NCBI RefSeq assembly: GCF_001017435.1
Contig: NZ_CP011371.1
Location: 4,030,001-4,094,000, forward strand
Source of the DNA: Caldimonas brevitalea
GTDB taxonomy: Bacteria; Pseudomonadota; Gammaproteobacteria; Burkholderiales; Burkholderiaceae_C
Direction: 5' to 3'
DNA: 64,000 nucleotides
Shown piece after piece: positions 1-64,000 of this stretch. Both the position numbers and the translations under genes were made by a program. The notes beneath the pieces are model-generated. The model was given only the letters and a program-made list of their open reading frames with translations. It was not told the origin of the DNA and did not search any database. How positions within the stretch are numbered: the stretch's first letter is position 1; each line of letters opens with the position of its first letter.

Positions 1-27
1 CCCTCATCCCCTGAAAGAGAGCATTTG

Positions 28-387
28 ATGAGCATCGTGGATCCGCGAGGACTGAACGAGCATTTCAACGATCTGTTCCGGCAAGGCCAGCTCGACAGCA
101 TGACCGCGCTGTACGAGCCGAACGCTGTCATCCGCCTTCCGGACGGCAGCGAGATCACCGGACACGAACAGATCAAGGGCTACATCGGGCAGCTGCTGAC
201 GCTGCGCGGAGAACTCGTCGCCTCCACACCCACCTGCACGCGGCAAGGAGATCTGGCCCTCTTGACGGCCGAGTGGAGCTTCCAAGGCCGGGACGCCGAG
301 GACCGTCCGGTGAAGCTCGAGGGCCGCTCGTCGAAAGTCGCAAGGCAAGACACGGACGGCATCTGGCGCTACGTCATCGACGCCTGA
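28..387 (+). CDS. NTF2-like / SnoaL-fold small protein
   Basis: This 119-residue protein resembles the NTF2/SnoaL superfamily of small alpha+beta cone proteins. It starts with a helix around LNEHFNDLFRQGQLDSM, continues with LYEPNAVIRLPDGSEITGHEQI, and has antiparallel strands ending in DTDGIWRYVIDA, which is the usual order for the fold. An in-frame TTG directly precedes the chosen ATG, and a purine-rich AAAGAGA lies upstream. It is the first gene visible of the polyketide-like cluster and lies 52 bp before the LuxE-like gene. Family members range from polyketide cyclases to steroid isomerases and stress proteins, so a role on a cluster intermediate is only an inference from position. Confidence 0.7.
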   Translation: MSIVDPRGLNEHFNDLFRQGQLDSMTALYEPNAVIRLPDGSEITGHEQIKGYIGQLLTLRGELVASTPTCTRQGDLALLTAEWSFQGRDAEDRPVKLEGRSSKVARQDTDGIWRYVIDA

Positions 388-439
388 CCGATCCGATCTC
401 ACCCACCCCTATCGCACTCAGCCGACCCAAGGAGGCCAC

Positions 440-1549
440 ATGGCTCAACACAGCAGCTATTCAGATCCCATCCTCGATTGCCCAGCCACTGAGACACCGC
501 GTCCGGAGGAACTGATCGAGGCCGCGATGAAGTGGCACTTCAGCCCGCAGACGGGCTCGCCCTATTGGCTCGAGCGGGCCAAGTCCTTGCCCTTCGATCC
601 CATCCGGGACGTGCGCACCTTCGAAGATCTGAAGCTGTTCCCCAACGTCGCCAACGAGCTCCGCGACGTGCGCGCGGAGGACCTGATCCCGCGCGGCTAC
701 GCATCGCTCAGCGACTTGTATGGCGTCTACGAGAGCGGCGGCACCACCGGTGCCCCCAAGCGTGTCGTGTGTATGGTCGACTGGATGGACCGTTGGCTGG
801 CGTTCAGCCAGCGGCACCTGGACGCGCGCGGCGTGCCGCGCGGCCTCAACTGGCTGGCCCTGATGCCCGATGGGCCTCACATCTTCGGCGCGGCCCTGCG
901 CGAAGGTGCGCGCCGGTCAAGCGGCATCCTGTTCACCATCGACATGGACCCGCGCTGGGTGAAGAAGTGCATCGCCGAGGGGCGCGCAGAAGACGCCGGT
1001 CGCTATGCCGAGCACCTGATCCACCAAGCCAGGTTCTTGTTGCAAACGCAGGATGCCGGCGTGCTCATCACGACGCCCCCGCTGCTGGAGCGCATCGCCA
1101 AATACGACGATCTGGTCGAGTTGATCAACCGGAAGATCAAGATCATCCAATGGGGCGGAGCGCACATGGATGCCGACACGCGGCGCCTGTTCCAGACCGA
1201 GGTGTTCCCCGGCATCCAGATGCAAGGTGGCTATGGCAGCACGATGGTGTTGGGCGGATCGCTCGAGCGCACCGATGCCGGTGGGACCGACTGGTGCATC
1301 TTCGATCCGCTCTCTCCCTATATCTCGTTCTCGGTGGTCGACCCCGCCACCGGCCACCCCGTGCCCTACGGCCAACGCGGCCAGGTGGTGATGAACCACA
1401 TCAGCAAAGGCATGTTGCTGGTCAACAACCTGGAGCGCGACACCGCGGTGCGGGTCGAGCCGCCGCCCGGACAAATGGGTGACTCGGTCGCCGACGTGAA
1501 GCCCGTCGCGAGCTTCGACAACCAGCAGGTCATCGAGGGAGTCTATTGA
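440..1549 (+). CDS. LuxE/phenylacetate-CoA-ligase-like adenylating enzyme
   Basis: The 369-residue protein carries the adenylate-forming phosphate-binding motif ESGGTTGAPKRV at residues 98-109, and a second conserved block, GGYGSTMVLGG, where the A5 region of these enzymes falls. Length and layout fit LuxE acyl-protein synthetases and the short phenylacetate-CoA ligase-like branch, rather than the ~550-residue acyl-CoA synthetases. These enzymes activate a carboxylate as an acyl-AMP and pass it to a thiol. A good ribosome site (AAGGAGG, 429-435) fixes the ATG. Its stop shares the A of the next start (TGATG), so it is coupled to the LuxC-like gene. Its job is probably to activate the fatty, polyene or aryl acid that LuxC then reduces. 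The substrate cannot be read from the sequence. Confidence 0.75.
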   Translation: MAQHSSYSDPILDCPATETPRPEELIEAAMKWHFSPQTGSPYWLERAKSLPFDPIRDVRTFEDLKLFPNVANELRDVRAEDLIPRGYASLSDLYGVYESGGTTGAPKRVVCMVDWMDRWLAFSQRHLDARGVPRGLNWLALMPDGPHIFGAALREGARRSSGILFTIDMDPRWVKKCIAEGRAEDAGRYAEHLIHQARFLLQTQDAGVLITTPPLLERIAKYDDLVELINRKIKIIQWGGAHMDADTRRLFQTEVFPGIQMQGGYGSTMVLGGSLERTDAGGTDWCIFDPLSPYISFSVVDPATGHPVPYGQRGQVVMNHISKGMLLVNNLERDTAVRVEPPPGQMGDSVADVKPVASFDNQQVIEGVY

Positions 1550-2919
1550 TGCCCGGCCACCACCAGGTCGACGCCCTGGGTCATGCCGGACCGTACCGCG
1601 CGGTCCACCGGGAGGCCGTGCCCGACGTCACCGGGGCCTGCGCGGCGGAGCTGTCCATCGTTCCGCGGCTGTTCGTGCAACGCAGCCTCGCGGCGCTGCG
1701 CCGCGGCGTCAGCCTGCCCGCCGAGGCGCGTGGCAAAGCGCTGAGCCGCGCCGCGGAGCTGTTCGCCACCGGCAACTTCGGCGGCTTGTCCGCCGAGGCC
1801 TACCAACACTGCGTCAGCCGTGTGTCGGGCCTGCCCCTCCCGGTGGTCCGGGCGGCCGCGAGCATCATCGCCGACACGGCCCGGCAAGCGCAGACGAGCG
1901 CTTACGCCGCCCTGCCGCGCGGTGCCGTGACGTCCTGGTCCGATCGCGCGACGCGCGAAGGCGCGGCGGTCTGGACCCGGCGTGGCGAGGTGTTCGCCGT
2001 CAACGCGGCCGGCAACCATCCCGGCGTGCATGCGCTGTGGCTCGAAGCGCTGGCACTCGGCTACCGGCTGGCCGTCAGGCCCTCGCGGAAAGAGCCGTTC
2101 ACGCCTTATCGATTGGTTGCCGCACTGCACGAGGCCGGTTTCGGCACCGACCAGATCGTGCTGTTGCCGACCGATCACAGCGTGGCCGACGACATCGTCA
2201 ACCAGGCCGACCTGGCGCTGGCGTATGGCGGCGATGACGTGGTAGCCAAGTATGCCAACAACACCCGGGTGCTGACGCAGGGGCCGGGCCGCTCGAAGAT
2301 CTTGTTGGCCGGCGCCGACTGGCAGGACCACCTCGACATGATCGTCGACTCGGTGAGCAACGAAGGCGGCACCGCTTGCGTCAACGCGACCGCGGTGCTG
2401 GTTCACGGCGACCCTGCGCCGGTGGCACAGGCCATCGCCGAACGACTGCGTGCCCTGCCCAGCCTGCCGCCCGAAGACGAGCGTGCCCGTCTGCCGGTGC
2501 AACCGGTCGCCGCGGCGCGTGCGCTGGAGCAGTTTCTGCTGCGCCACGCCGAGGGCACCACCGCCTGGCTGGGCAAGGATGGCGTGGTCGAAGAACTGGG
2601 CGACGGCAGCGCGGCATTGCGCCCGGCCGTCTTTCAGGTCGGCCGCGCCGATGCACCGCAGACCGGCATCGAGCTGGGGTTTCCGTGTGTCTGGGTCGCC
2701 CCCTGGTCGCCCTCGGACGGCATCGCACCCTTGCGCCATTCGCTGGTGGTGACCGTCGTCGGCGGTGACGACACCTTGATCGACTCGCTGGTGCAAGAGC
2801 CGACGATCCGCAATGTTTATGTCGGCAACCACCCCACCTACTGGATGCGCCCCGGTGTCCCGCACGACGCCTATCTGGGGGAGTTCCTGATGAAGACGAA
2901 AGCGGTGCTCAGCAGTTGA
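1549..2919 (+). CDS. LuxC-like acyl-CoA/acyl-protein reductase (aldehyde-dehydrogenase fold)
   Basis: This 456-residue protein belongs to the LuxC/aldehyde dehydrogenase superfamily. It has a nucleotide-fold region around NAAGNHPGVHALWLEAL (residues 152-168), basic residues in RPSRKEPF, and a candidate nucleophile Cys277 in NEGGTACVNA. LuxC reductases convert acyl thioesters to aldehydes with NADPH. I chose the ATG at 1549 over the TTG at 1546 because the ATG overlaps the LuxE-like stop. Paired LuxE and LuxC-like genes in front of a type II synthase suggest that the product, or an intermediate, leaves as an aldehyde. No LuxAB luciferase is present, so bioluminescence is not indicated. Confidence 0.75.
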   Translation: MPGHHQVDALGHAGPYRAVHREAVPDVTGACAAELSIVPRLFVQRSLAALRRGVSLPAEARGKALSRAAELFATGNFGGLSAEAYQHCVSRVSGLPLPVVRAAASIIADTARQAQTSAYAALPRGAVTSWSDRATREGAAVWTRRGEVFAVNAAGNHPGVHALWLEALALGYRLAVRPSRKEPFTPYRLVAALHEAGFGTDQIVLLPTDHSVADDIVNQADLALAYGGDDVVAKYANNTRVLTQGPGRSKILLAGADWQDHLDMIVDSVSNEGGTACVNATAVLVHGDPAPVAQAIAERLRALPSLPPEDERARLPVQPVAAARALEQFLLRHAEGTTAWLGKDGVVEELGDGSAALRPAVFQVGRADAPQTGIELGFPCVWVAPWSPSDGIAPLRHSLVVTVVGGDDTLIDSLVQEPTIRNVYVGNHPTYWMRPGVPHDAYLGEFLMKTKAVLSS

Positions 2920-2959
2920 CGCGCCAACACCGAGGTGCACTGAGGCGAAGGATGACCAC

Positions 2960-3433
2960 ATGGTATTGAACCGAAATTTCACCGGGCGGTCGCACGGGCC
3001 CACCCCTGTCTATGAAGTGAGCCGGGAAAAGATCCGCGACTACGCGATCGCGACCGGTGACCTGCATCCGGCTTATCTCGATCCCGCCGTGGCCCGGCAG
3101 CTCGGCTACCGGGACGTCATCGCCCCACCTTCGTTCGCGGTCATGTTGTTCTTCCGTTTCGGTGGATGGCCGCTGTACGACCCCGAATTCGGCAAGAAGA
3201 AGGACCCGGTGTGCGTGCACCGCGCACAGCGCGCCACACACCAGCGTCCGATCGTGGCGGGTGACCGACTCGTGCAGACCACGTTCGTGAACGAGGTGGT
3301 GGAACGTGGCGAGCATGAGCAGTGGACGATGACCCACACGATCACCACGCCCGAGGGAGAACCCGTTTGCGTCGTCGTCAACACCATCGTTTCGCGTGGC
3401 ACCGCTCACGAACCGGGATCGACAGCATCATGA
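2960..3433 (+). CDS. MaoC-like hot-dog protein, HadA-type dehydratase subunit
   Basis: The 157-residue product matches the N-terminal MaoC dehydratase fold: YEVSREKIRDYAIATGDLHPAYLD leads into GYRDVIAPPSFAVML, which is the family's hot-dog helix and its surroundings. Mycobacterial HadA and the N-half of fungal and MaoC dehydratases look similar and usually serve as the non-catalytic half of a heterodimer. The gene overlaps the next MaoC gene by ATGA, which supports a HadA-HadB-like 3-hydroxyacyl-ACP dehydratase pair. A GAAGGA ribosome site lies at 2947-2952. The preceding ~40-bp gap shows no obvious promoter. Confidence 0.75.
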   Translation: MVLNRNFTGRSHGPTPVYEVSREKIRDYAIATGDLHPAYLDPAVARQLGYRDVIAPPSFAVMLFFRFGGWPLYDPEFGKKKDPVCVHRAQRATHQRPIVAGDRLVQTTFVNEVVERGEHEQWTMTHTITTPEGEPVCVVVNTIVSRGTAHEPGSTAS

Positions 3434-3861
3434 CATCGCGCATCCGCTATGCCGACGTGCAGGTCGGCACCCCCATCCCGGAGCAGACCTTCGTGCTCAA
3501 GCGCGTCGACTTGTTGCGCTATTGCGGAGGTTGCTCCGATTTCACGGCCACCCACTGGAATGAGCGTGTCGCCAAGGCGGTCGGCCTGCCCGACGTGATC
3601 GCCCACGGCACCTTGATCATCGCGGAGGCGGTTCGCATCGTGTCCGACTGGGTCGGCGATCCGGGTGCGGTCGTGGAATACAGCGTCAGTCGCTTTGCGC
3701 ACCCGGTGGTCGTTCCCGACGACGACGTCGGCGCCCAGTTGCGCGTCAGCGGCCGGGTCGAACAGAAGCTGGACGCCGAGTGCGTCGTGGCCCGGCTGAG
3801 CGTCCATTGCGGCGGTCGCGAGGTGGTGGCCGGTGCACGCGCCGTGGTACGACTTGCCTGA
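3430..3861 (+). CDS. MaoC-like 3-hydroxyacyl-ACP dehydratase, HadB-type
   Basis: This 143-residue MaoC-family hot-dog protein keeps the hydratase-2 signature: Asp37 and His42 in SDFTATHWN, followed by GLPDVIAHGTL. These are the usual catalytic Asp/His of MaoC/HadB dehydratases, so this is the active partner of the preceding HadA-like protein. It starts inside the previous stop (ATGA at 3430-3433). The expected reaction is dehydration of a 3-hydroxyacyl-ACP to an enoyl-ACP. The cluster also holds two FabA/Z-type hot-dog proteins, so dehydration capacity is unusually redundant. That is typical of polyene-type assembly, where every reduced ketone is dehydrated. Confidence 0.8.
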   Translation: MTSRIRYADVQVGTPIPEQTFVLKRVDLLRYCGGCSDFTATHWNERVAKAVGLPDVIAHGTLIIAEAVRIVSDWVGDPGAVVEYSVSRFAHPVVVPDDDVGAQLRVSGRVEQKLDAECVVARLSVHCGGREVVAGARAVVRLA

Positions 3862-3931
3862 CCTCCTCACCCCCGGGGCGCCCATCGCCCTCGCTCTTTC
3901 CTCGATCCATTCGTCTCACACTGGAGTTGAC

Positions 3932-4186
3932 ATGAACCTGACCGAGTCCCAACGCAGCAAGATCCACGAGATCATCGCCGACGCCCTGGAGATTTCTCCC
4001 GAAGAACTGAAGCCGACGTTGCGTTTCAAAGAGGATTACGACGCCGACTCTCTGCTCGCCATCGACATCCTCGCCACGCTGGAGAAGACCTTCAAGATCT
4101 CCATTCCGCAAAGCGAGCTGAACCGCATGGTCAGCCTCGAGGCTGTGTACGCGGTGGTGCTGGACGCCCAGCCGCAGGTGGCCTGA
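3932..4186 (+). CDS. Acyl carrier protein
   Basis: This 84-residue protein has the acyl-carrier four-helix pattern and the phosphopantetheine attachment Ser40 in DYDADSLLAID. The DADSL form departs slightly from the common DSL(D/E) context. The start at 3932 has GGAG at 3922-3925; an in-frame upstream ATG at 3833 would add a sequence unlike any carrier protein and was not chosen. The ketosynthase begins one base after its stop. It should carry the growing chain for the ketosynthase pair, ketoreductase and dehydratases encoded next to it. Confidence 0.9.
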   Translation: MNLTESQRSKIHEIIADALEISPEELKPTLRFKEDYDADSLLAIDILATLEKTFKISIPQSELNRMVSLEAVYAVVLDAQPQVA

Positions 4187-4187
4187 G

Positions 4188-5456
4188 ATGCAGCGCGCGT
4201 CAGCCGGCGTGCGGCGCCGAGTGGTGGTCACCGGCATCGGCGCGGTGACCAGCATCGGGATCGGTGTGTCCAACTTTCTGACCGGCCTGCGCGAAGGCCG
4301 CAGCGGTGCCAGCCAGATCACGGCCTTCGACGTCAAAGGGTTCGATCACTCGCTCGGCTGTGAAGTCAAGAACTTCGATGCCGCGCAACTGATACGCGAC
4401 CTGCCGTTGGAGGAGTTCGGACGGGCCAGCCAATTCACGGCGGCCGCGGCGCGGATGGCCGTCGAGGACGCCGCCTTGCCGCTCGACCGGCTGCGCGAGA
4501 TGCGCTCGATGGTCGTGGTCGGCACCACCGACGGCGAGTCGCGTGACATCGATCATCTGACGCAACTCGAGGTCACCCACGGCTGGCGCGGCCTCGACCC
4601 GGTGCTCGCAGGCCGGGTGTCCGCCGGGCGATTGTCGGTCGCGGCCGCCCGCGAACTCGGCCTGCAGGATGTGGAAGCCGTCACGCTGCCCACCGCCTGT
4701 GCCGCGGGCAACTACGCGATCGGCTACGGCTGCGACGCGGTACGCAGCGGCGAGGTCGACATCGCGCTGTGCGGCGGCGCAGACGCGGTTTGTCTGAAGA
4801 CCTTCGCCGGCTTCTACCGCCTCGGCACCATAGCCCCTGTTCACTGCCAGCCCTTCGACATCGACCGCAAGGGCATCCTCACCGGCGAAGGCGCGGGCAT
4901 GCTCGTGCTGGAGAGTCTTGAATCGGCACAGGCGCGCGGCGCACGCATCTACGCGGAAGTGCTCGGCTACGGGCTCAACTGCGACGCCGACCACCCAGTC
5001 GCGCCCAACGAGGACAGCTTCGCCCGCTGCATGCGGCTGGCGCATGCGGATGCCGGCGTCAGCGCCGACGACGTCGACCTCATCTCCGCCCACGGCACCG
5101 GCACCAAGGCGAACGACGTGTCGGAAGCACGCGCGGTTCGGCAGGTGTTCGGCGGCGAGCCACCGAAGATGATCTCGATCAAGTCGATGATCGGCCACAC
5201 GATGGGCGCGGCCAGCGCGCTGGCCGCGATCGCCTGCATCCTGGGGATACGGGAAGGCTTCATTCCCCCGACCATCAACCACGTGCAGACGGACCCGGAA
5301 TGCGACATCGATTGCGTTCCGAACGTCGCCATAGCAGCGGAGCTGGACATCGTGCAGAACAACGCCCTCGCCTTCGGCGGCAACAACGCGGTGCTCATCT
5401 TGGGGCGTTACGCGGCCGACGGCATTCACAACTCCGCAACGCGAGGTCTGTCATGA
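4188..5456 (+). CDS. Beta-ketoacyl-ACP synthase (KS-alpha, FabF-like)
   Basis: The 422-residue protein is a complete condensing enzyme. It has the nucleophile Cys171 in LPTACAAGNYAIGYG, His302 in SAHGTGTKAND and His337 in SMIGHTMGAAS, giving the full Cys-His-His triad of FabF-type and type II PKS ketosynthases. It would condense malonyl-ACP with the chain on the neighbouring carrier protein. Its stop overlaps the start of the cysteine-less partner (ATGA), the arrangement seen for KS-alpha/chain-length-factor pairs. Similarity to aryl-polyene and other highly reducing type II synthases is likely but cannot be ranked without alignment. Confidence 0.9.
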   Translation: MQRASAGVRRRVVVTGIGAVTSIGIGVSNFLTGLREGRSGASQITAFDVKGFDHSLGCEVKNFDAAQLIRDLPLEEFGRASQFTAAAARMAVEDAALPLDRLREMRSMVVVGTTDGESRDIDHLTQLEVTHGWRGLDPVLAGRVSAGRLSVAAARELGLQDVEAVTLPTACAAGNYAIGYGCDAVRSGEVDIALCGGADAVCLKTFAGFYRLGTIAPVHCQPFDIDRKGILTGEGAGMLVLESLESAQARGARIYAEVLGYGLNCDADHPVAPNEDSFARCMRLAHADAGVSADDVDLISAHGTGTKANDVSEARAVRQVFGGEPPKMISIKSMIGHTMGAASALAAIACILGIREGFIPPTINHVQTDPECDIDCVPNVAIAAELDIVQNNALAFGGNNAVLILGRYAADGIHNSATRGLS

Positions 5457-6559
5457 GTCTGCAAGCTCCGGTCATCTCGGCGTGGTCGGCGGTCTCGCCG
5501 TTCGGCCTCGGACGCCAAGCCTTCACCGCGGGCCTGCGCGCCGAAGTCGCCCCGGTGGCGACCCTCGATCCCGACCGCTACCCTGCCCCGGTGGCCCAGG
5601 CGTACCTCGTGCCCGCCGACAGTGCACAAGAGCTGCTGGGCCGCAAAGGCACGCGCACGATGGACCGTGCCACTGCACTCGCGGTCTCGGCGGTGGGCTG
5701 GTTGCTGCACGAGGACCTGGCCCGTCCCGAGGTCGGCGTCGATGAAAACAGCGCCATCGTGCTCGGCACCTCCACCGGCAGCATCAGCAGCATCATGAGT
5801 TTCATCCGCGACTCGCTGACGCAGGACAAGCCCTACCTGGTCGATGCGGCCCGGTTCCCCAACACCGTCATCAACTGCGCCGCCAGCCGATCCGCCATCT
5901 GGCACCATCTGCGCGGGCCCAACGTGACGGTCGCCGGCGGCCGTGCCTCGATGCTGCTGGCGCTCAACCATGCGCGCCGGCTCCTGAAGTCCGGCCGTGC
6001 CCCTGCGGCGCTGTGTGGTGCCGTCGAGGAATATTCCGCCGAGCGCGCCTGGCTGGCCTGGCACACGCGGCCCGACGGCCAAGACCACCCGATGCTGCTC
6101 GGCGAAGGGGCGGGCGTGGTGCTGCTGGAACGCGCCGAGACCAATCAACGCCGTCCCCTGGCGACGCTGCTCGCGGTCGAGGTGGGCCTGGCGCACAGCG
6201 CCAACGACGTCGGCCGCGTGCTGGCGACCTGCCTTGAACGCGCCGCCTCCGAGGCGGGGGCGTCGTGGGACGACGCACTGTGGGCCGTCGCACCGTCCGA
6301 GCCACCAGGCGAGTTCGGTCAGCGCGAACGCGAGACGCTCGAGCGTGTGCTCGGCAGCGGCGACCGGCGGCGCCTGTCGTGCATGGCGGCGCTCGGCGAC
6401 ACCTGCAGCGTCTCGGGTGCCTTCCAGATCGGTGCCCTGCTGGGCGAAGCGCAGCACGATGCTGCTTCGGCAGGACGGCTGGCGCTGACGACCATGGTCG
6501 ACCGCGACGGCACCGTCGGCTGCGTGCTGTTGCGCCTCGCCGACGGGGTGCAGCCATGA
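5453..6559 (+). CDS. Ketosynthase-like chain-length factor (KS-beta)
   Basis: This 368-residue protein has the thiolase-like ketosynthase fold (LGTSTGSISSIMSF, GEGAGVVLLERA) but no catalytic triad. The nucleophile position reads VAGGRASM, with Gly162 in place of Cys, and the second active-site His region reads LGDTCSVSGA, with Asp instead of His. Loss of the nucleophile in the partner encoded directly after an intact ketosynthase is the defining trait of chain-length factors. The ATGA overlap with the KS gene implies equal synthesis and heterodimer formation. At 368 residues it is shorter than typical members (about 400), with a compact N-terminus. Confidence 0.8.
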   Translation: MSLQAPVISAWSAVSPFGLGRQAFTAGLRAEVAPVATLDPDRYPAPVAQAYLVPADSAQELLGRKGTRTMDRATALAVSAVGWLLHEDLARPEVGVDENSAIVLGTSTGSISSIMSFIRDSLTQDKPYLVDAARFPNTVINCAASRSAIWHHLRGPNVTVAGGRASMLLALNHARRLLKSGRAPAALCGAVEEYSAERAWLAWHTRPDGQDHPMLLGEGAGVVLLERAETNQRRPLATLLAVEVGLAHSANDVGRVLATCLERAASEAGASWDDALWAVAPSEPPGEFGQRERETLERVLGSGDRRRLSCMAALGDTCSVSGAFQIGALLGEAQHDAASAGRLALTTMVDRDGTVGCVLLRLADGVQP

Positions 6560-6945
6560 TGCCGGCGCTGTTGGCGACGCCCGTCTTGCTCGTCGAGCAG
6601 GACGGATACAACGCCACCGCCGCACTGGACGTCCATGCCGACGAGCCGGTGCTGTCGGGCCACTACCCGGGCTTCGCCGTGTTGCCCGGCGTCTGCGTGA
6701 TCGACACCGTGCGGCGGGCCGCGCAATTGTGCCGGCCGGCGGACGCACAGCACGGCGTGTTCGACACGGTGGAATCGGCCCGGTTTCTCGAACCCGTGTT
6801 TCCCGGCGATCGGATGCGCATCACCTTGCGCTGGGAGCCCGGCCGCGAAGGTGATGGCTGGCGTTGCACCGGGGCCGTCACCGTTGAAGACGGCAAGGTC
6901 GCGACCATCCGGCTGCGCTACCGCGTTAGTGAGGTTTGCCAATGA
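6556..6945 (+). CDS. FabA/FabZ-like 3-hydroxyacyl-ACP dehydratase
   Basis: The 129-residue hot-dog protein has the dehydratase signature GHYPGFAVLPGVCVID, with His36 and Asp50 spaced as in FabA (His/Asp) rather than FabZ (His/Glu). It starts in the stop of the chain-length factor (ATGA); a second ATG follows immediately at 6559. It would dehydrate, and possibly isomerise, 3-hydroxyacyl chains on the carrier protein. It resembles the small dehydratases of aryl-polyene and xanthomonadin clusters. A repeat element is inserted directly at its stop codon. Confidence 0.75.
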   Translation: MMPALLATPVLLVEQDGYNATAALDVHADEPVLSGHYPGFAVLPGVCVIDTVRRAAQLCRPADAQHGVFDTVESARFLEPVFPGDRMRITLRWEPGREGDGWRCTGAVTVEDGKVATIRLRYRVSEVCQ

Positions 6946-7003
6946 GCGCCGCCCGGCCGTCCGAAGGGGCTCGCACCGCAGTGCGCAGCACGGAGGTTTT
7001 TCA
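6942..7003 (+). repeat. 62-bp hairpin repeat inserted in an ATGA gene junction (copy 1)
   Basis: The segment lies between the stop of one hot-dog gene and the start of the next. Its core 6961-6984 is identical over 24 bases to the reverse strand of 12029-12052. It can form two short hairpins (CGCAC/GTGCG with loop CGCA, and a GTCC/GGGC stem around GAAG). It is framed by a near-duplicate, GAGGTTT(GC/TT)CAATGAGC, at 6931-6947 and 6993-7009. It also creates a 21-codon frame (6942-7007) that starts by ATGA overlap with the upstream stop and ends by ATGA overlap with the downstream start. Its right end supplies the GGAGG ribosome site for the next gene. Confidence 0.75.
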
Positions 7004-7510
7004 ATGAGCCTGATCGACATCCCCGCCGTGCTGCCGCATCGACACCCGATGCTGCTGGTCGATGAAGTCCTGCATCTGGTCGAAGGACAAGAGCTGACGG
7101 CCCGCAAGGCCATCGCCCTCGACCGGCCCGGCTACTACGTCGACCTGCCCGAGAACGCCGGCCTCGCCGGGTGTGCCTATCCCCCGGCCTTGCTGCTCGA
7201 ATCCTGGTGTCAGGCGGCCGGCATCCTCGCGACGGCGCACCAGCCCAGCCCCGATGTACGGGTCGGCCGCGTGATGCTGGTCACCAGCGTCAGCCACGTG
7301 CGCGCCTGCGGCGACGTGCTGCCCGGCGACGTGATCGAACACCGGGTCCGCGTGCTGCGCGCGTTCGACGAGGCCATGACGTTCGAAGGCGAGACCGTCA
7401 CCGGCGACGGCCGTCGGGTGCTGGAGGTGGAACGTGTGGTGATGACGATGCGACCGGCCGCATCCCTGCGCCGGGTTGAACAACACCAGGAGACATTCGA
7501 TGATGAGTAA
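7004..7510 (+). CDS. FabZ-like hot-dog protein lacking the catalytic His
   Basis: This 168-residue protein opens with the FabZ-type block VLPHRHPMLLVDEV and keeps the helix Glu (Glu66 in PALLLESWCQAAG). The region that should read GHFPG reads NAGLAGCAYPP, so the active-site His is absent. It may therefore be a structural or binding partner, a thioesterase-like or chain-holding hot-dog protein, or use different chemistry. The ATG at 7004 has GGAGG at 6992-6996, supplied by the inserted repeat. Its last codons overlap the start of the ketoreductase gene. Confidence 0.7.
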   Translation: MSLIDIPAVLPHRHPMLLVDEVLHLVEGQELTARKAIALDRPGYYVDLPENAGLAGCAYPPALLLESWCQAAGILATAHQPSPDVRVGRVMLVTSVSHVRACGDVLPGDVIEHRVRVLRAFDEAMTFEGETVTGDGRRVLEVERVVMTMRPAASLRRVEQHQETFDDE

Positions 7511-8249
7511 CACCGCACGACCTGTGGCCCTGGTCACCGGAGGCTCCCGCGGCATCGGCCGCGCCGTGGTGCTCGCGCTCGCCAGCGAGGGATACGACAT
7601 CGCCTTCTGCTACCGGCAGGCGTCGGAGGCGGTCGCGCAAACGGAAGCCGAGGCCGAGGCGCTGGGCGCCCGGGTGCTCGCCCGGGAGGCCGACGTGGCG
7701 GACTCGGCCGCGGTCCGCACCTTCGTCTCGGACACCGAGCGTGAGCTGGGCCCGGTCCACGTGGCGGTGACGTCGGCGGGCATCACGCGAGACAACCCGC
7801 TCGTCATGTTGCCGCAGGCGGACTGGGACGCGGTGCTGCGCGTCAACCTCGACGGGACCTATCACGTGTGCCATGCCCTCGTCATGTCGATGATGAAGCG
7901 CCGTCGCGGCGTGATCCTCAATATCTCGTCCAGCTCCGGTGTCTACGGCAACCCGACCCAGACCAACTACTCCGCCTCCAAGGCCGGCGTCATCGGCTTC
8001 ACGCGGGCCCTGGCCAAGGAGGTCGGCCGCTACGGCATCCGGGCCAATGTGGTTGCGCCGGGTTTCATCGACACCGACATGACCGCCGCGATGACGCAGG
8101 ACGCGAAAGGCAAGGCGGCCGAGCGGATCTCGTTGGGCCGCTTCGGTCGCGCCGAGGAAGTGGCCGAGTTGGTCGCCTTTCTGGCGTCCGACCGCGCCTC
8201 CTATATCACCGGCGCCGTTCTTCAAGTGGACGGCGGCATCGTCATCTGA
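7500..8249 (+). CDS. 3-oxoacyl-ACP reductase (FabG-type SDR)
   Basis: This 249-residue short-chain dehydrogenase has the NADP-binding TGGSRGIG near the N-terminus, a catalytic Ser in NISSSSGVYG, and Tyr/Lys in NYSASKAG. It also has the FabG-type ending around SYITGAVLQVDGG. It should reduce the 3-ketoacyl-ACP made by the ketosynthase pair. The ATG at 7500 has AGGAG at 7488-7492 with a 7-base spacer; a second ATG follows at 7503. The reading frame begins within the end of the preceding hot-dog gene, so the two are coupled. Confidence 0.9.
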   Translation: MMSNTARPVALVTGGSRGIGRAVVLALASEGYDIAFCYRQASEAVAQTEAEAEALGARVLAREADVADSAAVRTFVSDTERELGPVHVAVTSAGITRDNPLVMLPQADWDAVLRVNLDGTYHVCHALVMSMMKRRRGVILNISSSSGVYGNPTQTNYSASKAGVIGFTRALAKEVGRYGIRANVVAPGFIDTDMTAAMTQDAKGKAAERISLGRFGRAEEVAELVAFLASDRASYITGAVLQVDGGIVI

Positions 8250-8260
8250 GGGAACACGCC

Positions 8261-8968
8261 GTGAGTCGCCGTCCACGCTTCTACTTCTCCTTCCGCAGCC
8301 CCTATTCCTGGCTCGCGTACCACGACCTGCGCACCGAGCATCCGCAGGTGCTGCGCGAACTGGAGTGGCGCCCGTTCTGGGAGCCCGATGTACAGAGCGA
8401 ACGTATGCTCACCGAGCTGGGCGGGCGCTTCATCTATGCGCCGATGTCGAAGGAAAAGCATCTCTACCTGCTGCGGGACGTGCGGCGCCTTGCGCAACGT
8501 CGAGGCCTGACGATCACCTGGCCCCTCGACGACGCGCCCTGGTGGGAGGTTGCGCACCTCGCCTACTTCGCCGCGGTTGATGCAGGACAGGGCCCGGCCT
8601 TCGTCGAGCGCGTCTATCGTGCGCGCTGGCAGGAAGGCCGCAACATCAGCGACCCTGACACCATCGCCGAGCTGGCCGAGTCGGTGGGTGTGCCTGGCGA
8701 CGCGGCGCGTTCGGCGGTCGATCGCACCGAGATGCGTGAGCGGGGCGCCCAGGCCCTGCTGGCGATCGACCGAGACGGTGTGTTCGGGGTTCCGTTTTTC
8801 ATCGACCGCTCGCAGAGGTTCTGGGGCATCGATCGGCTCAACGATTTCCTGGCGTCTTTGGGCGGCAACACCACCAGCGGCGCAGCGCTCCTCACCGACG
8901 CCTCGCCCGCGTCCGCCACCCACGATCGGCGCACCGCCGACCACGGCCACGCGGGCGGGTGCGGCTGA
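8261..8968 (+). CDS. DsbA-family, 2-hydroxychromene-2-carboxylate isomerase-like protein
   Basis: The 235-residue protein begins RFYFSFRSPYSWLAYHDL, the signature of the HCCA-isomerase/kappa-GST branch of the thioredoxin fold (F-x-x-SPYS-x-LA). Its C-terminal part GVFGVPFFIDRSQRFWGIDRLNDF is the cis-Pro/strand region of the family. These enzymes use glutathione for cis-trans isomerisation or conjugation. The GTG start at 8261 was chosen because it directly precedes this conserved block. The C-terminal ~30 residues are low-complexity. In this cluster it could isomerise double bonds of a polyene chain; that is inference from family chemistry and context. Confidence 0.75.
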   Translation: MSRRPRFYFSFRSPYSWLAYHDLRTEHPQVLRELEWRPFWEPDVQSERMLTELGGRFIYAPMSKEKHLYLLRDVRRLAQRRGLTITWPLDDAPWWEVAHLAYFAAVDAGQGPAFVERVYRARWQEGRNISDPDTIAELAESVGVPGDAARSAVDRTEMRERGAQALLAIDRDGVFGVPFFIDRSQRFWGIDRLNDFLASLGGNTTSGAALLTDASPASATHDRRTADHGHAGGCG

Positions 8969-9801
8969 TGGCGACCGAAGTCACCGCGGAGGGCCCGCCG
9001 CACAGCTTCCTGCTCTGGCACGGCACTCGCCAGGGGCTCGAGCCGACGCCGACACAAGCAGGCGAAGTGCGGGTGATCGATTCCTGGCTGGTGGACGAGG
9101 GCCGGGTGCGGGCCTTGTCGGCACACGCCGCACGGTTCCGCGCCTCCTGCGCGGCGCTGGCGCCTGCCCTCGGCAACGAGGTCGACGCCTTCTTCGCCGC
9201 ATTGGCCGAGTGGCTGCCGGAGCGCGGGCGATGGTTTCCCCGTGCAGAACTGGTCTGGATCGATGCAGCGCCACGACTGCGGCTGTGGGTGCGGCCAGCG
9301 CCGGCGCGCGGCCTCAGTGTGCGACTGTGGGTGGCGCCGGAGCCGGACCAGCGTGTCCACCCGACCATCAAGGGCCCTGACCTGCCCTACTTGACGCAAC
9401 TGCGCCAGGCCGCCGTCGAGCAAGGCGCCGATGAGGCCCTGCTGCAAACGGCCTCGGGCCATTTGCTCGAGGGCGCGTCGTCCAGCCTGATGTGGTGGCG
9501 AGAGGGGGACGTGCTGTGCACGCCGCCGCAGGCCGGCGTGCTGCCGAGCGTGACCCAGGCGATCCTGCTCGACCTTGCGGAAGCCGCCGGCGTGACCACC
9601 GATCGCTCGGTCTCACCACAAGCGGCCGAGCTGGCCGACAACGAGGTGTGGGTCGTCAACGCACTCCACGGCATCCGGCCCGTGACCGCTTGGGTCGGCA
9701 CCGCCGTCTCCGCAGGTGCCGCCACACGGGCCGAGTCGTGGCATCGGCGCCTGGACGAACTGGCTGTGCCCCTCTGCCGACACTCGGCGGCCGCACGCTG
9801 A
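8968..9801 (+). CDS. Fold-type IV PLP enzyme (aminodeoxychorismate lyase / branched-chain or amine transaminase-like)
   Basis: This 277-residue protein fits class IV aminotransferases. A likely PLP lysine is Lys135 in HPTIKGPDLPYLTQL, and GADEALLQTASGHLLEGASSSLMWW has Glu168 in the family's cofactor-contact position. The end VWVVNALHGIRPVTAW matches the PabC/IlvE C-terminal strand. Members include 4-amino-4-deoxychorismate lyase, D-amino-acid and branched-chain transaminases and (R)-amine transaminases, and the sequence alone does not separate them. It starts in the stop of the previous gene (TGATG) and closes the cluster. It may aminate a LuxC-derived aldehyde, or provide 4-aminobenzoate as a starter. 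Confidence 0.7.
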   Translation: MATEVTAEGPPHSFLLWHGTRQGLEPTPTQAGEVRVIDSWLVDEGRVRALSAHAARFRASCAALAPALGNEVDAFFAALAEWLPERGRWFPRAELVWIDAAPRLRLWVRPAPARGLSVRLWVAPEPDQRVHPTIKGPDLPYLTQLRQAAVEQGADEALLQTASGHLLEGASSSLMWWREGDVLCTPPQAGVLPSVTQAILLDLAEAAGVTTDRSVSPQAAELADNEVWVVNALHGIRPVTAWVGTAVSAGAATRAESWHRRLDELAVPLCRHSAAAR

Positions 9802-9804
9802 ACG

Positions 9805-10533
9805 CTAGCCGATCGGCAGGGCCGGGCAGACCCGCACGACCGCCGTTCCGCGGTCCGGCTTGCCCAACCGAAAGCGCACCTTGTTGTAGAGCACGGTGCC
9901 CGAGACGGCGCGCCCTCGCACCAGCTCCTCGCCGGGAAACAGCGTGAAGGTCCAGCCGCCGCCGATCTCGCAATCGGGCAGTTGTTGGCCGCTTTGCAGC
10001 ACTCGCGCGCCCCAGATCTGTCTCACCATCAAGTCCCGCGTGTCCACGCCATCGAGCTGATAACGCTCCGGCGCCGGATCGTTGCGTATCTCGTGATAAC
10101 TGCCGAAGTGGACGCCGGCAGGCCCGGTCACGGTGGCCACGACGGTCCAATCGCGGCTGCCCGGCGGCACCACCAACTCGCCGGCCGGCAAGGCGGGGTC
10201 GACGAAGTCTTCCGAGGCCTCGCCGAATTGATCGGTGCGCATCGCCGCGTCCATCGCGCCCCGCGTGTCCAGCTTGGCAGGGTCGGGCACGAGCAAGGCA
10301 CCGAACACCACCTCGTCGCCGAACCGGGCGTGATGAAAATGCTCCTGCAACGCGGCAATCGCACGATCGACCTGCTTCCAGTGCGTGGCCGAGAACTTCT
10401 GCTTCAGGTAGCGAGCCGTTGGCACCGGAAGACCTGCCCGGGCGATACCCTCGCGCACCGAGTCACAGGTGTTCCAGCCAGACTCGGCCAAGCGTTCAAC
10501 GTGATCTGCTTGCGCCACGATGCGGCCTCCCAT
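9805..10533 (-). CDS. Uncharacterised protein
   Basis: I do not recognise a family for this 242-residue protein. It is probably cytosolic, with no signal peptide or membrane segment. It has a helical N-terminal third (HWKQVDRAIAALQEHFHHARFG) and a beta-rich C-terminal half (SRDWTVVATVTG, GGGWTFTLFPGE, GTVLYNKVRFRLG). I placed the start at the first ATG (10533); an in-frame TTG lies 15 codons upstream. The gene converges on the PLP-enzyme gene with only three bases between the stops, and lies downstream of the sigma-54 regulator on the same strand (66 bp gap). The antisense frame over this region is a high-GC shadow. Confidence 0.55.
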   Translation of the reverse strand: MGGRIVAQADHVERLAESGWNTCDSVREGIARAGLPVPTARYLKQKFSATHWKQVDRAIAALQEHFHHARFGDEVVFGALLVPDPAKLDTRGAMDAAMRTDQFGEASEDFVDPALPAGELVVPPGSRDWTVVATVTGPAGVHFGSYHEIRNDPAPERYQLDGVDTRDLMVRQIWGARVLQSGQQLPDCEIGGGWTFTLFPGEELVRGRAVSGTVLYNKVRFRLGKPDRGTAVVRVCPALPIG

Positions 10534-10599
10534 TCGATGTTCTGGTGCGAGGGTACCCGGGCCGCCGGGCTTGGGCAAGACGCACTGGGCCGTCTCAAG

Positions 10600-12009
<1,410 letters not shown>

Positions 12010-12072
12010 TCGATGATCTTCGTGCTATGCACTGCGGTGCGAGCCCCTTCGGGCTGCCGGGCGGGTGCTCAT
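12010..12072 (-). repeat. 63-bp hairpin repeat inserted in an ATGA gene junction (copy 2)
   Basis: Read on the minus strand, the kinase stop overlaps an ATG (ATGAGCAC at 12072-12065). The 24-base core shared with 6961-6984 follows at 12052-12029, and the regulator starts with a second ATGAGCAC at 12009. The segment shares most of its length with copy 1, including the GCCCGGC, core and AGCACG blocks, with a one-base length difference. Hairpins AGCCC/GGGCT (loop GAAG) and GCAC/GTGC are visible. The duplicated ATGAGCAC suggests that the element was inserted at a former direct stop/start overlap. Confidence 0.75.
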
Positions 12073-13928
12073 GAGAGTGATGCTTCCTGCTGCGGAAAGG
12101 TCAGAGTGAAGCAGGTGCGCCAAGGCGCACGTTCGGTGAGTTCAGCCGAGCCGCCGTGCGCGGCCATGATGCGCGCGACGATGGCCAGGCCGAGGCCGGT
12201 GCCGCCGGGGCTGCGCGAGGCAAAAGGCTGAAAGAGCTTGTCACGCAGATCGGGCGAGATGCCGGGCCCGTCGTCGCAGACGTGCAGTCGCACCGTGTGG
12301 CAGGCCCGCTCTGCGTCGAGCTGCACGCGCCGTGTGCCTGCCGCGGCGCGGGCGTTGGACAACAGGTTGCAGACCGCCTGATCAAACCGCACCGGGTCGA
12401 GCGTGGCCGTCATCGGAACGGCCAGCCCCGGGCCGATCTCGACCTCCGGCATGCGCCGGACCAAACCTTGCACACGTTGCGCGATGTCGGTCTCGATGGG
12501 CTGGATCTGCCACGGTTTGGCGTAATCCAGCAGGTCTTCGGCCAGCCGCGAGATGCGGGTGATCTGCTCGTTGACTTCGTGCCGGGTGTCATCCGGTGCC
12601 AAGGCTACCGCCATCGCGATGATGTTGAGCGGGTTGCGCAGATCATGTGCCACGGTGGCCGCCAGCGAGCCCAGCTCTGCCAGGCGGGCCTGCAACTGGC
12701 GTTCGCGTTCGCGCTGCTCGGCTGCGACGGCCACTTCGACCTGGGCCGCCGCGTCGGCCAGCATCGCACCGAACAACTCCGCCAGATGCCGCTGGCCGGG
12801 TGGTGCCTCGTCGAAGCCGATCAGGGTCGTCTGCCATTCGCCTGAAACACCTGGCTCGGCGTTCGCTGCCTTCAGGCACACCAGCGTCGGGTGGGGGCCA
12901 GCGAGCACGTGTGCGGACGCGCCGGCGGGTGCGTCTTCCACGTGTGAGCCGACCCGCACGCCGACCGCCAGCCTCATGCGCTGCGACACCAACTCGGCGG
13001 CCGTGTCCGCCAACGCCGACAGCGACGGCGCCCGGCTCAACTTGGCGCGCCAGTGCCGAAGGTCGTCGGCCGACGGCGTGCCCCCGGGATAGACCAGCCG
13101 AGAGGCCACACGCCAGACCGGCCCGCTCAGCGCGAGGCAAGTGGCCGCGACAGCCACGGCGTTCACCCACTTGGATTCGAACGGCAGCAACACCGTCAAC
13201 GGCACCACCATCACGCCCAACAGAATCAGGATGGCGGACGCCAGTGCCCGTCGGGCCCACACGTTGGCCACGAAGACACGGTAGCGCAGGATGCCGTACA
13301 CCAGGATGACGGGATAGGCGGGCGCCGCCAGCACCTGCCAAGGATAGAGCGGGATGTCGAGTGCCGCGAAGGTATAGCCCGACATGGCCAGCAGGCCCCA
13401 TCCGCACGACACGGCCACGGCGGCGATCTGGCGGCGTCGCTGTGGTGATGCGGCACGCCACAGTCCGCTCATCAGCACCAGCATGCCGGCTGCGGCCAGG
13501 AAGGCCCAGACCAGCCCGGTGGTCCACCCCACCGCATTCGGCACAACCACCCATTCGACGCCCTCGAACGGCGGGTAGTGACGGAACTCGCCGGGCGAGC
13601 GCACCAGCGACAGCGTCATGGCCGACGCGGCCAACCCGTAGGCGCCCCAGATCCAACGTTTGCCGAGGGGCACCTCGCAGAAGGTCGCACAGAAGTGCAA
13701 GAAGGCCGCCGAGGTGAGCGGGACCGATGACAGCAGCGCCATCGCCAGCGGCGCGGCGCCGATCCCGACCCAGCTCGGCAGTTCGTTGCCGACGATCCAG
13801 GTGGCCACGCCGAGCAGGAAGACCACCAGCAGTCGGGCACCCCGCACCTCCTTCGCCCATGCCAGCAGCACGGCACTCATCGCCAGGGTTTCGAGCAGGG
13901 TGAGCAGCAGGGCGATGTGGATGGCCAT
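12069..13928 (-). CDS. Membrane sensor histidine kinase
   Basis: The 619-residue protein has about seven or eight hydrophobic helices in its first ~290 residues, resembling the 7TM histidine-kinase N-terminal region. A GAF-like linker follows, then a HisKA domain with the phospho-His in TVAHDLRNPLN, and an HATPase domain with N-box CNLLSNA, G1 DDGPGIS, F-box FQPFAS and G2 GTGLGLAI. I used the ATG at 13928, which begins the first membrane helix, instead of an in-frame start 12 codons upstream. It should phosphorylate the sigma-54 regulator encoded next. The layout resembles PrsK/PrsR of PEP-CTERM systems, but no exosortase gene is in the window. Confidence 0.85.
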   Translation of the reverse strand: MAIHIALLLTLLETLAMSAVLLAWAKEVRGARLLVVFLLGVATWIVGNELPSWVGIGAAPLAMALLSSVPLTSAAFLHFCATFCEVPLGKRWIWGAYGLAASAMTLSLVRSPGEFRHYPPFEGVEWVVVPNAVGWTTGLVWAFLAAAGMLVLMSGLWRAASPQRRRQIAAVAVSCGWGLLAMSGYTFAALDIPLYPWQVLAAPAYPVILVYGILRYRVFVANVWARRALASAILILLGVMVVPLTVLLPFESKWVNAVAVAATCLALSGPVWRVASRLVYPGGTPSADDLRHWRAKLSRAPSLSALADTAAELVSQRMRLAVGVRVGSHVEDAPAGASAHVLAGPHPTLVCLKAANAEPGVSGEWQTTLIGFDEAPPGQRHLAELFGAMLADAAAQVEVAVAAEQRERERQLQARLAELGSLAATVAHDLRNPLNIIAMAVALAPDDTRHEVNEQITRISRLAEDLLDYAKPWQIQPIETDIAQRVQGLVRRMPEVEIGPGLAVPMTATLDPVRFDQAVCNLLSNARAAAGTRRVQLDAERACHTVRLHVCDDGPGISPDLRDKLFQPFASRSPGGTGLGLAIVARIMAAHGGSAELTERAPWRTCFTLTFPQQEASLS

Positions 13929-14055
13929 GGCCGGCACTGTAAACGGCGTTGACGCCTGCCGCACCGGCGGCTGTATCCGCGGTTGACAGACGACATAAAA
14001 AGTCGAGGTAAATCAATCAGTTGCGATCTGGCATGGATGCTGCGCCAACAGCAGC
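13929..14055. promoter_or_regulatory. Divergent promoter region between kinase and DUF4166 genes
   Basis: This 127-bp gap separates two divergent transcription units. On the + strand TTGACA occurs at 13983-13988, and the region after it (13994-14020) is AT-richer than its surroundings, with TAAATC at 14009-14014 as a weak -10 at 20-base spacing. I could not identify a convincing promoter for the kinase direction or a sigma-54 -24/-12 pair. Confidence 0.3.
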
Positions 14056-14694
14056 ATGAACACCGTGCTCCACCCCGCCGCCGCCGACCGGGCGCCCGAA
14101 CTGAACTTTGCGGAGATGGTCGGCGCCGCCCAATGGCAACAGCTGTCGCTCCCGATCCGCCGACGCTTCGCAGCCGGTCATGGCGATGTTTCGTACCGCG
14201 GTTCGATGGCGCTGCGGGCCTCCCCCCTGGGCCGCTGCTTCGCCCTGCTGGCCCGGCTGCTCGGCAGCCCGTTGGCCGCCGGCCGCCAGCACGAGGTGCC
14301 GACCACGGTGAACGTGCGCCATGACGGCCGCGGCGGTGTCGTCTGGGAGCGGCTGCTCGGGCGGCCCGATGCAGCGGGCGCCCAGTGTGTGCGTTCCACC
14401 AAGCGGATGGGCCCGGACAGCACGCTCGAGGAATGCACCGACGGCGGCTTGTCGATGAGCCTGGCCGTGCGCGTGGAGGACGGTGCCCTGGTGTTCTACA
14501 GCCGTTGCTACTTCGTGCTGCTGCTGGGCCGCTGGCGGCTGCCCGTGCCGGCCCTGCTGACGCCCGGCACCTGCCGCGTCGAACACCGCGATGAAGGCCC
14601 CGGGCGTTTCCGCTTCACGCTGGACATGGTTCATCCGCTGTGGGGCCACACCTTTCACCAAACCGGCGTCTTCGCCGATCCAGAGGCATGCTGA
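14056..14694 (+). CDS. DUF4166 domain protein
   Basis: The 212-residue protein resembles the DUF4166 family, which often accompanies saccharopine-dehydrogenase-like or TIGR01777 proteins. Features seen are ELNFAEMVGAAQWQQL near the start, GSMALRASPLGRCFALLARLLGSPL, the strand block TTVNVRHDGRGGVVWERL, and the end HPLWGHTFHQTGVF. There is no signal peptide; the molecular function of the family is unknown. The stop overlaps the beginning of the epimerase gene (ATGCTGA), so the two genes are coupled. The region 14640-14694 is also read in the epimerase frame, but that extension has no good start. Confidence 0.75.
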   Translation: MNTVLHPAAADRAPELNFAEMVGAAQWQQLSLPIRRRFAAGHGDVSYRGSMALRASPLGRCFALLARLLGSPLAAGRQHEVPTTVNVRHDGRGGVVWERLLGRPDAAGAQCVRSTKRMGPDSTLEECTDGGLSMSLAVRVEDGALVFYSRCYFVLLLGRWRLPVPALLTPGTCRVEHRDEGPGRFRFTLDMVHPLWGHTFHQTGVFADPEAC

Positions 14695-14696
14695 TC

Positions 14697-16199
14697 ATGA
14701 ACATGACGATAGTTTTTTCGGTGCTGACCTTCCAGGCCCTCCTCGGCGCCTTCGACAACCTTTGGCACCACGAGCTGGCCGCGCGGCTGCCACAGCGTGC
14801 CTCTGCCCGCCGCGAGTTGACGCTGCACGCGGCGCGCGAGGCCCTCTACGGGTTGCTCTTTGCGGGGCTCGCGTGGCTGCATTGGCAAGGCTGGTGGGCG
14901 CTGCTGCCCGCCAGCCTGTTGGTGGCCGAGATGTTCATCACCATCGCCGACTTCCTCGAAGAGGACCGCAGCCGCAAGCTGCCGCCGCTGGAACGCGCCC
15001 TGCACACGGTCCTGACGGTGAGCTATGGCCTGCTGCTGGGCCTGCTCGGGCCGATGTTCTGGCAGGCGTGGCGGTTGCCGTCAGGTCTGTCGGTGGTCAC
15101 GCATGGGCTCTGGTCATGGTTCTTCAGCGCGGCGTCGGTGGGCGTGCTCCTCTGGAGTGTCCGCAATGTGCTGGCCGTGAGGCAGCTCAAGCGCATCAGC
15201 TCGGCGCCAGGGCAGCAGCATCCACCGGCAGCGCAGGCGCTGGGCGGCGCCACCGTGCTGGTGACCGGCGGCACGGGCTTCATCGGGTCTGCTCTCGTGT
15301 CGCGGCTGCTGAGCCAGGGACGCCGCGTCATCGTGCTGACCCGCGACCCACTGCAGGCGCGCGCCAGCCTCGGCCCTCGTGTCTGGGCGGTGGACCGGCT
15401 GGACGACATCCCGGCGGAAACCCGCATCGATGCGGTCGTGAACCTGGCCGGGGCGACCATACTCGGCGCACCGTGGACAGCATCGCGCCGGCAGGTCCTG
15501 CTCGAAAGCCGTCGCCGCACGACCAAAGAAGTGCTCCGCCTGATGCAACGCCTGCATCAACGGCCCGAGGTGCTGGTGAGCGCCTCGGCGGTCGGCTACT
15601 ACGGCGTGCCGCCCGGCATGGCACCGATTGATGAAACAGCGCCCGCCGAGCCGGGCCGATTCCAGTCCGACTTGTGCGCGGCCATCGAAAGGGAAGCCCT
15701 GAAGGCTCAGCACATCGGCGTGCGGGTGGTGTGTTTGCGCCCGGGCATCGTGCTGGGACGCAACGGCGGCGCCTACCCTGCGCTGGCGCTGGCGGCCCGT
15801 CTGGGCTTCGCTGCCACACTGGGCGGCGGCCGGCAACCGGTGCCCTGGATCCATCTCGACGATGCGGTCGGGCTGATGCTTCATGCGATCGCCGAGCCCG
15901 TGCTGGAGGGCCCCGTCAACGCGGTCGCGCCACAGACGCCCTGCCAGGCAACTTTCACCGACATCATGGCCGCGGCCTTCGGTCGTCGCGCTCGACTGCA
16001 CGTGCCTGCAGCGGTCCTGCGTGCCGGGTTGGGGGAGATGTCCGAACTGCTGCTGTGCGGCCAGAACGCCGTGCCGACCCGGGCCCTCGCAAGCGGCTAT
16101 GTGTTCGCGCATCCCACGCTTCAAGAAGCCTTGGATCAACTGGTCGGCTCGGCCAGGCCTCCAAGGTGCAGCGACGGTTTTATTGTTCGGCGTCTCTGA
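14697..16199 (+). CDS. TIGR01777-family NAD-dependent epimerase with membrane N-terminus
   Basis: The 500-residue protein has two parts. The first ~165 residues carry four or so hydrophobic helices (for example YGLLFAGLAWLHWQGWWALL). A Rossmann epimerase of the SDR39U/TIGR01777 type follows, with VLVTGGTGFIGSALVSRLL, NLAGATI, and SASAVGYYG containing the catalytic Tyr region. Soluble TIGR01777 proteins are about 300 residues, so the membrane part is an added domain. Three in-frame ATGs (14688, 14697, 14703) follow AGAGG at 14682-14686; 14697 gives the best spacing. Substrate unknown. Confidence 0.8.
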   Translation: MNMTIVFSVLTFQALLGAFDNLWHHELAARLPQRASARRELTLHAAREALYGLLFAGLAWLHWQGWWALLPASLLVAEMFITIADFLEEDRSRKLPPLERALHTVLTVSYGLLLGLLGPMFWQAWRLPSGLSVVTHGLWSWFFSAASVGVLLWSVRNVLAVRQLKRISSAPGQQHPPAAQALGGATVLVTGGTGFIGSALVSRLLSQGRRVIVLTRDPLQARASLGPRVWAVDRLDDIPAETRIDAVVNLAGATILGAPWTASRRQVLLESRRRTTKEVLRLMQRLHQRPEVLVSASAVGYYGVPPGMAPIDETAPAEPGRFQSDLCAAIEREALKAQHIGVRVVCLRPGIVLGRNGGAYPALALAARLGFAATLGGGRQPVPWIHLDDAVGLMLHAIAEPVLEGPVNAVAPQTPCQATFTDIMAAAFGRRARLHVPAAVLRAGLGEMSELLLCGQNAVPTRALASGYVFAHPTLQEALDQLVGSARPPRCSDGFIVRRL

Positions 16200-16281
16200 A
16201 CACTTCAATCGGCGGGCGGTGCTTTATCGGCAGTACCCCGCCCCATAAGCTGCTCCCCACATTTCACCCAAGGAGCCACTC

Positions 16282-17037
<756 letters not shown>

Positions 17038-17070
17038 GGTTGCGGGGCCCGATTCCAGGGTGACAGGCCA

Positions 17071-17913
17071 TTAGAGCCCCGCGATGCGGAGCCGGCATCG
17101 AATCCCGCCGGGCAAGGTCTGCCGCTTGTTGTCCAGTTCCACCAGCACGCCGAAGGTGCCGGCAGCAGAGTCGATCAGACGGTCGACCGTCTTGATGCGG
17201 GTCTGCACCTCACCCTTGAAGGGCGCTTCCGGCACCACCGTCGCCGCACCGCCGGCCTTCACTTGCGGAAACACGCGAAACGGCAGGATCGCCCGCACCA
17301 CCAGCGGGTCGGTCTGGGCGATCTTCAAGATCGGCTTCTTGCCTTCGCCGCTGTCCACCAGCGCACCGGGGTACAGGTATTGGTCGACCACCACGCCGTC
17401 AAACGGGCTGCGCAACACGCGCCGGTTGAGCTGGTCGACCGACTGTCGGTGCTCCAGCTTGGCCAGTTGTGCGTTTTCTTCGGCCGTCTTCAGCTCTGCC
17501 TGCGCGGTCCTCAGTTCCGCTGCGGCGTCGTCCCGCGCCTGGGCCGAGACGAACTCCTCTTCGTACAGGTCTTCGTAGCGGCGCGCCTTCTCGCGTGCCG
17601 CCCGCAGCTTGCTCTGCGCCAACAGCAGGCTGCCTTGCGCGCCGGCACGGAAGCGCGCCGTCTCGGAGGCACTCTGCTCGACGCTCGACTCGATGCTGAC
17701 CAACAGCTGGCCGCGGCGCACGCTCTCGCCGCGCCGCACATGCACCTGCTGCAGCAGCCCGACCACCGGGCTGCGCACCTCCACCACCTGCGCCGGCTCG
17801 ATCATGCAATCGAACTCGCCCGCACTTGCGCTCGCGCGGGCCGGCGTGGCCATCACCGTCGCCATCAGCACCGACAGGGCGGCCAGCGCCCCGCTCACTC
17901 GACACATCTTCAT
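17071..17913 (-). CDS. Periplasmic adaptor (HlyD/RND membrane-fusion-type) protein
   Basis: The 280-residue protein begins with a signal peptide (VSGALAALSVLMATVMATPARASA). It has a split lipoyl/barrel-sandwich domain, AQVVEVRSPVVGLLQQVHVRRGESV and RSPFDGVVVDQYLYPGALV. The halves flank a coiled-coil hairpin of about 90 residues, and a beta-barrel domain follows. This is the classic membrane-fusion layout linking an inner-membrane machine to TolC. Its start overlaps the SecA-like stop (ATGA), and it is the last gene of the operon. It is the third adaptor-type protein encoded here, which is unusual for one export machine. Confidence 0.85.
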   Translation of the reverse strand: MKMCRVSGALAALSVLMATVMATPARASASAGEFDCMIEPAQVVEVRSPVVGLLQQVHVRRGESVRRGQLLVSIESSVEQSASETARFRAGAQGSLLLAQSKLRAAREKARRYEDLYEEEFVSAQARDDAAAELRTAQAELKTAEENAQLAKLEHRQSVDQLNRRVLRSPFDGVVVDQYLYPGALVDSGEGKKPILKIAQTDPLVVRAILPFRVFPQVKAGGAATVVPEAPFKGEVQTRIKTVDRLIDSAAGTFGVLVELDNKRQTLPGGIRCRLRIAGL

Positions 17914-19910
17914 GTCACCCGTCCTGCAAATCCGATCAAACGATTCAAATCGCGGTCTTGCTTCAGCGTCTGGAGGCGGCCTCGCCAGGCTCGGCGCTCC
18001 GCACTGCGCTGCGCCCACGCGACGGCGCATTGCAACAAGGTCCGCTGGGTCCTCCCCCGCAGCGTGGCGAGCAGATGCCGCACCAGTGCCGGCTGAGGCT
18101 CGAACACGCTGTCGTGCGCACAGACGACGGCGCGAGCCGAGCCGGGGTCGCCCTGACGGCCGCTGCGTCCGAACAGCTGCCGGTCGACGCGGGCCGACTC
18201 GTGGAACTCGGTCAGGATCACGTGCAACCCGCCCGCCGTTCGCGCCTCGGCGGTCGGCTTGATGTCGGTGCCCCGACCGGCCATGTTGGTCGCCACCGTG
18301 ATGCGACCCGCGCCACCGGCCTGCCCCACGATCTGCGCTTCGGCCGCGTCCTGGCGTGCATTGAGGACCACGTGCTCGACACCGCGACGCGTGAACTCGG
18401 CACTGATCTGCTCCGACGCTTCCACGCTGCGTGTCCCCACCAGCACCGGTTGCCCGAGGGCGGCCACCCGGCACGCCTCGTCGGCCACCGCCTGCCACTT
18501 CTGCTCGGCAGTGGCCGTGCAGACGGACGGCAGTTGCAGGCGCCGGTTGGCGCGGTTGGGGGGAATGGGCTTGACCCTCAGGCCGTAGACGGCCCACAGC
18601 TCGCGTGCCGACTCGGCCGCCGTGCCGGTCAGCCCGGCCAACAGGAAGTAGCGCCGGAAGAAGCCCTGGAAGGTCATCCGGGCCATGGTCTCGCGGCCCG
18701 AGGTCAGCTCCAGGCCCTCTTTGGCCTCGATCAGCTGGTGCAGCCCCTGCTCCCACGACCGATCGGCCATCACCCGCCCGCTCGACTCGTCGACGATCTG
18801 CACCTTGCCTTCGGCCAGGATGTAATGCTGATCCAGCGAGAACAGGTGCAGCGCGGTCAGCGCCTGCCGCAGCAGCAGCTCGCGCCAGGTGCGGGCCCGC
18901 CACACCGGCCGCACGCCGTCGGGCGGCAGGCCTGCCGCGTCCACCGCGGCGGGCAGCAGCTCGAGTTCGCGCGCCTTGCCGATGCGGAAGTGCACCTCCG
19001 GCTGCAGGCGGCGCGCCGTTTCGATCGCCCATGCCAACAGCGGCGCCTCGTACATCGCCGGCGCTTCGCGCGAAATGATCATGGGGGTGCGCGCCTCGTC
19101 GATCAACACGCTGTCGGCCTCGTCGACGATGGCGAAGTGCAAGGCCGGGATCAGCGGCGCTTGCTGCCCTGCAGCATCGGCCCCCGCTTCCAGCTGGCGC
19201 AACTGGCCCACACGGCTGGGCAGCACCCCGTGGCCGGCCAGCTTGTCTTTCAGGTAGTCGAACACCAACTCTTTGCCGCTGACGTAGCACACCGAGTGGG
19301 CATAGACGGCCCGGCGCTCGTCGGGCTCCATGCCGCCCTTGATGGCGGCGCCGGTGAGCCCGAAGAAGGCGAACAGCGGCATCATCTCTTCACAGTCGCG
19401 CTGCGCCAGGTAGTCGTTGGTGCTGATCACGTGCACCGCAGCGCCGGAGCCCGCCATCGCGGTGGCCGCCAGACCGGCCACCAGTGTCTTGCCCTCGCCC
19501 GTGCGCATCTCGGCCAGCCGGCCCTGGAACAACACGCGGGCACCGGCGAACTGCACCGGGTGAGGCCACATCTTCAAGGTGCGGCGGCTGGCCTCGCCGA
19601 CGCAGGCCAGCACGGCCGCCAGCAGCCGCTCTTCACCGGGGGCCTGCTTCAGGCGCGCCACTTCCAGCCGGTAGCGCTGCACCACGATGTCGTCCGGCTG
19701 GTCCCGCAGCTGCTGCGCGACGCCGGACACCACCTCGGCAAAACGCGCCACCGACCGCGCGCTCTCGCGCCGCGGCGGCAAGTAGCCGGGCAGGCCATGC
19801 AGGAAGTCTTCCACCGCATGGCGGCGCGGCGCGGCGCGTTCGTCGCGTTGTGTGTCGGCCCGCCGGAAACCCGGGCCGGCCAGGGCGCGGACCAAGGTGG
19901 GGTCAAACAT
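17910..19910 (-). CDS. SecA-like translocase ATPase, shortened
   Basis: This 666-residue protein is clearly of the SecA family. It has Walker A AEMRTGEGKTLVAG (Lys141), VDEADSVLIDEARTPMIIS (262-280), the IVDESSGRVM/GLHQLIEAKEGL block, GLTGTA (427-431), and MAGRGTDIK with ESARVDRQLFGRSGRQGD in the second nucleotide-binding half. Compared with ~900-residue housekeeping SecA, the cross-linking region is reduced. Almost everything after the second nucleotide-binding domain is missing, including the wing/two-helix-finger length and the C-terminal Cys-rich zinc tail. It overlaps the M50 gene by 8 bp and the adaptor gene by 4 bp. The ATPase motifs look intact, so it probably drives export of a dedicated substrate, as accessory SecA2 proteins do elsewhere. 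Confidence 0.85.
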   Translation of the reverse strand: MFDPTLVRALAGPGFRRADTQRDERAAPRRHAVEDFLHGLPGYLPPRRESARSVARFAEVVSGVAQQLRDQPDDIVVQRYRLEVARLKQAPGEERLLAAVLACVGEASRRTLKMWPHPVQFAGARVLFQGRLAEMRTGEGKTLVAGLAATAMAGSGAAVHVISTNDYLAQRDCEEMMPLFAFFGLTGAAIKGGMEPDERRAVYAHSVCYVSGKELVFDYLKDKLAGHGVLPSRVGQLRQLEAGADAAGQQAPLIPALHFAIVDEADSVLIDEARTPMIISREAPAMYEAPLLAWAIETARRLQPEVHFRIGKARELELLPAAVDAAGLPPDGVRPVWRARTWRELLLRQALTALHLFSLDQHYILAEGKVQIVDESSGRVMADRSWEQGLHQLIEAKEGLELTSGRETMARMTFQGFFRRYFLLAGLTGTAAESARELWAVYGLRVKPIPPNRANRRLQLPSVCTATAEQKWQAVADEACRVAALGQPVLVGTRSVEASEQISAEFTRRGVEHVVLNARQDAAEAQIVGQAGGAGRITVATNMAGRGTDIKPTAEARTAGGLHVILTEFHESARVDRQLFGRSGRQGDPGSARAVVCAHDSVFEPQPALVRHLLATLRGRTQRTLLQCAVAWAQRSAERRAWRGRLQTLKQDRDLNRLIGFAGRVT

Positions 19911-22065
19911 TCAAGCGCGCCAAGAAAAGCTGCCGCAGCCGCAGCGCCCATTGCCAGCCGAGCGGCGCCCAGCCGAGATCGAAACGCACATAGGCACGGT
20001 CGCCGAACACGGCGGTGGACGAGTGCCGCTCCAGCAGCACTTCGACGTCGAACACCCGGGCCAGACTGCGGGTGCCGCCCTGCTCCGCCGGGTCCACCGC
20101 AATCTCGCCACCTCCGGTGGTGCCGAGCGCGGGCGACACCAGGTCGGTCGCGCCCCCCGGCACCTGGCGCCGCACCGTGCCCGCCACTGAAGTGCGCATG
20201 GCGTGGGCGAAGCGCACGTCCACCCCTTGCACGCGCGAGCGGATCAGGTCCATGTCTTCCTGGGTCACCGCCGTACGAACCAACCGCGACGGCCCGGCGA
20301 CCACATAGCCCAGCACCTCACCTCGGCGCACGTGACGACCCACCAGCTCGGTGGGTGCCGCGGGGGTCCAGCGGCCTGCGGCCTGCGCGCGCACGTTCAG
20401 GGACTCGACCCGCCGCTGCATCTCGTCGAGCCGCGCTTGCTGCATCGCCAGTTCGGCGCGCAAGGCCTGCGCTTTCACCGGGTCGTCGACCTCCGCCTTG
20501 CGCAGTTGTGCCGCGGCGCGCTGCACGGTGCTATCGGCCACCGCATGCTCGGCCTGCAGGTCGAGACTGTCCAGGCTCATCAAGGCTTGCCGCGCCTCGA
20601 CACGCTGGCCGGCCTTGACCGGCGCGGCCGAGACCTGCCCGGGCGCTTCGGCGCGGACGATGGCCTCGTCGGGCAGCCACACCACGGCCTGGTGCACGGA
20701 ATAGAACGGCAAGGGCAGCAGCGCGACCCCCACCACCAGCAGCGCCAGCGCCGTCAGCGTGCGGCGCAGCGCCAGCTCGCGTCGACGCGCCAGGCCGGGG
20801 CTTTCGCGCAGGTGCTTCCAGCCCTTCCACAACGGCATCACGAAGGCCGTCCAGGCGCCGAACAGCGCCATCACCACGCCGAGGATCAGGTATTCGGAAG
20901 CGATGAACAGCACCAGGCCGATCGACACGCTAAGGCGATAGAACGGCGCCACCGCCCCGTAGAGCGCCAGCAGCCAGCGCTCGCCGGTCGACTCGACGGG
21001 CGGCTGCGCATCGGGCGAGTTGAAGGCATGGCGGTCGATCAGATAGGCCCAATATTGGGTGGCCCGCTGCGCCAGGTTGGGAACCTCCAACAGGTCGCAG
21101 AAGATGAAATAGCCGTCGTAGCGCATCAAGGGGTTGCCGTTGACGACCACCGTTGAGACGCCTGTGATCAGCAACACGTTGAAGGCGATGGCGCTGACCA
21201 GCCCCGACTCGCTCAACAGCCACACGTAGACGGCCAATGCGCCCAGCAGCAGCTCGGCCAGGATGCCGGCCGCGGCGACCGCGGCGCGGGCCCACTTGGA
21301 CGGGAAGCGATACGACGACGAGGCGTCCACATACGGCACCGGCGTGAACACCACGAACATCAGCCCGATCTCGCGCACCGTGCCGCCCCAGGCCTTGACC
21401 GCCATGCCATGCGCCCACTCGTGCACCGCTTTGACGAGCGGGTAGGTGAACCACAGCAGCGCGACGTTGCTGGCCGACAGCACGCGGTCCGACAGGTTCT
21501 CGGTCAGCGCGCTCCAGTGTTGCGCGGCGAGCACGGCCGCCGGTGTCACGATCAGCAGCCACAACGCCGCCATGCCCCAGGAGAACAGCGCACGGGCCAT
21601 GCCGGCATGGCGCTCGAACCAGGCGTCGGGGTACAGCAGCGGCAGCTTGAGGCTCATCGGGTTGAGCCACGACTGCTTGAGCTTGGCGCGTGTCTGCCGC
21701 TTGTAGCGGTCGAACACCTCGGCGGCGTCGGGCGCCACCTGGGTCTGCAGCAGGTCGTTGGCGTACAGCGACGACAGCAGCTGCACCAGCTCGTGCTGCG
21801 AGATGGCGGCCTGGTCGGCGCCGCCCTCGGGGTTCACCTGCTCGCAGGCGGCGTCCCACACCGCGTCCAGGTCGCGCGTGCCGTCCAGCAGTTGCAGCAC
21901 CCGCCACACCGAAGGCGTGACACGATGGAAGCGCTGCGTGACCGGGTCGGCCAACAACACCCAGGGCCGCCCGCGCAGCCGCCGGTGCAGCGGCTGCACC
22001 CCTTCGCGCAGCCGGGGGCGCAGGAAGCGCACGGCGTGCCAGTGCTCCGACAACAGCGTCTGCAT
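19903..22065 (-). CDS. PqqD-like + M50 site-2 protease + HlyD fusion protein
   Basis: This 720-residue inner-membrane protein joins three modules. Residues ~30-120 (LLADPVTQRFHRVTPSVWRVLQLL) resemble a PqqD-like winged helix, a fold that binds leader peptides. Several membrane helices follow, with the M50 zinc motif HEWAH (215-219) and the second metal-site block NGNPLMRYDGY (Asp317), both intact. After a further group of helices, the C-terminal ~270 residues hold a lipoyl-like barrel (VRAEAPGQVSAAPVKAGQRVEARQ) with coiled coil, as in HlyD adaptors. It could bind, clip and pass an exported protein. Its stop lies inside the SecA-like gene start. Confidence 0.85.
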   Translation of the reverse strand: MQTLLSEHWHAVRFLRPRLREGVQPLHRRLRGRPWVLLADPVTQRFHRVTPSVWRVLQLLDGTRDLDAVWDAACEQVNPEGGADQAAISQHELVQLLSSLYANDLLQTQVAPDAAEVFDRYKRQTRAKLKQSWLNPMSLKLPLLYPDAWFERHAGMARALFSWGMAALWLLIVTPAAVLAAQHWSALTENLSDRVLSASNVALLWFTYPLVKAVHEWAHGMAVKAWGGTVREIGLMFVVFTPVPYVDASSSYRFPSKWARAAVAAAGILAELLLGALAVYVWLLSESGLVSAIAFNVLLITGVSTVVVNGNPLMRYDGYFIFCDLLEVPNLAQRATQYWAYLIDRHAFNSPDAQPPVESTGERWLLALYGAVAPFYRLSVSIGLVLFIASEYLILGVVMALFGAWTAFVMPLWKGWKHLRESPGLARRRELALRRTLTALALLVVGVALLPLPFYSVHQAVVWLPDEAIVRAEAPGQVSAAPVKAGQRVEARQALMSLDSLDLQAEHAVADSTVQRAAAQLRKAEVDDPVKAQALRAELAMQQARLDEMQRRVESLNVRAQAAGRWTPAAPTELVGRHVRRGEVLGYVVAGPSRLVRTAVTQEDMDLIRSRVQGVDVRFAHAMRTSVAGTVRRQVPGGATDLVSPALGTTGGGEIAVDPAEQGGTRSLARVFDVEVLLERHSSTAVFGDRAYVRFDLGWAPLGWQWALRLRQLFLARLNV

Positions 22066-22076
22066 CGCTCAGCGCC

Positions 22077-23936
22077 TCACCACCACCAGCTCCACAGCTT
22101 CAGCCGCAGCCAGTCCAGCGTGGAGCGGGTCCACACGGTGAGCAGGTTGGCTTCACCGACGGTGATCTTGCCAACGCCCTGCATGCCGGGGCTGAGCGAC
22201 GGCGCTTGGGCGTCCCATGCGGCCTCGACCCGAAAGCCGTTGTTGCCGTCCTGCACGCTGGCCGTCGCGGTCACCGTGGCCACCTTGAAGGCATAGCTGT
22301 GCTGCGGCTGACCGGTGAGGCGCAGGGCGCCCAACTGCCCTGCCCGCACGCGGGCGATGTCCTTGTCCTGCACATGCAGCACAACCCGGAAACCGTCGGC
22401 CGCGGCGATCTCGAACATCTCTTTGCCCGTCTCGACCGGCCCACCGATCTGCTGCACCCAGTCGCCGCTGACCACCAGGCCGTCCATCGGTGCGGTCAGT
22501 GTGGCGCGCGCCAGCTTGGCCTCGACCAGCGCCAGCTGCGCCTCGGCCTGGCGCACTTCGGCCGAGGCCAACGCGACGGCCGGCGCGTCGTGCTCGGCCA
22601 TCGCCTGGCGCAGCTTGCCGGCGGCCTGGTCGCGTTCGCTCTGGTATTTGTTCTGCTCGAGCTTCAGGTCACGCTCGTCCAGCCGCGCCAGCACCTGGCC
22701 CTGGCGCACCCGGTCGCCGGGACGCACCAGTGCCTCGCGGACGAAACCGTCGAACGGCGACGTGACCAGCTGGCGCACGCGACCTTCGATGACGAGGTTG
22801 GCGGTGACACGGTCCGGCACCGGCCACAACAGCAGCGCGGCGAGCGCCAGCGTGATGGCCCCGGCCGCCGCTTTCCAGGTCAGGTGGCCGGGCTCGCGCA
22901 GCTTGCGCCAGGCGCCGCGGGACGCGTCGACGATGTGACGCGGCAGCGAGCGGCCGGCCTCGCGCCAATGGCGCAGCAGGGGCTCGCCGAGCCCGGCGCT
23001 GGCGCGCAGCACGGCCATCGCCGGTGCCGGCCACTCGCCACCGTCGCAGCGGGCGACCAGCACGGCCGAAGGTTCGCCGTTGTCCAGCAGCGGCAGCGCC
23101 CACCAGGGGCCTTGCTGCAGCTCGCGCATCTCGACCGCGGCGCGCAAGGCGATCTCGCTGCTCTCTTGCACTGCTGGCGAGGCTTTTTCGGCCCAGGCGG
23201 TGTCGGCGCCGACCCACCAATGCGGCACGCCGCGGCGCACCTCGAACAACGAGAGCGACAGCGAGAACCCCGCGGGCGCCTCGCTGCGCGCCCAGGCCGC
23301 GCTGCGATTGACCCACTCCTGCGCGGCAGCCCGCGCCTCGGTCTGCGAGGCCACGTGGCCGAGCAGCTCGAGCAGGCGTGCCGAATGGAGGTGCTTCGAG
23401 AAGGTCTGCGCCGACAGCGTGAGTTGCAACCAGCCGAGGGACAACAGCACCAGCTGCACGGTCCGCTCGTTGTGCGGGGGCGGCAGGCAGATGCCGATGG
23501 TGCCCGACGCGCCGCTGGGCAGCTGCAAACGGGTGGCCATCAACAGCTCTTGGCCGGTGGCGCCGGCCACTTTGACGAGGGCCACCGGGTTGTCGGGCGT
23601 GACACGTTCACGCAAGGCCGGCCAGGCCGCGACGAGTGCGGCCTCGGCGGGGGGGAAATCTTCGGTCCAAGCGGCATCGTCGCTGTGGAAGGCGGCCGCG
23701 CGGCACGGCATGCCGGCGGCGGCGAGGCGGGCGCGCCAGGCGGCTAGCAGGCGGGCCAGCTCGCTCGGCGGCGCGGCCGGCGGGGGCGCGTCAACGGGGG
23801 GCGCGGTTGGGCCAGCTTGCTGGGTGGTGGGGCCGGTCGGCGGCGCCGTGGGGCCGGAGGTTGCGGCGGTGTCACGCGGCGGCGTGTCGCTTGCCGTCGG
23901 CTGGGGGGCCTGGGCGGCTTGGGTTGCGGGGTTCAC
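22077..23936 (-). CDS. GAF-like/HlyD-family inner-membrane adaptor
   Basis: The 619-residue protein opens with a Pro/Thr-rich ~60-residue segment. A cytoplasmic region with GAF-like character follows (two halves around RLQLPSGASGTIGICLPPP and WALPLLDNGEPSAVLVARCD). There is one membrane helix near residue 360 (AGAITLALAALLLWPV), then a HlyD-type lipoyl and coiled-coil region (TSPFDGFVREALVRPGDRVRQ, TAPMDGLVVSGDWV). The start is GTG, overlapping the TolC-gene stop as GTGA. The M50 fusion gene starts 11 bp after its stop. It likely forms the inner-membrane/periplasm adaptor of the machine. Confidence 0.8.
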   Translation of the reverse strand: MNPATQAAQAPQPTASDTPPRDTAATSGPTAPPTGPTTQQAGPTAPPVDAPPPAAPPSELARLLAAWRARLAAAGMPCRAAAFHSDDAAWTEDFPPAEAALVAAWPALRERVTPDNPVALVKVAGATGQELLMATRLQLPSGASGTIGICLPPPHNERTVQLVLLSLGWLQLTLSAQTFSKHLHSARLLELLGHVASQTEARAAAQEWVNRSAAWARSEAPAGFSLSLSLFEVRRGVPHWWVGADTAWAEKASPAVQESSEIALRAAVEMRELQQGPWWALPLLDNGEPSAVLVARCDGGEWPAPAMAVLRASAGLGEPLLRHWREAGRSLPRHIVDASRGAWRKLREPGHLTWKAAAGAITLALAALLLWPVPDRVTANLVIEGRVRQLVTSPFDGFVREALVRPGDRVRQGQVLARLDERDLKLEQNKYQSERDQAAGKLRQAMAEHDAPAVALASAEVRQAEAQLALVEAKLARATLTAPMDGLVVSGDWVQQIGGPVETGKEMFEIAAADGFRVVLHVQDKDIARVRAGQLGALRLTGQPQHSYAFKVATVTATASVQDGNNGFRVEAAWDAQAPSLSPGMQGVGKITVGEANLLTVWTRSTLDWLRLKLWSWWW

Positions 23937-25348
23937 TGGCGCCCCTCTTTGGCACGCACGGGGGCGTCGGGCGGGGTGAGCAACGGCACCACCACCAGCA
24001 GCCCGTCCAGCTCAGCCAGATCGATTTCGCTGAGGCGACCGGCCATCGCCTTGAGCTTCAGGTACTGGGTCCACGCGTCGTACCGGGCACGCGACAGATC
24101 GCGCCGCGCTTCGAAGAGGCGCGTCTGTGCTTCCAGCACTTCGCTGTTGACTCGCATGCCCACCGCGTAGCCGCGCCGGTTGGCGCGCACCGCCGTCTCG
24201 TTGGACTGCACTGCGGCCTCGAAACCACGCGCCTGGCTGGCGGCGGACAGCGTGGCCGAGAAGGCTTCGCGCAGGTCCAGGCCCAGTTGCCGGCGGGCCG
24301 CGTCGACGTCGCTGCGCGCCTTGTCGCGCAGCGCTGCGGCTTCGCGCACCTTGGCATGGGTCGCGAAGCTCGCGAACAGCGGAATGTTGACGTTGACGCT
24401 GACCTGCGTGTGGTGGCCCTTACGGCCAAACAGCGTGGTGGGCGAGCCGTTGTCCTTGTTGCGCATGTAGCTGTAGTTCAAGTCGGCCGTCGGCGCGTGG
24501 CCGTACCACGCCTTGCGCACCTCGGCGTCGCCGGCCTCGAGTGCCTGGCGTGCCGCTTCGAGCTGGGCGTTGTAGGCCTGCGCATCGGCGATCCAGGCGG
24601 GCAGCGACAGCGGCTCCACGGCCGGCAGCCGTTCCCCGGTCAGGCCACGTTCCACCAGGCCGTCGACCCGCTGGCCCACCAACTCGTCGACGATCTGCTG
24701 CCGCAGGTCGAGTTCATACGACGCGGCGACCAGCTGGGCCGCGACCGTGTCGGCTTTGGCTTGCGCTTCGCGCACGTCGGTGACCGACACCGTGCCGACC
24801 TGGAAGCTGCGTTGCGCGGAGGCGAGTTGTTCGCTGGTGGCAACACGTTGGGCTTGCAGGAAGACCACTTCATCACGCGCCTTCAGCACGCCGAAGCAGG
24901 CCTCGACGAGCCGCTGCATCGCGTCGGTCTCGGCCTGCTGCAACTGCGCCTGGGCTTGTTCGAGCTGCGCGTGAGCCTGAGCGAGGCTGGGGTAGAGCGC
25001 GTCGCGTTTCAGCGGCTGGGTGAGTTGGGCGCCGTACTGCTTCGACTCGAGGTTGCGCTCGTCGTACTCTGGCGCTTCGCGGTAGTTGCCTCTGGACTTG
25101 GTGCCGGTGAGCGCGACGGTCGGCCCGAAGGCGGCGCGGGCTTGCACCACACGCTGCTCGGCGGCGCGGACCTGGGCTTGCGCGCCGGCGACGGCGGGGT
25201 CAACGGCAAGCGCCAGGCGGTAGAGCTGCGGCAACGGCTGCGCGACGACCGCGACGGGCAGCACCCACAGCAACGCTGCGCACAGACGTGCGATGCCGGC
25301 ACGAGTTGCCCCTCGGTGCAACGCGGCCAGCTGGCCACAAATCCCCAC
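23933..25348 (-). CDS. TolC-family outer-membrane channel
   Basis: The 471-residue protein has a signal peptide (ARLCAALLWVLPVAVVAQ) and two long helical halves typical of TolC/OEP proteins, for example SLAQAHAQLEQAQAQLQQAE and the second repeat ending NRRGYAVGMRVNSEVLEAQ. It should form the outer-membrane and periplasmic tunnel. The start is GTG, supported by a good ribosome site (GAGGGA, six bases upstream on the minus strand). It is the first gene of the five-gene operon, placed like the TolC partner of type I secretion systems, but no ABC transporter accompanies it. Confidence 0.88.
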   Translation of the reverse strand: MGICGQLAALHRGATRAGIARLCAALLWVLPVAVVAQPLPQLYRLALAVDPAVAGAQAQVRAAEQRVVQARAAFGPTVALTGTKSRGNYREAPEYDERNLESKQYGAQLTQPLKRDALYPSLAQAHAQLEQAQAQLQQAETDAMQRLVEACFGVLKARDEVVFLQAQRVATSEQLASAQRSFQVGTVSVTDVREAQAKADTVAAQLVAASYELDLRQQIVDELVGQRVDGLVERGLTGERLPAVEPLSLPAWIADAQAYNAQLEAARQALEAGDAEVRKAWYGHAPTADLNYSYMRNKDNGSPTTLFGRKGHHTQVSVNVNIPLFASFATHAKVREAAALRDKARSDVDAARRQLGLDLREAFSATLSAASQARGFEAAVQSNETAVRANRRGYAVGMRVNSEVLEAQTRLFEARRDLSRARYDAWTQYLKLKAMAGRLSEIDLAELDGLLVVVPLLTPPDAPVRAKEGRQ

Positions 25349-25821
25349 GACGATTCCCTCAGGCGGCGCTCGGCGGTGCCGGGCGCTGGTTTTTGGTTTG
25401 AGGTGGTCGGTCCACCGTTCGGATCAGGATCGATGGATCGAGACCGGGTTTGTTGACAGCGCGCGGGTGAAGATGCGGAGGGGTAGGACGAGCGTCTGCG
25501 CCTTAGCGGCTTGCCGGTCCGTATCCCTGTGCATTGCACCCTGGTGCGTGTCTCGCGGCGGAGTGTAGGGGGTGCGTATCTAGGTGTAACCCCCATGGGT
25601 GAGTGGGCGGGCGGTTATGACCGGCGAGGGTCCTTCAAAACCGTTCGGTCTCGTCCGACGGCGGTTCGTGATATTCGTCACGAAGTGGCGGTTCGAGAGG
25701 GAATAGAGGCGCCGATCACTGGCCCTACTCAGCGAACTAGAGGGTCGGCAACAGCCGAGCTGAGTAGACCCTCGCCCGTTCTGCTGACGGGGGAGCGAGA
25801 GCATGGCGCGGGCCCCTGGCG
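25349..25821. other. Intergenic region upstream of the export operon, with inverted repeats
   Basis: These 473 bp have no convincing gene. They must contain the promoter of the TolC operon and the end of the secreted-protein genes upstream. Visible structures are a 9-bp inverted repeat CTACTCAGC/GCTGAGTAG at 25725-25733 and 25759-25767, an overlapping 7-bp pair GAGGGTC/GACCCTC at 25740-25746 and 25767-25773, and a short hairpin near 25537. The two inverted repeats are mutually exclusive, so they could be an operator or alternative RNA structures. No clear -35/-10 was identified. Confidence 0.35.
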
Positions 25822-26244
25822 TCAGTTTTTGACGCCGTCGTGATAGGTGAACACGTCGGGGATGTGTTTCCCGCAGCCCGTGGTGCACCTCAAATACTTG
25901 CGGGCGACGCTGTCCTTCTTTTCTATGAAGTACCCTTTGTAAGTCGCCGAGCCCAATGGGGACTCTTTTGAGCACGTCATGGCGAATGCATTGACCGTGC
26001 AGTGACTGTCCATGAATCTTTCCTGCTGCCGTCGCGTCGCTGAAGACAAAACGGCAACCGTCGGGTTTTCTGTCGCGTAAAACCCACCCGGCACCTGAAC
26101 AGAATTGCCGCTGTCCATGACGATCCTGAATCTCACGCCCGTCTTACTGGTGCCTACATAGTCACCCGGAGTCTCTGCGGCAGCATGGCCGCATAGCACA
26201 AACAGGAGATACGCGGCGTAGCGGTTGATCGTTGGCTTCGGCAT
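25822..26244 (-). CDS. Small secreted protein of unknown function
   Basis: The 140-residue product starts with a signal peptide (INRYAAYLLFVLCGHAAA) at the ATG at 26244. The mature part contains several cysteines (SHCTVNAFAMTC, RCTTGCGKH) that could form disulfides. The longer open frame upstream of this ATG is low-complexity and was not used. I do not recognise a family. It is the nearest gene upstream of the TolC operon, on the same strand, but the 473-bp gap argues against co-transcription. Confidence 0.55.
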   Translation of the reverse strand: MPKPTINRYAAYLLFVLCGHAAAETPGDYVGTSKTGVRFRIVMDSGNSVQVPGGFYATENPTVAVLSSATRRQQERFMDSHCTVNAFAMTCSKESPLGSATYKGYFIEKKDSVARKYLRCTTGCGKHIPDVFTYHDGVKN

Positions 26245-26329
26245 AGAAACGTCAATAGGGGGATGGGGGGGAACGGCAGCGCAGGGGGCCCCTCCCCACC
26301 GTTGCCAAACTAGCATTCCTCGGGCTCTT

Positions 26330-26761
26330 CTACGAAAAGAAGAGGTACGCGCTTCGGCTCGCAACCCCGTATGCACTCGTAGATTTTGGCCCCTCTGCCG
26401 CAGGCGTGCGGTGCTCGGTGCTGAAACGAACCCGATAGTAGGCGGCAGCCAAAGGAGAAGCCACACCGCGCGAGCAGTCGATGAACTTGCCTGCGAACAG
26501 TGCAGCCATATCTCCACATTCGCCCTCGAACGAAACGACGGAGACGATCTCGTCCGTACGGTGACCGGCCGCGTCGTTTTTGAAGACATAGATGCCGTCG
26601 TATAGGTAAACCGTCTGCCCCGTCCTGTTCGTGCCCCAAGCCCCGCCGGAGCCGCCAGCGTAGACGTGTGGAGGAACCATGGCGAGCAGGAGAAGCGGAA
26701 CGAGCAAAGCTTGTTTCGCAAGGCCACAGCCGTCGGGCGCGGCCACACTGATGGTGGCCAG
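26330..26761 (-). CDS. Small secreted protein of unknown function
   Basis: This 143-residue protein is predicted from the ATG at 26761, which precedes a signal-like stretch (LAKQALLVPLLLLAMVPPHVYA). The mature region starts Gly-rich (GGSGGAWG) and has two cysteines (GECGDM, DCSRG). The open frame continues upstream to 26878 and would overlap the next gene, so the shorter form is preferred. No family recognised. Together with its neighbours it forms a run of small secreted proteins between the giant gene and the export operon. Confidence 0.45.
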   Translation of the reverse strand: MATISVAAPDGCGLAKQALLVPLLLLAMVPPHVYAGGSGGAWGTNRTGQTVYLYDGIYVFKNDAAGHRTDEIVSVVSFEGECGDMAALFAGKFIDCSRGVASPLAAAYYRVRFSTEHRTPAAEGPKSTSAYGVASRSAYLFFS

Positions 26762-26798
26762 CATCGAGAAGGCGTGGTCCGTCACCCGCACGAGAGCC

Positions 26799-28397
26799 TT
26801 ATGCCGACTGCCCTTTGGGAGCGCAAGACGCAAACGATACTTTTGAGAGGTTGAGCCTGTAGGAGTTCGGTGTGGCATAGATGCCGATTGCAGAAGCTGC
26901 GACGCCGTCCTTTACTGGAAGTAATGCCTCCTTGCGGTGTGAGAATGCGATCCCATCATGGAGCTCCGCACCTTCGTAATGGCAATTCTCTCCCGGCATT
27001 CCGCGTTCTGGTGCGGTCAATGTGCTGTCGACGAGGACAGACACAACGCGCTCTCCGTCTACCGCAATTGACGCCTCGATCTCTTGCACATATCCATCGC
27101 TTCGCACTCGCTGCAAGGAGCAGGAATGCCAGACGGCGTCTGCTCCAAGGGTAGAGCCGCTCAGAGCGTTCAAGTGGCCCCTCTTCGTTCCGGGCCTCGT
27201 CGCGCCAAAGCGAACAAAGTCGCAGTCCTGCTGCCCATCCTGGCGCTCATTGATAACCTTACTCACCAATAGATCGATGGTCAAAAGCACCCGTCTCCCA
27301 TTCGCATCTACCGAAAAGGACACCTTGTCTTTGCCGACATAACCAAAATCTGGAACGAGCCTCCAATACGGGTAGCTACCGCTCACCTTTACCACAGCCC
27401 CATGCTGAGGACCAGACACCACCTCAACTTGATCGGCGATCCTCTTAAAATCATCAGGCGAAATAATATATTCACCTTTACCTGGATCGTACTTGTACCC
27501 CAGGGCGCCGGCTACTGCCTGCACCACCATTAGCGAATTCACTCCCTCAGCGTCAACTTCACTCTCGACATCCTGGCAAATTTTGCTTTCAAAGCGTTCA
27601 CTCACGCCCAGCTCAGAAACCTGCGTGGCCACAGCCCCGAAAGCCGTCTGCCAAAGCACAAGATCGTAGCGGTCCCCGTTGTATTTGACTCTGGCCGCCA
27701 CTCCCTTCTTCTTGTCGTTTCGTCGAGTCGCAAGCCTTAGATCGGCGAAGCCGTTGGTTGAAGTCGGCTCCACCGAGATCACGACGTTGGCTTCTACGTG
27801 AGGAATATCCTCTCCGCCGCAGCGATTGCCGTCTCCATAGCGCCAATGGGACATGGTTTCAGTGAGGATCGGCCTGATAGTCCGCCCTTCGACAATGTAG
27901 AGGGTGAGTTCGCCGTCAAAGCCTCCCTCGTATTGACATCGGTCACGGAAGGTGTGGAGGCGAAGTGCGAAGGCTCTCGTGGTTTTCGAAAGGGTGTATC
28001 GCGCCGTGTCGAGCTTCAAGGAATAGCTCGTGACTTCGCTCGCCCCGCCCTCGGCTATGGCACCTCTATGGGACGCAATGACCCTATCGCCTCGGGCGTC
28101 GACTATCGCCAGCAGCAGCTCTTTCTGGTACTCAACCCCGCCATCGTAGGCGAATGCGGCAATAGTTCTTGAGCTGTTCGTCGGCCAAGATTTGCAGATG
28201 CTAGCCACCAAACGGCCGCCGGTCTCAACACTTGGATGGATGAAGTGGCCAAGATGGAAGTGTTCCCCCACGCGCTTCACCATTGCGTCGTTGCAGCGGT
28301 TCGTGTCGTCCTCAGACTGGGGCTGCGCGTGGGCAGTTTGATGTGGCGCCAAGGCGATGAATAAGATCGCGCTGAAGATTGTCCTGAGAACCGGCAT
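26799..28397 (-). CDS. Secreted protein with a cadherin-like/tandem-95-type Ig module
   Basis: The 532-residue protein has a signal peptide (RTIFSAILFIALAPHQTAHA) from the ATG at 28397. Its first two thirds are not recognised but contain paired cysteines. Around residues 322-388 a module reads VVSGPQHGAVVKVSG then LVPDFGYVGKDKVSFSVDANG. This is the same pattern (GP-x-HG ... P-x-F-x-G-x-D-x-F) as the tandem-95 repeats of the giant protein downstream in the window. Local base composition is lower in GC than the flanking operons, with AT-rich stretches near 27440-27480, which hints at different ancestry. It could be an accessory surface protein. Confidence 0.6.
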   Translation of the reverse strand: MPVLRTIFSAILFIALAPHQTAHAQPQSEDDTNRCNDAMVKRVGEHFHLGHFIHPSVETGGRLVASICKSWPTNSSRTIAAFAYDGGVEYQKELLLAIVDARGDRVIASHRGAIAEGGASEVTSYSLKLDTARYTLSKTTRAFALRLHTFRDRCQYEGGFDGELTLYIVEGRTIRPILTETMSHWRYGDGNRCGGEDIPHVEANVVISVEPTSTNGFADLRLATRRNDKKKGVAARVKYNGDRYDLVLWQTAFGAVATQVSELGVSERFESKICQDVESEVDAEGVNSLMVVQAVAGALGYKYDPGKGEYIISPDDFKRIADQVEVVSGPQHGAVVKVSGSYPYWRLVPDFGYVGKDKVSFSVDANGRRVLLTIDLLVSKVINERQDGQQDCDFVRFGATRPGTKRGHLNALSGSTLGADAVWHSCSLQRVRSDGYVQEIEASIAVDGERVVSVLVDSTLTAPERGMPGENCHYEGAELHDGIAFSHRKEALLPVKDGVAASAIGIYATPNSYRLNLSKVSFASCAPKGQSA

Positions 28398-28513
28398 ACG
28401 TCTCGTCCATTGGAATGCGTCCGCCCCGCCAAGTTGAACGGACGCTCGCGATTTACGAATCATCGATCATCGTGCCGCGTCCGCGTGGACGCAGAGACCT
28501 GCTCGGGCTGCGG

Positions 28514-29098
28514 TCAGCGGATCTTGGACCTCTCCGCGTCCGACAGTCGTACGGTTCTTCCGCCCCGGTCCGTCGTTTTGCGTAGACCTAAACCTTCCAA
28601 CAACAGCTTGAGTTCCACAATCCAGAAGGCCGCAACGAGCATCCCGTGAGCCGACTTTCGCGCCAGGCTCACTTGGCCCAAGGTGACGGCGTTGACGAAC
28701 AAGTCCAGGACGACCTTGCCCATCAACAGAGGCGGCAGATTGAGCGTAACCTCGAGGGCGATGAGCATGATCGCGGCCCCAGCGAGCAAACGCTCGATCG
28801 GGCCGAATGCCGAAGGCGCCGGCGTAGAGGACGTGGTGAAGTGGCGCCACAGGTGACGGGCGCTCAGCACGACGGCGACCGCGCTGAGCACCTCCAACGG
28901 CCCGCCTCGACGGCATGTCACCGGACAGACCGCCCCACCGCCGGGCACACCGATGTCTTGCAACGCATTCACCAGCTCGAAGGGGAGGACGTTCATCAGC
29001 CAGATCGAAGGGCTGGGAGCGAGGTACCAGTCCAACGCGGTCACCAGGGTCGTGACGAGAATGACAAGTTGGAATGTGGCGAATAGGAATCGTGTCAT
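28514..29098 (-). CDS. Integral membrane protein of unknown function
   Basis: The 194-residue protein has about four hydrophobic helices: FQLVILVTTLVTALDW near the N-terminus, EVLSAVAVVLSA, LLAGAAIMLIALEVTLNL, and MLVAAFWIVELKLLL. A basic C-terminal tail follows. The ATG at 29098 directly precedes the first helix. No known family was recognised; the pair PVTC in the first loop is the only Cys feature. It lies between the putative lipoprotein and the cadherin-module protein on the same strand. Confidence 0.5.
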   Translation of the reverse strand: MTRFLFATFQLVILVTTLVTALDWYLAPSPSIWLMNVLPFELVNALQDIGVPGGGAVCPVTCRRGGPLEVLSAVAVVLSARHLWRHFTTSSTPAPSAFGPIERLLAGAAIMLIALEVTLNLPPLLMGKVVLDLFVNAVTLGQVSLARKSAHGMLVAAFWIVELKLLLEGLGLRKTTDRGGRTVRLSDAERSKIR

Positions 29099-29170
29099 TG
29101 GTACGCACCCTGCTTGTGCAGACTGTCGTGGCGAGAGTCGGAGTGGTGGTCGTTGTAGTGCCGCGGCGGT

Positions 29171-29713
29171 TCACTCCGCAGGCAGGCATCCGCGCTCGGA
29201 GGCATAAGGCGGATCGTTCTTCGGATCGGCCAGCTCGGGCTCGTACCGAAACTCCATAAAAGTTCGAGTGGGGTCCCCCGAGCTTCCCCTCATTGGAAGT
29301 TCGATGTCCGCGGGGGTGCCAGCTCGATACCAGAAATAGCCACTGCCAATCACAGGCGCTCCGTAGATCTCGGCCGCCGCGTGGCACAAGGCGTTGAAAT
29401 GCGGCCCGTGGAAATGCACGAACATCCGGCTGAGACGATGCTGGTTGCTGATGTAGAACACCAGCCGCGCAGACCTCGCGTTGAACGGTCCGAGCGCCCG
29501 ACGGTGAGGCGGGATGTCACACTGGACCTCCTTCGAAATCGAACTGGTCTCCTTGCAGTTGATTGCGCCGGCGCCCTTGGCATCCTGCAGCGACATCCCG
29601 GGATAGAACCCATTGAATGCCGCCCAGCTGCCGTCCGTCGGCTTGGCAGGACAGGCGGTCAGCGCCAACGCAGCCACGACCACCGACCCCAGCTTGGCGC
29701 CACCGCTACTCAT
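29171..29713 (-). CDS. Putative lipoprotein of unknown function
   Basis: From the ATG at 29713 the 180-residue protein begins with a lipoprotein signal, VVVAALALTAC, where the lipobox Cys is residue 21. The mature part contains two further Cys and reads FNGFYPGMSLQDAKGAGAINC, a start reminiscent of small periplasmic lipoproteins. Function unknown. It is the first gene downstream of the giant gene, with a ~240-bp gap that shows no clear terminator. Confidence 0.55.
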   Translation of the reverse strand: MSSGGAKLGSVVVAALALTACPAKPTDGSWAAFNGFYPGMSLQDAKGAGAINCKETSSISKEVQCDIPPHRRALGPFNARSARLVFYISNQHRLSRMFVHFHGPHFNALCHAAAEIYGAPVIGSGYFWYRAGTPADIELPMRGSSGDPTRTFMEFRYEPELADPKNDPPYASERGCLPAE

Positions 29714-29951
29714 GCTGGCAGCCCACCGGCTGGCCCTACCCGTCCCGTCCATTCCAAACCGACTGTTGGCCTCGATGTGGTAAGTGTCAAAGGCAGCGCG
29801 GTAGACACCGCTCCAGGCCGCCGGACCTTCGTCAGCAGCCAGGGCTTTGCGGAAGAGGCAAGGAGCAAACCGCCGCCCTTCCCGCCCCGTGCCTCGCGTA
29901 GATCGTCGTCATCGGGATCGACGTTCACGCGTCGCGACTTCGCCCCTGCCC

Positions 29952-32900
29952 TCATCCCACCAAAGCCTCCCAGTTCGCCCGGGCAAACTGCTCCAGCTCC
30001 TGCAGCCACTCCTCATTGAGGGCGCTGCTGCGCTCGCGCTCGGCGGCCTCCTCTTCCTCCCACGTACGAGGCGTGCTGAGTGCCAGCGAGATGGTCAGTG
30101 CCCCGGTTTCGTCCACCATCGGTCCCACCACGATAGGCGTTGCAGACACTGTGCCTGTCGCCGCGGCGGTCGTCGTGCTGCTCGTCCCGGCCGTCAGCAC
30201 GACGTACGGGTTGACGCCGACCGGGGTGTCCACCGGCGTGCCGCCGAGCACGCAGACCTGCAAGCTCTGCGTGACGCTGGTGCTCGAGCCGTTCGACGCT
30301 TCAGTGCTGGTCGCCCTCACCTGCAATGACAGCAGGCCAGGGCATCCCGCCGGCGGCGTCAGGCTCAGCAGGGCCAGGTTCCAGCCACTGAGGTCGACGC
30401 TGCCCGCACTCGTGAGCGTGACCGACCGGGTGCCGTCCGACACCGTCGCCCCCGCCGGCAAGCCGAGCAGTTCCACCTTCAGCGTCTCAGACCCGTCGGT
30501 GTCCGTCAGGCTCGCATTGACGATCGGCAATGCGATCGCCGTGCCCGCTAGGCCATACACCAGGTGGTTGCCGGTCGGCAGCGTCTCGACGATGCGGATG
30601 TCGTCGATCATGGCGCCGCGCCCATGGTTCGCCGTCGGTCCCCCTTCGATCCGGATGCTGATCTCACGCTCGCAGCCGTTGCCGGTGAACTGGAAGCTCA
30701 GCGCGCGCCAGTTCAGCGCCGTGGCGCCGCTGGTATTGGCATAGCTGCCCACCAGCTGGCCGTCGACATAAATGCCGACCCGCGTGTTGGCTTCGGGCAG
30801 GCCCAGAGCCCCGGCGTAGTCGAAGCTGAGCGTGTAGATCGCACCGGCGATCGTCTGCACGTCGCGCTCGATCCCCAGCGTCTGGTGCCCTTCACCGATA
30901 CCGTTGTTCAGCTCCAGCCAGTTGCGGCCATTGCCGGCCGCCGCCTGCACCGTCACGAACTGGCCCGCGGCATTGCGCATCTGGTCGCCGCTGCTCCAGA
31001 TCTCAAACGCCGTCTGCTTGCCGAACTCGGCATGCATCACACGCCAGCCTTCCAGTGTGCTCCACGGCGCCCCGGCCACGATGGTGGCGTTGCGGTTGCG
31101 ATTGGCCACGCTCTCCCAGCTGGTGCTGAGCATCTCGCGGCTGACGTCGACGTCGCGTGCCGTCAGGGTCAACACCGGGGCGTCGGCCACGGCAGCGACT
31201 TGCACGGCCAACTGCTTCGAGACGGTGGCGCGGCCGCCGGTGGCCGTCTCGATCGCGGTGGCTTGCACCTGCAGCTGGAGCACGCCGCTGAAGTTGGCCG
31301 GCGGTTGCAGCGCCAAGGTGGCCGTGTTCCAACCCGACAGGTTGGCGACCCGCGCCGCCTCCGTGACGGTGAAGCTGCGCACGCCGTCGCTCAGCACGCT
31401 GCCGATGGGCAGGCCCATCATCGTGAGCACCATCGTCTCGGAGCCGTCGTTGTCGGCCAGCGCGGCGGCGATGCCTTGCAGCGGAATGCGGCTGTCTTCG
31501 CTGCCGCGGTTGAGCTGCGTGGTCTCGCTCAGCGCGATGTCGTCGATCATCGTGCCGCGGCCGCCCTCGTGCAGACGGGTGGCCTCGCTGACGATGCGCA
31601 GCCGCTGCGCCCCACCGGTACCGGTGAAGCTGTAGCTGAGCGTGCGCCAGTCGAGCGAGCTGCTCGGGCTGGTCGGGCTCACCGAGGCCAGCTTCACGCC
31701 GTCGAGGTAGACGGCGATGCGGGTGTAGTCCGAGCCGAAGCCCAGGCGTCCTGCGACGTCGAAGCTCAGCGTGTAGCTGGCGCCAGCGACCGTCTCCACG
31801 GTGCGCTCGATGCCCAAGGTCTGGTGCTGGGCGCCGCCGGCGTTGTTCAGCTCCAGCCACTGGTTGCCGTTGCCCTCGCCAGCCCGCACGGTGCGCAGGT
31901 TGTTGTAGGCGTCGGCCATCCGGTCGCCGGTGTTCCAGACCTCGAAACCGTCCTGGCCGCCGCAAGACGGGTCCGGATCGGTGATCAAGCGCCACCCGTC
32001 GAAGACGGACTGCTGCACCAGCGTCGACTGGGAGTCGACGTTGGGCGCACCTTCCCAACCGGTGCGGAACAGCTCGCGGGTGCTGCTGTTGGCGCCCGTG
32101 AAGTTCAGCGTCGGTGCATCGGCGAGCGCGGTGATGTCGAGGTTCACGAAGACCTCGGCGGTGTCCACCAGGCCGTCGCCGGCCACATAGCCCAGGCGGG
32201 CATAGTGGCTGCGGCGGTTGCCGTAGCCGGCGTGGACATACCCCTCGCCGCCGGAGGCGTTGGCTTCAGGCACGAAGTGCAACACACCGGCTGTGATCTC
32301 GGCCTGGGTGAAGGTCTCGCCCGCCACCACGTCGAGCCATGTGCCGTCGGCGGTATGCCGCTGCAACACACCTTCGGCCGGCAGCGTCGTGATGCGGATC
32401 GCCATGGCGTCACCGTCGACATCGACCACATCGAAGTCGCTCCAGGCCAGCACCAGCGCCTGGTCTTCCTCGCCGATGGCCGTGCTGTCGAACGCGACCG
32501 CGGCGTCGTTGACCGCCTCGATGTTGACGCTGACGCTGGCCACCGCCGAGGCGGCGGGCCCGTCGCTGACGCGCAGGCTGAACGTGTCGACGCCGTAGAA
32601 GTTGGCGTTGGGCACGTAGGTGTAGCTGCCGTCAGGATGGATCGTGACGGTGCCGTGGGCCGGGCCCTCGACCAGTTCGAGCGTCAGCACGTCGCCGTCG
32701 ACGTCGGTTGCTTGGGCCAGTGCATCGGCGGTCACACTGCCGTCCTCGGCCATCTGCAGCGTGCTGTCGGCCAAGGTCGGTGCGTCGTTGACGGCGGCCA
32801 CGGTGATCGACAGGGTTGCCTCGTTGGAGCCGAGTTCGCCATCGCTCAAACGGAAGCGGATGGCATCGGTGCCGTGGTAGTTGGCATGCGGCACGTAGAC

Positions 32901-35900
32901 ATAGCGGCCATCGTCCCCACGCACCAAGCTGCCATGTGCCGGGCCGTCAACGATCACGGCGGTGAGGGCCGCGCTGCTGTCGACGTCCAGGCCGTAGGCG
33001 GCGAAGTCGATGTGGAGCGTGCCGTCTTCGTCGAGGGCAAGGGCAGCATCGCGGGCCACAGGGGCGTCGTTGACCGACTGCACATTCAGGGTCACCGTGG
33101 CCACGTTCGAGTCCACCGTGCCGTCGCCGACGCGGTAGGTGAAGCTGTCGGTGCCATTGAAGTCGGCCGCCGGGGTGTAGCTGAAGCTGCCGTCGGCGTT
33201 GACCGTCAAAAGGCCGTGCGCCGCGCCGGCGATCACCGTCGCTGTCAACGTGTCACCGTCAACATCGCTCGCACCCGCCAACAGGTCGAGCCGCAGCACG
33301 CCGTCTTCGGCCATCGCCAACTGCGCGTCGGCCAGCACCGGGGCATCGTTCACCGCGGTGACCTCGAAGCTGAAGGTGGCTTCGTTCGAGACGAGCTCAC
33401 CGTCGGTCAGCGCGAAGCGCAGGCGGTCACTGCCGTTGAAGTCGGGCGCCGGCGTGTAGGTGTAGGTGCCGTCGCCGTTGTCCATCAGCGTGCCGTGGGA
33501 CGGGCCCGCCACCACCAGGCTCTGCAATTCGGCGTCGGCGTCGACGTCGAAGCCGAGACTGCGCAGGTCGATCACCACGCTGCCGTCTTCGGTCACCATG
33601 GCGCTGCCGTCTTGTGCCACCGGTGCGTCGTTCACCGCGGTCACGCCCAGCGTGACGGTGGCGAGAGTCGACGCGCCGGCACCGTCGTCGACACGGTAGG
33701 TGAAGCTGTCGCTACCGTTGAAGTCGGCCACCGGCGTGTAGGTGAAGCTGCCGTCGGCGTTGACGCTCAGGCTGCCGTGCGCCGGGCCGGCGACAACGGC
33801 TGCCGTCAGGGCGTCCCCGTCGACGTCGGTCGCGCCTGCAAGCGGGTCGATGTGCAGCGCACCGTCTTCGGACACCGTCAGATGACGGCCCGCGACCACC
33901 GGGGCGTCGTTCACCGGCACCACCGTCAAGGTGACGGTCGCCAACTCGGAGCCACCCTGCCCGTCGCTGACGCGGTAGGTGAAGCTGTCGCTGCCGTTGA
34001 AGTCGGCCACCGGCGTGTAGCTGAAGCTACCGTCGGCGTTGACACTCACGCTGCCGTGCGCCGGGCCGGCGACGATGGCCGCGGCCAGTGCGTCACCGTC
34101 CACGTCGCTGCTGCCTGCCAGCGGATCGACACGCAGCACCCCATCTTCGTCCACCGTCATGTGGCTGTCGGCGACCACCGGGGCATCGTTCACCGCGGTG
34201 ACGTCGAAGCTGAACGTCGCCTCGTTCGAGGTCAGTTCGCCATCGCTGAGCGTGAAGCGCACACTGTCTCGGCCCTTGAAGTTGGGCGCGGGCGTGTAGG
34301 TGAAGGTGCCGTCACCGTTGTCCACCAGGGTGCCGTGCGACGGGCCGGCGACCACGACGGGCTGGAGCTGAGCGCCCTCCACGTCGAGGCCCAAGGCACG
34401 CAGGTCGACCACCACCGCCCCGTCTTCGTCCAGTGCGGCCCGGCCGTCTTGGGCGACCGGCGCATCGTTGACACCCGTCACGGTCAGTGTGACCGTCGCG
34501 AGATTGGACGCCTCAGTGCCATCGCTGACACGGTAGGTGAAGCTGTCGCTGCCCTCGAAGTCGGCCGTCGGCGTGTAGGTGAAGCTGCCGTCGGTGTTGA
34601 GGCTCAGGCTGCCGTGCGCGGGGCCGGCAACGACGTCCGCACTCAAGGCGTCGCCATCGACGTCGGTCACGCCGGCAAGCGGGTCGATGCGCAGCACACC
34701 GTCTTCGGACACTGTCAGGTGTCCGTCGGCGATCACCGGTGCGTCGTTCACCGCCGTCACGTGGAACGTGAAGGTCGCCTCGTTCGACACGAGGTCGCCG
34801 TCCGTCAACGCAAAGCGCAGGCTGTCGCGGCCGTAGAAATTCGGCGCGGGCGTGTAGGTGAACGTGCCGTCGCCGTGGTTCAACAGCGTGCCGTGCAACG
34901 GTCCGGTCAGGACCACGGCCTGCAACACCAGGGTGTCCACGTCGAGGCCCAGGGTGCGCAGGTCGATCACGGCGCTGCCGTCCTCGGCCAGCGTGGCACT
35001 GCCGTCCTGGGCGATCGGCGCATCGTTCACCGGCGAGACGGTCAGCGTAACCGTCGCCAGTGACGACTCGCTCTGCCCATCGCTGACGCGATAGGTGAAG
35101 CTGTCCTCCCCGTGGTAGTCGGCGTGGGCCGAGTAGCTGAAGCTGCCATCGGCGTTGAGCGTCAGGCTGCCATGCCGCGGCCCGCTGACCACCACCGGCG
35201 CCAGCACGTCTGCGTCCACGTCCTGCGCTCCGGCCAACAGGTCGACGCGCAAGCTTCCGTCCTCGGCCAGCGTGGCGGCCTGGTCTGCCACCACCGGAGC
35301 GTCGTTCACCGGCATCACGGTCAGCCACACCGTCGCCACCTGCGACTCGCCCTGGCCATCGCTGATGCGATAGGTGAAGCTGTCGCTGCCGTGGAAGTCC
35401 GGAGCCGGCGTGTAGGTGTAGCGACCCTCCGCGTCGGTGGTCAGCACACCGTGGGCCGGAGCCGCGACGATCACCGGGGCCAGCGAATCGCCGTCCACGT
35501 CGATCGCACCGGCCACCAGATCGAGGTGCACGCTACCGTCCTCCTCGACACTGGAGGTAATGTCTTGCACCACCGGCAGGTCGTTGACCGGTCGCACGGT
35601 CATCCGGACCGTCGCGATGGTCGACTCCAACTGGCCGTCGCTGACGCGGTAGCTGAAGCTGTCTTCACCGTGGAAGTCGGCTTGCGGCTGGTAGTCGAAG
35701 CTGCCGTCCGCCCGCAGCGTCAGGCTGCCGTGTGCCGGCGGCGTGACGAGGTGCGCGGTCAACGCGTTACCTTCCGCATCGCTCGCTTTTGCCAGCGGGT
35801 CGAATTGCGACACGCCATCCTCGCCGAGCTCGACGTGTTGCTGCTGCTGCAGCACCGGCGCCGTGTTCAGCGATCCGAGCAGTTGGACGTCCTTGAGCTT

Positions 35901-38900
35901 CACATAGCCGTCGGCAACGCCGAAGCCGATCAGGTCGAACGACAGCTCCAGCGCGGTGCCCCGCGCCACCTCCGTGATGTCGACATAGTAGGTGGTCGAG
36001 CCTTGCGTCTTGCCGTCACGGGCCAGCACCCCGCTGGAGAGGTACTGCTGCCCGCCGCCCTGCTGGTTCAGACCTGCGTCGGTGCGCGACAGCGCCAGGG
36101 ACGGCAACACGGAGCGGCCGTCAGCCGCGTCTCGCAGCGCAAACTCGAACGCATCGGCGATGCTCGCGCCGCCTTCGCCGAGTCGATGGTCCGACACGGT
36201 GAAGGTGAGGTAACGCTGGCCTTCCATCACGACGAAGGTCTGACGCAGGCCGCTGTGGACGCGGTCGCTCTCGTGCAGCACGGCGGCGCCGCCGTCTTGC
36301 CAGTCGATGGTGCCGCGCGCTTGCCAGCTGGTCGCGTCCTCCAGACCCTTCATCTCGTGCCCGGTCGCCGGCACACCCGCAGCGCTCGCAAGGCCCGTCT
36401 CCGGGGTCGTGGAGAAGCCCAGGAAACCGCCGGAGTCCGTCGGCTGGTCACCTCCGGAACCTGTCGCGGCTTCGCCCTCGGAAGGGGCGAAGTTGACCCG
36501 CCTGCCGTTGGACAGGTTGTACAGGTATTGGATGACCCCGTCGATGTCGCTCGCCGCCACTGTGCGGCCCCGCAGGGACCCATGCTCTGTCGTCTCCAGC
36601 AGGCCGTGGTTCGGGGCGTCAAGCGCGAGCGCCAACAGGTTCTGCTGAATCGGCGTCAGGTTGCGCATGCCGAACTGGGACATCAGGGACTCCTGAAGGT
36701 CCAGAAGTTGACGCACCCCCCCGCTCTGCACATAGGCGTCGGGCAGGCCCAGGTTGTGCGCGAACTCGTGCGCAGCCACCCAGCCCACTCGCTGGCCCAG
36801 GCGCTTCCAGGCCAGGTCTGTGTCCGCGTCGCTCGGCAGGTCCACCAAGACGTCTCGAAGCACCTGCCCCAGATACAGCATCGCCCGCTTGGTCGGGTCG
36901 GAAAGCGCTCCTGCCCGGTCCCCGTTGAGCACCTTCGACAGCAGGTACAGCTTCTGCTGCGGCTGCAGATCGGAGCGGACACTGTCACCGCTCATCAGCA
37001 ACCGTTGCAGTTCGCTCACCCAGAGGTCCTGACCGGCCGTACCCGCAGTGCCAGTGAATTCCCCCTCACCCTGCCATTTCACAAGCAGCGAGTTCTCATT
37101 GCTCGCCGGCGCGCGGGTCGCTGTGCTGATCTCGAGGTCACCGCGTGACCACAGTTCGTGGAACACGCCCTGGAGTCCGTCACCGCCCTCGTAGAGCACC
37201 TCCCGGACCGCCGTCGAGAAGGCCTGTCCTTGGAACGGCGCCAGCAAACCGGGTTGAAGCAGCGCAAGGCGCTGCAATTGCTCGGAGGTCAACGAAGCCT
37301 TGAAGGCGTCCACGACGAGCAGCTCATCCAGCCGCTGTCGATCGCTAGGCCACATTTCGCCCTGCGCCTCCAGCTCGCGCAGCCTGTCGATCTGGGCACG
37401 GGTGTCGCCGACGAGGTAGCCGACAAATCGCTGGACCTGCGCGGTAATGTCCGCGCTGTTGACGTGCAGCCGCTGAGGTTCGACAAGTACGGCTTGCAGC
37501 TTGGGCTGTGCAACCACCACGCCCGCGGCCTTCATCGTCAGGTCGACCGACAGGTTCGAGCCGAGCAAGGACCTCGCATCACCCCCTTTGACGATGATCA
37601 GCGTGGTGTCTTTCTCGCGCTTCTTTGCTGCAGCCGCAATCGCAGGCGGCAGCGCCGAGGCGGGATCGTCAACGCGCATCTGGTCGATCACATCGGGAAG
37701 GTTCTTGACCTCCACCAGATTCAACGGCAAGCCCGCGCCTGCGACCGGCGCGATCTCCATGCCACCGGGGTTGTAGACCCGCAGCGCGCGCTCTCCATTG
37801 GGACCTCCCAGCATTCCTCCTGTGAGGTTGACGTCGGTACCCGTCCTCAGGTCGCGCATGTGGACCACACCGTCCTTTCGGCTGGCGTCCGATAGATCGA
37901 TCATGTAGTAGAGGCTCACCGCGTCCTTCTGCACCACGCCACTGCCCACCGGGCTCGTTTCCACCTGCAGACGAGCGAAAGCGATCGCGACGTCGTACGG
38001 CAGGGTGTTGTAGGTGCCGCTCTCTTGATCGTACCCGGCGAGCTTCTTCAGAAGATCCTCGTTGGCATGGGCGCGCAGGTCGAGGACGTACTCCTCGCCT
38101 GGCTCAAGCACGCGTGCGAACTCCCAGTTGCCGTCCATCAGCTGGCTGGTAGTTGCGCCGGTGCTGGCGTCCGTGGTGCGGTGCTGCAAGAAGGCGTCTC
38201 CGTCCACCTTCAGGCGGATCTGCGCCCTCTCAGCACCGCTGTTGCGCAACGTCACCTTGTGCTGGTCGACGCCGTGTTGCTGCACACTGACGAAGGGATC
38301 GGTGGTCCGGAGATCGCCCACGTTGGCCTGCGGGTCCACGTCGACAAAGTCTTTGAAGAAGACGATGCGGTCCTTCGCCTGGTCGGCGTTCCCTTCCGCT
38401 GCACTACTGTCGGTGATCTCGAGGTCGGAGCCCAGGCGGATGTTGTCGATATAGAAGCTGCCCCACGTGTCGTCGGACACTTTGAAGTAGAACGTTCCTA
38501 CTTGGCCGCGCAACGCCTCCGGCACGGCGATCTTGATCTGCTGGTAGGCACCGTCCAACAAGGCCACCGGCTTCTTGTCAAACGAGAACCGCAATCCAGA
38601 CGGAGGAGTTGCGGCGGTTCCACCGACACTCCAAGGCTCGAAGACCACCTCCAGCGTTCCGGTTTCGAGGCTGTCGCTCGCCAGATCGAAGCTCAACGAC
38701 GTGGCGTCGATCGGGAAATACATCCGGTTGTGCCAGAGTTCGTCGCCGCCCCCCAGCTCGACTCGATGCTCTGCGATGCTTTGATATCCATTCAGGAAGT
38801 TGGCCACGAGCGATGGGCCGGCGCCGAGGAAGAAGGCCGCCGAGGTCAGATTCCTGATGTTGGCCCCAGGGAACTGTTTCGTGCCGTTCGCCGCAACATC

Positions 38901-41900
38901 CAAAAACTTGTTGATCGCAGAAACGACCGTATTCACTCCCCCAGGCACGTTGTGGCGCGCAAAACTCGCCATCATTCGTTGCCTGAACCCGTCGAAGGCG
39001 TCCACGACCGCGTTGACCGATACCTCCAACGGATCTAGGCCGAGCTTGCCCGTCGCCAGCGGGGTCTTCCTCAACTTCCCGAGCAACTCGCCGATCGATT
39101 GATAGATATCGCTGTACAGGCCGGCAGTGAATCCCGGCAGGTAGTCGCGCTTGAAGGCGTCCCACCAATCCTGGCGCAACCCGTTCCAGTCGAGCACATC
39201 AACCCCCTGGTCCAGGTCATTCGACAGACGTTCCTTGTACTCGTCCAGCAGCTGCGGCGTGTTCACCGGCTTCGTCCAATTGTGGCGCGACCAGCCCGGC
39301 AGGTTCCAGCTGAAGATTGGGAAGCGGCCAAACTGCGTGCGGTCGCCCGCCTCAAAGTTGCCGTTGAAGACACCGGGGACGGCTTCAAGGTCGCGTCCGC
39401 GTTCGGTGTTGTCGGCAATGACCGGCTCGCGGCCCTCGAGCGGTCGCAGCCCCGCCCTCGAATCTGCGCCGTACAAGCCGCCGCCCTGTACCGAGTACGC
39501 CCAACCCTCTCCCAAGCCTTCCTGAACCACAGTCGAGGTGTAGTCGCCGTGTGCCTGGACGAAGGCGGCGGTGGCGATCGTCTGATTGCTCAGCGTATTC
39601 GAGACGCGATAGCTGTACCAGGGCTTCCAGTCCCGCAACGAGTCGAAGGTGTAGTTGTAGTTGCTATAGAGCCAGTCGCCGCCGAAGGCGTCCACCTTTC
39701 GTCCATAGTCTTGCAAGCCCCGCAGGATGGGGTCCGCCTTTCCTTCCGCAGGGTGAGGTTTAGTGTCGCTAAAGCGACGCAGCGCCAGGTTTGCCGTGCC
39801 CAGGTACCAGGTTGCGACGCGCTGGTGCAGCGTGCCGATACCGTTGATGATCGGGTACTCATCGTCATTGCCGATGTGGAATCCGTAACGCCCATCGAGT
39901 CGGACATCGATCGCGGCACCCGCGTTCCACATGGAATGACCGTAGGGCGTGCCCGTGTGCTGAGTGTCGATACTCGTATACAGATACTCGACCACCGGGA
40001 CGTTGGTGAACCACTGGTCGCCGGGTTGCTTCGGAATCTCCTGGTAGTAGTTGTCCGCGAAGGTGACGTTCTCCCAGATCTTGATGTCGGGGTCCTTGTA
40101 GTCCCCGGCCGCGATCTTGTCCAGGCCGTAGGGCTTGAGTACGGCGTCGACAAAGAGGCCGCCCCAGTTGGCGATGGCGATAGCCCACCGGCCAGCAAGC
40201 GCAAGGGACCCGCTCAACGTCGCCGCCGTCCCTACAAGCGCCAATCGGCCGAACATCGCCCCAAAGTCCAGCTCCAGAGAACGCTGCTCGCCGTCGAACG
40301 GATCGAGCGTGGTCATGTGAAGGTCAAGACGGTTGGAGGGATCGTCGCTTTCGCGGTTCACACCTTGAACCTGTTGTAGCGAATCGGCGTAGCGTCCCAG
40401 GCGTTGGATGATCTCGCTGTTGACCACAGCCCCACGACCGTGCCCGATGAAGTGCAGGTGGGAGTTCAGCAGACCCCCGCGGAAGCCGGCTGCTGCGGTG
40501 CCACGATGCAACTCGACCAGGCTCGCGAAGAGCGCGTCCGCGGCGCCTTCGGCAAAGCCGGTGTCCGTGGTCGACGCATCACTGAGCCAATTGGCGATCA
40601 GGATCAGCGCACCACCATTCTTGGGAATGCGGTTGATCGAGACGTCAGCCCAGCGAGTGCCCTTGGCGCCGATCCATCCCCCCGTGCGCGGGTCGTACTC
40701 CAGCACCGTTGCTCCAGACTTCTCGGCCATCGCCGCCGCCATCAGCCGTGTCCCCGTCAGCGTGTCATTGCCTTCGAAACCCAGTGAGCGGGCGAACTCG
40801 GGCAAATACGTTCCGCCGATGATCTCGTCGACGGCAAAAGGCGTCTGGAGCGTCGGCGTCAAGATCGTGACGCTTGAGAACTGATTCTCGAATTCAGCCT
40901 TGACTGGCGCCACCGTGAACTGCTTGTAAGTGCGCACGACCGAGCCGGACGCGGTTCGGCCCTCCACGCCCACCCAGTAGGTCTGGCCTGCTGTCAGCTT
41001 CACCTGCCGACCCAACACTTCGGCCAGGTCGACCCGGAAAGGATCGTCGCTGGCCGCTTGCGACCGGTTGACGTGGGCTGTGGCCACGCGCCCGGGATTG
41101 CTGTCGGCCAGCAATTCGCGCTGCAGGAGGCTCAAGTCACCCGAGGCATCGGAGCCGCCGAACAACGAGAACAGTTCCAGCGGCTTGTCTTGCGGCCACA
41201 ACCCGTCACCTGGGCCGAAGGTGCTGACGTAGACGCTGTATCCGGTGAGCGGAACACCGGTCTGCAGGTAGAACACCGGTTCACCATGGGCGGGCGCGGT
41301 CATCGCGTCGCGAGCAAGATGACCGCTGCCGACTAGACTGCCGTCCGGGGAACCGTTCGCCGACACGATGTTCAGCGTGGCACGCTTCGGCGCCATGCCG
41401 ACCACGTGGCCGCCGTACTCGTGCGGCGTCACACTGGGGATCTGATCGCCCCCGCTGTTCATGCGATCGAAAGGCAGCGGTGCGGTCTGGCTGCGGTTGT
41501 TCAGGGAATTGACCTGCGCATGAATGATCAAGTCCTGCGCGTCAAACACCAGCATGCCGAAGCTGATGGTGCCAGTCAGGCCCCCCTCGTCGTGCATGTA
41601 GGTGGCCCACAGCTGGCTACCGTCGGGGCTCAACGTCAGCTTGTCGAGTGTGCCGCCCTTGAACGGCGTCGTGGTGCCCAGAAACTCCGGTTGGCCGTTG
41701 CGGCCGAACGGGTCTTTCACCACCGCGATCTTGCCGCCCACCTGGCGGCCCGCATTCGAGAGGTCGAGGTAGGGCAGGTGGTAGTCGGCGATGAAAGCGT
41801 ACTCGTTGCCTTGGAACTCCGTCACAGCCACGCCCTGCGTGCGCTGGAAGTTCAGGCGGTACTTGCCCACCGTGAAGAGACCGCTCGTGTCCAGGTTCAG

Positions 41901-43292
41901 CACGCGTGTCGTCGGGGTGGCGCTGAGGCTGCCATCCTGGGGATCGAGCGCGAAGCTGACGGACACGGCGCCGCGTGCGCCGTCGAACGCATTCGTGAAC
42001 AGGAAGTCACCGGGCCGGCTGCCGGAGACGACAAACTGCGTGCCCCGCCCTCGACTCTCGGGATGGACGATCTCTCGCAGCGAACGCGAGGCCGTCAAAG
42101 AGGCAGACCATCTGGCGGTACCCAACTGGTTCTCAGCCTCCAGCCCCACCAGGTCGAGGACAAACGCCTTGCCGATCTCCATGTCGTATCGGTTGATCCC
42201 CAGGGCGCCGGTCGCCACGGTCACCGCCAGGTAGCGCGGCCGCCCTTGCGCATCTCGGTTGACCGCCAGGTCGGCATAGCCGCCGACGGTGTTGGACAGC
42301 GTGCTGGGCAAACGGATCTGCTGCACGTGGCCGTAAGCCTGCGGCGCGGACAGGTCGATGTTCACGCGCATCAGGCGGTAGCCGCCCTCCGGGCGCCCGG
42401 CAGTGACGTATCGATCGCCTTCAGCGATGTAGAGGTGGTCGCCGGCCACCGCAATGCTCGCGATGTTGGTTGAGCCGCCGCCGACTTCGATGATGTCGAC
42501 GAGGTCGAGGCTCGCCATGTCGAGCACCATCACTCGTCCGTTGTACGAAGCGATGAACGCCAAGGTGCCGGCGTCGTTGAAGGCGATCTGGTCGGTCTTC
42601 CAACCGCCCACCGCCGCGCTGACGCTGGACCGCAGCTCAAGGGGCAACCGAGAGAACGCCTCGGCCCAGGTCTGCTCCTTCACCAGCTGCAGTTGCTGGT
42701 CGGGGCCGGTCAGCGTGCCATCGGCGTTTCTCACCGTGTTCGCGACGTGCTTGAAGAACCGGATGCCGAACGCCGACGTGGTGAACGACACGTCGGTCTT
42801 GGGCTGGAAGGTGGCGGCGCCGCTGCGCGAGCCTGTGCCCGCTTCCTGGAACTCGAAACGCCCAGGAGACGTCTCGACCTTGACCAGGCGCTCCACGTAC
42901 AGTTCGTGAGCAGACAGCGCCACTCCAGGCGGAAGCGCCACCGTCAGGCGTGAGCCGCTCCACTGGGCCTCGATCGCCTGATAAAGGCGGCCATGCGCCG
43001 GCTCATCCCAGCTCGCCTCGTCCGGCCCGGGCGTGTAGCCCACCGGCTTGATCCACACGACGAACTTCGTGTTGTCCGGCGTGACTTGACTCTGCGGCGT
43101 CGGCGCCAGCTGACCCATGTCGATGTTCAGCACACCGTCGTCGAGCGAAATCTGCTCGATGACCGGCGCGTCGGCAGTGCGGTCGTTGAACTCGGCAACC
43201 CGGATGCGGACCGTGTTCGTGGCAGGGTCGCGCACCAACTCGACCGGCGCTTGCTGGAAGACACCATCAAAGTTGCGCTGGCCGATCCACGT
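29952..43292 (-). CDS. Giant repetitive surface protein, C-terminal part (after frame break)
   Basis: This frame encodes about 4,446 residues to the stop at 29952. Between the in-frame stop at 43320-43322 and the first possible start (TTG at 43238, without a ribosome site) there is no ATG or GTG and no signal peptide, so it is not an independent gene. It continues the upstream giant frame if one G is removed from 43294-43299. Domains in order are: YncE-like beta-propeller (~210-620), alpha/beta-hydrolase-like domain with GHGRG (932-936), an uncharacterised region, a metalloprotease-like domain with HEFAHNLGLPD (2157-2167), a carbohydrate-binding-like domain, 12 tandem-95 repeats, a modified 13th repeat, a duplicated 300-residue module and an acidic tail. 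Numbering is from the TTG at 43238. Expected at the cell surface or secreted. Confidence 0.85.
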   Translation of the reverse strand, partial: TWIGQRNFDGVFQQAPVELVRDPATNTVRIRVAEFNDRTADAPVIEQISLDDGVLNIDMGQLAPTPQSQVTPDNTKFVVWIKPVGYTPGPDEASWDEPAHGRLYQAIEAQWSGSRLTVALPPGVALSAHELYVERLVKVETSPGRFEFQEAGTGSRSGAATFQPKTDVSFTTSAFGIRFFKHVANTVRNADGTLTGPDQQLQLVKEQTWAEAFSRLPLELRSSVSAAVGGWKTDQIAFNDAGTLAFIASYNGRVMVLDMASLDLVDIIEVGGGSTNIASIAVAGDHLYIAEGDRYVTAGRPEGGYRLMRVNIDLSAPQAYGHVQQIRLPSTLSNTVGGYADLAVNRDAQGRPRYLAVTVATGALGINRYDMEIGKAFVLDLVGLEAENQLGTARWSASLTASRSLREIVHPESRGRGTQFVVSGSRPGDFLFTNAFDGARGAVSVSFALDPQDGSLSATPTTRVLNLDTSGLFTVGKYRLNFQRTQGVAVTEFQGNEYAFIADYHLPYLDLSNAGRQVGGKIAVVKDPFGRNGQPEFLGTTTPFKGGTLDKLTLSPDGSQLWATYMHDEGGLTGTISFGMLVFDAQDLIIHAQVNSLNNRSQTAPLPFDRMNSGGDQIPSVTPHEYGGHVVGMAPKRATLNIVSANGSPDGSLVGSGHLARDAMTAPAHGEPVFYLQTGVPLTGYSVYVSTFGPGDGLWPQDKPLELFSLFGGSDASGDLSLLQRELLADSNPGRVATAHVNRSQAASDDPFRVDLAEVLGRQVKLTAGQTYWVGVEGRTASGSVVRTYKQFTVAPVKAEFENQFSSVTILTPTLQTPFAVDEIIGGTYLPEFARSLGFEGNDTLTGTRLMAAAMAEKSGATVLEYDPRTGGWIGAKGTRWADVSINRIPKNGGALILIANWLSDASTTDTGFAEGAADALFASLVELHRGTAAAGFRGGLLNSHLHFIGHGRGAVVNSEIIQRLGRYADSLQQVQGVNRESDDPSNRLDLHMTTLDPFDGEQRSLELDFGAMFGRLALVGTAATLSGSLALAGRWAIAIANWGGLFVDAVLKPYGLDKIAAGDYKDPDIKIWENVTFADNYYQEIPKQPGDQWFTNVPVVEYLYTSIDTQHTGTPYGHSMWNAGAAIDVRLDGRYGFHIGNDDEYPIINGIGTLHQRVATWYLGTANLALRRFSDTKPHPAEGKADPILRGLQDYGRKVDAFGGDWLYSNYNYTFDSLRDWKPWYSYRVSNTLSNQTIATAAFVQAHGDYTSTVVQEGLGEGWAYSVQGGGLYGADSRAGLRPLEGREPVIADNTERGRDLEAVPGVFNGNFEAGDRTQFGRFPIFSWNLPGWSRHNWTKPVNTPQLLDEYKERLSNDLDQGVDVLDWNGLRQDWWDAFKRDYLPGFTAGLYSDIYQSIGELLGKLRKTPLATGKLGLDPLEVSVNAVVDAFDGFRQRMMASFARHNVPGGVNTVVSAINKFLDVAANGTKQFPGANIRNLTSAAFFLGAGPSLVANFLNGYQSIAEHRVELGGGDELWHNRMYFPIDATSLSFDLASDSLETGTLEVVFEPWSVGGTAATPPSGLRFSFDKKPVALLDGAYQQIKIAVPEALRGQVGTFYFKVSDDTWGSFYIDNIRLGSDLEITDSSAAEGNADQAKDRIVFFKDFVDVDPQANVGDLRTTDPFVSVQQHGVDQHKVTLRNSGAERAQIRLKVDGDAFLQHRTTDASTGATTSQLMDGNWEFARVLEPGEEYVLDLRAHANEDLLKKLAGYDQESGTYNTLPYDVAIAFARLQVETSPVGSGVVQKDAVSLYYMIDLSDASRKDGVVHMRDLRTGTDVNLTGGMLGGPNGERALRVYNPGGMEIAPVAGAGLPLNLVEVKNLPDVIDQMRVDDPASALPPAIAAAAKKREKDTTLIIVKGGDARSLLGSNLSVDLTMKAAGVVVAQPKLQAVLVEPQRLHVNSADITAQVQRFVGYLVGDTRAQIDRLRELEAQGEMWPSDRQRLDELLVVDAFKASLTSEQLQRLALLQPGLLAPFQGQAFSTAVREVLYEGGDGLQGVFHELWSRGDLEISTATRAPASNENSLLVKWQGEGEFTGTAGTAGQDLWVSELQRLLMSGDSVRSDLQPQQKLYLLSKVLNGDRAGALSDPTKRAMLYLGQVLRDVLVDLPSDADTDLAWKRLGQRVGWVAAHEFAHNLGLPDAYVQSGGVRQLLDLQESLMSQFGMRNLTPIQQNLLALALDAPNHGLLETTEHGSLRGRTVAASDIDGVIQYLYNLSNGRRVNFAPSEGEAATGSGGDQPTDSGGFLGFSTTPETGLASAAGVPATGHEMKGLEDATSWQARGTIDWQDGGAAVLHESDRVHSGLRQTFVVMEGQRYLTFTVSDHRLGEGGASIADAFEFALRDAADGRSVLPSLALSRTDAGLNQQGGGQQYLSSGVLARDGKTQGSTTYYVDITEVARGTALELSFDLIGFGVADGYVKLKDVQLLGSLNTAPVLQQQQHVELGEDGVSQFDPLAKASDAEGNALTAHLVTPPAHGSLTLRADGSFDYQPQADFHGEDSFSYRVSDGQLESTIATVRMTVRPVNDLPVVQDITSSVEEDGSVHLDLVAGAIDVDGDSLAPVIVAAPAHGVLTTDAEGRYTYTPAPDFHGSDSFTYRISDGQGESQVATVWLTVMPVNDAPVVADQAATLAEDGSLRVDLLAGAQDVDADVLAPVVVSGPRHGSLTLNADGSFSYSAHADYHGEDSFTYRVSDGQSESSLATVTLTVSPVNDAPIAQDGSATLAEDGSAVIDLRTLGLDVDTLVLQAVVLTGPLHGTLLNHGDGTFTYTPAPNFYGRDSLRFALTDGDLVSNEATFTFHVTAVNDAPVIADGHLTVSEDGVLRIDPLAGVTDVDGDALSADVVAGPAHGSLSLNTDGSFTYTPTADFEGSDSFTYRVSDGTEASNLATVTLTVTGVNDAPVAQDGRAALDEDGAVVVDLRALGLDVEGAQLQPVVVAGPSHGTLVDNGDGTFTYTPAPNFKGRDSVRFTLSDGELTSNEATFSFDVTAVNDAPVVADSHMTVDEDGVLRVDPLAGSSDVDGDALAAAIVAGPAHGSVSVNADGSFSYTPVADFNGSDSFTYRVSDGQGGSELATVTLTVVPVNDAPVVAGRHLTVSEDGALHIDPLAGATDVDGDALTAAVVAGPAHGSLSVNADGSFTYTPVADFNGSDSFTYRVDDGAGASTLATVTLGVTAVNDAPVAQDGSAMVTEDGSVVIDLRSLGFDVDADAELQSLVVAGPSHGTLMDNGDGTYTYTPAPDFNGSDRLRFALTDGELVSNEATFSFEVTAVNDAPVLADAQLAMAEDGVLRLDLLAGASDVDGDTLTATVIAGAAHGLLTVNADGSFSYTPAADFNGTDSFTYRVGDGTVDSNVATVTLNVQSVNDAPVARDAALALDEDGTLHIDFAAYGLDVDSSAALTAVIVDGPAHGSLVRGDDGRYVYVPHANYHGTDAIRFRLSDGELGSNEATLSITVAAVNDAPTLADSTLQMAEDGSVTADALAQATDVDGDVLTLELVEGPAHGTVTIHPDGSYTYVPNANFYGVDTFSLRVSDGPAASAVASVSVNIEAVNDAAVAFDSTAIGEEDQALVLAWSDFDVVDVDGDAMAIRITTLPAEGVLQRHTADGTWLDVVAGETFTQAEITAGVLHFVPEANASGGEGYVHAGYGNRRSHYARLGYVAGDGLVDTAEVFVNLDITALADAPTLNFTGANSSTRELFRTGWEGAPNVDSQSTLVQQSVFDGWRLITDPDPSCGGQDGFEVWNTGDRMADAYNNLRTVRAGEGNGNQWLELNNAGGAQHQTLGIERTVETVAGASYTLSFDVAGRLGFGSDYTRIAVYLDGVKLASVSPTSPSSSLDWRTLSYSFTGTGGAQRLRIVSEATRLHEGGRGTMIDDIALSETTQLNRGSEDSRIPLQGIAAALADNDGSETMVLTMMGLPIGSVLSDGVRSFTVTEAARVANLSGWNTATLALQPPANFSGVLQLQVQATAIETATGGRATVSKQLAVQVAAVADAPVLTLTARDVDVSREMLSTSWESVANRNRNATIVAGAPWSTLEGWRVMHAEFGKQTAFEIWSSGDQMRNAAGQFVTVQAAAGNGRNWLELNNGIGEGHQTLGIERDVQTIAGAIYTLSFDYAGALGLPEANTRVGIYVDGQLVGSYANTSGATALNWRALSFQFTGNGCEREISIRIEGGPTANHGRGAMIDDIRIVETLPTGNHLVYGLAGTAIALPIVNASLTDTDGSETLKVELLGLPAGATVSDGTRSVTLTSAGSVDLSGWNLALLSLTPPAGCPGLLSLQVRATSTEASNGSSTSVTQSLQVCVLGGTPVDTPVGVNPYVVLTAGTSSTTTAAATGTVSATPIVVGPMVDETGALTISLALSTPRTWEEEEAAERERSSALNEEWLQELEQFARANWEALVG
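29955..30068 (-). other. Acidic helical C-terminal tail of the giant protein
   Basis: The last ~38 residues differ sharply from the beta-rich, low-charge repeats before them. They start RTWEEEEAAERERSS and continue as an amphipathic, Glu-rich helix with three Trp (at the start, in EEWLQELEQF and in ANWEALVG). A terminal change from beta modules to a charged helix is typical of C-terminal export or sorting signals. That role is inferred; there are no RTX glycine repeats or PEP-CTERM/LPXTG-type anchor. Confidence 0.5.
30245..32090 (-). repeat. Duplicated ~300-residue module near the C-terminus
   Basis: Two tandem copies (about 31185-32090 and 30245-31150) share the same order of motifs: GWRLI/GWRVM, FEVWNTGD/FEIWSSGD, NQWLELNN/RNWLELNN, HQTLGIER, YTLSFD, RGTMIDDIAL/RGAMIDDIRI. 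Each is followed by a TDxDGSET-type Ig domain. The first half looks like a beta-sandwich carbohydrate-binding or CBM/DUF642-like module. Divergence between the copies indicates an old duplication. Confidence 0.7.
32514..35870 (-). repeat. Twelve tandem-95 / cadherin-like repeats
   Basis: Twelve consecutive units of about 93 residues begin VNDAPV (the first is LNTAPV) and contain EDG, DVDGD, GPAHG, DGSFTYTP, DFNGSDSFTYRVSDG and ATVTLTV. Two subtypes are visible. Type A carries PLAGATDVDGDAL. Type B carries LRTLGLDVD, GDGTFTYTPAPNF and RFALTDGELVSNEATF. The order is A A A B A B A A B A B A, indicating that B-A pairs were duplicated as higher-order units. The domain is calcium-binding cadherin-like or Ig-like in other proteins. 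Confidence 0.85.
36738..36770 (-). other. Zinc-metalloprotease motif HExxHxxGxxD in the giant protein
   Basis: The stretch HEFAHNLGLPD (residues 2157-2167 of the C-terminal frame) matches the extended metzincin-type motif with Asp as third ligand, as in snapalysin. It follows a helix-forming stretch (RLGQRVGWVAA), and a Met-containing region (LMSQFGMRNL) lies downstream where a Met-turn could be. The giant protein may therefore carry its own protease, or a fold derived from one. Confidence 0.6.
40431..40445 (-). other. Degenerate nucleophile elbow (GHGRG) of an alpha/beta-hydrolase-like domain
   Basis: Residues 932-936 read GHGRG in the context LHFIGHGRGAVVNSEII. In active lipases and esterases of this fold the pattern is GHSxG with Ser as nucleophile; here Gly replaces Ser. 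The preceding strand (ALILIANWLSD) and the following helix fit the fold, so this looks like a catalytically lost domain kept for structure or binding. Confidence 0.55.
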
Positions 43293-46200
43293 GCCCCCCG
43301 GACAACCAGGTGCCGGCCATCAGATCAAAGCCCGCCAGACCGACGGTCCCCATCGATAGGCCACCATTCAGCAGCGAGAAGGTGGTGTCGGCCGACCAGG
43401 TCCGGGTCGCCTCGACGGCGCCGGTACTCTGGTCGTACTTGTACTTGACCGCGACGTAGCTGCCGGAATCATGGGCACCGTGGTAAGGCGGGCTCGCCGT
43501 CCGCGCGATGCCATCCGCTCCGACCACACCGTTGTCGACCAGCCACCAGCTCGGCTGTTCGGTGCCATCGGGCTGCAGCACCGTGCCGAGGCGGAAGAAC
43601 AGCACTTCGTCACCTGCGCTGACCGTACCCTGCGTCAGATCGACCGGCAACGCGAACTGCAGCGAGCCGTTCAGGGTCTTGTCGCCTACATCCAGCGAGA
43701 ACGCGGCCAGCGGCACCAGCGGGTTGTCGGCCGGGTTGCGGCCCGGCTGGTTGAAGAAGCTGGCAGCCGGTGCCTCAAAGCCCGTGGCCTCGACCAACTG
43801 CTCCAGCGGGATGGTCTCGATGCGCACCGGCACCGCCTCGGTCAACGCGCCGGGCGGCACCTGCACCTGGTAGCCCTGCTCGTTCTCGACCACGGCGCCA
43901 CCCGCATCGACCACCACCGCGGGCTGCGTCGCGCCCATGCGGCTGGGCGCCACAACCTTCAACGTCACGGTGGACTGCGCGAACTTGCGCACCACCGTCA
44001 CCGTGGTCTGCCCTTCCTTCAACGCCGTGATCAAACCATCGGCAGACACCGACGCGACGCTGTCGTCACCGACGAAATAGAGCGCGTCGCCCGCCTCGAT
44101 CTGGTGGCCCACCAGGCCATCCCACAACTTGAGCTGGCGCATGCCGGCCGGCGAGTGCTCCGAAGGCGCGACGATGCTGACCGCTCCCGGATAGACGTCG
44201 AGTCCGCCGACGACCAGCGCCACGTCTTCCAGGCCGGGCTCGCCGACGGCGAAGGCGCTGACCCCGCGGATGGTCCCGTTCGCCGTGGTGCGTGTGGCCA
44301 GCAGCACGCCGTAGCCGTCGCGCTGCGCAGTAAAGACCGTGTCGAGATCGCTCGCACGCACACGAGCCGCCGCCGTGGCGGCGCCGTCCGTGTTCAGCAC
44401 CTGCCATTGCAGGTAGTCGGGCGACAGCACGACACCCTGCTCGTCCGCGAAGTCGCCGACGGCGACCACGCGTGCCTGCTCGCCGGCACGCAACCGGGCC
44501 AGCGTGGTGAGCTTGACCGACAGCAGTCGGGCGTCGCTGACATGCACGCTCAGCTCGATCACGCCGCTGCTGGCAAAGCCGTCATCGGCCTGCAGCCGCA
44601 CGCGCGCTTCGCCGGCAAAGCCGGCCTCGGGCGTGAACAGCAGGGCTTCGCCGTCGGCGCTCAGGCGTGCGGTGCCATGGTCGGCCCCCACGATGCGCCA
44701 GAACACCGCGTCACCTTCGAAATCGCGGGCGATGGTGTCGAGCCCGCGTGCCGTACCGAGGTCGGTATGGGTCTTCAGCGCAGGGCCGGCCGGCTGTGCG
44801 AGCGCGACGGGCGCCTGGTTGGCGCGCCAGCCGTAGTTCGCAAACAGCACCTGACGGTCGCTCGCCGTCGCCTGCCCGTCGCCATCGAGGTCGGCCCTGA
44901 GACCGCCCGTCGCAGCAGCCGCTTCCCACGCCGCGCTGTCATCGCCGTCCACGGCGCCGTCGCGGTCGAGGTCCCCGGCCAGCGAGACGCGCACGCTCGC
45001 GCTGCCGCTCCCCTGCAGGCTCAGCAGTTTCAGGCCGGCCTCGGTCACACGCAGCAGCGTCACGGTGGTGGCCCCGCTGACGCTGCGGCCGATCACGGTC
45101 GCACCCTCGGCCTGCAAGGTGACGTCGTCGCCCTGGGTTTCCACGGCGACGATCACCGCGCCGGCGGCACCGGGCGTCTTTACCGTGGAGGCGAGTTCGC
45201 TCTCACGCACCGCGAAGCTCAGGTTCACGGGCTGTGCACCCTGCAGCGTGCCGCTCCAGGTGTGCGTCGGCACTGTCGCGTCCGCGCCCCAGCCCACGGC
45301 CGCCCCGAGGTGGGCGGTGACGGTGTCGGCGATGAGCTGTCCGTCCTGACGATAGCCATACATCGCGCCGCTGTCCGCGGAGTACAGGCTGCGTGCCAGC
45401 GACAAACGCCCTTGGCCGTCGTAGCGGTACGCGATGGACTGATGCTCGCCGCTGCCGAGCGGCCCGGACACGCGTTCGATACGTCCGTCCTCACGGCGCC
45501 GCAGTTCGACGCGCTCGGCACTGTCGGGCGCGCCGACGAGCGCCACACCGGCGTCGCTGACCAGCCATTGTTCGCCGTCGGCAAAACGCACCGAGAGCAC
45601 CGCGCCGTTGGCATCCAGGCTGTAGCGCGTGCCATCCGGCCCGGCCAGCAGGTAGCCCTGCGGCACCCACGGCAGCCCGGTGATCTGGTCGTACAGGCGC
45701 TGGCCTTGGCGCTGCAGCGCCACGGGTTGCGACGCGTCGCCGCCATGCGCCTGCAGCGTCCAGCCCGGCGTGCCGCTGAACAGCGGACGCACGACCGCCG
45801 GTGCGCCGGGCTGGGTGCCCAGGGCTTCGGTCGTCGTGCTCAGCGTGAAACTGAGGTGATGCAGGCCGGCTTGCGCCTGCGAGAGGCTGGCCGGCACTTG
45901 CAGCCACACCCGCGCACCCTCGCGCCACGGCGCGGTGGTGCCTTGTGCCGTGCGCAGCGCCTGGTCGTGCGTCAGACGCGTTTCGAGCAGCGGCAGGGTC
46001 CAGTTGCCGAAGTCGGCGGAAGACCCATTTTGGGCGTCGCTGCCGAACACGGCGGTGTTCGGCAGCACGCGGGTCAGCGCCAGCGCATGCTGGCCGAGCT
46101 GGAACACCGCGTCGGTCACCATCGCTTGCGGCGCCGTCTTGACCGGCGCATCGATCACCACCCGTGCCTGGATCTCGGTCGTGCGACCGCTGAGGTCCCA

Positions 46201-49200
46201 GGCGCTCAGGCGCAGCAGGTAGACGCCGTTGGCCAAGCCAGCCGGGTCGAGCGTCGCGAGCGACAGCAAGCCCTGGGCGCCGATGGCGGCCGAGCTTTCG
46301 CTGGCCAGCACCTGCCAAGCGCGGTTGTCCACGCCGGCGCCGGTGGCCGGGGCGATCTCGAGCCGCCAGCCCATCAGCTGTTGCTCGGTCAATCGGGCTT
46401 GCAGCACGGTGGGCTGTGCAAAGGTCGGCGGCGGCGTCTCGACGCTCGCGTCCTGCAGGGCCCCGCCCCACGCCAACAGCGGTGCGGCCGTGTCGAGCGG
46501 ATCGCGCACGCGCACGGTCTGCGTCTGAACGGCCTGGAAGCCGTCAGCGTCGGTCACACGGGCGCGCACCTCGACCAGGCCGGGGGCCGTGGCGGTGAGC
46601 CGCAAACGCCCGGTTTCGTCGAGCGCGACGGTCTGCCAGTCGGACGCCCCGATCGCACCGCCGCGGACCTGGACCAGGATGTCCTGGATCGGGCTGAACG
46701 CCTCGGCGCGCACGGTGGCGACGACGGTCTGGCCGGGCAGCACCGGAGTCGACGGTGTCGTGTTGATGAGGATCTTCGGCGCGTTGGCCGCCGCCTCGGG
46801 CACGACACGCAGGGTGAAGCTCTGCCAGTTCGTGTTGCGGCCATCGCTGACGCGCGCCATCACCGTGAAGTCACCCACCTGACCGGGGCCCGGCGTCCAC
46901 AGCAGGCGACCGGCGGTCGCGTCGTAGTGAGCACCTTCGGGGAGCCCGTCGAACGACACGGTCAGCGCCGCTGTCTGTGCGGCGCCGTCGGCGTCGCTCA
47001 CGCGGATGCCGCCGTTCGCCGCACCGGCGCCCTTGGTCACCGGCAGGCTGAAGGTCTCGCCGACCACCGCAGCGTGGCTCGTGGTGGCGATCTGCGGCGC
47101 CCGGTTCACGTCGAACACACGGACCTGCACGGTGCGCAAGGTCGTCACTTTGCCGTCCGTGACCGAGAACGTGAAAGTGAACGGACGGTCGTCGCGGTGC
47201 GCGTTGTCGACCACGTCGGCGCCGGGCGTCCATTCGAAGTAGCCGTTGGCGGCATTGAAGCTCACGCCCGACGGCGTGTCGGCGTCATGCACCAGGCCGA
47301 GCCGCACGGCGTCGTTGTCGGCGTCGGTCGCCAGCAGCGTGAACGCGAGCGTCTCCCCTTCCTGCACCAGTTGCAGCGGCATCGGAGACAGGCGCGGTGC
47401 CTGGTTGACGTTGCGCACCACCAGGTCGATCTCGCGGGTCGCGAAGGCATGGCCGTCGCCGGCCTTGACCACCAGGCGGTAGCGCCCTGGCGTGCTGCCG
47501 TTCGTGTTGTCCGCCTGTGCAGCGAACAGCCCGGGGGTCCAGCGCACGGCCAGACGTGTCTGGCCGTCGGATCCGGTCACCGGCTCCAGCCTCATGCCCT
47601 CGACCAGACCCTGGACGCTCCAGTGGACGAAGTCGAAGTCGGGTTCCCGCGCCGACAGTTCGATCACCATCGGGACGCCCTCGTCGGCCGTCACCGTGGT
47701 CACCGCGCCGGCGAGCGCGTCGGCGGCAATCACCGCGCCGTTGGCCTGTACCGCGATCAGTTGCGGCGCCTGGTTGGCGGTGCGCACCACGATCCGCAGG
47801 TCTTGCACGGTGACGTTGGGCACGGGGACCGCGTCGGGGTCGGGGATGTAGCCGGCGCCCTGCGGGGGCAGCCCGCTGTCGCTGACTTCCAGGCTGACGT
47901 CGTGCACGCCCACCTGTGCGGCCGTCGGCGTCCAGGAGATCCAGGCACGTCCGTACTGCGGCTCGGTGACGATACGCGCACCGGCCGGCAGCCCCTGGGC
48001 CGCATAGCTCAGAGCATCCATGTCCAGATCGCGCACCTCGATCGGGATGCGGACCTCCTGGCCCACCACCGCGACCGACTGGGACGGCACGCTGACCTGC
48101 GGCGCCTCGGTGTCGCTGCGAACACTGACGACAAACGACTTGGCTTGCGACAGCACCTCGTTCGGGTTGCCGGCCCCATCGTCCTGCGCGACGACCGTGA
48201 TGGCGTAGTCGCCACGGTGGCCGGTGCCCGGCGCGAAACGGATCACACCCGCGCCGCCGGCGGTCTGGGTGAAGGTCGCGAACGGCGGCAGACCGGCGAC
48301 GGTCAGCGTCAGCGGGTTGCCGTCGGCGTCGACGGCGTGGACGGGGATCTCCAACACGGCGCCGCGGTCGACGAACGCATTCGCGACGTCGCCGATCTCC
48401 GGCGCACGGTTCGCCTCACGCACCACGATCGGCAACGTGATGCGGCTGACCAGCGGAACGCCGGTGCCATTGCCGTCATCGGTCGCTGTCACCTGCACGT
48501 GATAGGTGCCCGCCTGGGTGTAACCCGGCGTCCACACCAGCTCCAGCGTCTCGCTGTCGAATGAGGCGCCAGGCGGCAGACCGTCGACTTGGTAGGTGAC
48601 GCTGGCCGGCACAGTCTGCTCGCCGATGGCGGAGCCGGTCGACACGAGACGGACTTTGGGCTCGAAGCTCGGGTTGTCGGGGTCGAAGGCGAACACGCTG
48701 ACGCGCAGCGCCTGCCCTTCCAGTACGTTCCACGTCTCGGCCGGTGCGAACACCGGCGCGCCGTTGGCGTTCAACACCTCCAGCACCACTTCACGCGTGG
48801 CACTGGTGACCACCGGGCGGCGTCCGTTGGCCGGGGTGTAGGTGGCGGTGACGACCACCGGCAGGCGGTAGGTGCCGGCCTGAGCGAAACCGGGTTTCCA
48901 CTGGAACCAACCGGACTCGGGGTTCAGGGTCGCGCCGCCCGGCAACCAGGCGCTGTCGTAGCGCAGCGTGACCCGGGTGCCGTCGGCCTGCACCACGCTG
49001 CCCGGCAAGCTGCCCGGCAAGCTGCCCGGCAGCTGCAGCGCGAAGCTCTCGCCTTCGCGCAGCGTCTGGGTCGCCACGGGCGCGATCAGAGGCTTGGCGT
49101 AGCCCTGCAGCACCAACAGGTTGAACTGCTCGATCACCGTGGTCTTGCCGTCGGTGGCGACGACGGTGATGTCCTTGTACTCACCGGCCTGGTCGTAGCC

Positions 49201-52200
49201 TGGCGTCCAGCTGAGCACACCGGTGCCGGCGTCGAACAACGCGCCGGCGGGCAGGTTGCGCACGGTCAACGTGAGGGTGTCGCCGTCGGCGTCGACAGCG
49301 GTCAGCGGCAGCCTCAACGGCTGTCCTTCGATCAAGGTGATGTCGCGCACGGTGTCGATCACCGGCGCCTGGTTGGCACCGGCGACGTTCAGCGTGAAGC
49401 GACGCAGCGCGACGCCGCCTCGGCTGTCTTGCACCCGCACCAGCACCTCGGTGTTGGCCAGGTCACGAACGGTCGGCGTCCAGTTCAGCGTGGCCGTGTG
49501 GCGGTAGCCCGTGGCCGTCGCTTCGACGCTGGCCGACGGCGTCAGCGTCAGGCCCGCCGGGCCCTGCACCAACTGCCAGAAGAACAACGAGCCGTCGACA
49601 TCGTCGGCCTGCAGCACGGCGCTCCACGGCTGGCCGGCCGCAGCGGCGGGCAATTGGTTGGATTCGGCGTCCTCCACACCGGCCACCTGCACCGCGGGCG
49701 GGGTGTTTTCATAGGGCAGCGCGTAAACACCGTGGCCCAGATTGAACTTGACCAGCGCGTCCGTTCCCGGCGTGGTGCCGAACTGGCTGGCGGGGCGCAC
49801 GCTGACGGTCTGGTGGGCCAAGGTCGCGCCGACAGCCAGACGGCCGCCGGTGGCCTGGAGGCCGGCGCTCAGGTCGAGCACCCAGAGGTCTTCGGCATCG
49901 CCCTGTCCTTGCGCGCCTGCGACGATTTGGCCGCCGAAGTAGCGGCCGGGGTCGAGCAGCAGCATCAGCGGACCGCGCAGGTCGTCGAAGCCAATGTTGG
50001 TGATGCTCACGTCGTAGCTGACTTCGCCGGTCAGGCGGTCGGCACGCGTGTTGGTGAACTGCAGCGACACCCTGCTGCTGAAGTCCATCACCGCGGTGAA
50101 CGTCGTGATGAACGGCTCCGCCAGGCGAACCTGCGTGCCGCTGCGGATGTCCGTCGCGACTTCGAGGCGCCATCCCCCTGCCGGTAGCGCCGGCAGCGTG
50201 AGCAGGGCCGAGCGGGTCGCGGGGTCCCAACGGACGGACTGGGGCTGCAGCGCCAGGCTGCTGTTCGCGCCGGTGGCCACCAGGCGGAAGTTGGCCGGGT
50301 TCAGTACGCTGGACAGGTCGCTCGTGTCGTTGCCCGACAGGCCGGTCCACATCGCCTGGTCGAACGTGACGGCGATCTGGTTGACCGGCAGCGGCAGCAG
50401 CGCGCCGTCAGCGACGCTGGCGCCGAGCACACGCGGCGCCTTGATCGGCGCGATCTCGTCGATGTGCTGGGTCTGCGCGACGAGGATACGGCCATCCTGC
50501 GTCGTCAGCAGCGCCTCGCCGCGGGTGCCGCCAGTGGCCAGCTGCAGGACGCGACGCGACTGCAGTTCGACCATCCAGACGGACGTCGTGTGGCCGACCT
50601 CGCTCACGCCCGGGATCACCGGGCGCTGGGCCGGCGTGCTGGACGCGAACATCAGGCCCGCCAGCGGGGTGCCGGCGGCACCGAAGGCGATGCTGTCGAT
50701 CGTGCCCGACAGGCGGTATTCCACCTCACCACGGCCCTGGTTGCGGCCGCTCATCGGGAAGCTGACGATCTCGGTGCTGCTGCCCGGCACCGCGGCGCCG
50801 ATCTCGGAGCCGGTCCAGCGCACCGCCCACAGGCGGCCGTCGGGCCCGAAGGCGAGGTCGCCGACGCGGGTGTTGGAGAAGTGCTTCCACACCTTGCTCG
50901 GGTCGGCCGCCTTCGGATCGAAGATCTCGATGCCGTTGCCCGAGGAGACATAGATCAGGCCCGTGTCGGGCTGGATCGCCAGGGCGTGGGTCAACGGGTC
51001 CTGGCCCGGGCCCGTGTAGCGGTCGATCACGGCGCCGCTGTTGGCGTCGATGCGCAACAGCTCCTTGCCGGTCATCACCCACAACTGCCCATAGGCGTCG
51101 AGCGCCATGTCGAGCACCGGGGCGTCGAGCACGAACAAGGGGGTCGTCGACCGACCGCCGTCCTTGCCGAAGCGGAATACCTCGTTGCGCAAGACACCGG
51201 CGCTGGCGAGCACCGACCCGTCCGCGAGCTGCACCATTGCGAGCGCACCGATACCGGCGTCGCTGGATGCGAAACCGCTGCCGAAGCTGCGCACACTCAT
51301 CGGTGCGATCACCGTCTGCAGATCGCCCTTCTGTGCCGGGGCGACCGAGCCGGGCAGTCCCAGCGAGGCCTGCTCGAACAACTCGCTGCCTGCGTAGTTG
51401 CGGTCCGGGGTGGCGGCGGGCAACTCGGCCGTGCCGGTCAGCTCTTCGTTGACCCCCAGCTGCTGCTGGGCGTCCTGGCGGCTGCCGTCGTCGGGCAGCA
51501 CCGCATTGGCGATGATCGCCGCCTCGCGGTTGCCCGCATGATCGGTCGCGACGGCCAGAAACTCATAGGTCTTGCCGGCTTCGCCGTTGAAGACGGCTTG
51601 GCTGGCTGCACCGGCCACCTGCTTGAGCCAGATGCGGAAGTCGCCGCCGTTCTCCGAGACGTAGACGGTGACGTGCTTGACGCCACTCGCATCGTCGTTT
51701 GCCTGCCATTGCACCTCATAGGTGGGCGCGTCGCCGGCCGTGGCCGTGATCGTGCGGACCTGCAAGGTCGTGCTGGGCGCCCCGGCGTCCAGGGTATGGC
51801 TCACACTGCCGCTGTCGATCGGCGGCGCCTGGTCGAAGACAACACGCGCCTGAGCGCTCAAGGTCGCGCCGGTGGGGGCATCCGCCAGGGCGCGCACGGT
51901 GTAGCTGACGAAACCGCTCGCCGCCTTGCCGTCGGCGCCGGGCAGCAGCAGACCGCGCGACGGGTCGCGCAGGACTTCGCCCGTGTCGGGGTCGATCGCC
52001 TGCAGCAGCCAGGTCGCGATGCCGGTCTCGGCATCGACGCCGGCGCTCACCCGCAGCACGTAGCCCTTGCTGCCGGTGAAGTCGAAGTCGCCCTGGAAGA
52101 CGGCCCGGTCACCCGGGATGTGGACGTTGATGTCACCGATCTTCAGGTCGTTGAGCCGCAGGCTGCGCGGGTCGAACTCGCCGTCGAGTTCGGTCACGAT

Positions 52201-55200
52201 GCGCAGCTCGCCCACCGCACCTTCGGTCGGATTGCTGAACTGCACCTTGTACGGCAGCGCCAGATCGGCAGGCACATAGGCCTCGCCCGTCGCGGTCGGC
52301 AGCGTCTGCGGGCCACGCACCGAGACCACGGCTTGCGCGCCCGCCTCGCGGGCGGCCGCCTGCTGCAGGTACTGCGTCAGGTTCAACGCTTGCGGTCCGA
52401 CCGGGGCGAACTTCTGGTCGAGCAGGCCGATGTGGCGCAGGTACTCGAGCTCGGCGCGGGCGCCGGCGAACACGTCGAAGCTGATGAAGTGGGTGTCCGC
52501 CGTCGCCGCACGGTCGTAATCGGCGGCGTCGGGTGCCACCGGGACGGGGACGGTGACGACGTCGCCGTTCTCCGTTTCCCGCACCTCCATGTAGTCCACG
52601 TCGGCGGCTCGGGCCTCTGGGTCGCCCGCCCACCGCGCCGTGTCGCCGTACCACTCCTGCACCTTCGCGAAGAAGCCGAGCAGGTCGGCCTGGGTCCGGT
52701 AGCTCTCGCCGCCTTTGCTCAGCAGGATGCCGGTGGCCAGCGCGGTGTTGAGGCTGACCACCTGAGGGGTCAGGCGGATCGGCGGTGCCTGGTCGACAGG
52801 GCGCAGCAGGCCCCCCGCCTCCAGCGCGGCCAACCATCCCTGCACCCACTGCGCCTCATCCGCCGCCAGCACCCCCAAGGTGCTCGGGGCGCTGGCATCG
52901 GCAAGGATGGCGAGTCTCAGCCTCCTCGCATGGTCGCTCTGCTCCTCGATGAACTCATCGCGTGTGAGCGGTGTCGCCGCCCCCAGCGTGTCGAAGCGGA
53001 ACGGGATCGCCAGCGCTTCGATGTCCGTCAGGTGTTCCTCCGGGTCGCGCGACAGGAACTTGCGCGTCAGACCCTGCTGGATCTTGTCGAGGTCGGCCAC
53101 GCCGCCGTCCAGCAGGCCTTGCGCCCTCCAGTCCGGGCGGATCCCGTAGAGCCGGGTGCGCAGCCCCTCGAAGTCGTACGCCAGCCACTCCTGCAGGCCG
53201 GGGTAGGTCTGGACATTGAAGCTGAAGCCGACGAACCCTCCGGCCGTCACGTCGAAGGCGTAGCCCGGCGCCAGGTTGTAGCCAGAGGTGTTGACCGCAC
53301 CGTCCAGCGAGGCCCAGGGGACGTTGGTCGCCACACCGGTCGTGGGTGTGGCCTCGTACTGCTGCGTGTTGCCACCGGTCGATGTGATGGCGCCCTCAGG
53401 GCGCCCACCCACGGTGGACGAGAACACAACGAAGGGCAGATTCAGCCCGTCGAGCAGGTACTGGTTGCGACCCATCTCGGAGGCGCCCACGTCGAAGCGG
53501 ACATACGGCGTGTCGACGTTGGTCAGGCTTTGCAGCACCACGCTGTAGGTGTTGCTGGAGCCTGGCACCACACTTCGGTCCCCGCCGATGCCGATCGTCA
53601 CGTCGGCTTCGATGGCACGCTCGACCAGGTAGCGATAGGCCTCGGTGACGCGCTGACCGTCGGGGTTGATGACGGTCACGTCGTAGAGCCCGTGCGGCAC
53701 GTGGCGCAGGTCGAACACGGCGCGGATGTGCGTCGCATCGATCACCTGCCAGCGTTCCGGCTCGATCTCGAACACGCCCGGGCGGCTCAGCTTGACCAAT
53801 GCGCCAGGCGAGAACCGGGCGCCTTCGATGTCCATCGTGACCCAGCGGTGGGCATCGTCGCCGGTGCCGCCCTGATCGGGTGTCACGCGGGTGATCGACA
53901 GCGGCAACAGGTCCGCGCGCAGCGTGGCGGTCGTGGCGACCGGCGATTGGCGCGAGCGCACCAGCACGTAGTAGTCACCCGCCTTGGTCGTCGGCAGCAA
54001 CACCTGCTGGTCTGCGGCGACCGGGTTGGTGTAGGCCGCATCGTAGGCGTAGCCGGTGGGGATGTCCCCGTAGCGCACGAACAATTCGTTGGCGCCGGCA
54101 GTGGCGTCGGAGTCCAGGTGCAAGCGCAACGTCTGGCCTACAGGCACGGTGACCTTGTAGAGCTGCACGTCGCCGGTCGACAGCGAGGTGGTCTGCGGCG
54201 CACCGACGGTGAGCACCGGCACTTCGACGCGCAGCGTCGCGCCCGAGGCCACGCGGTTGTTCGCTTCGCCGGGCGGCAAGTTCAGGCCGGTCTCGGTGTA
54301 GAGGATGCGACCCTCGAACACCTCGTTGTACAGGTCCGGACGCACCACCACGCGCCACTGGCCGTCTTTCAACGGCGGCAGCTTGGCCTTCAGCGTGCCG
54401 GTGTAGGTTCCGTTGGCCGCCAGGTCTCCCCGGTGCTCGACCTTGCCCAGCAGTTGATCGCCGAGGTCCCAGCTGTTGTCGGCCGACAGGTAGAGCGCGT
54501 CGGTCCAGCGACCGTAGGCCGGGTTGATGGAGGCATTGGTCACCGTGAAGGTGATCTCGACCTCGTCGCCGACCTTCGCGCTGCTCGGCACGTCCACCTT
54601 CGTCACCTGGAGATCGGCCGGCGGCGGGGTTTCGATGAGCATCGGCTGAACGGCGGCCGACGCGTTGTTGTCGTCTTTGCCGAATTCAAGCACGGCGCCG
54701 TGTTCACCGGAACTCCAGGCACGCGCCGGGTCAGCTACCACGAACACGTAGTAGGCGCCCTCCATGTCGCGGGGGGCGGTGAAGTGAAGCGTGGCGTCGT
54801 AGCTTCCACTCGCGTCCAGGCCACCGTTGTGCGCCAGGTAGCCGAGATAGCGGTCCTTGTTGAGGTCGAGGAAACGGTCCTTCGAGAGGTAGACGAGGTC
54901 GTTCCAGCGCTGCTGGTCCTGCGGAGTCCTGCCTCCCTTGTTCTCGACTTTGTAAGTCACGCTGAAGGACTGGCCGGCGAGGACCGACTGCGGCACCGAC
55001 ACCTGCGTCACCTGCAGGTCCGGCGGCGTGGCCAGCGTGATCGGCAGCAGGATGGACGAGACGTTGTTGCCTTCGTCCTGGAACTCGAGCACGGCACCGG
55101 GGCCGCTGCCTTCCAGGGTGTCGAGGCCTTCGCGAATGCTGCTCTCCACCTTGTGGTCGACCCACTTCGCGGTGGAGGTATCGGCCTTGACGATCACGTG

Positions 55201-58200
55201 GAAGTCGCCGCTGATCGACGAGGGCAGCGTGAAGGTGGTCGAGTTGGTGTAGGACTCGCCCGGCTGCAGATAGCGGGGCTTGCCGTCGGGACCGAACAGA
55301 TACGTCTGGCGGACACGGACTCGCGTCTCGATCTCGCTCCACCTGTCCACCAGGGGGTAGTCCGACATGTCGAGGCTGGCGTCACGCGACAGGAAGACAC
55401 CATCCATCCAGCCCGACACACGGGTTTCGCGGTCACCGCGGTTGGTGACCGTCCAGCTCACGGTGATCGTGTCGCCAGACATGGGGTTGGGGTTGGACAC
55501 GGTGATCTTGTCGATCTGCAGGTCCGGCTCCCGATACGTCACGTTCAAGGTGCCGCGGCCGACGTTGTTGTCGTTGCGCGCGCCTTCGAAGACGCTGGTC
55601 GCGTAGTGTTTGTCGCGTGCCGGCTCGTTCTCTTGCTTGCGGTCCAGCAGCTCCTGCGCCGCGCGGTTGGTGACGGTCGGCGACAGCAGCTGGCCAGACG
55701 CACCGGTATCGGTGATCACGTAGATGTAGTACGGACCGTCGGTGCCGGGGGGCAGCCTGAACTTGGCCGACGCCGTGTAGCTCGCACCGGCCGCGAGCCC
55801 CGTCGCATTCGAGTGCACCAGGGCCCCGAGCGGGGTCGCACGCTGAACGTTGAAGACCGGGTCGGGGCTGAAATACACGCTGTCGACCCAACCCTGGGTG
55901 CCGGACCAGACGTCGCTGCCGAAGTTGGTGACGGTCCACGTGACAGTGGTTTCCTCGCCCGAGAAGTTCTGCGGCTCGGTGACCACCGACGTCACCTGAA
56001 GATCCGCAGGAAGCGTGGTCACCGCCGAGGCAGCAGAGCGCGTGTTGTTGGCCTCGTCGAGCTCCTTGATCTCGCCACTCCCGTCGGAATTCGCGTCCGT
56101 CGTGACGACGAGATACGCCCCGCGCACCGCGGGCGCCAGCTGCACCGTCTGCGACACCGTGTAGGTCTCGCCGTTGCGCAGGCTGCGATCCTGGGTGTAC
56201 TCGCCCAGCAGCCACTTCACGGTGGCCTTCGACAGGTCGACGTTGTCACTGACCCAGACGCTGTCGGTCCACGTCCCGTCGAACTGGTCACCGCGGTTCT
56301 GCACGGTGTAGGAGAAGCTGTAGTCGGCGCCGGCCGTGGCCTGCGGCACCGCGGCGACCTGGCTGACCACCAGGTCGGGAGGGGTGATGCCGAGCACGCC
56401 GATCGGGCGCGCCTTGTAGTTGTTGTTGTCGATCTGGCCGGCGTCGTCGGGGTTGACGTAGGCCGCCAGCGTGTCTTCCAGGATGGCGTCGTAGCTGTCG
56501 CTCCAGACGGTCAGGTAGTACTGGCCGGAGCGCATGCCCTCGGGAATTTGCACTTGCAGGGTGCCGAGATAGTCCTCGCCCGGGGCCAGGTTGCCGGTAT
56601 GCGTGACCTGCCCGATGCGGATGTCAGCCTTGGCAGGCGACGGCCGGCGCGGGTCGACACTCAGCCAGACGGTGTCGGTCCAGCTGTTGACACTGGCGGC
56701 ATCGCCGCGCGTGGTCGCCACGCCGCGGTTGGTCACCTTGTAGCGGACCTCGACGGTCGCACCGTGCACCACCTGGTCGGGCGCGACGACGTCGCTCGCC
56801 ACGAGGTCGGCAAACGGCACCGTGTCGACGTGGAAGCGCTCCGCTCGCACGTTGTTGGTCTCGTTCGGGTACTCGTCGACACGCCCGCTGCCGTCGGCTG
56901 CGACGATCAGATAGGCGTCGCCGCGGTAGCGGATCGGAATGTCGATCGTGCTGGTCTCGGTGGTGTAGCTCTCGCCCGGCGCCAACGCCGCCCCGCTGGC
57001 CAGCCGTGCCAGCAGCACGTCGTCGCCCGTGAGGTTGCCGTCCAGCGACAGGTACACATAGTCGGACCACTGCGCGGTGGTGGCTTCCGACCCCATGTTG
57101 GTGACGGTGAAGCGGAGCGCTGCGGACGTGCCGGCGGTGACGTTGGCCGGCACCACGAGGGCGCTGACCCGCAAATCGGGCCGCGGGTTGAGGTGGACCG
57201 CAGTGGCCTGCGTCGAGGTCGTCGTGTTGTTGTCGCGGGCGGCCCCATGCTCGTACACCTGCGCCTGAGACGAGGTGCCGAGCGCGCTGTTGGTGATCAC
57301 GCGCAGGCGGTATTGGCCTTCGATCTTGGCCGGCAACCGCACCTGCTCGGTGCGGGTGTACCGCAGACCCGCGTCCAGACCCCGGTCATAGGTGAAAGTG
57401 CCGAGCACCACCGCATTGCCGCTGCCCGAGGCGGGCACCAGCACGACCATGTCGGTCCACATCCCGCCGGCCCTGCCGGCGCCCTGGTTCGACACCGTCC
57501 ACGACAGGTCGACCAGTGCCCCCTCTTGCGCCGTTTCGGGGGCGCTGACCGTCTCGACCACCAGGTCGGGCGACGGCGACAGTTGCACCGGCACCCCCAG
57601 TGAGATGGCCGTGTTGTTTTGGTTGTACGTGAACTCGAACGGGCCGCCGGTCGAGACGTTCAGGTAGTAGGTGCCGGAGAGGCCCTCGGGCAGCATCAGC
57701 TGGACAGTGCGGGTGTAGCGGTCTTGAGGCGACAGCTGGCCGATGTGCGAGGCGGATCCCAGGTAGATCCGCTGACCGCTGCCGTCCGCCTGGCTGCTCA
57801 GCCACACCGTGTCGGACCACTGGCCCGAGTTGGTGATGCCGATGCCACGATTGACCACCGTCCAGCTAACGGTCAGCGGCCGGCCGCTGTGGGCCTCGCT
57901 GCCCGCGGTGACCGACTCGACCTGCAGGTCGGCATACGGAATCGGCATCACGTCCAGAGGCTGCGCGGCCGACGCCAGGTTGTTCGCCTCCTGGCCGTTC
58001 TCCCACACCGCGCCGGCGGCGTCGGTGCGAACGAACACCTTGCCGTGGCGAGAGAGCCCGGGGCCGAACTGATAGGTGACGCTGCCCGTATAGCTCGCGC
58101 CCGCCAACAGGCCGCCATCATGTTGACGGGTGCCGAGCAGGATGTCGTCGTTGTCGCCCAGCACATCGTTGGACGAATAGATGACCTGGTCGGTCCACGA

Positions 58201-61200
58201 CAAGGTGCGACCAGCCCCGGTGCCGAGATTGCGGACGGTCCATTCCACGGTCACCGTGGCGGGATCGTCGATGACCAGGGTCGGCGCCTGCACCGAAGTG
58301 ACTACCAGGTCGGCGAAGTGGTCGCGGGCAACCTGGATCGCCAGGCTGTCGGTGTTGTTGCCCTCGCCGGCCGTGTTCTCCTGCTGTTGTTGGAGGCTGT
58401 CGGTGACGACGATCAAGCGCCAGTCGCCTTCGAGGTCGACCGGCAGGCGGAACACCAGTTCGCTTCGGACACTGCCGCCAGCCGTGAGGGCCGCATGGCT
58501 CACCTCACCGAGCTTGATGTCGGTGCTGTCCACCGTGCCGTTGCGTGACAGGTAGACCGCCTCACCCACACCGGACGCACCGGTGGTGCCGGCGTTGCGC
58601 GTGGTCCACGAGAGAGTGACCGACTCGCCCCCCTGCAGCAAGCCGGTCGTCGCGAGCTGGCTCACGACCAGGTCAGGGTGGACCACGGCGATCTGCACCG
58701 AGGCGCTGTTGTCAGACTCCGAGCTTTCCGTGACGGCGCCATGGCGGTCGGCCACCACCTCCAGGCGCCAGTTCCCTGCGGGGATGGCCGGCACCGTGAA
58801 GCTGAGGTTCTGGGTGTAAATGGCGCCAGGCGCCAGGGTGCGGCTGCTCGCCGGGCTCCCGAGGGTGACGACACGAGACGGGTCGTCGACGGCGACGAGC
58901 CGCACTTCCTCCACCAGCCAGGCACTCGCCGTGTCGTTGCCTCCGTTGCGCACGGTGTAGCCGACTTGCACTGTCTGGCCGACCTGCCATGTGCCCGACG
59001 ACCCGAGGCCTTCGACGACAAAGTTCGGGCGGGGCTCGGGCTTCACCGCGGTGGCGGCCGGCGCGGCCGCGACGTTGTTGCCGGTCCGACCCAATTCGTA
59101 GACCGCACCGAAAACGTCGGTCTTGACGATGAAGTACATCGTGCCCGTCACGCCGCGCGGGATCACGGCATCCAGTGCCGCGCCGTAGCTGGCGCCGCGC
59201 TCCAGCGCGCCGACATGCGTGACCGAGCCGAGCAGCACGGCCTGGTCGGTCAGCGTGGGCGTGCTGGACAGGTAGACCCGGTCGACCCAGCGGCTCACGT
59301 CGGTCGCGACCGTGCCGTCGTTGCGGACGGACCACTCCACCCGCGCAGTACGCCCTTCGAACACCTCGGTGGGTGCCACCGTCACGCTCGGCACCAGGTC
59401 GGCATAGGTCTGCACGACGTTCACCGTGCCGGACAGACGCAGGTTGTCCGCCCGCGTGTCGGGCTCGCGCACGCTGCTGTTGGCATCACTCAGGACCGCA
59501 ATGCGGTAGGCCCCCTCGATGCGGCTCGGGATCAGAACCGTCGCGCTGTGCGTGTAGCTGGCGCCGATGTCGAGCGACGTCGAGCGCTTGACGTTGGCCA
59601 GCACGATGTCGTCGGCATTGCCGATGACGGCGTCGCGGCTGAGGACGATACGGTCGGTCCAGGTGCCGGTCGCGGTCGCATTGCCGGCGTTGGCCACCGT
59701 CCAGGTGACCGTCGCCTCTGCACCCGATTCCACGCTCGCGGGCACCACCAACTCCGTCACCGACAGGTCGGCATACGGGCGCGCGGTGGCCGAGAAGCTC
59801 CCTGCAGCGCTGTTGTTGGTCTCGGCATTGCCGGCCAGGTTGGTTTCGAACAAGATGCCGGCGCCAGCGGCGTTGCTGTCGGCCGTCACGGTGACGTCGA
59901 AGCTGCCGGCGCCCAAGGCGCCCTCGGGCAGCGTGAAGGTGAGCGAGCGTCCGCGCGACTGACCCGGCCCCAAGGGCAGCGCTGCATCGCCGCTGAACAC
60001 GACGACGGTGTTGAGGATCACCGCACCCGGCGATCCGTCGGCGTTGCGTTGGCGGACGACCACGCGGTCTTGATAGGCGGGCGGCGTCGGCACGTCGCCC
60101 TGGTTCACGTCTTCCCACACCAGCGTGACGGTGTCGCCGGCTTGCGGGGTGGCTTCGAGCAAGGCCACGTTGCGCGTGACCAGGTCGGGCCCCGCGACGA
60201 ACTGCTGTTGCGCCGTGTTGTCCGACTCCAGCGCCCCGGTGCTGTCGTACTCGGGGAGTTGGGCCAACGCGTCGACGGTGACGCGCAGGCGGAACTGACC
60301 GATCGCGTTGAGCCCCTGCGGCCAGGTGAGCGACGCCCTGCGGGCATCCTGGGCGCCGGCGGCGATGGCCTGGGCCTGCAGTGCGAGCGCCTGCGTGAAC
60401 ACCACCATGCCGGTGCTCAGGTTGACCAGTTCGACACGTTCAGTCCACTGCCCCACGGCCGTCGCGTTGCCGCTGTTGACCGTGTTCCAGCGCACCGTGA
60501 CGGTGTCGCCCGCCTGCCACTGGCCGGCAGGCTCGAGGCCCAGCCCCGTGACCTGCAGGTTGGCGTAGGCCGCGAGGGCACTGGAGAACGAGGCGAAACC
60601 GCGGTTGTTCTCCTCGGCCGCCCCACCCTCTTCCTGGGTGTTGCTGGCGTCGGTTTCGATGGTGATGCTCAGGTCGCCGGCGCCCGTCGGGCCGTCCGGC
60701 AAGCGCAGAACGGCCGAGCGGGCCACGAACTGGCCCGGCAGGAGCGGGCCGTGTCCCTCGGCGGATTCGAGGTAAGGCACCGCCATTTGCGCGACCACCT
60801 CGCCGGTGCTGGCGCGCCGCACGATGATGCGGTCGGTGAAGTCGCCGAAAGTGGCCTCGACGCCGCGGTTGCGCACCGTCCACTGCACACGCAGGGAAGC
60901 ACCGGAGGTGATGTCGCCGCCGGTGGTGGCTGGCTCTACGCTCACGCCGTCAACGGCCAGGTCCATGGCTTGGGCCGCGCCGCCGAGTTCAATCGTGCGA
61001 GGCTCACTGGGCCCGTAGACGTAGACCGCCATACGATAGGGCACGGGGTCGTCGTAGACCAGGCTGTCGTCGAGCAGGATGGTGTAGCGACCACTGACGG
61101 TCGCCACGAGTTCCGCGTCGCCCAGCTCTGCCAGAGAGACGGCACGACCATAGGGGTCGATGATGCGGAGGCTGGCGGTGTAGTTGTAGCGCCACTGGCC

Positions 61201-64000
61201 CCGTGCCGTGTCGTAGAAGTGGATGCGCTCGGCCAGGTTGCGCAGATCGACGTAGATGCGGTCGCCTGCGTTCGCCTCGATGCTGTAGGCGACGGTCTCT
61301 CCTGTGCTTTCCAGCCGGCCTTCGACGACGACGCCGCTGGTCAGCGGTGTCGCTGCGCTGACGTCGAGCAGACGGAAGGCATAGCTGCGGTCGGTGAAGC
61401 TGCTGGTCGACATGTGCAGCGCATATCGGCCGGGCGCGAGATAGAAGCTCGGTTGATCGGGCGTGTCGGTGCCCCCGCTCACGCTGCCGCTCGCCACGGT
61501 GCTGCCGGTGACGACGTCCACCAGACGCCAGCTGCTGCTGGCGCCGGTACCGCTGTTCAGGCGGTCGAACTGAACCGTCTTCGCTTCGGTGAGGGTCAGG
61601 CTGTACTCGACCGACTGCGTGGTCGCGTTGAGCGTGCCGGAAATCGTCTGGCCCAAGGCCACCGCCGGCACCTCCTGGCCGGCGATGTTGTCGACCTGGA
61701 AAGACACGGCACCGCTCGACGTGCTGTAGCTGTAGTTCGTCCAATCGAACACGAGGTACACCGGCCCGCTGCGGTTGACCCGCAGGCCCGCACCATCATC
61801 GGATGCGTCGACGCTCGCGGTCAGCGGTTGGCCGTACTCGTTCAGATAGGACCAGCGGGGTGCGCTGCCGGCCGTGCCGAGCGCGTTGAAGCGCAGGACA
61901 TCGCCGGCCTGAGCGTCGACGCGATAGAGCCGCGCCGGGTAGTTCGAGGCCGACGGAACGCTGATCGACTGACCATAGGTCAGCGTCGGCACCTGCGCGC
62001 TGTCGAGGCGCCGCAAGATGAAATCGTAGGCGCTCGAAGACTGCGTCTGCTTGAGCGTGATCGTGTAGCTGCCGGCGGGGAGCCAGCGGGCCTGGTCGTA
62101 GTCGGCGATCACGACCGCGCCTTGAGCGTCGGTCACCGTCGCGCTCTGGTAGTAGTAGCCGTAGTGGTTCGGCGTGCTGCGATCGTCGAAGTACCAGAGC
62201 CCGGCTTCGGCCAGCTCGAACTGGTACGTCAGGGTCTCGTCGCGCGCGATGGCACCGGCCGCACTGAACGTGGAGACGATCGGCGCGACGGTCTCTGCCG
62301 TCCCCCAGGTGGCCGTGAAGGTCGCGCCTGCGCCCAGGCCGGCAGTGGTGTCGATGCCGTTGCGCACCAGGCGCAGCAAATACGTGCCGCTCTGGGTCAG
62401 ATCGATGCCTTGCGCGGCGGCGGTCGCCGGTGTCCAGGTCTTGAGCAGGTTGCCGTTCGGCGCTACGAGCTGCGCCGACCAACCGGCGGGCCACGACGGG
62501 TTCGCGGCGAGTTCGAGGTGGTCGCCGGCACGAGCATCGAGCGTCCACAAGGACACGAGGTCGGTGCCGGTGTCTGCGGAGATGGTGCGGGCCACGCCGC
62601 CCTGACGGTCGAGGCGCTGTGAGGCCGCCACTTGGCGGGCCGTGAAGTGCACTTCGCCGGCCACGTCCGCATTGCTGACGACACGCACGGCGTAGACGCC
62701 GGCCTGAAGGTATTGAGAGATCAGCCCGTTGCCGGTCGCCGAGTAGCTCTGGCGCGACACCACCGTGCTGCCGTTGGGCTGCACGATCTGCAGTTGCGTC
62801 GAGGTGCTGGGGGCGCGAATGCCCTGCAGTTCGATCCAGCCGGGTTCGGTCAGCTCGAACAAATAGGTCGATTGGTCCTGATGGGTCGCCAGGGTGACGG
62901 CGACGTCCGTGTTCCACGGCAGCGTCGCACTGGACTGCAGCGGCTGCCGGACGGTCGCTTCGAAATGGATCGGCTTGGTGGAGGCGTAGTACTGCTTCGC
63001 GACCAGGTAGACGGGGCCGACGGCGGGGCCGCTGAATGCGACGGAAGCGTCGCTGGTCCAGCTGGCGTTCGACAAGGTGCGACCGTAGGCGTCGACCAGG
63101 GTGTAGCGGAAGTAATCCGGATGCTGGACCGGCGTCGTGAAATCGAGGTTGTAGGCGGTTTGCGGGGCGACGTCGATGCGGTGCGCCACGAGGGCGCGAC
63201 CCGCCGGCAGGTCACCCGAGATCTGCGTCGTGCTGCCGTGATCTTGTGCGGCCGCGGCGAGGTCGAACAGTCGGAAGCCGAAGTTCGGCGTGGTGCTGCC
63301 GGACGCGCTGACGGAGACGGTGTAGGTGCCCGCCTTGAGGCGGCGCACGTAGTAGCTCTCGACGCTCTGCAACGAGACGTTCAGCTCCTCGCCGACCGGA
63401 CCGGTCAGCACGAGGGTGGCCGCCCCACCCTGCGGGTCTAGCAGGACGGTGGTGTCTTCCGTGAGCGTGAAACGGTACTGGTTGACGTTGCCAGGCGCGG
63501 TGATGGCGCTGCTGATCTGGTCACCCAGCGTGATGTTCGTCAGCGGTGTGCTGACGGTGGAGACGCGCAAGGTGCTGGTGCGGGGCCCGACCGCATCGTC
63601 GTCCCCGTAGAGGTACAGCACATGGGTGCCGTTCTGGGCTAGGCGAACCTTGGTGGCATAGTCCCATTGCGCGTTCTGCCAGCCCGACGCGACCTGCGCG
63701 CCGGAAGGGCCCACCAGCGCCCAGTACTGCCACGTGCCGGCACTGTTGCGCGGATCGATCAGCAGGTCTTGCCCCGCAGTCCCGTCCAGCTGCCAAGCCG
63801 TCGCCTGACGGCCTTCGGCGACAGACGTGGTGGCCGTCTCCCCGAGCACCAGGCGCGGGAGGTCGCTCACGGCTGAGGTCGCGAAGTGGTAGGCCCCGGG
63901 CGCCCCACGGGTGGGAACGAATCGGAAGGCATAGCTGCCTGCCGCCAGCTCGATAACGCTCCGCTCGTCGTTCGATGTGATGTCGCGGTCGGCGAACACG
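43267..64000 (-). CDS. Giant repetitive surface protein, N-terminal part (partial; frame break at its end)
   Basis: This frame runs off the right edge of the window, so the true start and any signal are not visible. It encodes 6,910 residues before ending in TGA at 43267. Order from the edge: about four to six pre-peptidase-C-like beta repeats, 17 CARDB repeats, another PPC-like unit, an IPT/TIG domain (SITRVTPDQGGTGDD), a DUF11-like region, a beta-propeller-like region (~50450-51300), He_PIG/Ig repeats, an RHS/YD-like patch, a dockerin-like segment, a cadherin-like domain, a Big_2 domain (VASVSADGLITALKEGQ) and a ZU5-like domain. After the last Gly of the G-run, eight residues (HVDRPAQL) precede the stop. 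Removal of one G instead gives SGGTWIGQRNFDGVF and continues into the downstream frame. Confidence 0.85.
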   Translation of the reverse strand, partial: VFADRDITSNDERSVIELAAGSYAFRFVPTRGAPGAYHFATSAVSDLPRLVLGETATTSVAEGRQATAWQLDGTAGQDLLIDPRNSAGTWQYWALVGPSGAQVASGWQNAQWDYATKVRLAQNGTHVLYLYGDDDAVGPRTSTLRVSTVSTPLTNITLGDQISSAITAPGNVNQYRFTLTEDTTVLLDPQGGAATLVLTGPVGEELNVSLQSVESYYVRRLKAGTYTVSVSASGSTTPNFGFRLFDLAAAAQDHGSTTQISGDLPAGRALVAHRIDVAPQTAYNLDFTTPVQHPDYFRYTLVDAYGRTLSNASWTSDASVAFSGPAVGPVYLVAKQYYASTKPIHFEATVRQPLQSSATLPWNTDVAVTLATHQDQSTYLFELTEPGWIELQGIRAPSTSTQLQIVQPNGSTVVSRQSYSATGNGLISQYLQAGVYAVRVVSNADVAGEVHFTARQVAASQRLDRQGGVARTISADTGTDLVSLWTLDARAGDHLELAANPSWPAGWSAQLVAPNGNLLKTWTPATAAAQGIDLTQSGTYLLRLVRNGIDTTAGLGAGATFTATWGTAETVAPIVSTFSAAGAIARDETLTYQFELAEAGLWYFDDRSTPNHYGYYYQSATVTDAQGAVVIADYDQARWLPAGSYTITLKQTQSSSAYDFILRRLDSAQVPTLTYGQSISVPSASNYPARLYRVDAQAGDVLRFNALGTAGSAPRWSYLNEYGQPLTASVDASDDGAGLRVNRSGPVYLVFDWTNYSYSTSSGAVSFQVDNIAGQEVPAVALGQTISGTLNATTQSVEYSLTLTEAKTVQFDRLNSGTGASSSWRLVDVVTGSTVASGSVSGGTDTPDQPSFYLAPGRYALHMSTSSFTDRSYAFRLLDVSAATPLTSGVVVEGRLESTGETVAYSIEANAGDRIYVDLRNLAERIHFYDTARGQWRYNYTASLRIIDPYGRAVSLAELGDAELVATVSGRYTILLDDSLVYDDPVPYRMAVYVYGPSEPRTIELGGAAQAMDLAVDGVSVEPATTGGDITSGASLRVQWTVRNRGVEATFGDFTDRIIVRRASTGEVVAQMAVPYLESAEGHGPLLPGQFVARSAVLRLPDGPTGAGDLSITIETDASNTQEEGGAAEENNRGFASFSSALAAYANLQVTGLGLEPAGQWQAGDTVTVRWNTVNSGNATAVGQWTERVELVNLSTGMVVFTQALALQAQAIAAGAQDARRASLTWPQGLNAIGQFRLRVTVDALAQLPEYDSTGALESDNTAQQQFVAGPDLVTRNVALLEATPQAGDTVTLVWEDVNQGDVPTPPAYQDRVVVRQRNADGSPGAVILNTVVVFSGDAALPLGPGQSRGRSLTFTLPEGALGAGSFDVTVTADSNAAGAGILFETNLAGNAETNNSAAGSFSATARPYADLSVTELVVPASVESGAEATVTWTVANAGNATATGTWTDRIVLSRDAVIGNADDIVLANVKRSTSLDIGASYTHSATVLIPSRIEGAYRIAVLSDANSSVREPDTRADNLRLSGTVNVVQTYADLVPSVTVAPTEVFEGRTARVEWSVRNDGTVATDVSRWVDRVYLSSTPTLTDQAVLLGSVTHVGALERGASYGAALDAVIPRGVTGTMYFIVKTDVFGAVYELGRTGNNVAAAPAATAVKPEPRPNFVVEGLGSSGTWQVGQTVQVGYTVRNGGNDTASAWLVEEVRLVAVDDPSRVVTLGSPASSRTLAPGAIYTQNLSFTVPAIPAGNWRLEVVADRHGAVTESSESDNSASVQIAVVHPDLVVSQLATTGLLQGGESVTLSWTTRNAGTTGASGVGEAVYLSRNGTVDSTDIKLGEVSHAALTAGGSVRSELVFRLPVDLEGDWRLIVVTDSLQQQQENTAGEGNNTDSLAIQVARDHFADLVVTSVQAPTLVIDDPATVTVEWTVRNLGTGAGRTLSWTDQVIYSSNDVLGDNDDILLGTRQHDGGLLAGASYTGSVTYQFGPGLSRHGKVFVRTDAAGAVWENGQEANNLASAAQPLDVMPIPYADLQVESVTAGSEAHSGRPLTVSWTVVNRGIGITNSGQWSDTVWLSSQADGSGQRIYLGSASHIGQLSPQDRYTRTVQLMLPEGLSGTYYLNVSTGGPFEFTYNQNNTAISLGVPVQLSPSPDLVVETVSAPETAQEGALVDLSWTVSNQGAGRAGGMWTDMVVLVPASGSGNAVVLGTFTYDRGLDAGLRYTRTEQVRLPAKIEGQYRLRVITNSALGTSSQAQVYEHGAARDNNTTTSTQATAVHLNPRPDLRVSALVVPANVTAGTSAALRFTVTNMGSEATTAQWSDYVYLSLDGNLTGDDVLLARLASGAALAPGESYTTETSTIDIPIRYRGDAYLIVAADGSGRVDEYPNETNNVRAERFHVDTVPFADLVASDVVAPDQVVHGATVEVRYKVTNRGVATTRGDAASVNSWTDTVWLSVDPRRPSPAKADIRIGQVTHTGNLAPGEDYLGTLQVQIPEGMRSGQYYLTVWSDSYDAILEDTLAAYVNPDDAGQIDNNNYKARPIGVLGITPPDLVVSQVAAVPQATAGADYSFSYTVQNRGDQFDGTWTDSVWVSDNVDLSKATVKWLLGEYTQDRSLRNGETYTVSQTVQLAPAVRGAYLVVTTDANSDGSGEIKELDEANNTRSAASAVTTLPADLQVTSVVTEPQNFSGEETTVTWTVTNFGSDVWSGTQGWVDSVYFSPDPVFNVQRATPLGALVHSNATGLAAGASYTASAKFRLPPGTDGPYYIYVITDTGASGQLLSPTVTNRAAQELLDRKQENEPARDKHYATSVFEGARNDNNVGRGTLNVTYREPDLQIDKITVSNPNPMSGDTITVSWTVTNRGDRETRVSGWMDGVFLSRDASLDMSDYPLVDRWSEIETRVRVRQTYLFGPDGKPRYLQPGESYTNSTTFTLPSSISGDFHVIVKADTSTAKWVDHKVESSIREGLDTLEGSGPGAVLEFQDEGNNVSSILLPITLATPPDLQVTQVSVPQSVLAGQSFSVTYKVENKGGRTPQDQQRWNDLVYLSKDRFLDLNKDRYLGYLAHNGGLDASGSYDATLHFTAPRDMEGAYYVFVVADPARAWSSGEHGAVLEFGKDDNNASAAVQPMLIETPPPADLQVTKVDVPSSAKVGDEVEITFTVTNASINPAYGRWTDALYLSADNSWDLGDQLLGKVEHRGDLAANGTYTGTLKAKLPPLKDGQWRVVVRPDLYNEVFEGRILYTETGLNLPPGEANNRVASGATLRVEVPVLTVGAPQTTSLSTGDVQLYKVTVPVGQTLRLHLDSDATAGANELFVRYGDIPTGYAYDAAYTNPVAADQQVLLPTTKAGDYYVLVRSRQSPVATTATLRADLLPLSITRVTPDQGGTGDDAHRWVTMDIEGARFSPGALVKLSRPGVFEIEPERWQVIDATHIRAVFDLRHVPHGLYDVTVINPDGQRVTEAYRYLVERAIEADVTIGIGGDRSVVPGSSNTYSVVLQSLTNVDTPYVRFDVGASEMGRNQYLLDGLNLPFVVFSSTVGGRPEGAITSTGGNTQQYEATPTTGVATNVPWASLDGAVNTSGYNLAPGYAFDVTAGGFVGFSFNVQTYPGLQEWLAYDFEGLRTRLYGIRPDWRAQGLLDGGVADLDKIQQGLTRKFLSRDPEEHLTDIEALAIPFRFDTLGAATPLTRDEFIEEQSDHARRLRLAILADASAPSTLGVLAADEAQWVQGWLAALEAGGLLRPVDQAPPIRLTPQVVSLNTALATGILLSKGGESYRTQADLLGFFAKVQEWYGDTARWAGDPEARAADVDYMEVRETENGDVVTVPVPVAPDAADYDRAATADTHFISFDVFAGARAELEYLRHIGLLDQKFAPVGPQALNLTQYLQQAAAREAGAQAVVSVRGPQTLPTATGEAYVPADLALPYKVQFSNPTEGAVGELRIVTELDGEFDPRSLRLNDLKIGDINVHIPGDRAVFQGDFDFTGSKGYVLRVSAGVDAETGIATWLLQAIDPDTGEVLRDPSRGLLLPGADGKAASGFVSYTVRALADAPTGATLSAQARVVFDQAPPIDSGSVSHTLDAGAPSTTLQVRTITATAGDAPTYEVQWQANDDASGVKHVTVYVSENGGDFRIWLKQVAGAASQAVFNGEAGKTYEFLAVATDHAGNREAAIIANAVLPDDGSRQDAQQQLGVNEELTGTAELPAATPDRNYAGSELFEQASLGLPGSVAPAQKGDLQTVIAPMSVRSFGSGFASSDAGIGALAMVQLADGSVLASAGVLRNEVFRFGKDGGRSTTPLFVLDAPVLDMALDAYGQLWVMTGKELLRIDANSGAVIDRYTGPGQDPLTHALAIQPDTGLIYVSSGNGIEIFDPKAADPSKVWKHFSNTRVGDLAFGPDGRLWAVRWTGSEIGAAVPGSSTEIVSFPMSGRNQGRGEVEYRLSGTIDSIAFGAAGTPLAGLMFASSTPAQRPVIPGVSEVGHTTSVWMVELQSRRVLQLATGGTRGEALLTTQDGRILVAQTQHIDEIAPIKAPRVLGASVADGALLPLPVNQIAVTFDQAMWTGLSGNDTSDLSSVLNPANFRLVATGANSSLALQPQSVRWDPATRSALLTLPALPAGGWRLEVATDIRSGTQVRLAEPFITTFTAVMDFSSRVSLQFTNTRADRLTGEVSYDVSITNIGFDDLRGPLMLLLDPGRYFGGQIVAGAQGQGDAEDLWVLDLSAGLQATGGRLAVGATLAHQTVSVRPASQFGTTPGTDALVKFNLGHGVYALPYENTPPAVQVAGVEDAESNQLPAAAAGQPWSAVLQADDVDGSLFFWQLVQGPAGLTLTPSASVEATATGYRHTATLNWTPTVRDLANTEVLVRVQDSRGGVALRRFTLNVAGANQAPVIDTVRDITLIEGQPLRLPLTAVDADGDTLTLTVRNLPAGALFDAGTGVLSWTPGYDQAGEYKDITVVATDGKTTVIEQFNLLVLQGYAKPLIAPVATQTLREGESFALQLPGSLPGSLPGSVVQADGTRVTLRYDSAWLPGGATLNPESGWFQWKPGFAQAGTYRLPVVVTATYTPANGRRPVVTSATREVVLEVLNANGAPVFAPAETWNVLEGQALRVSVFAFDPDNPSFEPKVRLVSTGSAIGEQTVPASVTYQVDGLPPGASFDSETLELVWTPGYTQAGTYHVQVTATDDGNGTGVPLVSRITLPIVVREANRAPEIGDVANAFVDRGAVLEIPVHAVDADGNPLTLTVAGLPPFATFTQTAGGAGVIRFAPGTGHRGDYAITVVAQDDGAGNPNEVLSQAKSFVVSVRSDTEAPQVSVPSQSVAVVGQEVRIPIEVRDLDMDALSYAAQGLPAGARIVTEPQYGRAWISWTPTAAQVGVHDVSLEVSDSGLPPQGAGYIPDPDAVPVPNVTVQDLRIVVRTANQAPQLIAVQANGAVIAADALAGAVTTVTADEGVPMVIELSAREPDFDFVHWSVQGLVEGMRLEPVTGSDGQTRLAVRWTPGLFAAQADNTNGSTPGRYRLVVKAGDGHAFATREIDLVVRNVNQAPRLSPMPLQLVQEGETLAFTLLATDADNDAVRLGLVHDADTPSGVSFNAANGYFEWTPGADVVDNAHRDDRPFTFTFSVTDGKVTTLRTVQVRVFDVNRAPQIATTSHAAVVGETFSLPVTKGAGAANGGIRVSDADGAAQTAALTVSFDGLPEGAHYDATAGRLLWTPGPGQVGDFTVMARVSDGRNTNWQSFTLRVVPEAAANAPKILINTTPSTPVLPGQTVVATVRAEAFSPIQDILVQVRGGAIGASDWQTVALDETGRLRLTATAPGLVEVRARVTDADGFQAVQTQTVRVRDPLDTAAPLLAWGGALQDASVETPPPTFAQPTVLQARLTEQQLMGWRLEIAPATGAGVDNRAWQVLASESSAAIGAQGLLSLATLDPAGLANGVYLLRLSAWDLSGRTTEIQARVVIDAPVKTAPQAMVTDAVFQLGQHALALTRVLPNTAVFGSDAQNGSSADFGNWTLPLLETRLTHDQALRTAQGTTAPWREGARVWLQVPASLSQAQAGLHHLSFTLSTTTEALGTQPGAPAVVRPLFSGTPGWTLQAHGGDASQPVALQRQGQRLYDQITGLPWVPQGYLLAGPDGTRYSLDANGAVLSVRFADGEQWLVSDAGVALVGAPDSAERVELRRREDGRIERVSGPLGSGEHQSIAYRYDGQGRLSLARSLYSADSGAMYGYRQDGQLIADTVTAHLGAAVGWGADATVPTHTWSGTLQGAQPVNLSFAVRESELASTVKTPGAAGAVIVAVETQGDDVTLQAEGATVIGRSVSGATTVTLLRVTEAGLKLLSLQGSGSASVRVSLAGDLDRDGAVDGDDSAAWEAAAATGGLRADLDGDGQATASDRQVLFANYGWRANQAPVALAQPAGPALKTHTDLGTARGLDTIARDFEGDAVFWRIVGADHGTARLSADGEALLFTPEAGFAGEARVRLQADDGFASSGVIELSVHVSDARLLSVKLTTLARLRAGEQARVVAVGDFADEQGVVLSPDYLQWQVLNTDGAATAAARVRASDLDTVFTAQRDGYGVLLATRTTANGTIRGVSAFAVGEPGLEDVALVVGGLDVYPGAVSIVAPSEHSPAGMRQLKLWDGLVGHQIEAGDALYFVGDDSVASVSADGLITALKEGQTTVTVVRKFAQSTVTLKVVAPSRMGATQPAVVVDAGGAVVENEQGYQVQVPPGALTEAVPVRIETIPLEQLVEATGFEAPAASFFNQPGRNPADNPLVPLAAFSLDVGDKTLNGSLQFALPVDLTQGTVSAGDEVLFFRLGTVLQPDGTEQPSWWLVDNGVVGADGIARTASPPYHGAHDSGSYVAVKYKYDQSTGAVEATRTWSADTTFSLLNGGLSMGTVGLAGFDLMAGTWLSGGHVDRPAQL
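43294..43299 (-). other. G6 tract that breaks the giant reading frame
   Basis: On the coding (minus) strand the tract reads TCC-GGGGGG-CAC. With six G the frame ends eight codons later; with five G it reads TCC GGG GGC ACG TGG ATC and joins the downstream frame without any stop. The single-base homopolymer difference could be a sequencing error, a true mutation or slippage-based phase variation. Confidence 0.8.
44820..44990 (-). other. Dockerin-like segment in the giant protein
   Basis: About residues 6338-6392 contain two Asp-rich calcium-loop-like units: GDLDRDGAVDGDDSAAWEAA and RADLDGDGQATASDRQVLFA. Both have the D-x-D-x-D/N-G-x-V/A-x-x-x-D spacing of type I dockerins, followed by ANYGWRANQAPVA. 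Dockerins bind cohesins in cellulosomes. Outside Firmicutes similar segments occur in large surface proteins with unknown partners. Confidence 0.6.
46790..49720 (-). repeat. Array of He_PIG/cadherin-like Ig repeats
   Basis: Roughly eight units of ~100-130 residues begin with NQAPVI, NGAPVF, NRAPEI, NQAPQL, NQAPRL or NRAPQI-like motifs. They contain a VDADGD element and a LSWTPG/FEWTPG element followed by GxYxxxVxATDG. This is the putative Ig (He_PIG) pattern and is distinct from the tandem-95 repeats of the C-terminal part. Confidence 0.75.
48997..49032 (-). repeat. 12-bp tandem repeat, three copies
   Basis: The + strand reads GCTGCCCGGCAA twice and then GCTGCCCGGCAG, coding LPGS three times. 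Being a multiple of three, changes in copy number would leave the frame intact. Confidence 0.85.
54230..60985 (-). repeat. Seventeen CARDB-like repeats
   Basis: Seventeen consecutive ~132-residue units begin with a (Y)ADLQV or PDLVV-type strand. Each contains a VTWTVxNxG core, often a W-(T/S)D-x-V(Y/W)LS strand, and a YxLxVxTD/NN ending (for example EYPNETNNVRAE). This is the CARDB pattern of bacterial cell-adhesion modules. The units are well diverged from each other, so the array is not a recent expansion. Confidence 0.85.
60990..63999 (-). repeat. Pre-peptidase-C-like beta repeats at the N-side of the visible frame
   Basis: The first ~1,000 visible residues comprise repeated beta-sandwich units. 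They have alternating YRFTLTEDTTVLLD-type and YVRRLKAGTYTVSVSASG-type motifs, as in bacterial pre-peptidase C-terminal domains (VEYSLTLTEAKTVQFDRL, FYLAPGRYALHMSTSS). The array continues past the window edge. Confidence 0.65.

Follow-up and report, generated by a model that had tools for sequence, protein, structure and literature searches.

Type I secretion, as in the HlyB-HlyD-TolC system and those for giant adhesins of the LapA/SiiE type, is energised by an ABC protein. HlyD and TolC also act in small-molecule efflux. In SecA a two-helix finger pushes chains into SecY, and in Gram-positives the accessory Sec systems have a second SecA-family ATPase, SecA2; SecA2 systems have been linked to large surface proteins. 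The LEPR-XLL proteins (NF012209) are a family defined by a motif, and no export route for them was found described in the accessible parts of the literature.

The locus discussed here is in a window of 64,000 nucleotides from Caldimonas brevitalea (contig NZ_CP011371.1, positions 4,030,001 to 4,094,000), and positions given are those of the window unless stated otherwise. It has an operon of five ORFs on the minus strand (17071-25348) with three gene overlaps, in agreement with the preliminary description of five overlapping or closely spaced genes. The first gene (23933..25348, minus strand, GTG start) encodes a TolC-type outer-membrane channel of 471 aa (Pfam OEP 9e-51; NCBIfam TIGR01844 247 bits, cut-off 225), and overlaps by 4 nt the gene for a HlyD-type adaptor of 619 aa (22077..23936, minus strand; HlyD_3 2e-17). 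This adaptor has a long cytosolic N-terminal part, then a single hydrophobic stretch (352-370) and then the HlyD part; GAF models match the N-terminal part in 13-14 of 19 family members, with no match in the window copy. After a gap of 11 nt comes a PqqD-like fusion of M50 membrane protease and HlyD, of 720 aa (19903..22065, minus strand; Peptidase_M50 5e-7, HlyD_3 2e-5), which overlaps by 8 nt the gene for a SecA-like ATPase of 666 aa (17910..19910, minus strand), and that in turn overlaps by 4 nt the gene for a second HlyD-type periplasmic adaptor, of 280 aa, with a hydrophobic segment at its N-terminus (17071..17913, minus strand; HlyD_D23 1e-12).

The TolC channel and the three HlyD-type adaptors reported earlier, one of them fused to M50, are thus all found by Pfam. 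The PqqD-like domain also reported for the fusion has no Pfam score in the window copy, and PF05402 (PqqD) is found in 15 of 22 members of the M50-HlyD family at E 0.1 or better. With regard to the protease, the zinc motif is HEWAH (residues 215-219; 21409..21423, minus strand), H215, E216, H219 and D317 are invariant in the 22 sequences aligned, and the fusion has both the HExxH and the conserved membrane-embedded aspartate of M50 site-2 proteases.

Of the SecA domains, the SecA-like protein keeps the two that bind nucleotide and the one for preprotein cross-linking (SecA_DEAD 2e-80, P-loop_SecA 3e-45, SecA_PP_bind 4e-17). The ATPase motifs are invariant across 21 aligned sequences (at least 35% identity to the first), including the Walker A GEGKT at residues 138-142 (19485..19499, minus strand), and GEGK[ST] is kept in 34 of 36 collected SecA-like proteins. 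With the DEAD motor, the cross-linking domain and intact ATPase motifs it belongs to the SecA superfamily, and in the window copy of the operon the protease motif is intact as well. The two-helix finger, wing and zinc tail are absent, no Pfam model for wing or scaffold matched in the 666 aa, and on alignment with the genome's own SecA the C-terminus falls about 30 residues into the long scaffold helix of the latter, so that “shortened SecA” was an apt name.

It is also not the only secA of the genome, as there is a second match at C1:5451941-5453140 in an open frame of 939 aa, a full-length SecA. The SecA-like protein is outside the housekeeping SecA group, ending in the scaffold helix and scoring 483 bits with TIGR00963 (cut-off 800), and is below the cut-off for all four accessory SecA2 models (TIGR03714 396 of 930 bits, TIGR04221 406 of 725, TIGR04397 439 of 1085 and NF012136 315 of 1100). 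The preliminary description had called for a tree with SecA1 and SecA2; our quick tree, with six long rows, has SecA-like and SecA1 rows with Gram-positive SecA2 left out, and a single branch with support 100 separates the two. A recent duplication of the host secA is rejected, as the two proteins are on opposite sides of that branch. With the SecA-like profile the single SecA genes of four genomes (G018, G109, G185 and G246) reach 634-641 bits, but the three that were fetched are 886-890 aa with a zinc tail, and all four were kept out of the SecA-like count. SecA-like copies may be undercounted, as no more than four candidates per genome were scored.

The giant gene beside the operon is larger than was seen earlier, as it begins outside the window at genome position 4100068 and spans 40117 nt. 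Within the window there is a C-terminal frame of 4455 codons from stop to stop (29952..43319, minus strand) with Big_9/cadherin-like repeats, of which 4437 codons were scanned for domains, and a middle frame with CARDB repeats (43267..63999, minus strand), with 6910 aa in the window, 5000 of them scanned, that continues to 4100068. There is one frame break, where the two frames overlap (43267-43319), probably at or near a run of six G (43294..43299, minus strand), and this may be a sequencing error or real.

Near the N-terminus of the giant, beyond the window at C1:4099844-4099906, NF012209 matches residues 55-75 of the scanned piece with 26.1 bits, above its cut-off of 17, which makes the giant a LEPR-XLL protein. 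At the other end there is a tail, W[LMI]xxLExxAxxxWxxL (29961..30008, minus strand), that ends two residues before the stop. In this branch every locus that extends far enough has the tail (12 of 12), with no other occurrence in 2.53 million six-frame residues, and is not common to the Desulfo-type or alphaproteobacterial giants. The LEPR-XLL N-terminus and this tail are the links that tie the giant most strongly to the machine. Both had been overlooked in the preliminary description.

Conservation of the operon as a unit, on which the earlier proposal depended, is borne out, so that with the second secA two of the findings that would have refuted that proposal do not hold. In 27 of 27 loci, which were fetched through the SecA-like protein, the GAF-type adaptor, M50-HlyD and SecA-like genes are in the same order on one strand; the second HlyD follows in 25, and TolC is within the locus in 12. 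The unit is spread over Pseudomonadota and is also present in Desulfuromonas/Desulfobacteraceae. We sampled 250 genomes of the host's order and 299 of its phylum. The M50-HlyD protein is in 28 of the former and, counting only matches of at least 550 bits, 35 of the latter, so the set is not rare in the genomes sampled. SecA-like is also present in 27 of the 28, and 34 of the 38 SecA-like matches in the order sample are directly downstream of an M50-HlyD match, the remaining four being on contigs without any M50 match.

A co-occurrence search in these samples gave a clear association of M50-HlyD with LEPR-XLL giants. The numbers of genomes with both, M50 only, LEPR-XLL only and neither are 24, 4, 4 and 218 in the order sample (Fisher 2e-25) and 30, 5, 9 and 255 in the phylum sample (Fisher 4e-28), the Fisher values taking no account of relatedness of the genomes. 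Those in the order with M50 only are all draft assemblies, in 310 to 580 contigs. As evidence on the other side, LEPR-XLL occurs in 9 of the 264 genomes of the phylum sample that lack a strong M50-HlyD, and there is no LEPR-XLL match for 6 of the 33 genomes with SecA-like. Where the assembly is nearly complete (five M50 genomes, each of one to three contigs), a LEPR-XLL start is within 60 kb of every one of the six M50 loci. Six plasmid loci have giants of 4033-12737 aa directly upstream of the operon. All six giants bear the motif [LFMI]EPRxLLxAD N-terminally, one of them ahead of its start as annotated, and each of ten hand-picked long ORFs adjoining the operon has extracellular repeat or adhesin-type domains.

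Conservation as a unit and co-occurrence with LEPR-XLL put the gene arrangement beyond chance. They bear on the suggestion that the operon is no protein exporter but serves efflux under M50 regulation, or peptide maturation, and lies by chance beside a giant adhesin gene. The closest NCBIfam model for the M50 part is indeed that of a RiPP protease, the daptide intramembrane protease (163 bits, cut-off 300), and the use of HlyD and TolC in efflux fits as well, but with the association in two genome samples, the adjacency in near-complete genomes and the plasmid giants directly upstream with their common N-terminal motif we consider this suggestion very improbable.

It could also be that the giant is carried by a classical type I ABC exporter from another place in the genome, and that the operon only processes it or supplies adaptors. 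Two type I ABC proteins of the genome do pass the cut-off of TIGR03375 (C1:3376482 and C1:2101354), but their genes lie 0.67 and 1.95 Mb away. As stated earlier, there is no ABC transporter in the unit: Pfam finds none among the five genes, and of 62 stretches scanned one (L012) has a T1SS-like ABC gene, some 4 kb past the operon, while four more match at the ATPase end only, so that no ABC exporter is conserved beside the operon. RTX repeats are present in two of the ten adjoining ORFs (L022 and L027), and the conserved C-terminal tail is in keeping with an ABC route, but the window's giant was rightly described as lacking RTX repeats, with no strict and one loose match in 6910 + 4437 aa and none in the 2023-aa N-terminal piece. 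We regard this explanation as improbable.

Gene content and order, conservation, the genome-level and positional association with LEPR-XLL, the intact protease and ATPase motifs of the window copy, the absence of an ordinary Sec-type signal ahead of the LEPR-type motif and the N- and C-terminal marks are the observed basis for our preferred reading, that the operon encodes an apparatus dedicated to maturing and exporting a single giant of the LEPR-XLL type, which we think probable together with the following mechanism. In the cytosol the PqqD-like domain would bind the giant at its N-terminus, where a mostly basic stretch is followed by the LEPRxLLSAD-type motif, and the M50 protease would cut near the motif. 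The SecA-like ATPase would hold the unfolded chain by its cross-linking domain and drive it into the membrane part, with the three HlyD adaptors forming a periplasmic duct to TolC, and the giant, built of cadherin-, Ig- and CARDB-type repeats, would end on or outside the cell. We infer the SecA-like protein to be the motor and ATP hydrolysis the energy source, and recognition by PqqD, the cleavage site and passage of the giant through TolC are likewise put forward as predictions. The possible export machine of the preliminary description is upheld as a conserved unit without an ABC transporter, adjoining a giant and with no counterpart found described, and its SecA motor is kept as a proposal.

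There is some difficulty with the motor. Two loci, Thalassospira plasmid L036 and genome G429, have no SecA-like gene between M50-HlyD and HlyD, and each adjoins an ORF with a LEPR motif (in G429 a pattern match, not listed by NF012209); there is also no SecA-like match on the rest of the Thalassospira plasmid, which alone was covered. In G251 and G259 the slot is filled by intact frames of 665 and 675 aa without Walker A or motif VI. A sister set without SecA, comprising M50-HlyD, HlyD and HlyD, is found beside LEPRxMFD / DUF4347 giants (Azospirillum and G015), and sister M50-HlyD proteins (L043, L044 and L070-L072) score only 274-317 bits. In the order sample 9 of 43 M50 matches have no adjoining SecA-like match, two of them contig-edge fragments. 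Against the preferred reading as a whole there are also the missing PqqD score in the window copy, the restriction of the C-terminal tail to one branch and the frame break in the giant. The two SecA-less loci, two motif-less frames and SecA-less sister set thus disfavour an obligatory motor role.

It may then be that the exporter is real, with adaptor, M50-HlyD, HlyD and TolC as its core, and that the SecA-like protein acts in chaperoning, targeting or gating, with energy from housekeeping Sec or the membrane potential. The exceptions just given, among them the LEPR-type giant loci L036 and L065 without SecA-like, point this way, as does the missing two-helix finger. Yet GEGK[ST] and the ATPase motifs are kept as described, SecA-like is present in all but one of the 28 order genomes with M50-HlyD, and in nine giant N-termini nothing before the LEPR-type motif is as hydrophobic as two control signal peptides, so there is no Sec-type signal there; on balance we think this explanation unlikely.

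A chaperone was also sought in DUF3467, a small protein encoded between giant and operon in the alphaproteobacterial and Desulfo-type loci. Profile comparison with 24 SecBs gave a probability of 0.2, with 0.1-0.2 for three unrelated controls, and comparison with Pfam and solved structures found nothing, so the idea of a SecB-like chaperone is without support, though it may still hold, the alignment being shallow. The host genome has no DUF3467 match, and encodes an ordinary SecB.

If our preferred reading of a dedicated apparatus is correct it would give a function to the LEPR-XLL mark of very long bacterial proteins and a possible route for their exit, and to our knowledge no other tripartite envelope exporter has an ATPase derived from SecA. 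A SecA without the finger is, in addition, a test of how large a part of the protein is required to move a chain. Going further, it is possible, though we hold it only tentatively, that this is an undescribed class of secretion, in which a finger-less SecA motor feeds PqqD-M50-HlyD and then HlyD/TolC with no SecYEG or ABC protein, PqqD recognising LEPR-XLL as a RiPP-like leader, which is then cut off, and the chains handled ranging from several thousand to perhaps 19,000 residues. The relevant parts of PMC8277102, PMC10868602, PMC3482391 and PMC5861075 describe no such system, nor was one found in the literature searched (which leaves out most subscription journals and all preprints), in keeping with the earlier statement that no named secretion type matches. 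From its sequence the unit looks like a dedicated processing and export machine for proteins of about ten thousand aa.

With regard to known systems, the daptide and epipeptide maturation proteases (NF041824 and NF058609) are also membrane HExxH proteases. The daptide model aligns to residues 17-419 of M50-HlyD, but the protein is below both cut-offs (24 of 225 bits for epipeptide), is fused to HlyD and has a giant protein, not a peptide, as its partner. The SecA2 systems likewise have a second SecA-family ATPase beside the housekeeping SecA, but here the C-terminal third is missing, the partners are HlyD and TolC, and the SecA2 models give 315-439 of 725-1100 bits. The sister sets of Azospirillum and G015 share M50-HlyD, two adaptors and a giant with a LEPR-type N-terminus, and differ in having no SecA-like gene. 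In the case of type I secretion the HlyD adaptors, TolC and the giant repeat-rich neighbour are shared, and the C-terminal tail of the giant, conserved in one branch only, may correspond to the uncleaved C-terminal secretion signal of type I substrates. However the unit is not type I secretion, as there is no ABC protein, in place of which there are a SecA-derived ATPase and an M50 protease; it also has three adaptors, of which one is fused to the protease and another carries a large N-terminal domain, and a giant that bears the N-terminal mark of the LEPR-XLL family, of which it is a member.

The gene set is real, conserved and tightly linked to giant LEPR-XLL proteins, and most likely forms a machine dedicated to their processing and export. 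Its five ORFs (17071-25348, -) encode in reading order TolC, an HlyD adaptor, the membrane protease M50-HlyD, the SecA-like ATPase and a second HlyD, and the intergenic gaps of -4, +11, -8 and -4 nt agree with the preliminary description of five overlapping or closely spaced genes. By hydropathy the first adaptor has a single hydrophobic stretch (residues 352-370), preceded by a long N-terminal part that is a GAF match in 13-14 of 19 relatives, and M50-HlyD has eight such stretches, some overlapping, spanning residues 163-454. The N-terminal part of M50-HlyD has a PqqD match in 15 of 22 relatives. HExxH and a downstream aspartate are invariant in 22 sequences; HExxH is found in all of ten additional M50-HlyD proteins, SecA-less ones among them, and the second M50 motif, as the pattern NxNPx(3-5)DG[YF], in five of the ten.

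The giant gene of the window is in two frames, of 6910 aa inside the window and of 4455 codons stop to stop, which share the stretch 43267-43319 with its run of six G (43294-43299). The first frame runs on past the edge of the window, its start being at genome position 4100068, and the gene covers 40117 nt in total. The two pieces were analysed separately, either side of the frame break; there is a LEPR-XLL domain at the start, and the scanned parts have CARDB, Big_9 and cadherin-like repeats. The giant is 4603 nt from TolC, and between them are two ORFs with no Pfam match, of 554 aa (26799-28463, -) and 306 aa (28467-29387, -), the former starting with what by eye is a signal-peptide-like stretch.

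With regard to conservation as a unit, the preliminary description had left this to be checked, and a search with the SecA-like protein over one-genome-per-species contigs gave 27 loci, all with GAF-type adaptor, M50-HlyD and SecA-like genes in this order. They are from Burkholderiales, Acinetobacter, other gammaproteobacteria, Desulfuromonas, Desulfobacteraceae and further deltaproteobacterial bins. The second HlyD is next in 25 (L015, one of the two misses, ends inside the SecA-like gene) and TolC is within the locus in 12. The spread is patchy, and among 9 genomes of the genus only that of the window has the set. A plasmid search with M50-HlyD gave 74 records, and the 13 examined comprise 11 of the strong kind and 2 of a sister kind (L043, L044). 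The SecA-like gene is present in 10 of the 11 strong loci, the Thalassospira locus (L036) having none. Annotation tables place a giant of 4033-12737 aa directly upstream in six of the 11, with DUF3467 between giant and operon in five of these; they show no upstream giant for L039, L040, L041, L042 and L052, two of these five stretches being without any annotation. DUF3467 (about 100 aa) precedes the operon in L020, L022-L024, L026, L033-L036, L038 and L040, and has no match in the genome of the window. We had guessed at a chaperone related to SecB, a relation that found no support. Three gammaproteobacterial loci have another gene, of 285-301 codons (L029:4975-5832, L030:369-1274, L031:4955-5821), that overlaps or abuts the gene of the GAF-type adaptor and may encode an HDOD-type signalling protein.

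M50-HlyD and SecA-like co-occur with LEPR-XLL in two samples, the presence of giants nearby having been proposed for study earlier. In the order sample (250 genomes; M50-HlyD at E 1e-60) M50-HlyD is in 28 genomes and LEPR-XLL in 28, with both in 24 and neither in 218. SecA-like matches, taken as those above 630 bits minus four long single SecA genes, are in 27 genomes, every one with M50-HlyD; SecA-like and LEPR-XLL are together in 24, SecA-like alone in 3, LEPR-XLL alone in 4 and neither in 219. For the phylum sample (299 genomes; M50-HlyD at E 1e-90, SecA-like at E 1e-178) the corresponding figures are 27, 6, 12 and 254, SecA-like being in 33 genomes. M50-HlyD is there in 47 genomes, with a score of at least 550 bits (strong) in 35, and LEPR-XLL in 39, 30 genomes having LEPR-XLL and strong M50-HlyD. 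LEPR-XLL is absent from all 12 genomes whose M50-HlyD is of the weaker kind only, and two of these (G282 and G409) have SecA-like. Fisher values are 2e-23 to 2e-35, with relatedness ignored. Of 43 M50 matches in the order sample 17 share their contig with a LEPR-XLL start no more than 60 kb away, as do all six in genomes of one to three contigs. The longest LEPR-XLL open frame is of 19427 aa (G309, C115:112865-112924).

These giants have a mark at the N-terminus and, in one branch, another at the C-terminus. Six plasmid giants have the N-terminal motifs FEPRVLLSAD, LEPRLLLSAD, LEPRVLLNAD, LEPRLLLAAD, MEPRVLLSAD and IEPRILLSAD, and in L031 an ORF adjoining the operon begins with LESRQLFSGG followed by DUF4347. 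In nine N-termini compared the net charge before the motif is +1 to +12, and the hydropathy maximum over 11 residues is at most 1.45, against 2.33 for HlyD and 2.66 for TolC of the window. Giants of the Burkholderiales-Acinetobacter branch end in W[LM]xxLExxAxxxWxxL, a pattern that 2.53 million six-frame residues contain 12 times, in each case no more than 10 residues from where an operon-adjoining ORF ends; it was derived from ten of the 12 tails, so only L009 and L013 are independent finds. The three remaining loci of the branch (L006, L011, L014) begin inside or shortly before the operon. Over eight sequences the tail has a mean identity of 0.53 and the preceding 18 residues one of 0.25. 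Desulfo-type and alphaproteobacterial giants end differently.

The SecA-like protein of the window (666 aa) is indeed a shortened SecA, as had been claimed. It is not the genome's only SecA: one other match to the SecA motor has a 939-aa open frame. An alignment with the full-length SecA of the genome shows that the two nucleotide-binding domains and the preprotein cross-linking domain are retained, whereas the chain breaks off some 30 residues after the long scaffold helix begins and lacks the two-helix finger, the wing and the zinc tail. The short form is the rule across the family: 36 members collected are of 638-677 aa, and the wing/scaffold model (PF07516) is absent from the best 120 of about 7980 matches in each of two family listings. 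One branch with support of 100 separates SecA-like from housekeeping SecA (53 rows, quick tree method), and among solved structures the best match is a bacterial SecA, with an alignment that covers residues 52-628.

Some results speak against a simple motor model, since there are loci in which the SecA-like protein is missing or lacks ATPase motifs. In the phylum sample it is below the cut-off in five genomes with strong M50-HlyD: it is cut by a contig end in G317 and in two pieces in G524, G429 alone has none in place, and G251 and G259 have diverged frames of 665 and 675 aa (L066:3949-5943, -; L067:9967-11991, +) of normal length and place with neither Walker A nor motif VI, apparently pseudo-ATPases retained in the operon. 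Nine of the 43 order-sample M50 matches have no adjoining SecA-like match, two of the nine being contig-edge fragments. The sister set, M50-HlyD and two adaptors without a SecA-like gene, is in L043, L044, L070, L071 and L072, none of which has a type I ABC match. LEPRxMFD proteins are beside it in L044 and L071, the two cases being a DUF4347 protein of Azospirillum (LEPRFMFDAA) and an ORF of genome G015 (LEPRFMFDGA); in four further loci of the sister kind (L070, L072, L073 and L043) the available stretch has no such motif. Taken together the SecA-less loci, the motif-less frames and the sister set point to a common core that seems to comprise M50-HlyD, two more adaptors and a LEPR-type N-terminus, with SecA-like seemingly added within the LEPRxLL branch. 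For this reason we hold the exporter role, which is quite probable, more firmly than a motor role for the SecA-like ATPase, which we favour only slightly. The full combination, in which this ATPase would also drive the chain of the giant and PqqD would recognise the LEPR-XLL stretch for M50 to cut there, is a tentative proposal.

Two type I ABC genes are over the cut-off elsewhere in the genome of the window, and are a possible outside energy source. In Methylibium rhizosphaerae a T1SS-like ABC gene (L012:16763-18997, +) is about 4 kb behind the operon. LEPR-XLL is mentioned in a Vibrio protein of about 8000 aa with RTX and serralysin domains, in a passage that gives no export route (PMC10868602). 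The gene set is assigned to no known system: in the tripartite exporters described in the passage cited (PMC8277102) the energised part is an ABC, RND or MFS transporter, whereas the five genes of the present set include none of these.
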